From the IMG/VR virus record IMGVR_UViG_3300023184_000259, positions 1 to 40,385 of that record: DNA of 40,385 bases; one strand, 5' to 3'. Shown piece after piece: positions 1 through 40,385 of the stretch. The notes under the pieces are model-generated. The model was not told the DNA's origin, did not search any database, and saw only the letters and a list, made by a program, of their open reading frames with translations. The DNA comes from a virus. The position numbers were made by a program, and so were the translations under genes. Each line of letters opens with the position of its first letter. Within the stretch, counting starts at the first letter, position 1.

Positions 1-2
1 GA

Positions 3-671
3 CTAGAGCTGCCGGCTGGTAAGTGGAATGCACAGTACCAACAGGAACCGACATCCGAAGAGGGTGCGATTATTAAGCGGGAGTGGTGGAAACTGTGGGA
101 GCCGGAGAAACCGCCCCGGTGTGAGTTTGTGATACAGAGCTGGGACACGGCGTTTACAAAATCTGAGCGGGCCGACTATTCTGCTTGTACGACCTGGGGA
201 GTGTTTTACTTAAACGAAAACCCCAATGATCCCAATGTGATTTTGCTCGATGCATATAAGAAGCGCATGGAGTTTCCTGAGCTGAAGGAAAAGGCGTTTA
301 ACTACTACAAGGAGTGGGAGCCAGATGCATTTATCGTTGAGGCCAAGGCTTCTGGCGCGCCGTTGATATTTGAATTGAGGGCGATGGGCATCCCTGTACA
401 AGAGTTTACGCCAAGCAGGGGTAATGATAAGATGGTCAGGATCAATTCTGTATCTGATTTGTTTGCAAGTGGAAAGGTCTGGGCGCCAGCAACAAGATGG
501 GCAGACGAGCTGATAGAAGAGATGGCCGCCTTTCCAAACTCGGACCACGATGACTTGGTTGACTCCAGCACACAAGCGCTGATCAGGTTCAGGAAGGGTG
601 GATTTTTGCGTCTACAGACAGACGAGGAAGACGAGCCTCTTAAGTTTAGACGCAAGATGGCTTATTATTAA
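3..671 (+). CDS. terL: terminase large subunit, C-terminal part (5' truncated by window edge)
   Basis: The frame is open from the first bases of the window, so the start is outside it. TerL is the ATP-driven packaging motor that also cuts concatemeric DNA; only the end of the ATPase region and the RNase H-fold nuclease domain are here. The visible N-terminal piece contains the QYQQEPTSEEG motif typical of the ATPase-nuclease junction. The nuclease acidic residues appear as the Asp in QSWDTAF, the Glu in FIVEAKASG and the Asp cluster in SDHDDLVDS, in the usual order and spacing of the Terminase_6C family. The PSRGNDKMVRINSVSDLF stretch is also characteristic of phage TerL. An internal GTG at 129 lies within the conserved domain and is not taken as a start. 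The portal gene follows 8 bases downstream, as expected for a packaging operon. Confidence 0.95.
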   Translation, partial: LELPAGKWNAQYQQEPTSEEGAIIKREWWKLWEPEKPPRCEFVIQSWDTAFTKSERADYSACTTWGVFYLNENPNDPNVILLDAYKKRMEFPELKEKAFNYYKEWEPDAFIVEAKASGAPLIFELRAMGIPVQEFTPSRGNDKMVRINSVSDLFASGKVWAPATRWADELIEEMAAFPNSDHDDLVDSSTQALIRFRKGGFLRLQTDEEDEPLKFRRKMAYY

Positions 672-679
672 GGACGATC

Positions 680-3148
680 ATGATTGACAAAAGCCTATAC
701 GAAGCACCAGCCGGTTTAGAAACCCTAGACGCAGGTGAGCCCGACATTGAAATTGAAGTTGTCGACCCCGAAGAGCTCAATGTAAAGATAGGCGATACAG
801 AGATATCGTTGGGAGCGGAGGAAGATGACACGTTTGATGAAAACCTGGCCGAGACTTTACCCGACGACGTTATCCAAGAGATAGTCTCTGACCTATTAGC
901 CGACTACGAGGACGATGTAGCTTCCAGGAAAGACTGGATGCAGACCTATGTTGACGGTCTTGAGCTTTTAGGAATGAAAATAGAAGAGCGCGCGGATCCT
1001 TGGATTGGCGCTTGCGGCGTCTACCACCCACTCTTGTCTGAAGCACTGGTTAAGTTCCAGGCTGAGATCATGATGAGCACTTTTCCGGCGGCCGGCCCGG
1101 TAAAAACACAAATTATTGGCAAAGAAACACCGGAAAAGAAGGATGCAGCCGCTCGAGTTCAAGATGATATGAACTACGAACTGACTGATCGGATGGTTGA
1201 GTTCCGCCCAGAGCACGAAAGAATGCTATGGGGCTTGGGTTTATCGGGCAATGCGTTCAAGAAAGTGTACTTTGACCCCGTAAAAGACCGACAAACGTCG
1301 ATTTTTGTGCCGGCAGAGGACATTGTTGTGCCTTATGGCGCCTCGGATATCGAAACATCCGACCGCGTTACCCACGTTATGCGCAAAACAGAGAACGAAT
1401 TGCGTAAATTACAGGTTGATGGCTTCTATATAGATGAAAACCTGGGTGAACCAGAGAACAATCTGGACGAAGTAGAGAAAAAAATTGCCGAGAAAATGGG
1501 ATTCCGGGCAACTACAGACGACCGGTACAAGATTCTTGAGATGAACGTGAACCTGGACCTAGAAGGCCATGAGCACGAAGATGAAGACGGAGAACCCACT
1601 GGAATTGCACTCCCTTACATCGTTACCATTGAAAAAGGGAGCGAGAAATGCTTGGCCATCCGCCGGAATTGGCGTCCAGAGGATAAGAAAAACACCAAGC
1701 GCCAGCATTACGTCCATTATGGATATGTGCCAGGGTTTGGCTTCTACTGTTTTGGCTTAATCCATTTAATTGGGGCTTTTGCCAAGTCTGGAACCTCTAT
1801 CCTGCGCCAGCTGGTGGACGCCGGTACTCTATCCAACCTTCCGGGCGGTTTTAAGACTCGCGGTCTTCGGACTAAAGGGGACGATACACCCATCGGACCG
1901 GGTGAGTGGCGCGATGTTGACGTTCCAAGCGGAGCGATCAAAGACAACATCATGGCTTTGCCCTACAAGGAGCCAAGCCAGGTTCTGGCCGCGTTGCTTG
2001 ACAAGATTGTTGACGAAGGCCGTCGCTTTGCTTCGGCTGCTGACATCCAAGTTGCAGATATGTCGGCCAACTCACCGGTGGGAACCACGCTGGCCATCCT
2101 GGAACGCTCGCTCAAAGTCATGACCGCCGTACAGGCGCGCATCCATTACTCTTTCAAACAAGAGTTGTGTTTGCTCAGAGATATCATCAGAGACTACACC
2201 CCGCCAGACTATGCCTATGAGCCGGTTGAGGGTAAGAAGACAGCCAAGCGCGCTGACTATGATTTGGTTGATGTCATTCCTGTCAGTGATCCCAACGCGG
2301 CCACCATGGCGCAGAAGATCGTCCAGTACCAGGCTGTTATTCAACTGTCCCAACAAGCCCCGCAGATATATGACTTGCCGCAGCTGCACCGCCAGATGCT
2401 CGATGTCCTGGGTATCAAGAATGCAGAGAAGCTGGTTCCCCTGGAAGATGATGAAAAGCCCAAAGACCCGGTGACTGAGAACATGAACGCACTCAAGGGT
2501 AAACCCATGAAGGCGTTTATTTATCAGGATCATGACGCCCACATCATGGTTCACCAGTCATTCATGCAAGACCCCAACATCACTAAGACGATTGGCCAGA
2601 ACCCACAGGCCAACCAGATCATGGCGGCTTTGCAGGGACATATTGCAGAACATCTTGGGTATCACTATCGCAATGAGATTGAGAAACAGATGGGCGTCAC
2701 CATGCCCAGCCCTGAAGATCAATTGCCACCAGAAGTCGAAGCCGAACTCTCTAAGCTTATTGCTACCGCAAGTCAACAGCTGCTGCAAGAAAACAAAGGC
2801 GAAGCTGCACAGGCACAAGCGCAAGAGCAGGCCAAAGATCCTTTGGTACAGATGCAAATGAAGGAATTGCAGATAAAAGAAAAAGATGTGCAGATCAAGG
2901 AGCAGAAGGCGCAGCTCGACGCCCAGGCCAAGCAGGCACAGATTGCAAACGAGTCCACCCGCATTGCCAATCAAAAGGAAATCGACTTTGCCCGCATCCA
3001 GGCAGACATGTCCAAGCAGTCTGGCTCTTTGGAGCAGCAAAGAATGTCTCTAGAACAGCAAAGAACAATGGAAAGAACGCGAATGAATTTGGATTTGGCC
3101 AAGACCACAGCCCAGCTGCGGTCACAACAGAACAAGCCTAAACAATGA
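680..3148 (+). CDS. portal protein
   Basis: This 822-residue protein lies directly after TerL, the usual place for the portal that forms the dodecameric DNA gate at the capsid vertex. An AAGGA site (670-674) sits 5 bases before the ATG. The first ~60 residues are acidic. The core from about residue 75 to 600 contains motifs I associate with the long portals of uncultured podovirus-like phages, for example WIGACGVYHPLL, MMSTFPAAGPVKT and FVPAEDIVVPYGA. The last ~130 residues are rich in Gln, Lys and Glu and predict a long coiled coil, as in the barrel of P22-type portals. It ends in an ATGA overlap with the next gene. The assignment rests on length, position and motif resemblance. Confidence 0.9.
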   Translation: MIDKSLYEAPAGLETLDAGEPDIEIEVVDPEELNVKIGDTEISLGAEEDDTFDENLAETLPDDVIQEIVSDLLADYEDDVASRKDWMQTYVDGLELLGMKIEERADPWIGACGVYHPLLSEALVKFQAEIMMSTFPAAGPVKTQIIGKETPEKKDAAARVQDDMNYELTDRMVEFRPEHERMLWGLGLSGNAFKKVYFDPVKDRQTSIFVPAEDIVVPYGASDIETSDRVTHVMRKTENELRKLQVDGFYIDENLGEPENNLDEVEKKIAEKMGFRATTDDRYKILEMNVNLDLEGHEHEDEDGEPTGIALPYIVTIEKGSEKCLAIRRNWRPEDKKNTKRQHYVHYGYVPGFGFYCFGLIHLIGAFAKSGTSILRQLVDAGTLSNLPGGFKTRGLRTKGDDTPIGPGEWRDVDVPSGAIKDNIMALPYKEPSQVLAALLDKIVDEGRRFASAADIQVADMSANSPVGTTLAILERSLKVMTAVQARIHYSFKQELCLLRDIIRDYTPPDYAYEPVEGKKTAKRADYDLVDVIPVSDPNAATMAQKIVQYQAVIQLSQQAPQIYDLPQLHRQMLDVLGIKNAEKLVPLEDDEKPKDPVTENMNALKGKPMKAFIYQDHDAHIMVHQSFMQDPNITKTIGQNPQANQIMAALQGHIAEHLGYHYRNEIEKQMGVTMPSPEDQLPPEVEAELSKLIATASQQLLQENKGEAAQAQAQEQAKDPLVQMQMKELQIKEKDVQIKEQKAQLDAQAKQAQIANESTRIANQKEIDFARIQADMSKQSGSLEQQRMSLEQQRTMERTRMNLDLAKTTAQLRSQQNKPKQ

Positions 3149-3345
3149 TTGACAAGTACCTAGAACACTTGACCTCTAAGGTCAATGACAAAGTTTTGCA
3201 ACTCCAAGAAGCTATGGGTGACGGTAACGCCGCCGACTTTGCGGAGTACAAAAAGATGTGCGGAGAGATTAAAGGTCTTCTCACTGCGCGTTCCTACATC
3301 AAAGACCTACAGGAAAGAATAACCAACAATGACGACGACACCTGA
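3145..3345 (+). CDS. small helical protein downstream of portal
   Basis: A 66-residue, mainly alpha-helical, charged protein whose ATG overlaps the portal stop (ATGA), so translation is probably coupled. Its end overlaps the next gene by 17 bases. It has no cysteine cluster, signal peptide or membrane segment. The sequence (DKYLEHLTSKVNDKVLQLQE at the N-terminus, ending in several Asp) suggests a short helical bundle. Small proteins of this kind commonly sit between portal and scaffold in related phages, but I do not recognise a function. It is kept as a real gene because of the overlap arrangement and the protein-like composition. Confidence 0.75.
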   Translation: MIDKYLEHLTSKVNDKVLQLQEAMGDGNAADFAEYKKMCGEIKGLLTARSYIKDLQERITNNDDDT

Positions 3346-3754
3346 CATTTTGTTTGCCACCAACCCTGACAATCCCGTTGTAATTGGCAGCTCACAAAAG
3401 ACAGAAGAAGAAAAGGCATCTCAACTTCCCAAGCCCGCTGGCTACAAAATCCTGTGTGCAATTCCTGAACAGGAAAAAGAGTACGAGGGAGACATTGGGA
3501 TTATCAAAGCAGACGAAACCATGCGATACGACGAGCTGCTGACTACAGTCTTGTTTGTGGTTGACCTGGGGCCAGACTGCTATATGGACAAGGCAAAGTT
3601 TCCAACTGGGCCTTGGTGTCAAAAGGGTGATTTTGTGTTGACTAGACCCCACGCAGGCTCACGTTTACAAATTCACGGCCGAGAATTCCGCATCATTAAC
3701 GACGATTCAGTCGAAGGTGTTGTCGAAGACCCGCGCGGTATCAAACGCAAATAA
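3329..3754 (+). CDS. GroES-like co-chaperonin (phage)
   Basis: 141 residues. Residues ~35-134 follow the GroES pattern strand by strand: PAGYKILCAIPE matches the opening strand, EYEGDIGIIKADE the region before the mobile loop, VVDLGPDCY (77-85) the GroES VVAVGPG turn, CQKGDFVLT the VKVGDIVIF strand, and RIINDDSVEGVVE the closing strand. GroES caps GroEL during folding; phages such as T4 (gp31) replace it so that host GroEL can fold their capsid protein. Position between portal and scaffold/capsid genes fits that role. The first ~33 residues are an extra, probably flexible extension. Two odd points are an Asp-Cys after the turn and a shorter roof region. No phage GroEL is visible, so it would have to work with the host GroEL. 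This is a fold-level call from motif order; identity to bacterial GroES is low. Confidence 0.65.
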   Translation: MTTTPDILFATNPDNPVVIGSSQKTEEEKASQLPKPAGYKILCAIPEQEKEYEGDIGIIKADETMRYDELLTTVLFVVDLGPDCYMDKAKFPTGPWCQKGDFVLTRPHAGSRLQIHGREFRIINDDSVEGVVEDPRGIKRK

Positions 3755-3763
3755 GGAGCGTAC

Positions 3764-4684
3764 ATGTCAAGATTTGGCGGAGAATATAAATTCCCAGATG
3801 AACTGGAAGAAAACAAGGTGGACGACGAGATCGAATTAGAGATCGAAGACGACACCCCGGAGGAAGACCGGAACAAAGACCCGCTTCCCAAGGAAGTTAA
3901 AGAGGAGCTTTACAACGATGAGCTGGAGGACTACTCAGCCAAAGTAAAGAAAAAGCTGGTCCAACTCAAAAAGCTGGCACATGACGAGCGCCGGGAAAAA
4001 GAAGCGGCTATGCGCGAGCAGCAAGAGGCCGTTAACCTGACCCAGCGTGTCATTGAGGAGAACAAGCGCCTCAAAGCCACTCTGAATAACAGCGAAAAGA
4101 ATGTACTCAGCTCCATCCAAAGAGCAGTAGACCTCGAGCTGGATGCAGCCAAAAAAGCCTACCGTGAGGCTTATGATTCCGGGGATACTGACCGGGTCAT
4201 GGAGGCCCAAGAGCGCCTGACCGAGGTATCGCTGAAAAAAGACAAAGTCAAAAACTTTAAGCCACCACCTTTACAGACGCAAGAATATGAGGTACAAACG
4301 GCACCAAGACAACCCGAGCCCATCGCTGTTGACCCAAATGCCCAAAACTGGCAAAAGCGGAATCAGTGGTTTGGCGAGGACAAGTTGATGACAGGCATGG
4401 CCATAGCCCTGCACGAACAACTTAAAGAAGAGGGTGTTGTCCTCTCTTCACAAGAGTATTACCGCCGCATTGATGAAACGATGCGACATAGGTTCCCAGA
4501 GAAATTTGAGAACGAAAAGCCCGAGGGAACTCGCGGCACAAGACCTAGCTCGGTGGTGGCGTCAGCCAGCCGCAGCACAGCATCAAAGCGAGTTCGATTG
4601 AGCACAAGCCAAATGAGCCTTGCTAAAAAACTTAACTTAACTCCTGAGCAATATGCCAAAGAGTTACTCAAATTGGAGGCCTAA
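3764..4684 (+). CDS. capsid scaffolding protein
   Basis: 306 residues, very acidic at the N-terminus, with a long Lys/Glu/Gln-rich coiled coil from about residue 60 to 155 and a basic C-terminus ending in helical LTPEQYAKELLKLEA. Acidic head, central coiled coil and basic tail is the usual layout of tailed-phage scaffolds, which guide procapsid assembly and bind the coat protein through a basic C-terminal helix. It lies between portal and major capsid genes, the typical scaffold position. A strong AAGGAG site precedes the ATG. No protease motif is visible, so the scaffold is probably released rather than self-cleaved. A host- or phage-encoded protease outside the window cannot be excluded. 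Confidence 0.8.
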   Translation: MSRFGGEYKFPDELEENKVDDEIELEIEDDTPEEDRNKDPLPKEVKEELYNDELEDYSAKVKKKLVQLKKLAHDERREKEAAMREQQEAVNLTQRVIEENKRLKATLNNSEKNVLSSIQRAVDLELDAAKKAYREAYDSGDTDRVMEAQERLTEVSLKKDKVKNFKPPPLQTQEYEVQTAPRQPEPIAVDPNAQNWQKRNQWFGEDKLMTGMAIALHEQLKEEGVVLSSQEYYRRIDETMRHRFPEKFENEKPEGTRGTRPSSVVASASRSTASKRVRLSTSQMSLAKKLNLTPEQYAKELLKLEA

Positions 4685-5134
4685 ATGGCTGAAAACAGAA
4701 AACCAAGAGAACTCGCCGAGCGAGTAATCACAGAGCGCCCTAAACAGTGGCAACAAGCTGAACTGCTTCCTGAGCCGGACAAACAGCCAGGATATGCTTA
4801 CAGATGGATTCGGGTATCAGTCTTAGATAAAGCTGACCAGCGCAACATTACCGGCAAGCTCCGGGAAGGTTGGGAGCCGGTGGCGATTGAAGAGCAGCCT
4901 AAGTTTCAGTTCATGATCGACCCCGATAGTCGATTTAAAAATAATATCGAAATAGGTGGGCTTTTGCTTTGCAAGTCACCAGAAGAGTTTATGCAACAAC
5001 GCGATGCACACTTCGCAAAAGTTACACAGGCTCAGACGGATGCTGTAGACAATAGCCTAATGCGTCAAAGTGACCCGAGGATGCCGCTCTTCCGAGAGAA
5101 CAAATCTTCGACGACCTTTGGCAAGGGTGTTTAA
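4685..5134 (+). CDS. conserved phage head-module protein of unknown function
   Basis: 149 residues starting immediately after the scaffold stop. It has a basic N-terminus, a central mixed alpha/beta section (YAYRWIRVSVLDKADQRNI, GWEPVAIEE) and a helical, Gln-rich C-terminal half. Small proteins with this WIR...N...L..GWEPV pattern are frequent just upstream of the capsid gene in uncultured phages. Its role is not known to me; head assembly or a minor capsid component is inferred from position only. Confidence 0.8.
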   Translation: MAENRKPRELAERVITERPKQWQQAELLPEPDKQPGYAYRWIRVSVLDKADQRNITGKLREGWEPVAIEEQPKFQFMIDPDSRFKNNIEIGGLLLCKSPEEFMQQRDAHFAKVTQAQTDAVDNSLMRQSDPRMPLFRENKSSTTFGKGV

Positions 5135-5150
5135 TTCAAGGAGTCCTTAA

Positions 5151-5984
5151 ATGGCTTATCCCGTTGTATCAGCTCCATATGGGCTGCTGCCACAGAACTT
5201 GATTGGTGGTCAAGTATTTGCGGGTTCAACTCGCATGTACCCCATCCAATACGGTTACTCGACCAGCATCTTCTATGGTGACTATGTCGTTCTGTCTCGT
5301 GGTTTTGTAACCCGAGCCACAGTCGATACCGGCACTTCTCTTAACCAGAGCGTTGGTATTTTCTTGGGCTGTACATACACCAACCCCACAACCAAGCAAA
5401 AGTTGTTCTCTCAATATTGGCCCGCAAGCACCACCGCTGGTGACTGTCAAGCCTATATTTATGATGATCCTGATGCTGTGTTCAAGGCTGTTGTGTGTTC
5501 TGCAACTACCGCTGTCGCTTCTGGCGCATTGGCAATGGTTGGCACTAACCTGTCAGGCATTGACAATACTGGTAGCACAACTACTGGTAATTCTGCTAAC
5601 GCAGTTCTGGCTCCTGTTGCCACTCCTGTCACCACTACTCTGCCTTTACGCATGATTGGTGTTGTGCCGGATACGCAAGTTGCGCTCGGTACAGCTACTT
5701 TCAGTGCGGGTACAACTACCCTGACCGTCAGCGCACTGCCTTACGCGTTGCCAATTGGTACGGACGTTTCTGTGTTGACCACCAGTGGTCAAGTTGCACA
5801 GACAGGTTCTTTTGTGAAAACCGCAGCAGCTGCCGGCGCAACTTCAGTTGTGTTGAACCAAGCCGCTACATTCACATTGAATTCTGGTGTTTACACATCG
5901 ACTGTGGTGTTCACTCAGTATCCTGAAATCTTGGTTAAATTGAACCAAGGCTTCCATGGTTACTATTCTGCCACTGGCGCTTAA
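5151..5984 (+). CDS. putative head decoration / virion structural protein
   Basis: 277 residues, low in charge and rich in Thr, Ser, Ala, Val and Gly, as in beta-rich surface proteins. The N-terminal half (SAPYGLLPQNLIGGQVFAGS, then YGDYVVLSRGFVTRATVD) resembles proteins encoded just before the capsid gene in many podovirus-like phages, probably head decoration proteins. Residues ~185-245 look like an inserted beta domain of the type seen in phage surface proteins (TFSAGTTTLTVSALPYALPI). A GGAG site precedes the ATG, and the capsid gene follows after 10 bases. Decoration is inferred from position and composition. Confidence 0.75.
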   Translation: MAYPVVSAPYGLLPQNLIGGQVFAGSTRMYPIQYGYSTSIFYGDYVVLSRGFVTRATVDTGTSLNQSVGIFLGCTYTNPTTKQKLFSQYWPASTTAGDCQAYIYDDPDAVFKAVVCSATTAVASGALAMVGTNLSGIDNTGSTTTGNSANAVLAPVATPVTTTLPLRMIGVVPDTQVALGTATFSAGTTTLTVSALPYALPIGTDVSVLTTSGQVAQTGSFVKTAAAAGATSVVLNQAATFTLNSGVYTSTVVFTQYPEILVKLNQGFHGYYSATGA

Positions 5985-5994
5985 GGAGCAATAA

Positions 5995-6906
5995 ATGGCT
6001 ATTTCACGCGCACAACTGCTCAAAGAGCTGTTACCTGGACTTAACGCTTTGTTTGGTTTGGAGTACGCCCGCTACGGCGAAGAGCACAAAGAAATCTACG
6101 AAACTGAGACTTCTGAGCGTTCTTTTGAAGAAGAAACCAAACTGTCTGGATTCTCTGCTGCACCAGTCAAGAACGAGGGCTCTGCCATCGCTTATGACAA
6201 TGCACAGGAAGCCTGGACTGCCCGCTACAACCACGAAACCATCGCCCTGGGTTTCTCACTGACCGAAGAGGCCATTGAGGATAACTTGTACGACAGCTTG
6301 TCTGCTCGTTACACCAAAGGCCTGGCCCGTGCTATGGCGTACACCAAGCAGGTCAAAGCTGCTGCTATTTTGAATAACGGTTTCTCCGCCAACTTTACTG
6401 GTGGCGACAGCGTTGCTCTCTTTAGCACTGCTCACCCGCTGGTTAACGGTGGCACCAACAGCAATCGCCCCTCTACAGCTGCTGACTTGAATGAGACTTC
6501 GTTGGAAAACGCAGTTATTCAAATTGCAGCCTGGACAGATGAGCGCGGCCTGTTGATTGCAGCCAAGCCTAAGAAATTGATTGTTCCTCCTGCATTGCAG
6601 TTCGTGGCTACCCGTTTGCTGGAAACCAGCTTGCGTGTTGGCACTACCGACAATGATGTAAACGCAATCAAGAACAATGGCTCGATTCCTGAAGGGTATA
6701 CCCAAAACCACTTCTTGACCGACGTCAATGGTTGGTACCTGACTACCGACGTACCCAACGGTATGAAGCACTTTGTCCGTACTCCGCTGGCTAACAGCAT
6801 GGACGGCGACTTCGATACCGGCAACGTGCGTTACAAGTCCCGCGAGCGTTATTCGTTCGGTTGGTCTGATCCTCTGGGAATGTACGGTTCCCCTGGTTCG
6901 TCCTAA
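5995..6906 (+). CDS. major capsid protein
   Basis: 303 residues. Position after the scaffold and putative decoration genes, length, an AAGGAG site and a strong terminator right after the stop fit the most highly expressed head gene. The N-terminus (RAQLLKELLPGLNALFGLEY), the FSLTEEAIEDNLYDSL segment, the STAHPLVNGGTNSN motif and the ending KSRERYSFGWSDPLG are typical of the HK97-fold, Mu-gpT-like capsid proteins common in environmental phages. No protease domain is fused, and there is no obvious long delta domain to be cleaved. Translation agrees with one uninterrupted domain. Confidence 0.92.
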   Translation: MAISRAQLLKELLPGLNALFGLEYARYGEEHKEIYETETSERSFEEETKLSGFSAAPVKNEGSAIAYDNAQEAWTARYNHETIALGFSLTEEAIEDNLYDSLSARYTKGLARAMAYTKQVKAAAILNNGFSANFTGGDSVALFSTAHPLVNGGTNSNRPSTAADLNETSLENAVIQIAAWTDERGLLIAAKPKKLIVPPALQFVATRLLETSLRVGTTDNDVNAIKNNGSIPEGYTQNHFLTDVNGWYLTTDVPNGMKHFVRTPLANSMDGDFDTGNVRYKSRERYSFGWSDPLGMYGSPGSS

Positions 6907-6910
6907 TGAG

Positions 6911-6938
6911 AAGGGGGCCTTGTGCCCCCTTTTCTTTT
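6911..6938 (+). terminator. intrinsic terminator after the major capsid gene
   Basis: AAGGGGGC (6911-6918) pairs perfectly with GCCCCCTT (6924-6931) around a CTTGT loop and is followed by a T-rich run TTTCTTTT. It starts 4 bases after the capsid stop codon. This should end or attenuate transcription of the head module. Confidence 0.9.
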
Positions 6939-6957
6939 GGTGTATATTGAAATCATT

Positions 6958-7014
6958 CCGGGAAACCCGGCGTATCAAACAGTCCCGGCTGACTGTCATG
7001 CAAGATTGATACGC
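6958..7014 (+). promoter_or_regulatory. nested inverted repeats: structured leader or operator upstream of the 7037 gene
   Basis: In the ~130-base gap after the capsid terminator, three stems are arranged in order. CCGGG-AAA-CCCGG (6958-6970) is a tight hairpin. GCGTATCAA (6970-6978) is the exact reverse complement of TTGATACGC (7006-7014). Inside that pair, ACAGTC (6979-6984) pairs with GACTGT (6991-6996) around a six-base loop, leaving a 9-base bulge (6997-7005). The Shine-Dalgarno GGAG of the next gene is at 7025-7028, just outside the fold. It could be an mRNA leader, an RNA processing site or a protein operator. A weak promoter-like pair (TTGTGC, 17 bases, TATATT at 6943) overlaps the terminator and is not convincing alone. 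Confidence 0.5.
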
Positions 7015-7036
7015 TACAACGCATGGAGATATTCTT

Positions 7037-7537
7037 ATGGGATTCGCAACTCACCTTGGCCCTTGGTTGTTGGGCACTGTTAAAAATACAACTGGTACTA
7101 CCGCAGGCACTATCCGCAATATGGGCGCTACGATTGTTTCTCAGTCGTATACCGCTGCTACAGCCACCATCTTGGCATCCCCTGCCGCAGTGCAGATGTT
7201 TACTCTGCCTGCTGGCGCAAAGATTCTTCGCTTTGACATTGAAGTTATTGTTGCTTTAACTGGCGCATCAAACTGCGGTGTCACTATTGGAACATCTGGA
7301 ACTGCTAACTTCTACATGACTTCTGTCAATAGTGGAACTTCTGCTGTTCAGACTTCACCTGCGACTATTGCCGCTGCAACGCAAGCGGCTAAGACTAACA
7401 ACGTAGGCGCTACAGACGCAATCATCTACGGTACGTTCACAGCAGCTACTGCTGACGCAACCGCAGGCTCAATTGTGGTTACTGTTGAGTACGTTGTCCG
7501 CGATTCTGACGGCTCTGCTAATCCTTCACAGGTTTAA
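7037..7537 (+). CDS. Thr/Ala-rich virion structural protein, function unknown
   Basis: 166 residues, almost free of charged residues, rich in Ala, Thr, Ile and Val, with alternating beta patterns throughout (GAKILRFDIEVIVALTGAS, GSIVVTVEYVVRD). This composition fits a beta-sandwich particle-surface protein such as a decoration or minor capsid protein. The ATG at 7037 has GGAG 8 bases upstream; a second long frame over the same DNA is a shadow. It has its own transcription context, with a terminator and structured leader upstream and a UUCG terminator downstream, which suggests high or separately tuned expression. The exact role is not known. Confidence 0.75.
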   Translation: MGFATHLGPWLLGTVKNTTGTTAGTIRNMGATIVSQSYTAATATILASPAAVQMFTLPAGAKILRFDIEVIVALTGASNCGVTIGTSGTANFYMTSVNSGTSAVQTSPATIAAATQAAKTNNVGATDAIIYGTFTAATADATAGSIVVTVEYVVRDSDGSANPSQV

Positions 7538-7546
7538 TTGATCTTG

Positions 7547-7565
7547 GGGGCTTCGGCCCCTTTTA
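7547..7565 (+). terminator. intrinsic terminator with UUCG tetraloop
   Basis: GGGGC (7547-7551), loop TTCG (7552-7555) and GCCCC (7556-7560) form a very stable stem followed by TTTT. It lies ~10 bases after the stop at 7537. The next gene's AAAAGGAG site directly follows the T run, so some read-through is needed unless a promoter is hidden here. Confidence 0.85.
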
Positions 7566-7578
7566 AAAGGAGCCTAAT

Positions 7579-8361
7579 ATGGCAGTTGTATCGTCAATTA
7601 CCCGTATGGGTACTATTGAGCCTTGGGAGTTACAAGTTGGTCGTAATCAAATTACGATGCACCAATATGTATTTCAGTTTGGTCAAGCAGCAACCGTAAC
7701 AACAAATCAAACTGTCTGGGCAACTACGGGCGCTTATGCGTACCTTTCTGCTGCATCAGTGATAAAAATATCCAGCGGTAGTGCCAACGATGCTGCGGCG
7801 GGTACAGGCGCAAGGACTGTGTTCATTTCTGGCTTGGATGCTAGCTACAACGTACTTAGCGAAACAGTGACTTTGAATGGTCAGACATCAGTCAATACTG
7901 TTGGCAGCTACCTGCGTATCAATGACTTCTATGTAACTTCTTGTGGCTCTGGAAACACTGCTGCTGGCATTATTTACGCAGGTACGGGTACTGTTACGAC
8001 TGGCATTCCGGCTGTGATCTACTCTTTAATGCCTGTTGGGTATAACGCGCAAACACAAGCAATCTACACTGTTCCTGCGGGGTACACGGCCTACATCTCT
8101 AGCTATACATTTACATCCAATAATACAACGGCTAACACCATTTGTTCTGGATTTTTGTATGTCTATAAATCTGGCGCTGCATTCCCAACAATCGAAGCAT
8201 CTGCGCGGTTTAACGCTGGCAACATCTTTGATCGACACTTTGATTATCCGTTGGCATTCCCTGAAAAGACTGACCTTGAGTTGCGTGTTTCGGCGGGCGC
8301 TTCAGGCCAAATGACAGGCGAGATGCACATTCTTCTAATCAAGAATGATTCACAGACTTAA
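7579..8361 (+). CDS. beta-rich virion structural protein
   Basis: 260 residues, rich in Thr, Ser, Ala, Gly and Tyr with few charges. It appears to contain two beta regions: residues ~1-140 (ending near INDFYVTSCGSGN) and ~150-260 (VPAGYTAYISSYTFTSNN to GEMHILLIKND). The pattern of aromatic-flanked strands is typical of phage head fibre or decoration proteins, and I recall similar C-terminal domains in environmental phage structural proteins. A strong AAAAGGAG site precedes the ATG. I cannot choose between head fibre, decoration and tail component. Confidence 0.7.
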   Translation: MAVVSSITRMGTIEPWELQVGRNQITMHQYVFQFGQAATVTTNQTVWATTGAYAYLSAASVIKISSGSANDAAAGTGARTVFISGLDASYNVLSETVTLNGQTSVNTVGSYLRINDFYVTSCGSGNTAAGIIYAGTGTVTTGIPAVIYSLMPVGYNAQTQAIYTVPAGYTAYISSYTFTSNNTTANTICSGFLYVYKSGAAFPTIEASARFNAGNIFDRHFDYPLAFPEKTDLELRVSAGASGQMTGEMHILLIKNDSQT

Positions 8362-8363
8362 TC

Positions 8364-8609
8364 ATGGCTAAATCCCCCGCATGGACGCGCAAGGAAGGCA
8401 AGAATCCCAACGGCGGCTTGAACGCCAAAGGGCGAGCCTCTGCCAAGAAGCAAGGGATGAATCTGAAGCCTCCGCAGCCAGAAGGCGGCAGCCGGAAAGA
8501 TTCATTCTGCGCTCGCATGGAGGGGATGAAGAAGAAGCTTACAAGCACCAAGACCGCAAAAGACCCCGATTCGAGGATTAACAAAAGCCTTCGGGCATGG
8601 AACTGCTAG
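8364..8609 (+). CDS. DUF6321-like small basic protein
   Basis: 81 residues, strongly basic. It follows a pattern I recognise from a phage domain of unknown function (DUF6321 type): KSPAWTRKEGKNPNGGLNAK near the start, KDSFCARMEGMKKKL in the middle and DPDSRINKSLRAWNC at the end. Three conserved points are the WxRKEGKNPxGGLN motif, the SFCARM Cys and the C-terminal WNC. It starts 2 bases after the preceding stop. The function is unknown; high charge suggests nucleic acid binding or a minor packaged component. Family name from memory. Confidence 0.8.
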   Translation: MAKSPAWTRKEGKNPNGGLNAKGRASAKKQGMNLKPPQPEGGSRKDSFCARMEGMKKKLTSTKTAKDPDSRINKSLRAWNC

Positions 8610-8618
8610 GAGTAAATC

Positions 8619-8936
8619 ATGGATGAAGACTATCAATTACCCAATGTAAATTCTTTCAAAATAAGCAAAGATGCGGCGGGCAATCCTGTTTATATGCACA
8701 ACAATGTTCCTGTATCTAAGGATGTTTTTGATCAAAGAAACACCCAAGCAACAGCCGAACAAAATCAAATGATGAAGCCAGATGCGTTTGATTCTCAGTT
8801 TGACGACATGAGGGCAAAAGCTCTTGCAATGAAAAAACCAATCAAAAAAGCAAAAGGTGGAGCAATTAAAAGCTCGGCCTCCAGGCGCGGCGACGGCATT
8901 GCCCAGCGCGGCAAAACCAAAGGTAGGATGTGCTGA
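8619..8936 (+). CDS. small protein with C-terminal KGG / GKTKG motif
   Basis: 105 residues. The first ~70 are polar and mixed (KISKDAAGNPVYMHNNVPVS). The C-terminal ~30 residues become basic and carry KAKGGAIKSSASRRGDGIAQ followed by RGKTKGRMC. Nearly the same tail occurs in the proteins at 9177-9740 and 9774-10019. A GGAG site precedes the ATG. The function is unknown; the shared tail suggests a common binding partner, target or packaging signal. Confidence 0.75.
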   Translation: MDEDYQLPNVNSFKISKDAAGNPVYMHNNVPVSKDVFDQRNTQATAEQNQMMKPDAFDSQFDDMRAKALAMKKPIKKAKGGAIKSSASRRGDGIAQRGKTKGRMC

Positions 8937-8937
8937 C

Positions 8938-9177
8938 ATGGATATCAACACAATTTGGTCTGCTGGCCTTTCAGCGTTGCTTGGCGGCTTTTGGTTTTTC
9001 ATTCGTGAGAAGTTGGAAGATGTCAAGCGAGTTGAACGGCTTCTCAACATAACCCGCGAGGAGGTTGCCCGTGATTCAGCTACTAAAGCAGAAGTTGCAA
9101 GACTTACTGACCACATTGACCAGCGCTTTAACAAACTTGAAGCAAAAATTGACCAGCTTATTCAAGCGGGGAAGTAA
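8938..9177 (+). CDS. small N-terminal membrane-anchored coiled-coil protein
   Basis: 79 residues starting at the ATG one base after the previous stop; an upstream extension of the frame lies inside the previous gene and is not used. Residues 6-22 (IWSAGLSALLGGFWFFI) are a probable membrane segment. The rest is a charged helix (residues ~24-79) with heptad spacing, ending DQRFNKLEAKIDQLIQAGK. The layout recalls holin-associated XhlA-type proteins, but it is far from the lysis genes here, so the role is open. It overlaps the next ATG by one base (TAATG). Confidence 0.75.
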   Translation: MDINTIWSAGLSALLGGFWFFIREKLEDVKRVERLLNITREEVARDSATKAEVARLTDHIDQRFNKLEAKIDQLIQAGK

Positions 9178-9740
9178 TGCCAAGCAAGAGTAAAAAGCAA
9201 CACAATTTCATGGAAGCAGTGGCCCACTCGCCATCGTTTGCCAAGAAGGTTGGAGTCCCACAATCTGTGGGCAAGGATTTTTCAACTGCCGATAAAGGCA
9301 AAACTTTTAAAAGAGGTGGTGACATGGCTACAAAGAAAATGGCTGCATTTGAGAAGTCTGGTAAAGACATCGAAAAAAAAGGCATGAAAGAAGGCTCTAA
9401 GGCTGATATGGCTATGGACAAGATGCAAATGATGGGTATGAAAAAAGGTGGCAAGACCAAGAAAATGGCTATGGGCGGTATGACTGCTCCCATGCCTCCC
9501 GGCGCTGCGCCAGCTGGCGCTCCTATGGACCCCCGTAAGGCAGCCATGATTGCCCAGGCAATGCGAGCCCGCCGCCCAGGTATGGCGGCTGCTGCGGCCC
9601 CAATGCCTCCTGCTGCTCCTGGAATGAAAAAGGGTGGTGCGGTTTATACCCGTGCAGCTGATGGCGTTGCCACTCGCGGCAAAACCAAAGGCACCCAGAT
9701 CAAAATGGCCAAGGGCGGCGGCACCAAGAAATATTGTTAA
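9177..9740 (+). CDS. Lys/Met/Gly-rich protein with repeated KGG motifs
   Basis: 187 residues with unusual composition (Lys, Met, Ala, Gly, Pro) and little predicted order. The N-terminus (PSKSKKQHNFMEAVAHSPSF, then KKVGVPQSVGKDF) resembles the SKSKAQ...FM motif of DUF3008-type phage proteins. KGG-type motifs recur: FKRGG, MKKGGKTKK, MAMGG, MKKGGAVYT and MAKGGGTKKYC. The segment TRAADGVATRGKTKG matches the tails of two neighbouring proteins. A Pro/Ala-rich spacer (residues ~105-150) separates the halves. It is probably a flexible, basic minor virion or DNA-associated protein; its function is unknown. Confidence 0.7.
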   Translation: MPSKSKKQHNFMEAVAHSPSFAKKVGVPQSVGKDFSTADKGKTFKRGGDMATKKMAAFEKSGKDIEKKGMKEGSKADMAMDKMQMMGMKKGGKTKKMAMGGMTAPMPPGAAPAGAPMDPRKAAMIAQAMRARRPGMAAAAAPMPPAAPGMKKGGAVYTRAADGVATRGKTKGTQIKMAKGGGTKKYC

Positions 9741-9773
9741 TTTGACTATAACAGCAGTTACAGTGGAGTGATC

Positions 9774-10019
9774 ATGTACGAAGAAGACCTGGAAAAAACC
9801 AAAGAAGCGCCAAAAGAACCTGATGATGCATCAGCTGGTCGCAAGTTCAAAAAGAACGAACCTAACGTACCTGAACAGCCTGGCCAAGACATTCGCGTCG
9901 ACGGCAAGCCTGTAAAGAAAATGGCCAAGGGTGGTACAGCCTCTTCGCGCGCTGATGGCATCGCCCAACGCGGTAAAACGCGCGGCACCATTGTTATGTG
10001 CGGTGGTGGCAGAGCATGA
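9774..10019 (+). CDS. small protein with C-terminal KGG / RGKTRG motif
   Basis: 81 residues from the ATG at 9774, preferred over the in-frame GTG at 9768 because GGAG (9765-9768) is then 5 bases upstream. An acidic, polar N-terminal half is followed by KKMAKGGTASSRADGIAQ and RGKTRGTIVMCGGGRA. The tail is the third copy of the motif also found at 8936 and 9740. Its end overlaps the next gene as ATGA. Function unknown. Confidence 0.75.
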   Translation: MYEEDLEKTKEAPKEPDDASAGRKFKKNEPNVPEQPGQDIRVDGKPVKKMAKGGTASSRADGIAQRGKTRGTIVMCGGGRA

Positions 10020-10267
10020 GAGTCAGTCGAGGAATGGGGGATATCAACCCTTCCAAAATGCCCGGGCCTAAAAAAAGAGCTCGTAGGGATAGCACTGACT
10101 TTACTGAATATGCCAAAGGTGGCCAGGTTTGGGACAAGCCTCGGCCAGAGGGTCTAGGAACTCCAAAGAAACTGTCTTCAAGTAAAAAAGCTAAGGCTAA
10201 GGCTGCGGCCAAAGCAGCTGGCCGCCCTTATCCTAATTTGATTGACAATATGAGGATGGCTAAATGA
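10016..10267 (+). CDS. small basic protein with YAKGG motif
   Basis: 83 residues, starting at the ATG that overlaps the previous stop (ATGA); a longer start would lie inside the previous gene without a ribosome site. It is very basic, with MPGPKKRARRDS near the start, EYAKGGQVWDKPRPEGLG in the middle and an Ala/Lys run (SSKKAKAKAAAKAAGRP) near the end. It overlaps the adaptor gene downstream by 4 bases. The Lys-rich, disordered character suggests nucleic acid contact. Function unknown. Confidence 0.7.
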   Translation: MRVSRGMGDINPSKMPGPKKRARRDSTDFTEYAKGGQVWDKPRPEGLGTPKKLSSSKKAKAKAAAKAAGRPYPNLIDNMRMAK

Positions 10268-11196
10268 GCACTACAGGTTCAACCGCATTTAACATGGACT
10301 TCACGGAGCTTGCTGAAGAAGCTTGGGAACGTGCTGGCCGTGAGATGCGTAGTGGATATGACTTGCGAACAGCGCGCCGGTCGATGAACCTGATGACCAT
10401 TGAGTGGGCAAATCGCGGGTTAAATATGTGGACCATCGAGCAAGGCATGTTTACCATGACGCCTGGTCTAAACACATACGCCCTGCCATCTGACACCATA
10501 GACCTGTTAGACCATGTTATTCGCACCGGTGCCAATGTGGCCTCTACCCAGGCTGACCTGAGCATTACCAGGATCAGCGTGTCAACCTATGCCACTATCC
10601 CAAATAAGCTGACCCAAGGGCGCCCTATTCAAGTGTGGGTGCAACGTATGTCTGGTGAAGTTAACCCCACCGACCTGGCCTTAAACGGCGCATTAACAGC
10701 TACTGATACAACAATTACGTTGGACTCTGTTGTTGGCTTGGCGGCCTCTGGATACATCCGACTAGATACTGAAGACATTTACTACACCTACATTGATGGC
10801 AACTCTTTGGGTGGTGTATTTCGTGCGCAGAACAACACAACGGCAGCAACACACATAACCTCGACAGCTGTTTATGTTCCGCAGCTGCCCGCTGTAACTG
10901 TTTGGCCAACCCCAGATTCATCACAGACTTACCAGTTTGTTTATTTCCGCTTGCGTCGGATTCAAGATGCTGGTAGCGGTATCCAGACCCAAGACATGAA
11001 CTTCAGGTTCTTGCCGTGTATTGCTGCCGGCTTGGCTTACTACATAGCCATGAAGCAGCCTGAGCTGGCTGGCCGCATGGATATGCTTAAAGCGATCTAC
11101 GACGAACAGTTCAACCTAGCAGCAGGCGAAGACCATGAGAAAGCCACCTTGCGATTGGTGCCGCGCATGGCCTTTATTGGCGGCGGTGCTATTTAA
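10264..11196 (+). CDS. head-tail adaptor / neck protein (P22 gp4-like role)
   Basis: 310 residues. The N-terminal part (FTELAEEAWERAGREMRSGY) and the C-terminal helices (FLPCIAAGLAYYIAMKQPEL, YDEQFNLAAGEDHEKATLR, VPRMAF) are what I associate with adaptors that bind below the portal in podovirus-like phages. Residues ~140-205 look like a separate beta domain inserted into the helical core (LTATDTTITLDSVVGLAASG, IRLDTEDIYYTYI). Its ATG overlaps the preceding stop, and its end overlaps the next start by one base. The role is inferred from motif pattern and position. Confidence 0.75.
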   Translation: MSTTGSTAFNMDFTELAEEAWERAGREMRSGYDLRTARRSMNLMTIEWANRGLNMWTIEQGMFTMTPGLNTYALPSDTIDLLDHVIRTGANVASTQADLSITRISVSTYATIPNKLTQGRPIQVWVQRMSGEVNPTDLALNGALTATDTTITLDSVVGLAASGYIRLDTEDIYYTYIDGNSLGGVFRAQNNTTAATHITSTAVYVPQLPAVTVWPTPDSSQTYQFVYFRLRRIQDAGSGIQTQDMNFRFLPCIAAGLAYYIAMKQPELAGRMDMLKAIYDEQFNLAAGEDHEKATLRLVPRMAFIGGGAI

Positions 11197-11585
11197 TGAC
11201 AACGCCATACGCATCAGGTAAATACTCGATTGCTGAGTGTGATCGGTGCGGGCAGAGATATAAACTCAAACAGCTTAAAGTTGAGATCATCAAGACAAAA
11301 CTGTACCAGCTGAAGGTTTGCCAATCCTGTTGGGATCCTGACCAGCCTCAGTTGCAGCTTGGCATGTATCCAATCAATGATCCACAGGCTATTTATCAGC
11401 CAAGACCGGATACCACCTATGTGGCAGCCGGGGTTAATTTGAGCGGATATCCAACCGGCGGATCGCGGGATATTCAGTGGGGATGGGCGCCAGTTGGTGG
11501 CGCGCAGCAATTTGACAGCGTTTTGACGCCAAACTACTTGGTGGCAACGGCAAGTGTTGGTACAGTCGCTATATCGGTAACATAG
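11196..11585 (+). CDS. zinc-ribbon neck-region protein
   Basis: 129 residues. Two CxxC knuckles are present, C15-D-R-C18 and C42-Q-S-C45, with 23 residues between them, a standard zinc-ribbon layout. The rest is a proline-containing tail with the DPDQPQLQLGMYPINDPQAI section. Phage proteins with this CDRCG...C..C start and a DxPQLxLG middle are common beside the adaptor gene in environmental podovirus-like phages. The TAATG junction couples it to the adaptor. It may be a structural zinc protein of the neck or a DNA-contacting minor protein. Confidence 0.8.
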   Translation: MTTPYASGKYSIAECDRCGQRYKLKQLKVEIIKTKLYQLKVCQSCWDPDQPQLQLGMYPINDPQAIYQPRPDTTYVAAGVNLSGYPTGGSRDIQWGWAPVGGAQQFDSVLTPNYLVATASVGTVAISVT

Positions 11586-11594
11586 GAGTTTAAA

Positions 11595-11759
11595 ATGGAC
11601 AAGAAACAAGTAAAGCAAATCGCTGATGTTGAGGCTAAAAAAATGGTGAAGGGTCACGAAAGCCGTATGCACAAAATGGCAAAAGGCGGCGTAACCACTG
11701 ACCAAATGAAAGCTGTTGGGCGTAATATGGCCCGCGCTAAGAATCAAGGGAGCAAGTAA
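11595..11759 (+). CDS. 54-residue KMAKGG protein
   Basis: A very short gene with AGGAG 6-10 bases upstream of its ATG and a TAATG junction to the next gene. The product is basic and helical: KKQVKQIADVEAKKMVKGHE, then RMHKMAKGGVTTDQMKAVGR and NMARAKNQGSK. The KMAKGG motif is shared with other small proteins in this window, and the VKGHE-RMH-GG-VGRNMAR pattern is familiar from other phages. The function is unknown. Its ribosome site and tight coupling support it as real despite its size. Confidence 0.75.
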   Translation: MDKKQVKQIADVEAKKMVKGHESRMHKMAKGGVTTDQMKAVGRNMARAKNQGSK

Positions 11760-12016
11760 TGGCCAAGTTCAGCGACAAACGAATGGGTAAAGAAGTTGGT
11801 GACGCTCGCGTCTACGCAAAGCCCCACACCATGTCTGGTGGCCCTGCTAAGACAGATGTGCCCACAGAAAGTGGTGCGCAATTCATGACCCAGATGAACC
11901 CGTCAGTTGGCGGTATCAGCAAGGGAAATTACCCAGCTACCAAAACCGAAGGCATTAAGATGCGCGGTACTGGTGCGGCTACCAAGGGTGTGATGTCTAA
12001 AGGCCCAATGGCTTGA
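11759..12016 (+). CDS. small protein ending GTGAATKG..SKGPMA
   Basis: 85 residues, starting at the ATG overlapping the previous stop. It is basic, Gly- and Thr-rich and probably disordered, with MSGGPAKTDVPTESGAQFM and, at the end, KMRGTGAATKGVMSKGPMA. That C-terminal pattern is one I have seen repeatedly in uncultured aquatic phage proteins lying next to neck genes. Function unknown; a minor virion protein is the likeliest guess from its neighbourhood. Confidence 0.75.
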   Translation: MAKFSDKRMGKEVGDARVYAKPHTMSGGPAKTDVPTESGAQFMTQMNPSVGGISKGNYPATKTEGIKMRGTGAATKGVMSKGPMA

Positions 12017-12023
12017 GGTTTAC

Positions 12024-12722
12024 ATGACATACGATGAACTGGTCACCGCTGTTCAGGATTACTGCGAAAACACGTTTACAAATACTCTGGCCCAGCCGGA
12101 TATGGATACGATGATTCGGCAGGCGGAGCAGCGCATTTTTAACTCTGTCCAGGTATCGTATTTCAGAAAGAACATGACCGGCGTTTTAACAAACGGCAAT
12201 AAGTACTTGTCAACGCCTGCTGACTTCTTGTCAACCTATTCAATTGCCGTTATTGAAAACTATGGAACCAGCCAAGAGACGTACACGTTCTTGCTGAACA
12301 AAGATGTCAACTTCATTCGTGAAGCGTACCCTGGCCCAACTGATACCGGGCTTCCCAAGCACTATGCCATTTTTGGCCCAACTACAACAGGTGCCACTCC
12401 TCCTGTTATTACAAATGAACTGACGCTCATTCTTGGTCCAACGCCAGATGCGACATACCATGTTGAGTTGCATTACTACTATTACCCAGAGTCTATTGTT
12501 GACTCGGTAGATGGCCATACATGGCTGGGTGACAACTTCGACATTGCGCTCTTTACCGGCACCTTGATGGAGGCAATCACCTACATGAAGGGTGAGCCTG
12601 ATCTGGTTGCGTTGTACAAAACGCGGTACGAAGAGGCAATGTTCCTGCTCAAGAACTTGGGTGATGGCAAACAACGTATGGATGCATACCGAGATGGCCA
12701 GGTTAGGAATCCAGTCATATGA
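12024..12722 (+). CDS. second neck/tail adaptor protein
   Basis: 232 residues. The N-terminal helices (YDELVTAVQDYCENTFTN, MDTMIRQAEQRIFNSVQ), a central beta section (YLSTPADFLSTYSIAVIE) and the C-terminal helices (FTGTLMEAITYMKGEPDL, ALYKTRYEEAMFLLKNLGDG) match the pattern of SU10/T7-gp11-type phage adaptors that join portal and tail nozzle. With the 10264-11196 product this gives two adaptors, as in short-tailed phages. An ATGA-type overlap links it to the next gene. Confidence 0.8.
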   Translation: MTYDELVTAVQDYCENTFTNTLAQPDMDTMIRQAEQRIFNSVQVSYFRKNMTGVLTNGNKYLSTPADFLSTYSIAVIENYGTSQETYTFLLNKDVNFIREAYPGPTDTGLPKHYAIFGPTTTGATPPVITNELTLILGPTPDATYHVELHYYYYPESIVDSVDGHTWLGDNFDIALFTGTLMEAITYMKGEPDLVALYKTRYEEAMFLLKNLGDGKQRMDAYRDGQVRNPVI

Positions 12723-13138
12723 CAATTGTTCAAACCCAAACCACCAGCTTCAAGAAGGAGCTCTATCAAGGCATACACGATCTGACTACAGATGTACTCA
12801 AGATCGCTTTGTACACAGCCAATGCGGATTTGAATGCGAGTACAACAGCTTACAGCTCATCCAATGAAATTACGGGAACTGGATATGTAGCTGGCGGCAA
12901 ACTTATTCAGAATGTAGTGGTCAGTTCAGAAAACTACACCGCTTATGTGAGCTTTGATAATCCATATTGGAACCCGGCCTCATTCACAACCAGGTGTGCA
13001 TTGATCTACAACGTTACAAAAGCCAATAGGTCTATTGCCGTCTTAGACTTTGGGTCAGACAAGACTTGTACAGCTACATTCCTCATCACGATGCCGGCAA
13101 ACACGGCAACAACAGCACTTATCAGGAGTTCAAATTGA
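12719..13138 (+). CDS. beta-rich virion protein, paralogue of 13342-13833
   Basis: 139 residues, rich in Thr, Ala, Ser and Asn. It aligns along its length with the protein at 13342-13833: SFKKELYQGIHDL with SFMGELMLGQHQL, TDVLKIALYTANADLNASTT with TDTVKAALFLTSATINAATT, EITGTGYVAGG with EVSGTGYTAGG, and TFLITMPANTATTALIR with TFTLTMPSNTTSTALLR. It is probably a single beta-sandwich domain of the neck or tail. Its stop overlaps the TTG start of the next gene. A role beyond virion structure is not known. Confidence 0.8.
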   Translation: MTIVQTQTTSFKKELYQGIHDLTTDVLKIALYTANADLNASTTAYSSSNEITGTGYVAGGKLIQNVVVSSENYTAYVSFDNPYWNPASFTTRCALIYNVTKANRSIAVLDFGSDKTCTATFLITMPANTATTALIRSSN

Positions 13139-13329
13139 TCGTAACTACAACCAAAGGCGACATGGATGACTCATTGCTGGAGAAGCGCGAGGGTACCGTG
13201 GACAACGATAACGAGATGACCACATGGACTGAATACTGGCTGGATGGCGAGCTTGTCCATCGGTCTGCCCATGTAACACTGAAAAAGATGCCCGTCTTTG
13301 GTGGCGGCGAAACCCAAGTAATTGGCTAA
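13135..13329 (+). CDS. small conserved phage protein with TTG start
   Basis: 64 residues starting at TTG 13135, which overlaps the previous stop as TTGA and has AGGAG at 13124-13128, 6 bases upstream. A longer start at 13066 would lie deep in the previous gene without such a site. The product (IVTTTKGDMDDSLLEKREG, EMTTWTEYWLDGELVHRSAH, VTLKK) looks like a compact beta protein, and the same wording is familiar from other phages between paralogous beta proteins. Its function is unknown. Confidence 0.75.
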   Translation: MIVTTTKGDMDDSLLEKREGTVDNDNEMTTWTEYWLDGELVHRSAHVTLKKMPVFGGGETQVIG

Positions 13330-13341
13330 AGGAGAAATAAA

Positions 13342-13833
13342 GTGGCAAATACCCAATCAATGTGTACTTCGTTCATGGGCGAGTTGATGCTCGGTCAGCA
13401 CCAGCTTGGCACTTCAACCCTTGTATCCCGTACAAGTTTGACTGCACCAACTACAGACACTGTCAAGGCGGCCTTGTTCCTTACATCAGCAACTATCAAT
13501 GCAGCGACTACGGTATATGCCGCTACTGGAGAGGTTTCTGGTACGGGCTATACCGCTGGTGGTGTGACGGTAACGAATGCTACGGCTCCAACTTCAACTA
13601 ATAGTTCTGCAACTGCTGGTGTGGCGTACTGGACTCCTTCTGCATCAATTACCTATACCACGGTAACGTTGACCACGGCGTTTGATACTGTGTTGTTGTA
13701 CAACTTTACACAGTCTCTCAAGGCTATCAGTGTCCACACGTTTGGCTCGCAGACCATTACGGCTGGCACTTTTACCTTGACGATGCCATCGAACACCACA
13801 TCAACCGCTTTATTGCGTTTGGCAACTACTTAA
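13342..13833 (+). CDS. beta-rich virion protein with GTG start, paralogue of 12719-13138
   Basis: 163 residues from GTG 13342, with GGAG at 13331-13334. It is the longer of two paralogues: the extra ~24 residues are a loop after the first strand (SRTSLTAPTT) and a Thr/Ser-rich middle (TNATAPTSTNSSATAGVAYW). Shared landmarks with the 139-residue copy are GTGYTAGG and TLTMPSNTTSTALLR. The duplication may give two related subunits of one ring or fibre attachment site. No enzymatic motif is visible. Confidence 0.8.
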   Translation: MANTQSMCTSFMGELMLGQHQLGTSTLVSRTSLTAPTTDTVKAALFLTSATINAATTVYAATGEVSGTGYTAGGVTVTNATAPTSTNSSATAGVAYWTPSASITYTTVTLTTAFDTVLLYNFTQSLKAISVHTFGSQTITAGTFTLTMPSNTTSTALLRLATT

Positions 13834-13842
13834 GGGTAGGTC

Positions 13843-14736
13843 ATGTCTCTCGGCTGGGGCGACAGCACTTGGGGCGCAAACGGCTGGGGCGGCACTCTTG
13901 ATATAACGGGGGATGTAGCAACAGGAACCGTAGGGACGGTCACGCCTAATCGGACTGTTGCTTTAACGGGCAATGCTGCTGCGGGTTCTGTTGGAACAGT
14001 TGTCCCAAGTCAGTCCTCGGCAGAAACCGGGGATGTTGCGACTGGTGCGGTTGGGACGGTAGCACCTGTTTTTACAATTGCTTTGACAGGTGTTTTGGCA
14101 ACAGGAGCCGTTGGTACTGTTGTTCACAGCAAAGATGTTGTTCTGACAGGCAACTTGGCAAGTGGTGATGTAGGCACGGTTTCTCGGGGAGCCACATTAT
14201 TGGCTTTGACGGGGGTGGAGGCTTCAGGCTTGGTGGGTACTGTTACCCACGGCAAAGAAGTTGTGCTAACTGGAAATGTGGCGGCAGGTGCAGTAGATAC
14301 GGTTGTCCAGAGTGCTTCGGCTGCTCTGACGGGTGTTGAGGCACTGGGGGTTGCAAATGCGGTTATTGTTCCGATTCCAAGCAATCAAGCAGATGGTGCA
14401 GTTGGGTCGGTAGGTTATGAGCTGGTCATTGAGTTGACTGGTAACGTTTCCACTGGAGCTGTTGGATCGGTGGCTGCACCAAGGACATTTGGCCTGACCG
14501 GAAATCAGGCGCAGGGATATGTTGGATCATTGGTCGCCGTGTACTGGAAGTTGATTGACGATAGTCAGACGGCGAACTGGGCGACAATATCTGATACACA
14601 AACGGCGAACTGGGCGAATGTAGATGACAGCCAGACCGCAAACTGGCAAAATATCAGCAACCCGCAGACTCCCGGCTGGTCGCTGATTGATGACACGCAA
14701 ACCCCGAATTGGGAAGAAATTGAGGTAACAACATGA
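13843..14736 (+). CDS. repeat-rich tail/virion protein with two repeat types
   Basis: 297 residues. After a Trp/Gly-rich start (SLGWGDSTWGANGWGG) come about ten units of roughly 20 residues, each built around TG(N/D/V)xAxGxVGTV, spanning residues 22-234. These are followed by five to six 11-residue units of the form W-x-x-(I/V)-x-D-x-Q-T-x-N, for example WATISDTQTAN and WANVDDSQTAN, to the C-terminus. The first part suggests a beta-solenoid or fibrous shaft, the second a Trp-ladder tip. It lies just before the tail fibre (ATGA overlap), so a tail-associated adapter or short fibre is plausible. No enzymatic motif is present. Confidence 0.8.
   Translation: MSLGWGDSTWGANGWGGTLDITGDVATGTVGTVTPNRTVALTGNAAAGSVGTVVPSQSSAETGDVATGAVGTVAPVFTIALTGVLATGAVGTVVHSKDVVLTGNLASGDVGTVSRGATLLALTGVEASGLVGTVTHGKEVVLTGNVAAGAVDTVVQSASAALTGVEALGVANAVIVPIPSNQADGAVGSVGYELVIELTGNVSTGAVGSVAAPRTFGLTGNQAQGYVGSLVAVYWKLIDDSQTANWATISDTQTANWANVDDSQTANWQNISNPQTPGWSLIDDTQTPNWEEIEVTT
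13906..14544 (+). repeat. about ten coding repeats of ~60 nt
   Basis: In-frame repeats encoding TGxxAxGxVGTVxxxxxxxL units inside the 13843 gene. Most units are 20 codons, with a few slightly longer. They are diverged at the DNA level, so they are old repeats kept by protein structure. Confidence 0.85.
14545..14733 (+). repeat. five to six coding repeats of 33 nt
   Basis: In-frame 11-codon units, each starting with TGG and containing a (GAT/AAC)-x-CAG-AC(G/C/T) core, at the end of the same gene. The encoded pattern is W-x-x-I-x-D-x-Q-T-x-N. DNA similarity is highest between units two and three, suggesting fairly recent expansion. Confidence 0.85.
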
Positions 14737-16925
14737 CGACAGCATATACATCACTCTTAGGACTGGCCTTACCCGTTACGGGCGAATTATCAGGGACGTG
14801 GGGTGATACTGTAAACAATAGTATTACCTCTTTGCTTGATTCAGCCATTGCGGGTACTACCACCTTAAGCACTGACGCAGATGTCACTCTGACAACCACC
14901 ACAGGGGCCGCTAACACCGCACGGGAAGCTATCCTGTTGTGTTCGGGTGCAAGGACAGTGTTACGCACAATTACTGCGCCAGCTCAGTCCAAGATTTACA
15001 CCATCATCAACGCAACCACGGGTGGCTTTGCTGTCAAGATCGTGGGTGTTGGCCCGACAACTGGCCTGACCATACCGAACGGTTCAAGTGCTGTTGTTGC
15101 ATGGAACGGCTCTGACTTTATTGAAGTTGGTTCTTCTACTGTTGGTAACTTTACTGTCAATGGAAACCTGACCGTCACTGGAACATCTACGCTGACCGGC
15201 GCAGTTACTGCACAAGGACTCACCGTAGGTAAGGGTGCTGGTGCTGTTGCTACCAACACGGCTTTGGGCGTAAGTGCTTTAGCGGCAAATACAACGGGAA
15301 CCCAAAATACCGCAGTTGGTTACCAAGCTCTTACCGCAACCACCACTACTAACGGCAACATTGGTGTTGGTTATCAAGCTGGCACTAGCAATACTACAGG
15401 AACAGTTACTGCTATTGGTGACCGTGCTCTTTCAGCTAATACAACTGGAGCGTCTAATACGGCTGTTGGTAGTTTGGCGTTAAGAAACAATTTAACTGGG
15501 TCGCAAAATACAGCTTTTGGTGCTGATGCGGGGTCAGCAACTACTGGTGACAATAATACATTTATTGGCAAATCAGCGGGAACTGCAAATACAAGTGGCG
15601 CACAAAATACCGTATTGGGTTCAGTTGCTTTATTTACAAACACCACTGGCTCTAGCAATACAGCCATTGGTGAAGAAGCACTTCGCCTCAACACCACCGC
15701 CTCTAACAACACTGCTGTAGGTTATCAATCTTTATACACAAATACCACTGGAACCGCAAATACCGCTTTGGGTATGCAGACTCTCCAATCAAACACAACA
15801 GGTTCATATAGCACCGCTATTGGTCAGTTGGCCCTACAAAGCAATACAACAGGTTCTAATGTTGCTATTGGTCAAGCAGTAATGCAGTTTAATACTACAG
15901 GTAATGGTAACGTAGCAATTGGTGGCTATGACGGTACAGCAACGCAAACTTTAAAATCAAACACTACTGGAAATGCTAACGTCGCAGTTGGTTTTGGCGC
16001 ATTAACTGCCAACACCACAGCCTCTAGCAACACCGCTGTAGGTTATCAGGCGGGGTATAGCACAACAACCGCCGCAAGCAATTGCTACTTTGGATACCAA
16101 ACTGGCTATACGTTAACCGCATCAAGCGGAGGAAATACTTTTATTGGGCTTCAGGCTGGCTATACTTTTAATAGTGCATCTAATGGTTTTCATGTAATGC
16201 TTGGGTATCTTGCTGGATATGGAGTTACCACAGGTTTATCTAATACATTCCTTGGCGCTAATGCTGGATACGGTGTCACCACAGGTGGGAAGAACGTCAT
16301 CATTGGTGCATATCAAGGTGCTGCCGCACCCATCTCTGCTACTGGTAGCAACTACATTGTGCTGTCTGATGGTGATGGTAATGTCAGACAGACCATAGAC
16401 TCCAGCGGTAATATAACGACTGGTTCTACTAGTGCAACTTTTGCTGGTAGTACGTTTAGATTTAGCATTACAGAAGGTTCAACCTATGCTCCATTCGGAA
16501 TAAATAATAATGCGGCTGGCACAGGTGCAAGTAATGTTGCAATTTTTGCAAGAAATGGAACTTTAACAGGTTCAATTTCAGTAACTGGAACAGCAACTAC
16601 TTATGGAACTTCATCAGATTACCGCTTAAAAGAAGACATCACGCCAATGACAGGCGCACTGGCAAAGGTTGCCCTACTCAAGCCTTGCACATACAAGTGG
16701 AAAACGGATGGCTCTGACGGCCAAGGTTTTATTGCACATGAATTGCAAGCAATTGTTTCTGATTGCGTCACAGGAGAAAAAGATGCTGTGGATGAAAACG
16801 GAAATCCTAAGTACCAAGGCATTGACACCAGCTTCTTGGTCGCCACGCTCACAGCCGCCATCCAAGAACAACAAGCCCTCATCACCGCCCTGACAGCACG
16901 AATCACAGCACTTGAATCCACTTAA
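14733..16925 (+). CDS. tail fibre with YadA-head-like repeats and S74 chaperone domain
   Basis: 730 residues. Residues 1-150 contain an attachment region (LLGLALPVTGELSGTWGDTV, a motif common at the start of phage fibres). Residues ~175-443 carry repeats of about 17 residues such as NTTGSSNTAIGEEALRL, close to the YadA/trimeric-autotransporter head repeat that folds as a left-handed beta-roll. A less regular beta region follows. From residue 628 comes the peptidase S74 intramolecular chaperone: SDYRLK gives Ser628 and Lys633, the spacing of the Ser/Lys pair known from endosialidase. By that precedent the ~103-residue C-terminal part should cut itself off after trimer folding. A final Leu-rich helix (ITALTARITALEST) is the typical coiled-coil end. 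Host-receptor binding is inferred. Confidence 0.92.
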   Translation: MTTAYTSLLGLALPVTGELSGTWGDTVNNSITSLLDSAIAGTTTLSTDADVTLTTTTGAANTAREAILLCSGARTVLRTITAPAQSKIYTIINATTGGFAVKIVGVGPTTGLTIPNGSSAVVAWNGSDFIEVGSSTVGNFTVNGNLTVTGTSTLTGAVTAQGLTVGKGAGAVATNTALGVSALAANTTGTQNTAVGYQALTATTTTNGNIGVGYQAGTSNTTGTVTAIGDRALSANTTGASNTAVGSLALRNNLTGSQNTAFGADAGSATTGDNNTFIGKSAGTANTSGAQNTVLGSVALFTNTTGSSNTAIGEEALRLNTTASNNTAVGYQSLYTNTTGTANTALGMQTLQSNTTGSYSTAIGQLALQSNTTGSNVAIGQAVMQFNTTGNGNVAIGGYDGTATQTLKSNTTGNANVAVGFGALTANTTASSNTAVGYQAGYSTTTAASNCYFGYQTGYTLTASSGGNTFIGLQAGYTFNSASNGFHVMLGYLAGYGVTTGLSNTFLGANAGYGVTTGGKNVIIGAYQGAAAPISATGSNYIVLSDGDGNVRQTIDSSGNITTGSTSATFAGSTFRFSITEGSTYAPFGINNNAAGTGASNVAIFARNGTLTGSISVTGTATTYGTSSDYRLKEDITPMTGALAKVALLKPCTYKWKTDGSDGQGFIAHELQAIVSDCVTGEKDAVDENGNPKYQGIDTSFLVATLTAAIQEQQALITALTARITALEST
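15255..16059 (+). repeat. 51-nt coding repeats (YadA-head-like)
   Basis: About fourteen in-frame units of 17 codons in the tail fibre gene, with consensus NTTGxxNTAxGxxALxx. Some units are shorter or carry insertions (for example the GGYDGTATQTLKS unit), so the period shifts locally. Confidence 0.8.
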
Positions 16926-16943
16926 CCATAAAGGAGCTTAAAA

Positions 16944-17156
16944 ATGGAAAATGAAATCACAGCAGAACAAATTGCACAGCACTACTCTGCCGCAATGGAC
17001 TCAGTCAACTTGATAAACGGCGGTCAGCCCGAAGGCATGACTGATGCTGATTGGGCAGATTGCTTGTCACGCAACAAAGAGCATCTGGTCATCATGCTGG
17101 CTAAGGACTACTGGACAACAGAAGACCTGACACCACTGCGTACAGCATCAGCATAA
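16944..17156 (+). CDS. small acidic protein of unknown function
   Basis: 70 residues, acidic and helical (ITAEQIAQHYSAAMDSVNLI, MTDADWADCLSRNKEHLV), with AAGGAG upstream of the ATG. It lies directly after the tail fibre, the place where fibre assembly helper proteins are often coded, but its sequence gives no direct support for that role. No membrane segment or metal site is present. A hairpin follows its stop. Confidence 0.75.
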   Translation: MENEITAEQIAQHYSAAMDSVNLINGGQPEGMTDADWADCLSRNKEHLVIMLAKDYWTTEDLTPLRTASA

Positions 17157-17164
17157 GGGGTATT

Positions 17165-17188
17165 CACCGCTGCCCCATCTCAGCGGTG
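17165..17188 (+). terminator. perfect 8-bp hairpin, possible weak terminator
   Basis: CACCGCTG (17165-17172) and CAGCGGTG (17181-17188) are exact reverse complements around an 8-base loop, lying between the stop at 17156 and the ATG at 17203. Only a short CTTTGG follows, so termination would be weak. It may instead stabilise or process the mRNA. Confidence 0.5.
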
Positions 17189-17202
17189 CTTTGGAGAAAA
17201 CC

Positions 17203-17370
17203 ATGAACGACAAAAAAATTGAACTCACCCTTGGCCTTGTCAACGCCGTCATGCAGTATCTGGGTACACGCCCTTATGCTGAAGTAGCAGACATGATTCA
17301 AGCCATTCGGGAGCAAGCCATCCCCCAAGTGCCAATGCCTGAAACCAAAGCTGAAGAAGCTGCGGAGTAA
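17203..17370 (+). CDS. 55-residue small phage protein
   Basis: A short gene with GGAG at 17193-17196 and an ATG at 17203. The product is helical: NDKKIELTLGLVNAVMQYLG, then PYAEVADMIQAIREQA and a Pro/Glu-rich end. The pattern (IELTL..VN.V...LG..PY..V..LI..I..QA.PQ) is one I recognise from small proteins encoded near tail fibres in aquatic phages. Its function is unknown. Its last codons (GCGGAG TAA) contain the likely ribosome site of the next gene. Confidence 0.7.
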   Translation: MNDKKIELTLGLVNAVMQYLGTRPYAEVADMIQAIREQAIPQVPMPETKAEEAAE

Positions 17371-17372
17371 TC

Positions 17373-18059
17373 ATTGATCCCATCAGTCTTCTTTTCGCCG
17401 CCAACGCCTGTGTCGCTGCTATCAAGCAGGGATGCAAGCTATATAAAGATGCCAAAACGTCTTTTGTGGAGGTCAAGAAGACTGTTGATGAGATTGTCTC
17501 TGATGCAAAGCAGGTTCGCAGTTTTTGGCAAAAGCTCTTCGGAACAGACCCCGAACCAGCCAGCCCCAAGCCTGTGGCGAAAAAGAGGGAGAAGTTCGTT
17601 GCCGTTGACGAAACCCAAGTCATGGCAGACATCGTTGGGCAGCTTACAAAGCTGTTCAAGCTTGAAGAGCAGCTAGCAACGCACATCCGGGAGGAAGAAG
17701 AAAAGTCCAAAAACGTTTATGACCCCGATGCCAACTTGATGGAATCTGCGCTGCAACGAGTGATGGCGCAGCAGCAGATGGCAGAACTGATTGTGACGGT
17801 CAGAGAGACGATGGTGTACCAATCCCCGCCTGAGATGGGTGCGTTGTACAGCAAAGTGTTTGAGATGCGGGAAGTCATTCAGGAAGAACAGGAGCAAGCA
17901 AGGCTGAAACAAGAAGCGCAGCAGAGGTACAAGCTATGGCAACGGCGGGAAAAGCAAAGAAGCTTCCAAGCAAAGTCAGCGTACCTAGTAGCGACTACTA
18001 TATTCCTCCTGTATCTTTGGGCGTGGCTCCTGCTGCTGAATCGGTGGGAGAAGACATAG
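17373..18059 (+). CDS. coiled-coil, C-terminally membrane-anchored protein; probable AUU start
   Basis: 228 residues if started at ATT 17373. The frame is open upstream only to 17355, and no ATG/GTG/TTG occurs before GTG 17466, which has no Shine-Dalgarno site and would cut off 31 coherent residues (IDPISLLFAANACVAAIKQG, then CKLYKDAKTSF). GGAG at 17364-17367 stands 5 bases before the ATT, ideal spacing, and phage proteins of this type commonly begin MIDPI. A long helical middle (EEQLATHIREEEEKSKNV, EVIQEEQEQARLKQEAQQR) leads to a membrane segment at about residues 203-222 (LVATTIFLLYLWAWLLLL). The last 124 bases overlap the next gene. It sits at the head of the lysis module; its function is not known. 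Confidence 0.75.
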   Translation: MDPISLLFAANACVAAIKQGCKLYKDAKTSFVEVKKTVDEIVSDAKQVRSFWQKLFGTDPEPASPKPVAKKREKFVAVDETQVMADIVGQLTKLFKLEEQLATHIREEEEKSKNVYDPDANLMESALQRVMAQQQMAELIVTVRETMVYQSPPEMGALYSKVFEMREVIQEEQEQARLKQEAQQRYKLWQRREKQRSFQAKSAYLVATTIFLLYLWAWLLLLNRWEKT

Positions 18060-18217
18060 TGGGATGGATTGCTGCTTTAGTGTTGGTCGGGCTGATGCTG
18101 CCGCTTCTGGGGCTTTTGTATGTGGACATACTGGAAGCCAAGCATGAGGTTAAGGCGCAGGTAGAGAAGGTAGAGAAACTCAGGCGAGAGCTTGAACAGA
18201 AAGAACGGGAAAAATAA
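17936..18217 (+). CDS. membrane-anchored coiled-coil protein, candidate spanin-like lysis protein
   Basis: 93 residues. It begins inside the preceding gene in another frame (124 bases of overlap). A basic N-terminus with SSDYYIPPVSLGV is followed by one membrane segment (residues 42-63, VGWIAALVLVGLMLPLLGLL) and a charged helix (66-93). This N-in, single-pass, periplasmic-coil layout is what inner-membrane spanins look like, and the neighbours are holin and endolysin. No lipobox outer-membrane partner was found, so the role is only suggested. A start downstream of the overlap is possible, but no ATG is available before the membrane segment. It ends in a TAATG overlap with the holin gene. Confidence 0.7.
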   Translation: MATAGKAKKLPSKVSVPSSDYYIPPVSLGVAPAAESVGEDIVGWIAALVLVGLMLPLLGLLYVDILEAKHEVKAQVEKVEKLRRELEQKEREK

Positions 18218-18729
18218 TGTTGCCAATACTTGCATCCCTCCTCGGTAGCCTTGCTGAAAATGGGCTTGGCCTGTTGTCATCTGCCATTCAAGCCAAAGGC
18301 AAAGAAGTCGTTGAAAACACGCTTGGCGTGAAGATTCCAGACAATCCAACGCCGGAAGATGTATCCAAGCTGCGCCAGCTTCAGTTTGACCACGAAGAAA
18401 AACTTCTTGAACTGGGCATAGAAAAAGCCAAGCTGGAGTTGGCTGAAATGGAAATGTTTGCCAAGGCTGCGCAAAGTGATGCGGATAACGTCACAGACCG
18501 CTGGCAAGCCGACATGAGCAGCGATAGCTGGCTGTCCAAGAACATCCGCCCTATGTCTCTGATTGCCATCTTCTGCGGGTACTTTCTGTTTGCCATGATG
18601 TCGGCGTTTGGTTTAAATGCCAATGAGTCCTACGTTTCCTTGCTTGGACAGTGGGGAATGCTTATCATGGGCGCATACTTCGGTGGCAGAACCATCGAAA
18701 AGCTGGCTGAACTGAAAGGCAAAAAATGA
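18217..18729 (+). CDS. holin (GTA 3TM-type family)
   Basis: 170 residues. The N-terminal amphipathic/hydrophobic stretch (LPILASLLGSLAENGLGLL) is followed by a charged helical linker (residues ~45-105) and two clear membrane segments, SLIAIFCGYFLFAMMSAFG and YVSLLGQWGMLIMGAYFGG. The DSWLSKNIRPMSLI motif before the first segment and GAYFGGRTIEKL after the last are the hallmark of the 3TM holin family found in gene transfer agents and many phages. Holins form the inner-membrane lesion that starts lysis. The endolysin lies two genes downstream. It overlaps the next ATG by 4 bases. Confidence 0.85.
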   Translation: MLPILASLLGSLAENGLGLLSSAIQAKGKEVVENTLGVKIPDNPTPEDVSKLRQLQFDHEEKLLELGIEKAKLELAEMEMFAKAAQSDADNVTDRWQADMSSDSWLSKNIRPMSLIAIFCGYFLFAMMSAFGLNANESYVSLLGQWGMLIMGAYFGGRTIEKLAELKGKK

Positions 18730-18947
18730 AGGCAAAACTAACTTTTTTTGTAACGCTGATGGTCAGCTTCACTTTGTGCGTTGTCATCATCAGCATGGTT
18801 GGCGTTTTAATGATGGGCTTGTTTGACGAAAAAGTGGACAACGCTGAAATCTTCAAACTGATTAGCCCGGCATTTCAAACCATTGTGGGCGGGTTTATTG
18901 GGTTGTTGGCTGGCGTGAAACTGTCCCATGATGAGGAAGAAAAATGA
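18726..18947 (+). CDS. small two-span membrane protein, possible second holin or antiholin
   Basis: 73 residues with two membrane segments, residues ~6-32 (TFFVTLMVSFTLCVVIISMV) and ~45-65 (ISPAFQTIVGGFIGLLAG), and a short acidic cytoplasmic tail (DEEEK). It lies between the 3TM holin and the endolysin, with ATGA overlaps on both sides. Size and topology fit a class II-like holin or antiholin, but no diagnostic motif is present. Confidence 0.75.
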   Translation: MKAKLTFFVTLMVSFTLCVVIISMVGVLMMGLFDEKVDNAEIFKLISPAFQTIVGGFIGLLAGVKLSHDEEEK

Positions 18948-19285
18948 GCTTAAGCACTGAACAAGCCGCATTCCTGCTGGATGCTTGCAAACTCATCACC
19001 TATGCCACGGAGCAAGGTTTTGTGGTCACAGGCGGGGAACTTGCCCGTACACCTGAGCAGCAAGCCATCTACTTCAAGACAGGTCGTTCTAAGACTATGA
19101 AGTCCATTCACCTCAAACGATGCGCCATAGACTTGAACTTCTTCAAGGATGGGAAGATAATCTGGGACAAGGCGACCATTGCACCGCTGGGCGCATACTG
19201 GGAGTCATTGAACATCAAAAACCGCTGGGGCGGGAACTTCTCCAATCTTGTGGACTGCCCTCACTTTGAACGCAACGTGGGTTAA
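18944..19285 (+). CDS. endolysin, M15-type peptidase (probable L-Ala-D-Glu/carboxypeptidase-like)
   Basis: 113 residues, the size of a minimal single-domain M15 phage lysin. Zinc-binding and catalytic residues are visible: H56 and D63 in SIHLKRCAIDLNFF, and D104-x-x-H107 in DCPHFE, preceded by the usual WGGNF. These enzymes cut peptide stems of peptidoglycan. The substrate bond (L-Ala-D-Glu as in T5 lysin, or D-Ala-D-Ala) cannot be fixed from sequence. No signal peptide or cell-wall-binding domain is present, so export through the holin lesion is expected. The N-terminal TEQAAFLLDACKLITYATEQ helix and the ELARTPEQQA loop also match the family. Confidence 0.9.
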   Translation: MSLSTEQAAFLLDACKLITYATEQGFVVTGGELARTPEQQAIYFKTGRSKTMKSIHLKRCAIDLNFFKDGKIIWDKATIAPLGAYWESLNIKNRWGGNFSNLVDCPHFERNVG

Positions 19286-19287
19286 AA

Positions 19288-21393
19288 ATGCCGCTCAAAA
19301 AACTATCACTCCGGCCTGGTGTAAACAGGGAGAACACCCGCTATACCAATGAGAACGGGTGGTATGAGTCCGAGAAGGTTCGGTTCCGCCAGGGTACACC
19401 AGAGAAGATTGGCGGCTGGCAGCGGTTCAGCTCATCCACCTTTGTGGGAGCCTGTCGCTCCTTATGGAATTGGGTTACTTTAGGCTATTTAAACTTAATT
19501 GGCGTTGGCACAAACCTAAAGTTTTACATTGAGAGCGGTGGCGTCTATAACGATATCACTCCTTTGCGGGCCACTGTTGCACTGGGCGCCAGCCCATTTT
19601 CCACTCAAATCAACTCTACCACTGTTACAGTCACTGACGCTGCCGGAGGATTTTTGACCGGCGACTTTGTTACATTTTCTAATGCATCAACTGTTGCCGG
19701 ACTTGATCTAAATGGAGAGTATCAACTAACACTTGTCAGCTTAACAACCTACACAATAACCGCGTCTAGTCAAGCAAGTGCAACAACAACCGGCGGAGGA
19801 TCAGGTGTTTTGGCCGCCTATCAGATTCATGTGGGTGCCGAGTATGCCGTGCCCCTATCTGGCTGGGGAGCTGGCGCTTGGGGCTCTGGTACTTGGGGTA
19901 TAGGTACAACAACGGCCAATCCATTACGGCTATGGAGCCAATACAACTTTGGCGAAGATTTGGTATTTGGCTACCAAGGCGGCCCTATTTATTATTGGAA
20001 TGCTACATATGGAGTGGTTCCCACCACAATGACTGTAACAATAGCCAGTCCGGGTGTTCTTACCCTGGGCATAAACCCAACCAATGGTGATGCGGTTGTC
20101 TTCCAAACCACTGGTACTTTACCAACCGGAATCACTGCCGGCACGGTCTATTACGTTATCAATGCCAGTGGAACAACCTGCAACATCTCAGCTACATATG
20201 GTGGTGTTGCTATCAACACTTCTGTCACGCAGTCTGGTGTTCACAAGCTAACGGTACGCGGTATACCTTTGACCAGCTTAGGCGGTGCCAACGGGGTTCC
20301 TATCATTCAGAATCTAGTGTTTGTTTCAGACGCCAGCCGGTTTGTATTTGCTTTTGGGTGTAATGCCTATGGGTCAACTGTGCAAGACCCTATGCTAATC
20401 CGCTGGTCTGATCAAGAGTCTTTGACAGACTGGGTATCTTCAGCAACAAACCAAGCCGGTGATCTGCGCTTGTCTCACGGCTCTAAGATCGTCACGGCCA
20501 TGCAGTCTCGGCAAGAAATTTTGGTTTGGACGGATGCAAGCTTGTACTCCTTGCAGTATGTTGGCGCGCCATTGGTTTGGTCTTCTCAATTGGTAGGTGA
20601 CAACATTTCAATTGCCGGCCAGAATGCCGTGGCTTATGCAAACGGCGTGTCTTACTGGATGGGCGTGGACAAGTTCTACAAGTACGATGGCCGCACTCAA
20701 ACACTGAATTGTGATCTCAGAAAGTTCATTTACGGCGATATTAACCTTTTGCAAAAGGATCAGTTCTTTGCCAGCACCAATGAAGGATTCAACGAGATTT
20801 GGTTTTTCTACTGCTCAAGCGGCTCAAACACAATTGACCAATATGCCGTGTATAACTACTTTGAAAATGAAGGCAAAGGAGCCTGGTACTACGGCACCAT
20901 GGTTCGCACGGCTTGGATTGATAGCGGCCTAAGAGACTATCCAGTGGCCGCTACATACGATGGATCGACTGGCAACTTAGTGAACCATGAGTATGGCGTG
21001 GATGACAACTCCACAGGAACCACATTGCCAATTGAGGCTTACATCATCTCTGCCGAGTTTGACTTGGATGATGGAAATAACTTCTCATTCATTTGGCGAG
21101 TTCTACCCGACATCAGTTTTGCCGGATCAGAAGCCGCATCTCCAACGGCAACCATGTACTTATTGCCAATGCAGAACTCCGGCTCAGGATATAACAGCCC
21201 GGCATCTGTAGGAGGCATTAGCAGCGCCGCAATTACCCGTACTGCCATATTGCCGATTGAGGAATTTACCGGTCAGATCAATACCAGGGTGCGTGGGCGC
21301 CAGATGGCCATGAAGATAGAGTCAACAGCAATTGGCGTCCAGTGGCAGCTTGGCTCTCCGCGACTGGATATTCGCTCGGATGGAAGACGCTAA
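19288..21393 (+). CDS. tail hub / stabilisation protein (P22 gp10-like role)
   Basis: 701 residues, beta-rich. The opening LRPGVNRENTRYTNENGWYE followed by KVRFRQGTPEKIGGW is a strong signature of proteins annotated as phage stabilisation or tail-hub proteins in podovirus-like phages. Two Thr/Ser/Gly-rich beta insertions are visible: residues ~100-190 (TVTVTDAAGGFLTGDFVTF, LDLNGEYQLTLVSLTTYTI) and ~248-325 (GDAVVFQTTGTLPTGITAG, GVAINTSVTQSG). The rest (~330-620) has a repeated Trp/Tyr-rich blade-like pattern (RWSDQESLTDWV, YWMGVDKFYKYDGRTQ) suggesting a propeller. It likely plugs the tail tip below the adaptors. It overlaps the next gene by one base. Confidence 0.8.
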   Translation: MPLKKLSLRPGVNRENTRYTNENGWYESEKVRFRQGTPEKIGGWQRFSSSTFVGACRSLWNWVTLGYLNLIGVGTNLKFYIESGGVYNDITPLRATVALGASPFSTQINSTTVTVTDAAGGFLTGDFVTFSNASTVAGLDLNGEYQLTLVSLTTYTITASSQASATTTGGGSGVLAAYQIHVGAEYAVPLSGWGAGAWGSGTWGIGTTTANPLRLWSQYNFGEDLVFGYQGGPIYYWNATYGVVPTTMTVTIASPGVLTLGINPTNGDAVVFQTTGTLPTGITAGTVYYVINASGTTCNISATYGGVAINTSVTQSGVHKLTVRGIPLTSLGGANGVPIIQNLVFVSDASRFVFAFGCNAYGSTVQDPMLIRWSDQESLTDWVSSATNQAGDLRLSHGSKIVTAMQSRQEILVWTDASLYSLQYVGAPLVWSSQLVGDNISIAGQNAVAYANGVSYWMGVDKFYKYDGRTQTLNCDLRKFIYGDINLLQKDQFFASTNEGFNEIWFFYCSSGSNTIDQYAVYNYFENEGKGAWYYGTMVRTAWIDSGLRDYPVAATYDGSTGNLVNHEYGVDDNSTGTTLPIEAYIISAEFDLDDGNNFSFIWRVLPDISFAGSEAASPTATMYLLPMQNSGSGYNSPASVGGISSAAITRTAILPIEEFTGQINTRVRGRQMAMKIESTAIGVQWQLGSPRLDIRSDGRR

Positions 21394-21743
21394 TGACTTT
21401 GATTGTTACTACAACATCAGAGCTTCAACGCATTGCCCCGCCTGCATTGCCGCAAGCCTCAGAGGAATACAGCCGACCCTATCAGGATCAACTAAACAAC
21501 GTGATTCGTCTGTATTTAAACAGGATTAACACCTTAGTTGGCCAGATTCAAGCGGATAAAACAATATTTCCTGCCCTTACTGTTTACACCGTAGCCACCC
21601 TACCAAGTGCCGCCACTTCAGGAGCTGGCGCTAGGTCATTTGTGTCTGATGCTCTAGCTCCGGTGTTTGGATCAACCGTAGTAACTGGCGGCGCGGTAAA
21701 AACACCCGTATATTCAGATGGAACAAATTGGAAAGTAGGATGA
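21393..21743 (+). CDS. small tail-associated protein
   Basis: 116 residues from the ATG overlapping the hub stop (TAATG); an upstream in-frame start lies within the hub gene. The N-terminal half is helical (SEEYSRPYQDQLNNVIRLYL, RINTLVGQI) and resembles a trimerising stem. The C-terminal half (TVATLPSAATSGAGARSFVS, then YSDGTNWKVG) matches the small beta motif often found at the end of phage fibre and head-fibre proteins. It ends with an ATGA overlap into the acyl carrier protein gene. Its role is inferred as a minor tail or fibre protein. Confidence 0.75.
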   Translation: MTLIVTTTSELQRIAPPALPQASEEYSRPYQDQLNNVIRLYLNRINTLVGQIQADKTIFPALTVYTVATLPSAATSGAGARSFVSDALAPVFGSTVVTGGAVKTPVYSDGTNWKVG

Positions 21744-22021
21744 ACTTTATAGAACTCCTAAACAAAGTTGGTAGAGTCGCCCGCCCGGCTCACCATGAGT
21801 TTGTGCCCATCGAATCCATGGAGGAACGGTTTGAAGAATCCTGCTTTGACTCCCTGGATATGCTGATGATTGGCATGTACATGGCTGAAATCTATGACAT
21901 CGACGATGAGATAGCCAAAGAGCTGAACCCTGAGACAGTCCAGGAAATGTATGACCTGGTTCAGCTGCACAAAAAGCGCGATCCTGAATCTATGGAATGG
22001 GCAATGGAGCTCATTAAATGA
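21740..22021 (+). CDS. acyl carrier protein (phage-encoded)
   Basis: 93 residues from ATG 21740, which overlaps the previous stop (ATGA). D37-S38-L39-D40 is the exact phosphopantetheine attachment motif of acyl carrier proteins (E. coli DSLD, Ser36). From that Ser onward the sequence aligns without gaps to E. coli AcpP: the helix II pattern M-x-x-E-x-x-Y/F, the acidic DDEIAKEL segment and the T-V-Q at 66-68 (E. coli 64-66). Helix II and III acidity, the surface that enzymes recognise, is kept. The N-terminal helix is longer and more basic (NKVGRVARPAHHEF) than usual. The next gene, in a 4-base overlap, is a ketosynthase, its natural partner. Holo-form conversion would need a host phosphopantetheinyl transferase, as none is seen here. 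Confidence 0.88.
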   Translation: MNFIELLNKVGRVARPAHHEFVPIESMEERFEESCFDSLDMLMIGMYMAEIYDIDDEIAKELNPETVQEMYDLVQLHKKRDPESMEWAMELIK

Positions 22022-23136
22022 TTTACCTCACCGACTACCGCACTGCCTACTCCAGCCATGTTGAGCTGATGGAAGACATCACCTACCCCCAAAGGGTTCA
22101 TTGGTTCCCGGAGACCTATAAGCGGGCGTCGACTGGAATGTTTTATGCGCCTCACCGCGTTGCCGAGAAAGTGCTGGACCCGGAATTGGTGACGCAGCTG
22201 CGGGAGAATAAGGTTGGCAAGACTGCATTTATTCTTGCTTCCGGGAATGCCCACTTTGCTGGTATCAATCCCCGCGCCAAGGGGCCAACCCAGCTTTCCT
22301 ACGAATACAAGTTTCTGCCGTTCACTCTAACTCAGGTATATGCCGGGCGAACCGCTCAGGCCCTGGGTGCTACAGACCATATTGTGACCGACTCAACAGC
22401 TTGCGCATCCAGCCTAAAGGCGCTGATGGATGTCCAGACCTTGATAATGATGTATGGGTTTGATCGGGTCATCGTTCTGTCTGTAGAGGATGCAGTATCC
22501 AATTCGGTGCTGGAGTTCTTCGGTGAAGCCAAAGCGTCCTTGACCCTGAAAGATGAGCAGGATGGGGTTTTGCCGTCTGCGTTTGATGAAAAAAACCACG
22601 GCTTCTATGTTGGTCAGGGTGCAGTCTTAGCGGTGTTTGATTCTCCTAAAGTTGTCTTTGCCAACAAAAGCAACTACCCTGCGGCATCTTTGCGCGGTGC
22701 CTATACGGCTAGCGAAGAATGTCCCAATGCCATAGGTCAGCGGGAAGATGGCCAGGGGTTTGTGCGCGCAATTGAAGGCGCCTTGACTGTGGCCAAAGAC
22801 CGGGCGAGCCGGATAAAACTTGTCAAAACCCATGGAACTGGTACGCTCAGTAACAACAAGGCCGAGAAGACTGCTTTGTTGTCGACGTTAAAAGACTTTG
22901 TCGCAACGTCATACAAGGCTAAAATCGGCCATACTATGGGCGCCAGCGGGCTGCTCGAGACATGTTTGCTGCTAGACGACCTCAAACGTGGCGTTGTGCC
23001 CAAGATTGAAAACCGCACAACACATGACACTCAATTCTTATCCCATGATGTATCAGACCCTGGTGGTTTGATACTCAGCTTGGCGGCTGGTATGGGCAAC
23101 GTATATTCGGCAGCACTTCTGTCGTTGGAGATTTGA
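22018..23136 (+). CDS. beta-ketoacyl-ACP synthase (KAS I/II-like thiolase-fold condensing enzyme)
   Basis: 372 residues. The catalytic triad of elongating ketosynthases is intact: Cys129 in TDSTACASSLKAL, His272 in KTHGTGTLSNNKAE and His305 in KAKIGHTMGASGLLE, with the supporting Lys300 five residues before His305 as in FabF. The ending GMGNVYSAALLSLEI matches the Gly-rich terminal strand. It should condense an acyl chain with malonyl-ACP. It is ~40 residues shorter than FabF and lacks the usual N-terminal VVITGxGxxxPxG strand, replaced by an unfamiliar segment (YLTDYRTAYSSHVELMED). It overlaps the ACP gene by 4 bases; the next gene starts one base after its stop. Chain-length-factor identity is excluded by the Cys. 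Product and substrate cannot be read from sequence. Confidence 0.88.
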   Translation: MIYLTDYRTAYSSHVELMEDITYPQRVHWFPETYKRASTGMFYAPHRVAEKVLDPELVTQLRENKVGKTAFILASGNAHFAGINPRAKGPTQLSYEYKFLPFTLTQVYAGRTAQALGATDHIVTDSTACASSLKALMDVQTLIMMYGFDRVIVLSVEDAVSNSVLEFFGEAKASLTLKDEQDGVLPSAFDEKNHGFYVGQGAVLAVFDSPKVVFANKSNYPAASLRGAYTASEECPNAIGQREDGQGFVRAIEGALTVAKDRASRIKLVKTHGTGTLSNNKAEKTALLSTLKDFVATSYKAKIGHTMGASGLLETCLLLDDLKRGVVPKIENRTTHDTQFLSHDVSDPGGLILSLAAGMGNVYSAALLSLEI

Positions 23137-23137
23137 T

Positions 23138-23572
23138 ATGTCAGGAATGGTAGACAGCAAACAAAAACAGCTCAATAGCGCGGAGATCGTCAAGATCGCG
23201 CTAGATAACACCAGCTCAAAGATCCCTACTTCAGCCGCTTTTACAGCGGTCATGGCGGAGCTGGGCCAGCCTAATACTGACGTCAAGATCATGGGGAACA
23301 CTTTATTTGTGCTCCACAAAGCTGACAATGGTCAAGGGTTTTTTAAAGCACTAAATGCAGATACCGCGCGCAACTTTGTTGAAAGCAGCAGGCAGTATGT
23401 GGTTTACGCCAAACAAAAGCAGGGCATAAAAGTCCTGGTTACAGAATTTGAAGATCCCGCAATCAGCACTTTGTTTCACGCTATTTCCAAAAAACCACCT
23501 ATGCCAAATATGGGGTTTCAGGAATACAAGGTTTCACCTAGCGTAAACAGAATTGTTTTAAATCTGGGGTGA
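23138..23572 (+). CDS. conserved phage protein of unknown function
   Basis: 144 residues, mixed alpha/beta. Recognisable pattern: KQKQLNSAEIVKIALDNTSS at the start, then VKIMGNTLFVLHKADNGQGF, FKALNADTARNFVESSRQY and FEDPAISTLFHAISK. The combination of a GNT(L/V)F strand with N-x-DTARNF is one I have seen in several phages just upstream of internal virion proteins. Acetyltransferase-like folds have a comparable strand-helix order, but no acetyl-CoA motif is clear. It is tightly linked to the ketosynthase gene (1-base gap); whether it works with it is unknown. Confidence 0.75.
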   Translation: MSGMVDSKQKQLNSAEIVKIALDNTSSKIPTSAAFTAVMAELGQPNTDVKIMGNTLFVLHKADNGQGFFKALNADTARNFVESSRQYVVYAKQKQGIKVLVTEFEDPAISTLFHAISKKPPMPNMGFQEYKVSPSVNRIVLNLG

Positions 23573-23575
23573 CAT

Positions 23576-25360
23576 ATGGGTGCAGTAGCAGCAATAGTAG
23601 AAGCACCATTTAAAGCGGTTGAGGCTGTAGGTAAAGCCGTTGGCAACGCTGTTGAAGACGTTGGCAACTTTGTCAACAAGGAAATCATTCAACCTGTTGC
23701 AAAAACGGTAGAGAAGACCGTACAGGCCGCACTAGATGATCCAATTGGAACGGCGGCCAAAGTTGTAACTGCCATATATGCGCCAGAGCTTTTACCTTTG
23801 ACTAACGCGGGAGTTGCCTTAGCTCATGGCGCTTCGCCAGAAGATGCATTGAAATCAGCTGCTGTAACTATGGTCACCCAAAATGTTGCGGAGGGTGTTG
23901 GTGACTATGTCAAGCCTGAAATGGCTCAGACATTTTCTAACCCAGCAGTGGCTAATGCGGCCACAAGCGCAACAGCCAATGTGGCGGCAGCTGTAGCTAC
24001 CGGCCAGGACCCGACGCAAGCATTGATATCGAGCGCTTCTGGCTCTGCGGCTGGCGCTATTGCCCAAGAAATCCCTGGCTTTGATGACCTATCTAAGACT
24101 CAGAAGAATGCTGCTGTCTCCGCAATCTCTGCAACTATTCAGGGCAAAGATGCAACCCAAGCGGTTATCAATCAAGCAATTGCTGATGGTATCGACGCGG
24201 CCAACAAAGCCGTTCATCCAGATGCTGCCTACCAAGACCTTCTTAAGACCAACCCCAATATTGATACAGAGACTCTACCCAACACGCCTGCAACTACTAC
24301 AGACGAGTTGAATCAAGAGTTGTTCCCAGCCGACACCGGGGCAGAAACTGCGCCAATCACAACACCAGGAACAAGTGTGGTTCAGGATGTTTTAGCTCCG
24401 GCCACAAGCGATACAACTCCAGCATTGCCAACCCCGGATTTACCAGTCCCGCAGACTCCGCCCTCGGCAACAGAGACTCCAGCGGCAGAAACCCCTGCGC
24501 CAAAAGAGCCCGCTAAAGAAACTCCGGCAGCAGATCAAGGGTTTGACAATGCTGCGCTTAACGACTTTTACCAGTCGATTGGCTTAGACCCCGAGTCCAT
24601 CACAAAAGCGTCTGCAATGACCGACGACCCGCTGGAGATGTACTCTCAAGCGTATGACGAACAATTCATGCGGGATTACTACAAGTCGATTGGTATTGAC
24701 CCGGATTCAATTAGCCCGGCCTCTCCAATGGAAGAAGACCCGCTGGCATATCTGAACCCTGATCCCATCGGAGCTTCACAGAAGTCTTTGGGCCAAATGG
24801 TTAAGTCATTCATACCGGCAAACGTCAACATGCCTGACCGTAGCTCAATCATGCCGCTTTTGCAAAATGCAGCGCTCTATGGTGGTGCTGGCGTGGCTAT
24901 CTCATCGTTACTAGATGAAAACGGCAACCCGGTTACTTCAGAGCCTGTACCTGAGCAGAGCTTCTATTGGAATCAAATGGCTCCTACCGCTCCAGAAGAT
25001 GGCGTGGCTTATGGAGAATCTCAGTTAAATCCCTACTATGCAGCACAGGGCGGGTTAATGTCATTAGCGCGCGGTGGCATCTCTACCCTGGGCGGTTACT
25101 CGGACGGCGGTAGATTGCTCAAGGGCCCTGGTGATGGTATGTCTGACAACATCCCGGCAATGATTGGCCGCAAGCAGCCTGCCAGGTTGGCAGATGGCGA
25201 GTTTGTAGTCCCGGCTGATGTCGTCTCTCATCTTGGTAACGGCTCAACAGAAGCTGGCGCCAATGTTCTGTACAAGATGATGGAAAAGGTTAGACGCGCT
25301 CGAACCGGAAACGTCAAGCAGGGCAGACAGATCAATCCCACTAAATTTATTCCCTCATAA
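23576..25360 (+). CDS. internal virion / ejection-type protein with GG-motif C-terminal domain
   Basis: 594 residues. The N-terminal ~220 residues are Ala/Val-rich amphipathic helices (VEAPFKAVEAVGKAVGNAVE), a composition seen in ejected pore-forming virion proteins. A Pro/Thr/Glu-rich linker follows (~250-325). Next come two copies of a short unit, DFYQSIGLDPESITKAS and DYYKSIGIDPDSISPAS. The C-terminal domain starts with AAQGGLMSLARGG and continues with PGDGMSDNIPAMI, LADGEFVVPADVVSHLGNG and GANVLYKMMEKVRRARTG, a domain widespread in aquatic phages. Its function there is unknown to me. The next gene follows after 9 bases. Confidence 0.8.
   Translation: MGAVAAIVEAPFKAVEAVGKAVGNAVEDVGNFVNKEIIQPVAKTVEKTVQAALDDPIGTAAKVVTAIYAPELLPLTNAGVALAHGASPEDALKSAAVTMVTQNVAEGVGDYVKPEMAQTFSNPAVANAATSATANVAAAVATGQDPTQALISSASGSAAGAIAQEIPGFDDLSKTQKNAAVSAISATIQGKDATQAVINQAIADGIDAANKAVHPDAAYQDLLKTNPNIDTETLPNTPATTTDELNQELFPADTGAETAPITTPGTSVVQDVLAPATSDTTPALPTPDLPVPQTPPSATETPAAETPAPKEPAKETPAADQGFDNAALNDFYQSIGLDPESITKASAMTDDPLEMYSQAYDEQFMRDYYKSIGIDPDSISPASPMEEDPLAYLNPDPIGASQKSLGQMVKSFIPANVNMPDRSSIMPLLQNAALYGGAGVAISSLLDENGNPVTSEPVPEQSFYWNQMAPTAPEDGVAYGESQLNPYYAAQGGLMSLARGGISTLGGYSDGGRLLKGPGDGMSDNIPAMIGRKQPARLADGEFVVPADVVSHLGNGSTEAGANVLYKMMEKVRRARTGNVKQGRQINPTKFIPS
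24563..24757 (+). repeat. tandem duplication of a ~28-residue unit
   Basis: Units at 24563-24649 and 24674-24757 encode DFYQSIGLDPESITKASAM and DYYKSIGIDPDSISPASPM, each followed by a DDPL/EDPL stretch. A short Gln/Asp spacer separates them. Confidence 0.8.
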
Positions 25361-25369
25361 GGAAAGACC

Positions 25370-26605
25370 ATGGCACTCTTATCTTCTTCAGGCTTAACAG
25401 ACGTCCCGTCTTCAGCCAACGTCACGGGCCCATCAGACTATTCAAGACCGTTTACATCTGATGTATTGGCCAAAGGGCAGGCGCAATTAAATGCACCTAT
25501 GCCTCAGTACCAGGGCCAGTTAACCGCTGGTACTTCCGGCTTGCAAAGTGACGCTTGGAAGGGATTGTCCAATCTGACTCTGCCGTCAACAATGACCACG
25601 GCTGGGAGCAACTTACTTGGAATTGGTCAACAAGCTCAAGGGGCGTCTTACACGCCAGCCGGATCAGACTTTACCTCTCAGTATGCCCAGCAATACATGA
25701 ACCCGTATTTGCAGGCATCCCTTAATCCTCAACTGGACGAAGCTCGACGTCAGTCATTGATCACCCAACAAGGCAATGCAGCCAAGGCTACTTCGCAAGG
25801 TGCTTTTGGTGGTTCAAGACAAGCTTTGATGGATACAGAGACTCAGCGAGCCTTGGGCACAAACTTGGCTAACATCACCGGCCAGGGCTACAACACAGCT
25901 TATAACAATGCTCAGGCCCAGTTCAATGCTGACCAAGCGCGCAAAATACAAGAGGCCCAATACGGCGCTGATCTAGGCCTGAAAGGATTGACAGCCGCTA
26001 CTTCGGCTAATCAGGCGGCAGGTAATATTGGTTCGCAACAGGCCCAGTATGGATTGCAGAATTTGCAAGCTTTAGCTACAGCTGGCAATACTCAGCAAGC
26101 CCAGAATCAGGCCGCACTGAATGCCCAGTACAACCAGTATCTGGATCAGCGTAACTACCCATCGACCATGCTTTCAAACCAAGCTGCTCTCATTAAAAAT
26201 GTTGGCGGACAACAGATTGCTACTTATGGAGCCAAACCAAGCTTCTTGCAATCAGCAGTTGGTACGGCAGCTGGTGTTGCTGACCTTATCAAGAACCTTA
26301 CGGCATCTGGCAAGAGCGTTCCAGCAATTAACAGCATTCTTAAATCAATGGGTATCAATCCATCCACGCTGGCGCCAAGTATGACTGCAACTCACCAAAA
26401 CACAGTTGATGCCAATGGCAATCCGGTAAATCCAAGTGGTGGAGATACAGTTGTCAATGATCCATTAGGCGGAGATTACGGTTCTGTATACGGTACGCCA
26501 GAAGAACAACAGTCTTGGAATGACTGGAACAATTATTATTCCAATCAAAATACTGACAACTCCACAAACAACTACCCAGGTGGCGACACCTACACCGGGC
26601 CTTGA
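25370..26605 (+). CDS. internal virion / ejection-type protein, Gln/Ala-rich
   Basis: 411 residues. Central region (about 100-270) is a long Gln/Ala/Asn-rich helical stretch with landmarks YMNPYLQASLNPQLDEARRQ, GAFGGSRQALMDTETQRALG and YNQYLDQRNYP. The YMNPY...AFGGSRQA pattern is typical of helical internal virion proteins of podovirus-like phages, probably ejected with the DNA. Residues 285-330 form a hydrophobic segment (QSAVGTAAGVADLIKNLTAS). The C-terminal ~70 residues are Asn/Gly/Asp-rich and disordered. AAGGA lies upstream of the ATG. Confidence 0.8.
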   Translation: MALLSSSGLTDVPSSANVTGPSDYSRPFTSDVLAKGQAQLNAPMPQYQGQLTAGTSGLQSDAWKGLSNLTLPSTMTTAGSNLLGIGQQAQGASYTPAGSDFTSQYAQQYMNPYLQASLNPQLDEARRQSLITQQGNAAKATSQGAFGGSRQALMDTETQRALGTNLANITGQGYNTAYNNAQAQFNADQARKIQEAQYGADLGLKGLTAATSANQAAGNIGSQQAQYGLQNLQALATAGNTQQAQNQAALNAQYNQYLDQRNYPSTMLSNQAALIKNVGGQQIATYGAKPSFLQSAVGTAAGVADLIKNLTASGKSVPAINSILKSMGINPSTLAPSMTATHQNTVDANGNPVNPSGGDTVVNDPLGGDYGSVYGTPEEQQSWNDWNNYYSNQNTDNSTNNYPGGDTYTGP

Positions 26606-26632
26606 TTATGAAAAATTCGGTAAAGGAAAACC

Positions 26633-28636
26633 ATGGCTACTGAACCACTAAATCTCATCCAAGTTCAATCTAGGTTGCAAGACCCGCTGACGGTTACCAA
26701 CCAGGATTTGCTGAAGTACGCCAATGGGGGTAACCCAGAGGTACCGTCATTCCTTGCCCTGATTGAGATGAATCGACGCAAGCAAATTGAGGACACAACG
26801 GCGCAGTTCCAAAGCGCCAATGTCCCGTCTGTTAAAGATCAGCTGGCTCAGTCATTGATCAGTCCGACCATGACCGGCGGCAACAGGATGATCCAGGTTA
26901 ATCCGACCGATGCACCTACCGGGATCATCAACCCCACCCATATGTCTCAGCCCGCTCAACCTACGGCTAATCCATTTGGAATGCCTCCCCAAGTTAATAT
27001 GACTGCGCCTCCACCGGTTCCGCAGCCTCCTCCTACTCAAGCTGCAAGGGGCGGTCTTATGACTCTACCCGTGCGCCATTTCAATTCTTCCAGCTATGCA
27101 GGCGGCGGCATTGTGGCGTTTGGCGATCCAGAATTGAACCCAGATGAAGACCAGATAGTCAAAGACCGCGCTGAATATATTGCCCGGCATTCAGGACGAC
27201 CACCGGCTGATGACACCGAGGCGGTTAAAGACTTGCTGACCGGCAGAACAAAAACCAGCGGCCAGACATCAGGGGAAGACAATCAGCCGTCCTCCAGTGA
27301 TATGACAAGGCTCATGGTTGATCAAGCCAAGAAGTCGCAAGTTAGTGCGCCCGAAAGCAAAGGCGGCCCAGATGCGTCTTACGATATCAAGGATAGCGGC
27401 GTTTCTCCTGCTACCAATTTGCCGTTGTACACAGAAAAAAATCCCAACTTGCGCGGCCCGCACGTTAACCCGGTTGAAACACCTGCCCCGGTTTACGAAA
27501 GACGATTTGAGGAAAACAAGCCGGAATCGGGTTTGCCATCTATGCTCAAACCACTGGCAATTTCAAAGCCAGAAGACCTGAGCAGAGAACAAGCCTACGC
27601 CGGTATCAAGGAAAGCCAACGCATGGCTGGAGTCTCACAAGACCCCTATGCCGACGTTAAGAAGCGTCAGGATGCCTTGGAGGCCAGACAGTTGGCCGAG
27701 TATGAGCAAGGCGGCATTGACCGACTCATTGCCCAAGCTACGGCATTTGCTACCGCTGATCCAGCCAAAGGATTTGGTGTTGCTGCCGCACAAAGCTCTG
27801 CGGCATCGCGCGCTTTGGAGAAAGAACAGAACGCCTTGCGTACCCAGCAAGAGACTGCGGCAATCACGGTTCGTACCGCTATGGCCAAGGAGCAAGATGC
27901 TCATGCGCGCGGGGATGCAGCTGCTATCGAGTCATCTGTTGCAGAACGCCAGAAAGCCCAAGCTGAATTTGCCAAACTTGTTCAACAACAGAACAAGATT
28001 GAGATTGACATGGCCACCATGCAAAACACGGCACAGCACTACAAAGATCAGGCCGATATCCAAAAAGAATCCAACCGGATTACAGATTCATATCACCAGG
28101 GCTCTCTTACGCTGGAGCAGGCTAAAAATCAAGTGCAGGCAGCATTGGCTCAAGGTCAGCTTGACTATCATGTGGCCAAACTTGTTATTGACAAACTCGA
28201 AGCTGAGAACAAGGCAACTCACTTGATCAATGAGGGCCAGTACTGGAGAGGTATGGTGGCTTATCACAACACCATGGCCGGAATTGCCGAGGACACCAGG
28301 CCAAGTAAAGAAGACAAAGTACTGACAGCAGTTCAAAAACTGGTGGAAGCTGATCCGACCATAAAACGCTTAGCAGAAAGAATAACTAAAAACGAGATAA
28401 AGATCGGCTCAGAAGAATATGCCACCATAATGGAGGAAATGCGACGGATTTCTATACCTTTTTATAAAGACCACAAGTTGACTCCTCCTGAGCCAGCCAA
28501 CTTTCCAAAACCGCCGCCTGCCCCAGTCAAAAAAGAATTCCATCTCAGCGATTTAAATCCTTTTAAGCCCGCTGCTCCTGCTACAGTTGATACCAGCGGA
28601 TTTAAATATATTGGCAAAGATGAAATGGGGCACTAA
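26633..28636 (+). CDS. internal virion protein with RGGLM motif and long coiled coil
   Basis: 667 residues. The first ~60 residues (QVQSRLQDPLTVTNQDLLKY, then GNPEVPSFLALIEMNRRKQ) match a phage virion N-terminus I have seen repeatedly in aquatic phages. A Pro-rich stretch leads to AARGGLMTLPVRHFN and SSYAGGGIVAFGDPE (residues ~135-165), the same short GG motifs as in the 23576 protein. From ~320 to 600 it is helical and Ala/Gln/Glu-rich with coiled-coil periodicity (ALEARQLAEYEQGGIDRLIA). It is expected to be a core protein of the virion interior. It ends in a TAATG overlap with the giant gene. Confidence 0.8.
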   Translation: MATEPLNLIQVQSRLQDPLTVTNQDLLKYANGGNPEVPSFLALIEMNRRKQIEDTTAQFQSANVPSVKDQLAQSLISPTMTGGNRMIQVNPTDAPTGIINPTHMSQPAQPTANPFGMPPQVNMTAPPPVPQPPPTQAARGGLMTLPVRHFNSSSYAGGGIVAFGDPELNPDEDQIVKDRAEYIARHSGRPPADDTEAVKDLLTGRTKTSGQTSGEDNQPSSSDMTRLMVDQAKKSQVSAPESKGGPDASYDIKDSGVSPATNLPLYTEKNPNLRGPHVNPVETPAPVYERRFEENKPESGLPSMLKPLAISKPEDLSREQAYAGIKESQRMAGVSQDPYADVKKRQDALEARQLAEYEQGGIDRLIAQATAFATADPAKGFGVAAAQSSAASRALEKEQNALRTQQETAAITVRTAMAKEQDAHARGDAAAIESSVAERQKAQAEFAKLVQQQNKIEIDMATMQNTAQHYKDQADIQKESNRITDSYHQGSLTLEQAKNQVQAALAQGQLDYHVAKLVIDKLEAENKATHLINEGQYWRGMVAYHNTMAGIAEDTRPSKEDKVLTAVQKLVEADPTIKRLAERITKNEIKIGSEEYATIMEEMRRISIPFYKDHKLTPPEPANFPKPPPAPVKKEFHLSDLNPFKPAAPATVDTSGFKYIGKDEMGH

Positions 28637-31600
28637 TGACAACGCGTTATCGAGTCCAAGGTCCAGATGGTGCGATCCATGTTCTTGAAGGGCCGGATGA
28701 TGCATCCCCCTTACAGATAGAAACATTTGCCGCCCAGACAATAGGCAAAGCCGCCCAAAAGCCGGCTCCCGAACCGGGCTTGCTATCTGCTCTTCCTGTG
28801 GCAAAGCCTGTTGTAGCTACCCCAAGCCCAGACGCTAACGTCATGGGTGGGGATGATATTTGGTCAACTATTACTCAGCCAGTTGCTAAGACAGAGCCCA
28901 AGAGCATCATGGAGGGCTTTAAAGGCGCTCCTCCTGAAGTTGATTATGCAGAGAACTTGCGGGCAATGCAGCGCAGTGAAAGCCCTGATTCGGTCATGTA
29001 TAAGTTTGGCCGTGCCAAGCAAGAGACAGATCAGCAAGTTGAGCTGGGCAAGCAGAAAATACAAGAAGTCCAAGACCAGCGTGACAAGTTGCGCGCTGCC
29101 GCAAAGAATGAGAGCTACGGGTTTACAGACTTTGCCAAAGATAGCGGCTTGGATTTAGCCAAGGGAACCTCTGGTTTACTTGAATCCTATGTTGGTTTGC
29201 TTGATATTACCTCCTTTGGAACTGCTGGAAAAGTGTTAGGCGATATGGGGTATGACCCTCCAGCCGTTAAAAAATTCCTTGATGGGTTTCAATCCATTAC
29301 TAGAAAAAATGCTGATGCCAATGTGCAAGAGGCCCAAGGATTTATAGACAGCCTGTGGGCAATTGGCGTTAATCCAACTGCAATGGTTGGAAGTATTGTT
29401 GGGTCTTTACCAGGCACCGTTGCATCAGGCGTTGGCGCTGGTCAATTTGTAAGATTTTTGGTAGGAAAAGCAACGGTTGAAGCAACGGCTCTTGGTTTAG
29501 AAGGAGCAGCCGCCCAGGCTTTTATCACCAACAAAATCAAAGACCAGACTTTTAAGATTGCTGCTGCTGCTGGCGCATCAGAAGGTCTTCAAACAACCGG
29601 TTCAATTGCCGAGGCCGGACGCCAAGCTGGAACTGATTGGAGCGACTATGTTGTTCCTGCTATTGCCGCCGGTCTGGGCACCACTGCTATATCAATTGCT
29701 TCTGGAAAGATTGGCCAGAAGTTTGGCATTGGAGATATTGAAACTAATATTGCAGCACGTTCACAAAAAATCAAAGGAATTGGCCAGGGCGAAGGAGCCT
29801 TTGTTTCCAAGTTTCTTAAAGAAGTTGGCAAAGAAGGCTTCTTGGAAGAGATGCCACAATCTGCTCAAGAACAGATATTTCAAAACCTTGCTACCAATCG
29901 ACCATGGGATGAGGGTATTGGCGCTGCTGCCGCCCAAGGCCTGGTTGCTGGATTGGGCATGGCTGGCGGTCACTCTGCCGGAGTAGCGGCTTTACAAAGG
30001 ACTTCATCCACCATAGACAAAATGGCGCCTAATTTTGCGTTGTCTCGCGCAATGCAGGCGGATATGAAAGATCGGCAGTTTTCTCCTGAAGCTATTCGAC
30101 AAGAGGCCGTGCGCCGTCTTCGTCCTGACCAGGCCCAAATGCAACTGGAGCCAGAAGCTGGCATCACATCTTTGCGCCCAACTGTTGAGCCAGCGCCGCC
30201 GGAGAAGCCACTTCCCCCCGGCGAGACATTCCAAGTTACTTTGCCAGATGATATTCGTAATGGCATTCAAAGTGGCGTGGCGTCTATTGACCCAGATACG
30301 CGTGATTTTTATGCATTGCAGTTAGAAAGAAAGCTTGCCAAAAACGGCACACTGACTTGGCAAGATATTCCGCAAGAGTTAAACAACTCTATGGACACGG
30401 TGGAGTTTGGCGCTTTGAGATCAGGCATAACTCTCAATCCAGAGGCGGCAATTGCACTGGTTCGCGGCGATCAAAATGTCACTTCCGAAGCTGCGCCACC
30501 GGTAGCCGAAGTAACTCCTGTCTCCGCTCCGCAAGAACCTACAGCTGGCCCAGCTACTCCAGCTGCCGTCGAAACTCCAACCGAAGAGCTGGCCAGACAA
30601 GTCCTGCCTGATGAGTCTCAGGACTATGAGGCCATGATCAAGGAGCTGGAAGCTCAGATGGAGGGTAAACCCGCACCCAAGGCGGAAGAGCCCAAAGCTG
30701 AAGAACCTGTAACCACAGGGCCATCTGCTCCGACCGGCGGCCCTGCTGCGCCCGTCAAAGTATCGGAACCAGAAACTCCTCCGGTCAAGCAAGTCTTTGA
30801 AAAATCCAATCAGTTGATGAACGAAGAGGTTGCAAAGATTGATTCGGCTGAAAAGTTGGCGGTTGAATACGCAAACATTAGACACAGAAAGAATCCTCTC
30901 TCTGTTAATTCGCAAACAGATGCTGTTGCTATGCAAGGGGTTTTCCTGGAAAGATTTGCGGACAACCACCCTGAAAAAGCAGCCGAGTTTGCAGCTGAGT
31001 TAAAAGCCGATCCTGAAAAGTATTCTGACGTATCTGGTATTTCTCCAGACTCAGTAAGAGCGGTAGGCTTACGGATTGATAAGCGTCTTGCGTTTAACAA
31101 AGAACAATCCGCAAAAGCCCCAGAAACCACAGCTGGCCCAACCGTTCCAGTAGGCGGCCCTGCTGCACCCACAAAAGTAGCCGAGCCAGAAGCGCCAGCA
31201 GAAGTCGCTGCGCCGGGCGAAGAAACAACACAGGCCGTTTCTGAAATAACTGAGCCAGAAGCGCCAGCTGAACCTATAGAAAGCGGCTTACCTAAACTTC
31301 CCGCCGGAGAATACAAGCCACGGGATCAGTTTCAGCACGAAGGAAGAACGTGGCAAGTTAGCTCTGTACTTCATACAGGTAAAGGTTTGGAGGCTAATAC
31401 TGTAGACAAAGGAAAATTTGTTCGTCAGCGTTTTGATATTGCCGCCAAGGAAGTTCCAGCAGAAGAGAAGCCTACCGCCGGACCAGCTGGCGTCGACACT
31501 ACCACTGTTACAGTCAAACCCGAAGAGCCAACAGGTGGCCCCGCTGCCCCAGCCGGACCTAAAGAACCCAAAGCGCCAAAGGTAAAGCTTTCTGAAGAAG

Positions 31601-34600
31601 AGAAAGCAAAGGCGGCAGAGGAAAAAGTTAAAGCCGAGGAAGAGAAGGCCAAAGCCGCAGAGCAAAAGAAAAAGGCCGAGGAATTCAACAAGCAGCCCAT
31701 GAAGGTTGCCATGGAAGCTGGCAATGCTGATGTTGTTGCGTCTATCCTGCACGGGAACGCTGTGGCTGAAGACATGATGCCCGTCATCTTCCCTGATGAG
31801 ATGCTGTTACGCATCCCTGTCTATTCAGGGGATCTATCAAAGATTGAAGCGGCGCTGGCTAAGAACGGGTTCCGCATTACTGATCGGTCAGTTTCTTCAA
31901 CTACAGACGATCCATCCTATACAGGCCCTGAGCGTGTAACTATTTCCGCGCTTTACAAGCCTGAGAAGGTAAGTATCCAGGGTGGTGGTGCGGAGTTTTA
32001 TGGAAACCGCAAAGACAAGGTTACCGCTCCTCCAATACCTAGAGATGCTACAGACGCCCAAATCACCAAGATGTTGGCGGCTGTGTCCAAAGACATCCTG
32101 CTTGACATCAATTCAAATCCAGACAACTCGTTTGGAACAATGATGTACAAAGAGGGCATTGTGAGCTATGTCTTGCCTGCGTCCGACTACATGCTTGCAG
32201 CCATCAAAGAAGCCCGACTTGTTCGTGTATCTGAAAGAACAGGTAGCCGACAGGCTATCAAGATGGCTTTGGAAAACGGTCAACAAGATGAAATCCAAAA
32301 GCTTTTACAGGGTTATGTTGATGCGCTTCAGGGCCTGCAAAAGGTCTTTGACTCTCACGCCCGTATAGGTGACTTAGACCTTGCGCTAAAAGAAAAGTAC
32401 GTCAAAGATGAAAGCCAAAGCTCGTCAGCGTTCAAGTACACGCAAGATGGACTCGATCTCCGCAGCAAGCTAAAAGCCAATAACTTGCCCGCACTCTTTA
32501 ACAAGATGTACCAGTTGTTTGGGGCAAATGAAGATTCCACTGACCAGACTAACCGCGTCATCAAGAAGGAAACTGAAGTGCCACCAGAGCTGGGCAACAT
32601 TGTCCGCCGTGGTATGCGGGATCACCGCCAGGGCCGTGACGTTGATGTCCAAGACTTTGTAAACACGTTTGGCCTATTTCCCGGTGGTGTTGATTTTGGT
32701 AACTGGGTTAACCAGTCCGAGCGCGCGGCTCACTTGAATGCTATCTATGACGCCATGTATGACTTGGCGGATGTTTCTGGCATTTCTCCAAAGATGCTTG
32801 GACTGGGCGAGAAGCTCAAGATGGCCATTGGTGCCCAGGGTAAAGGCGGCAGAACTGCTGCCCACTACATTCCTAAGCTAAACGAAATCAACCTTACCAA
32901 AACCAAAGGCGATGGATCACTTGGCCATGAGTGGCAGCACGGCTTGGACTGGAATCTTCAGCAAGAAGCCAATGGCAAAAAACTGATGGCGGGCACGGTT
33001 GAGGCCCTCAAAAACACAATAGATGCTGAGACAGTAGAAAACAATCTCAAGGCCATTTTGCGAGATGTTGCCAACAGCGCAGATAACCGCAACATGCCGC
33101 CCAAGAAAGCGTTCTTTGCTGCAATTACAAACCCTAACTATTATTCCCAAGCGCCAATCTTTAGGGACTCGTACAAACAGACTCAGTACCTTAGAGATGC
33201 TCGGGCGTTAGATGAAGCAGAGGGCAGAAGCCCGGCTTATTGGAGCTCCAACGTCGAGTTGTTGTCTCGCGCATTTGAGTCTATGTTGTTTGATATGTCT
33301 AAGGGCGGGTCACCATACCTTGTCGGCCCCACAGTTGCTGATGGATACATATCAAAGAAAAACGGGTACGGTGGTACGTCTTACCCGGCGGGTAAAGAGC
33401 GCCCGGCCCTCAATGAAGTCTATAAGCAGATGCTCGACCAGATTGACCCAGAGACTCTGGAAGTCAAAACCTACAAGATGGACACCAAGATTGTCCAAGT
33501 GGAAGAGCTGGGCTATGCCGTCTTGGATCAGTACAACTTAGATTCTGGCTCTAGTGGCGGCCTGGTTTGGTTCAAAAACCAGAAGGAAGCTGAAGAAGCC
33601 AAAGCCCAACGTGACGGCCAAGAAAGAGTCATGACTCCAGAGGCCATGCAACTGAGCAAGGTCAATCAGCGCATCATTGACATGGCAAAGCGGGTTGATG
33701 CCATCATGGAAGAGATGGGTCTATTCAAATGGCCCGAGATTAAAAATGGCTCAATGTCTGAGTCCATGTTCTATCACATGCGTCAAGGATGGTGGCCAAA
33801 GAATAACCGTGAGCTGGCCGAGTACGGCATCAAAGCGTACTTGCAGAATCCAAAATTGCTTGGCTTTGACCCCGCCAAAGATCAGCGCGAAATAGATAAG
33901 TACAAGATTGCCGACTTTGAGGGTGACCGCGTCAAACTTAAGCAGACTCAAGAAGACTTTGAGGCCGCAGCCGTGCGCTATGTTAGCCAAGTCATTACTG
34001 ACATGAGAGCTGAAGGCTCAGATACAAAGGCTGTCTATGAGCACATTGTTGGCCTGTATCAAACTCAGCCGACATTGGATGTTCAGTCTGTCCTAAGCAA
34101 AACAAACAACGCCTACTCCACGCCCCTGCCTATTGCTTTCCTGGCCGGTATGCTGGCAAAGGTTAAATCCACCACTACGGTCTTGGATCCAACGGGCGGC
34201 AATGGAATGCTGGTAGTGGCAGCCAATCCACAGAACGTCACCACAATCGAGCTTGACCCTCACCGCGCTCTAAACATGGAGCTGATGCAAATTGGCAACG
34301 TGATCGAGGGTGATGCTCTTGAGAAAATCAATGACTTAAGAGATCAGGAAGTTGACGTAGTCTTGGCCAACCCGCCGTTTGGCGCCTTGTCAACATCAGA
34401 AAATATCCCGTCTTGGACTGGTCAGAGCTACAAAATTGGAGCACTGGATCAATTGATCGCGGCTAAGTCTTTGCGGGCTATGGCCAACAATGGCCGTGCT
34501 GTATTGATACTTGGAGCACACCCTAAAGCCGGGACAGTAACCTCCACAGACCGTGTATTCCTGAATTGGCTATATGGCAACTACAACGTAGTAGACCATT

Positions 34601-37600
34601 TTGAGATCGCTGGCAACTTGTATCGTAAGCAGGGCGCGTCTTGGCCGTTGCGCGTCCTAGTTATTGCCGGTAGAAACCAAACGGAAAACGCTTATCCAAG
34701 TGATTTCAACATCAATCGGATAACTACATTTGATGAACTTTGGAGCAGATATGTTCAAACCAGTGATCGTAGCCAAGAAGTCGTGGTGGGTACCGGAAAG
34801 AAACAGCCAATTACTGGCGGTGCAAATCGACCTGCCGGAGGAGTACCAACAGGCGGTACGCTGGAAAATGGAGAGCCTAGCGGAGGAGTGGGGGCTGGAG
34901 AGGGCGCTGGCGTCGGCGAACAACTACCTACAACAGGACGGGGCGCTGGCGCTGCCACAACCGGCGGACGAGGAGCAGCTGGTGCAGCTGGTGCTGGAGA
35001 ACAGCAGCCGGATATCGGAAAAAATAAACGAGGGGGATCCAATACTGGCCAAGCCGGCAGCTCAGAAAGAGGCGCTGATAGCGGTAGAGGATCAGAAGCT
35101 GAACTGGGAGGACTTTCTGACCTAGACCTGGATTCAATCTTTGATGAACTAGGTAAACCAGAAAAAGTTAAGGGCGGCCCGCGCGCGCCTCGAGGTGCTC
35201 CAAAAGAGCCAGGCGCTCCAAGGGCTCCAAGAGCGCCAGCAGTCAAAGGCCCAACAGTTATTCCAAAAGAGCTGGAAGGATTGGGACTAGAGTCATTGTT
35301 GGATGAATTAGATGTTGCCCTGAACGGCAAGGCTCCTGAAGTAACCAAAGAAACTACGCCAGAAGACAGTCAAGAGCGCCTGGACAAGCAAGCCAACGAG
35401 GCTATGGGTCGCATTGCTCAGAACACCAAGAACACCAGCGACGACCCTAACAGCGGTCTTTACTCAAGAAAGGGTGATCAGGAGTACGCCAACGTGCAGC
35501 CAATCATCCAGAAGGTATGGAATGCTGTTGGTGAAAAGGTTAGCGACGTATCTCAACGTATCAAGCAAGTCTATTCTTTGCTGGTTACCAAGTTTGGTGA
35601 CGCCATCAAAGCCCACCTACGCACGTTTGTTGATAGCCTGCGCTCAGTGGTACAGCGTCGTCCTAAGAACCAGACCCCCGTCCAAGCGGAACCTATTGAT
35701 ACTGAATCCCGCGTTGTCTACCTTGGCAAGTCGCGGTTCTCCAGCGATGGCATCTATTTGCCGCGCGCGCAGTCTCAACACGCTTACTCAGCCTTGGAAA
35801 GACTGGAAGCCCAGGTCGGTGCCATTGATGAGTTTGTGGCCAACGAGCTTGGATATCCGTCAGTTGAGAAAATGGCCAAAGGTTTGGCCGGGTATCAGAT
35901 AGACGGCTTGGCTCTGGCCATTCAGGCCAACAAGCTTGGCAAGGGCTTCATCATTGGCGATGACACCGGTGTGGGCAAAGGCCGTGCAGCAGCCGCCATG
36001 ATTGTCTGGGCTAAGAAGAATGGAAAGATCCCGATCTTTGTAACGCTCAGTGACTCCTTGTACACCGCGATGTATGAGGATTTGAGCAACATTGGCCATG
36101 AAGACATCAAGATCGGCATGACCAACAATGAATCCATGATTCAAAAGAACATTGGTAATGGCCAGACTAAGGTTGTGTTTGAAAACAAGGGTAAAGCTGG
36201 CCCAGACCTCATGTCCTACATCGCCAAGAACGGTGAGCTGCCCAAGGGTATGGATGTCTTGTTTACAGCTTACTCTCAGCTCAATGGCGGAACAGGCTCT
36301 CCGGCAAGACAGGGAGCCATAGCCTCTTTGGTTGCCGCTGGCAAAGCCGTCTTGATCATGGATGAGGCTCATAATGCAGCTGGCATTCCAACTAACCCGG
36401 ACTCTGTTGGCCAGAATGCTTTCTTTATGTCTTTGCTGACAGGTCAAAACTTGTTGGGCAAGGATAAAGACGCGCCAGAAGATTGGCAGCCACCTCCTGC
36501 TGTGTACTTGTCTGCGACATTTGCAAAGCGCCCAGACAACATGCCTTTGTACATCCATACCAACTTACGGTATGCGGCCAACACTCCAGAAGAGCTGACG
36601 GCCTTGTTCGGCAAGGGCGTGAAGACCGACGTCTTGCAACAGGTTTCATCTGAGATGTTGGTTGAGTCTGGCTCCATGTTGCGCCGCGAGAGATCGTATG
36701 AAGGCGTGAAGATGGACTTTGTTACAGACGAGGCCAATGCTCCGCGCGATATCAGGGAAGTCGACAAAGTCACAACCATCCTAAGAACATTGGTCAATGC
36801 TGATCGTGCGCTTAAAGATTGGCTGAAGACGCCCGGAATCCAAGAGCAGCTCATTACGACGTTTGGCCCACCCGGCTCAATGCTGGGAAAGATTGGCCCT
36901 ACCGCGTTCACTGAGGCCAAGGCCAACATGTTCACCTCTGTGGTTCATAACTACATTGGAACCCTGCTGTTGTCTACCAAGACTCAAACAGCCGTAGACA
37001 TGGTTGTGGACAAGATGAACAACAATGAAAAGGTTGTTGTTGGCTTGCAGAACACAAACGGCAGCGCGCTAGATGACTTTGTCTCCAAGAACGGTATCAA
37101 GATAGGTGATGAAATACCCAACTTTGGTTGGCAGACTCTTCTCCAGCGCGCCATTGACTCGACCAGAAAGGTCACGTTGAAGTCAGCCACCGGAAACAAG
37201 AAGGACAACATCAAGGTTGAAGTCCCATACTCGATGATGCCTCCATCTGTAAGGGCTGGCTACGACAACCTGGCCAACATGCTCAAAGACTTCCAGTCTG
37301 ATTTGCCTGTGGCTCCTATTGACTACATGCGTACTCAGCTTGAGAGCAAGTATGTCTGGACAATCGACGGCAAGACTCATGTTGGGGATACACCTCCACC
37401 CGGAGTTAAGGCTAGACACCTGGTGGTCAGAGAAATTACCGGGCGCAATACAGCTGTAGATTACCGTGGTGATGTGCCTAAATACATGGCGCTGAATAAC
37501 CCAGAACGGGTTGCCATGATCTCCTCATTCCAAAACGGTGAAGACTCTCAAAATGGGCCAATCGACGTATTGATCATTAACTCTGCTGGCGCGACTGGCA

Positions 37601-40385
37601 TTTCGTTACATGCATCTACCGAGGCCTTTGACCAGCGTCCACGCCATATGGTGGTGCTCCAGCCTCACGGGGACATCAGCGTCTTCATCCAGCTGCTGGG
37701 TCGTATCCACCGCACAGGTCAGGTTGAATGGCCGTCATTCACCATGCTGGCTACCGGCATCCCTGCCGAGAGACGTATCTTGGCCATGCTGCGTAAAAAG
37801 CTGTCCAGCTTGAAGTCCAACACTTCGGGCGGCTCTAGCAGCACCAAGGTAAACGGCGTCGACTTCATCAATAGATATGGTGACGTTGCAACTGCTGAAT
37901 ATCTGAACGAACACGCTGATATCCGCGAGTTCTTGGGTCAGCCTTTGTTTGGTGATCCCGCAGAACAAGCTGGAACAGACTTGGCTCACAAAGCTTCTGG
38001 CACTGCCGGACTCTTGTCTTCCGCAGATCAGCAGGAGTTCTTTGACTCTATTGAGGCCAGCTACTTGGCTGAGATCGAGCTGCGTAACTCTACAGGCACC
38101 AATGCTTTAGAGCGCCGCGTGATCCCTCTTAACGGTGAGATGATCAAGGAAAACCTGATCGAGGAAGGATTGGATAGCTCCAACCCATTCCTGACTGATG
38201 TGGTGATGGCTCAGTTGAATGTGGACGTTATTGGTTCTATACCAACCAAGCAAAACATTGACGATGATATTGCCCAGGCTCTAAACGGTCGCACTGCCCA
38301 ACAGGTCGTAGAAGAGATTGACACTGATCTCAATACCATCTTTGTCGAGGTAAGAAACCAAATCATCTTAAAACAGCAAGCTTTGGCTGCATCAATTGCC
38401 GCACCTGACGCCACTGAAAAAGACGTTGAAGTACTGACCAAGCAAAAAGAAGCCCTGGACTTGCAGTTTGCTACCCTTGGTGAGCGCCGAGAAAGAACAC
38501 TGAGCGCCCTGAGAAACCAATACCCAATCGGTATAGGCTTCGAGTCGTTCATGCTCAACAGTGTTCCAGCAAGCGCGGTTGTTGTTGGCATTAAGGTGGA
38601 CAAGGCCAGGATTGGAAAGTCCAAGACCGGCAACCCATATTCACCATCCAACTTCCAAATCATCTTCAAGCGCAACATCCCAGAGGGACGGGTTGCCCCT
38701 ACGCTGGCCACTTTGGAAGGCCCAAGCATTGACCAAAGCTCACCATGGCGCAATCCTCCGCTGGATAACTGGTTTGCTCTCAAGTCAGTAACTGGTGGTC
38801 GTACTACTCGCTATATCGCTCTTGGAAACATCCTGAGAGCAGCGCAGTTGTTTGACAAAGACGGCGGTGAGATTGCTAAGTTCACCCTCATGAACCAGCA
38901 GGAACCAGTCTCTGGCGTAATCATGCCTGCCAAATACCAGCCTGTGGCCATCAGCGCGCAGCCGGTAAGGTTACGCAATCCAAATGCTGCGGTGCAATAC
39001 ACACTGTCCGCTTGGCAAAAGATTCTCCAGAACAAGTACGACAGTACTCAAGTGGAAGAGTACAAACAAATAATAGACCAGCTGCAACCGCTGCTCTTGC
39101 CAAATCTTCCTGACTTCCAGACGTTTGTTGATCTGCAAAAGGCCAGCTATACAAACATTGTTATCCGTGGCACACAGGGCATCTGGACTCTGTCGCTGGA
39201 TAACTACAGGCCTGACGGGTTCAGGCTCTCTGTCGCGGGCGATGCGCCTAAAAAGTTTGTTACATCCATCAAAGACGTCCCTATGGCTAAGAAGGGTGGA
39301 CGTTATGAGATGACTGGAAGGGAAAACATATCAGACCCAGCAAAAATTGCTTCGCTCATCAAGCTTTTGCACAAGACTTACCCAGCTACCGTGGAAGCTG
39401 ACTTTGGTCAACTTGCCCGCGATGTGATGAAAGTTGAGTTTGACGACAGCGAGTCAAAGAAAGGTATGTTCTCTCGCACAGTTGCAGAGGGCGGCCAAAG
39501 CATTGAGGATGTCAAGTCCCAGATCATTCCGATCAAAGGCATCACAATTAACGTCGTTCAATCTTCGGATGAGCTGCCTGACGATGCCGCCCCATCTGAT
39601 GTTGAAGGTGCTTGGTACTCAGGCACTACTGTCTACCTTGTGGCAGATAACCTACCAAATGCCAAGCGCGTTCAGGAAGTGCTGGCGCATGAGGCTGTTG
39701 GACATGCTGCATTGGAAGCAATGCTTGGCAAAGACTTGATGGCGGCCTTGGTCAAGAATGTCCAAAACTTAGAAAAGTCCTCACGCCTTGTCAAGCAGAT
39801 CGCAGTTCAAGTAGACCAAACACAACCTGGCTTGTCTAGTGACCGTCGTGCTAAAGAAATTGTGGCCGTCATGGCAGAGCGCGGGCTCTATGGCACCTTG
39901 GTACAGCGCGTAATCCAAGCCGTGCGTAAATGGCTCAGAGCCGCCGGCTTCACGCTCAAGTTCTCAGATAGTGACGTTCTGGCTTTGCTCAAAAACGCAG
40001 AGAAGTTTGTTGCTGCCGCAGATTCCGTACCTAAGCTGCTTGGGACGCCAGAGCCTTTCTACTCTAAAAATTATAAGGGTGGCCCAGCTCCAGTGGCTCA
40101 GTGGTCGTCGCCAGACTCAACAATCATGGATTACGTTGAGTACAACTTGGCTGACAAGTATGTTGACCTCAAACATGCCATCAGAGAAATTGAGAAGAGC
40201 GCCGGGCAAATTGAAGAGAACTTTGACGCCTATACAAAAGAGACGTTGATGCACGGTAGGGCGTCAGAGGCCATACAAGATTTCCTGAACAAAGAACTTC
40301 TGCCCATCCTGAAGAATATGCGCGCGGAGAAAGTAACACTGCCCGAGCTGGAGGAATATCTCCACAACCGCCATGCCGAAGAGTA
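28636..40385 (+). CDS. giant large polyvalent protein (helicase, methyltransferase, metallopeptidase-like domains), 3' truncated by window edge
   Basis: One uninterrupted frame from the ATG overlapping the previous stop (TAATG) to the window end, 3,916 codons without a stop. The start (TTRYRVQGPDGAIHVLEG) is a known virion N-terminal pattern. Order of parts: hydrophobic Ala/Gly helices (~160-480), Pro/Ala/Glu linkers (~615-1010), LPD1-like domain with HEWQH (1431-1435), N6-adenine methyltransferase (DPTGGNG 1851, NPPF 1912-1915), Gly-rich linker (~2050-2210), SF2 helicase (Walker A GDDTGVGKG 2441-2449, DEAH 2576-2579, QLLGRIHR 3019-3026), and a second metallopeptidase-like motif HEAVGH (3685-3689). 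A helicase fused to a methyltransferase recalls P1 DarB, which enters with the DNA and blocks type I restriction. The neighbouring ejection-type proteins support delivery into the cell. Function by analogy only. Confidence 0.9.
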   Translation, partial: MTTRYRVQGPDGAIHVLEGPDDASPLQIETFAAQTIGKAAQKPAPEPGLLSALPVAKPVVATPSPDANVMGGDDIWSTITQPVAKTEPKSIMEGFKGAPPEVDYAENLRAMQRSESPDSVMYKFGRAKQETDQQVELGKQKIQEVQDQRDKLRAAAKNESYGFTDFAKDSGLDLAKGTSGLLESYVGLLDITSFGTAGKVLGDMGYDPPAVKKFLDGFQSITRKNADANVQEAQGFIDSLWAIGVNPTAMVGSIVGSLPGTVASGVGAGQFVRFLVGKATVEATALGLEGAAAQAFITNKIKDQTFKIAAAAGASEGLQTTGSIAEAGRQAGTDWSDYVVPAIAAGLGTTAISIASGKIGQKFGIGDIETNIAARSQKIKGIGQGEGAFVSKFLKEVGKEGFLEEMPQSAQEQIFQNLATNRPWDEGIGAAAAQGLVAGLGMAGGHSAGVAALQRTSSTIDKMAPNFALSRAMQADMKDRQFSPEAIRQEAVRRLRPDQAQMQLEPEAGITSLRPTVEPAPPEKPLPPGETFQVTLPDDIRNGIQSGVASIDPDTRDFYALQLERKLAKNGTLTWQDIPQELNNSMDTVEFGALRSGITLNPEAAIALVRGDQNVTSEAAPPVAEVTPVSAPQEPTAGPATPAAVETPTEELARQVLPDESQDYEAMIKELEAQMEGKPAPKAEEPKAEEPVTTGPSAPTGGPAAPVKVSEPETPPVKQVFEKSNQLMNEEVAKIDSAEKLAVEYANIRHRKNPLSVNSQTDAVAMQGVFLERFADNHPEKAAEFAAELKADPEKYSDVSGISPDSVRAVGLRIDKRLAFNKEQSAKAPETTAGPTVPVGGPAAPTKVAEPEAPAEVAAPGEETTQAVSEITEPEAPAEPIESGLPKLPAGEYKPRDQFQHEGRTWQVSSVLHTGKGLEANTVDKGKFVRQRFDIAAKEVPAEEKPTAGPAGVDTTTVTVKPEEPTGGPAAPAGPKEPKAPKVKLSEEEKAKAAEEKVKAEEEKAKAAEQKKKAEEFNKQPMKVAMEAGNADVVASILHGNAVAEDMMPVIFPDEMLLRIPVYSGDLSKIEAALAKNGFRITDRSVSSTTDDPSYTGPERVTISALYKPEKVSIQGGGAEFYGNRKDKVTAPPIPRDATDAQITKMLAAVSKDILLDINSNPDNSFGTMMYKEGIVSYVLPASDYMLAAIKEARLVRVSERTGSRQAIKMALENGQQDEIQKLLQGYVDALQGLQKVFDSHARIGDLDLALKEKYVKDESQSSSAFKYTQDGLDLRSKLKANNLPALFNKMYQLFGANEDSTDQTNRVIKKETEVPPELGNIVRRGMRDHRQGRDVDVQDFVNTFGLFPGGVDFGNWVNQSERAAHLNAIYDAMYDLADVSGISPKMLGLGEKLKMAIGAQGKGGRTAAHYIPKLNEINLTKTKGDGSLGHEWQHGLDWNLQQEANGKKLMAGTVEALKNTIDAETVENNLKAILRDVANSADNRNMPPKKAFFAAITNPNYYSQAPIFRDSYKQTQYLRDARALDEAEGRSPAYWSSNVELLSRAFESMLFDMSKGGSPYLVGPTVADGYISKKNGYGGTSYPAGKERPALNEVYKQMLDQIDPETLEVKTYKMDTKIVQVEELGYAVLDQYNLDSGSSGGLVWFKNQKEAEEAKAQRDGQERVMTPEAMQLSKVNQRIIDMAKRVDAIMEEMGLFKWPEIKNGSMSESMFYHMRQGWWPKNNRELAEYGIKAYLQNPKLLGFDPAKDQREIDKYKIADFEGDRVKLKQTQEDFEAAAVRYVSQVITDMRAEGSDTKAVYEHIVGLYQTQPTLDVQSVLSKTNNAYSTPLPIAFLAGMLAKVKSTTTVLDPTGGNGMLVVAANPQNVTTIELDPHRALNMELMQIGNVIEGDALEKINDLRDQEVDVVLANPPFGALSTSENIPSWTGQSYKIGALDQLIAAKSLRAMANNGRAVLILGAHPKAGTVTSTDRVFLNWLYGNYNVVDHFEIAGNLYRKQGASWPLRVLVIAGRNQTENAYPSDFNINRITTFDELWSRYVQTSDRSQEVVVGTGKKQPITGGANRPAGGVPTGGTLENGEPSGGVGAGEGAGVGEQLPTTGRGAGAATTGGRGAAGAAGAGEQQPDIGKNKRGGSNTGQAGSSERGADSGRGSEAELGGLSDLDLDSIFDELGKPEKVKGGPRAPRGAPKEPGAPRAPRAPAVKGPTVIPKELEGLGLESLLDELDVALNGKAPEVTKETTPEDSQERLDKQANEAMGRIAQNTKNTSDDPNSGLYSRKGDQEYANVQPIIQKVWNAVGEKVSDVSQRIKQVYSLLVTKFGDAIKAHLRTFVDSLRSVVQRRPKNQTPVQAEPIDTESRVVYLGKSRFSSDGIYLPRAQSQHAYSALERLEAQVGAIDEFVANELGYPSVEKMAKGLAGYQIDGLALAIQANKLGKGFIIGDDTGVGKGRAAAAMIVWAKKNGKIPIFVTLSDSLYTAMYEDLSNIGHEDIKIGMTNNESMIQKNIGNGQTKVVFENKGKAGPDLMSYIAKNGELPKGMDVLFTAYSQLNGGTGSPARQGAIASLVAAGKAVLIMDEAHNAAGIPTNPDSVGQNAFFMSLLTGQNLLGKDKDAPEDWQPPPAVYLSATFAKRPDNMPLYIHTNLRYAANTPEELTALFGKGVKTDVLQQVSSEMLVESGSMLRRERSYEGVKMDFVTDEANAPRDIREVDKVTTILRTLVNADRALKDWLKTPGIQEQLITTFGPPGSMLGKIGPTAFTEAKANMFTSVVHNYIGTLLLSTKTQTAVDMVVDKMNNNEKVVVGLQNTNGSALDDFVSKNGIKIGDEIPNFGWQTLLQRAIDSTRKVTLKSATGNKKDNIKVEVPYSMMPPSVRAGYDNLANMLKDFQSDLPVAPIDYMRTQLESKYVWTIDGKTHVGDTPPPGVKARHLVVREITGRNTAVDYRGDVPKYMALNNPERVAMISSFQNGEDSQNGPIDVLIINSAGATGISLHASTEAFDQRPRHMVVLQPHGDISVFIQLLGRIHRTGQVEWPSFTMLATGIPAERRILAMLRKKLSSLKSNTSGGSSSTKVNGVDFINRYGDVATAEYLNEHADIREFLGQPLFGDPAEQAGTDLAHKASGTAGLLSSADQQEFFDSIEASYLAEIELRNSTGTNALERRVIPLNGEMIKENLIEEGLDSSNPFLTDVVMAQLNVDVIGSIPTKQNIDDDIAQALNGRTAQQVVEEIDTDLNTIFVEVRNQIILKQQALAASIAAPDATEKDVEVLTKQKEALDLQFATLGERRERTLSALRNQYPIGIGFESFMLNSVPASAVVVGIKVDKARIGKSKTGNPYSPSNFQIIFKRNIPEGRVAPTLATLEGPSIDQSSPWRNPPLDNWFALKSVTGGRTTRYIALGNILRAAQLFDKDGGEIAKFTLMNQQEPVSGVIMPAKYQPVAISAQPVRLRNPNAAVQYTLSAWQKILQNKYDSTQVEEYKQIIDQLQPLLLPNLPDFQTFVDLQKASYTNIVIRGTQGIWTLSLDNYRPDGFRLSVAGDAPKKFVTSIKDVPMAKKGGRYEMTGRENISDPAKIASLIKLLHKTYPATVEADFGQLARDVMKVEFDDSESKKGMFSRTVAEGGQSIEDVKSQIIPIKGITINVVQSSDELPDDAAPSDVEGAWYSGTTVYLVADNLPNAKRVQEVLAHEAVGHAALEAMLGKDLMAALVKNVQNLEKSSRLVKQIAVQVDQTQPGLSSDRRAKEIVAVMAERGLYGTLVQRVIQAVRKWLRAAGFTLKFSDSDVLALLKNAEKFVAAADSVPKLLGTPEPFYSKNYKGGPAPVAQWSSPDSTIMDYVEYNLADKYVDLKHAIREIEKSAGQIEENFDAYTKETLMHGRASEAIQDFLNKELLPILKNMRAEKVTLPELEEYLHNRHAEE
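29110..30000 (+). other. N-terminal hydrophobic helical region of the giant protein
   Basis: Encodes FTDFAKDSGLDLAKGTSGLL followed by Ala/Gly-rich helices (GSIVGSLPGTVASGVGAGQF, VVPAIAAGLGTTAISIASG). The pattern resembles T7 gp16-like internal virion proteins in aquatic phages and may insert into the host envelope during DNA entry. Confidence 0.6.
30481..31700 (+). other. Pro/Ala/Glu-rich linkers with repeated GGPAAP units and a charged helix
   Basis: (T/V)GGPAAP recurs at codons starting near 30733, 31150 and 31531, with related TAGP units near 30541 and 31129. Two small mixed segments lie between them. The end (31587-31690) encodes an alternating Lys/Glu single-helix (SEEEKAKAAEEKVKAEEEKA). 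These are flexible spacers between modules. Confidence 0.75.
32656..33340 (+). other. LPD1-like domain with HEWQH
   Basis: Contains DFGNWVNQSERAAHLNAIYD, LADVSGISPKMLGLG, TAAHYIPKLNEINLTKT and GSLGHEWQHGLDW (H1431-E1432-x-x-H1435). This order matches large polyvalent protein-associated domain 1, a metallopeptidase-like module of phage and mobile-element polyproteins. A catalytic role is unproven. Confidence 0.8.
34120..34680 (+). other. N6-adenine DNA methyltransferase domain
   Basis: YSTPLPIAFLAGML is followed by motif I DPTGGNGML (D1851), an acidic motif II (TIELDPHRA) and motif IV NPPF (1912-1915), with a strand VDVVLANPPFGAL. The arrangement is that of gamma-class, Eco57I-like N6-adenine methyltransferases. 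No separate target recognition domain is obvious. Confidence 0.85.
35860..37870 (+). other. SF2 helicase domain, strawberry-notch type
   Basis: N-lobe: YQIDGLALAIQ (Q-motif-like), GDDTGVGKGRAAAAM (K2448), DEAH (2576-2579), VYLSATFAKRP. C-lobe: INSAGATGISLHAS and QLLGRIHRTGQ with R3023 and R3026 as arginine-finger candidates. GDxTGxGKGR is the signature of strawberry-notch-like and DarB-like helicases. All core motifs are intact. Confidence 0.88.
39580..39930 (+). other. HEAVGH metallopeptidase-like domain
   Basis: VYLVADNLPNAKRVQEVLAH runs into HEAVGH (H3685, E3686, H3689), followed ~50 residues later by KEIVAVMAERG, whose Glu could be the third ligand. Domains with this V-LAHEA-GH pattern occur near the C-terminal end of phage polyvalent proteins. 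Confidence 0.75.

Follow-up and report, generated by a model that had tools for sequence, protein, structure and literature searches.

A putative acyl carrier protein-ketosynthase cassette linked to a GNAT-fold gene among the tail and ejection genes of uncultured phages

The analysed stretch of DNA (hereafter the window) is the 40,385-bp IMG/VR virus record IMGVR_UViG_3300023184_000259. It is apparently truncated at both ends, as a terminase of only 180 aa stands at the left end and a giant reading frame runs off the right one. From left to right the window encodes the terminase, portal protein, a GroES-like protein, the major head protein, a tail fibre or spike, holin, endolysin and a gp10-like stabilisation protein, followed by a small gene and by genes for an acyl carrier protein-like product (ACP), a beta-ketoacyl synthase (KS), a 144-aa protein and proteins of the ejection type. 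The GroES-like co-chaperonin gene is located between the portal and head genes (3329-3754; PHROG_3188, 1.2e-8). The isolated phages nearest by the portal (680-3148) and gp10-like (19288-21393) proteins are Pelagibacter phages HTVC023P and HTVC027P, Roseobacter phages CRP-901 and CRP-902, Planktothrix phage Pag-Yong1 and DSL-LC04, at 33-43% identity; a KS of the window family was found in none of them.

The genes considered below are all encoded on the plus strand. The gp10-like stabilisation or tail protein (PHROG_3287, virion structural protein, 1.7e-55) is the conserved upstream neighbour of the locus with or without the ACP and KS genes, adjoining in 13 of 14 genomes. The small gene after it (21387-21743), to which the sequence assigns no function, overlaps with its stop the start of the ACP gene (ATGA). 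The latter (21740-22021, 93 aa) was read from the ATG at 21740, a TTG start at 21728 being a possible alternative, and it is joined by a second four-base ATGA overlap to the KS gene (22018-23136, 372 aa). The 144-aa gene (23138-23572) lies 1 base after the KS gene, and an ejection-type gene (23576-25360), 3 bases further on, precedes a gene for a DNA ejection protein-like product (25370-26605; PHROG_4287, DNA ejection protein, 1.4e-9). Hence the ACP, KS and 144-aa genes are tightly packed with tail and ejection genes. A preliminary description of this DNA had placed here, inside a structural operon, an ACP with Ser38 in a DSLD motif (codon 21851-21853) coupled by a 4-base overlap to a KS with Cys129 (22402-22404), His272 (22831-22833), Lys300 (22915-22917) and His305 (22930-22932); all these elements were recovered, and the operon is one of tail and ejection genes.

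Taken singly, the ACP sequence matches Pfam weakly (PP-binding_2, E=0.047, under the cut-off) and the PHROG annotated as acyl carrier protein at 7.5e-5. The PDB matches listed for a family profile of 55 homologues are ACPs, the best with E=3.3e-5. In the alignment of the profile with E. coli ACP (1acp), which spans 56 positions of both and is offset by 2, Ser38 corresponds to Ser36. Residues D37, S38 and D40 are invariant in the 55 aligned homologues, and the median dN/dS equals 0.075. Glu41 of the E. coli ACP has a role in recognition. The corresponding position in the phage ACPs is mostly Met; this is more in keeping with a dedicated ACP than with one serving host enzymes.

The KS scores above the Pfam cut-offs (PF00109, 39.6 bits, and PF02801, 55.9 bits, vs 20.8), its first 70 residues falling outside the match. 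Among both NCBIfam and PDB profiles the best one is FabF. The phage protein shares with FabF (KAS II) the KS fold and the Cys-His-His plus Lys set, but is shorter (372 aa vs about 410 aa) and misses the cut-off of the fabF equivalog TIGR03150 (96.5 vs 493.75 bits); on sequence criteria it is a FabF-type KS, not to be filed as FabF. In KS alignments Cys129, His272, Lys300 and His305 occupy the FabF active-site positions. Together with the pantetheine-binding threonines T274 and T276 they are invariant in 59 representatives (less than 90% identical), while the family diverges down to 55-60% identity. The AlphaFold model (pLDDT 88.6, pTM 0.91) has the thiolase fold, with Foldseek E of about 5e-24 to KS structures; in structure it matches best the actinorhodin KS and enzymes of the FabF type, and KS-CLF is matched as well. 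No second KS-like gene, such as the chain length factor of the KS-CLF-ACP minimal type II PKS, was found in 20 phages, each having one KS match per genome. The median dN/dS of KS is 0.082, and the values for both genes indicate purifying selection. The ACP-KS pair is probably catalytically competent, judging from these conserved residues and the predicted fold, and we hold with good confidence that the two form a functional, linked condensing pair.

A scan of viral contigs yielded 206 IMG/VR stretches encoding KS relatives, 80 of which were kept, and a scan with a distant KS member yielded 151 stretches. The ACP gene stands directly upstream of KS in every contig with room for it. The cassette is widespread among uncultured phages, hundreds of which carry it, and the presence of the pair on hundreds of contigs rejects an assembly chimera. 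Among 50,697 phage records there is one full-length homologue, in the uncultured phage MW202545 (KS 66.5% identical, ACP 51%). Other KS matches in records labelled as phage are only 24-29% identical, come from unannotated records and are probably bacterial DNA. A search of 84,980 species genomes of bacteria and archaea detected a single relative, whose contig, assigned to a Balneolaceae MAG, may be a binned phage. Given this single relative and the identity of at most about 29% to plasmid-borne FabF, a recent transfer from bacteria was rejected; by these comparisons the KS and ACP are a phage family and not a recent host gene. The preliminary reading of the pair thus holds up in profile searches, in the predicted KS fold and in related phages, where active sites are invariant at dN/dS of about 0.08. 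It missed the phage-specific family, the third linked gene and the optional status of the pair, the last two of which are considered below.

The fetched genomes had been selected by KS, and the presence of the pair in all of them, which suggested a core virion gene, is a matter of ascertainment: when the locus was re-sampled with the gp10-like neighbour as the query, only 4 of the 64 loci that had enough space contained the pair. On the gp10-like tree the presence of the pair changes at least 9 times. Locus L202 aligns with the KS-bearing L036 at about 84% DNA identity up to the ACP start codon, a homologue of the small gene standing before the empty site, and from that point runs straight into a divergent 144-aa gene; KS is absent from the whole 45-kb L202 record. 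Contig L306 retains the gp10-like, small and 144-aa genes with a decayed KS scrap between them (L306 1707-1800), ACP and the greater part of KS having apparently been lost naturally. Since some relatives have empty sites and one has a decayed scrap, the pair is dispensable, and on this comparative evidence it is an optional cassette, not an essential one.

The product of the 144-aa gene has GNAT topology in a confident AlphaFold model (pLDDT 93.7). Its leading PDB fold matches are GNAT acyltransferases; among its viral matches are a DUF2824 protein and an internal virion protein A of the T7 type. Neither Pfam and PHROG scans of the family nor a PDB sequence search assigned it to a sequence family. 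The Q/RxxGxG/A acyl-CoA pyrophosphate motif is absent, the loop in the window protein being NADTARNF, and we therefore call the protein GNAT-fold only; given the viral proteins that match its fold, it may be structural. The gene is genetically linked to the pair. It occurs in 130 of 130 KS-positive loci vs 9 of 53 related KS-negative ones, the copies in the latter being divergent. When the GNAT-fold family alone served as the query, a KS gene or remnant (the remnant being that of L306) adjoined in 80 of 80 loci, these being the best-scoring 80 of 379; four KS-negative phage records do contain a divergent copy. Pairwise distances of the three proteins are mutually correlated (r 0.75-0.82; GNAT-fold protein vs KS and ACP, r 0.75), whereas their correlation with the distances of the gp10-like gene is only 0.44-0.49. 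A tree-corrected comparison gives about 4:0 in the direction of linkage, from too few pairs for significance, and block recombination could produce linkage without joint function. As the GNAT-fold gene is kept in L306 and in the nine KS-negative loci, its product does not need the pair, and its persistence where the pair is lost argues for a role of its own.

The surroundings resemble the P22 block gp10-gp26-gp14-gp7-gp20-gp16, in which a stabilisation protein, a small gene and ejection proteins follow a comparable order, with the GNAT-fold gene at the place of gp14; the window differs from it by ACP and KS inserted ahead of this gene. DUF2824, represented among its fold matches, is the gp14 family. 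Between the 144-aa protein and P22 gp14, however, no similarity was detectable at the sequence level (hhalign probability 0.1%), and such homology was rejected.

The protein encoded after the GNAT-fold gene (23576-25360) was assigned to the ejection type by its position before the ejection-like gene. It has an M[GSA]AV N-terminus and an amphipathic Val-rich segment, and may be an acyl acceptor. The start M[GSA][AGVI][VIAL] was found in 67 of 72 KS-positive representatives vs 0 of 39 KS-negative loci, a contrast that is suggestive only, since starts were taken by a simple rule and many of the KS-negative neighbours are unrelated proteins. The conserved N-terminus may be merely a Val-rich amphipathic or coiled helix, conserved without acylation. 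In three KS-negative loci with a divergent GNAT-fold gene (L207, L214 and L230) the next protein lacks M[GSA]AV and contains or begins with MC(N/D/S), with QEL near the start; this feature is perhaps related to Cys modification.

Genes for a PPTase and for an SDR ketoreductase were found in none of 21 phages, and as there is also a single KS, loading and perhaps processing of the chain would have to fall to enzymes of the host. Translation of the three-gene cassette would go along with that of the tail and ejection genes, presumably late in infection. A host PPTase would attach phosphopantetheine to Ser38 of the phage ACP, and the phage KS, drawing on host malonyl supply, would build or extend on it an acyl, possibly beta-ketoacyl, chain. 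The GNAT-fold protein could then hand the chain to a virion component encoded by a neighbouring gene, most likely the ejection protein, and the acylated protein would be helped to act at the host membrane. The preliminary description had proposed a membrane change, acylation of a virion protein or a small molecule as uses of the chain. Of these, acylation of a protein or of some part of the virion is favoured by the linked GNAT-fold gene and by the ejection-type genes alongside, but none of the three is proven. The most economical reading is that a dedicated acyl-ACP is produced along with the virion proteins and that the GNAT-fold protein uses it to modify a virion or ejection component; the full sequence of steps, including the transfer, is our best, though tentative, explanation. 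A narrower version, virus-encoded lipidation in which the GNAT-fold protein transfers the acyl group to an exposed N-terminal Gly, Ser or Ala of the ejection protein and thereby provides a lipid anchor, seems doubtful on present evidence.

The main rival is membrane remodelling by an auxiliary metabolic module, in which the fatty-acid synthesis of the host would be redirected or extended by the phage ACP and KS, for instance so as to change the membrane before lysis, and the GNAT-fold gene would be a mere neighbour in the virion operon. The minimal condensing pair consists of ACP and KS, and the remaining steps have to come from the host. Reports of auxiliary metabolic genes in prophages and viral contigs include fabF, fabG and acpP (PMC8224337, PMC10653327, PMC7029224). 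The acpP-fabF-fabG clusters of Rhodobacteraceae prophages (PMC8224337) likewise have a phage-encoded ACP directly followed by KS, but they include fabG in the bacterial order, whereas the window cassette has no SDR ketoreductase, belongs to a phage-specific family and has a constant position among ejection genes, accompanied by the GNAT-fold gene. The fabF genes described in pelagimyophages (PMC7029224) and viral communities (PMC10653327, PMC12783922, PMC5704599) also fall under auxiliary metabolic genes. Those of PMC7029224 and PMC10653327 are, as here, KS genes of aquatic phages; by their description they differ from the window KS in being single or accompanied by fabG or fabZ. A metabolic role is at odds with the pair always standing beside the GNAT-fold gene within the tail-ejection block and not among early metabolic genes, and with the mostly Met residue at the Glu41 position. 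We consider such a module possible but rather unlikely.

Acyl-homoserine-lactone synthases are GNAT-fold enzymes using acyl-ACP. In outline, ACP, KS and the GNAT-fold protein would suffice to release the KS product as a diffusible acyl compound, for example a signal of that kind. This route appears improbable, as the 50 best fold matches of the GNAT-fold protein in the PDB include no acyl-homoserine-lactone synthase and the gene set lies within a virion operon. Still less probable is a non-catalytic use of ACP and KS as structural or decoy proteins binding host partners or virion parts: host ACP does have many protein partners and the genes stand among structural ones, but a decoy would not need catalytic residues and pantetheine-binding threonines that stay invariant at such divergence. 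A known anti-phage defence system was rejected, no PADLOC model matching any of the three proteins.

The place of the linked trio among genes of the injection machinery suggests that these phages make an acyl group destined either for the virus particle or for the membrane of the host. If so, lipid chemistry would be tied to DNA delivery in some tailed phages, or a new way of altering host membranes would be at hand. A literature search that covered few subscription journals found no published description of an ACP-KS-GNAT-fold cassette, and its three small genes make it directly testable.

The giant reading frame at the right end of the window (28624-40383, plus strand) comprises at least 3,900 codons with no stop inside the window, and shows a 77.6% alignment over 3,780 aa to a 4,547-aa reading frame of a related phage.
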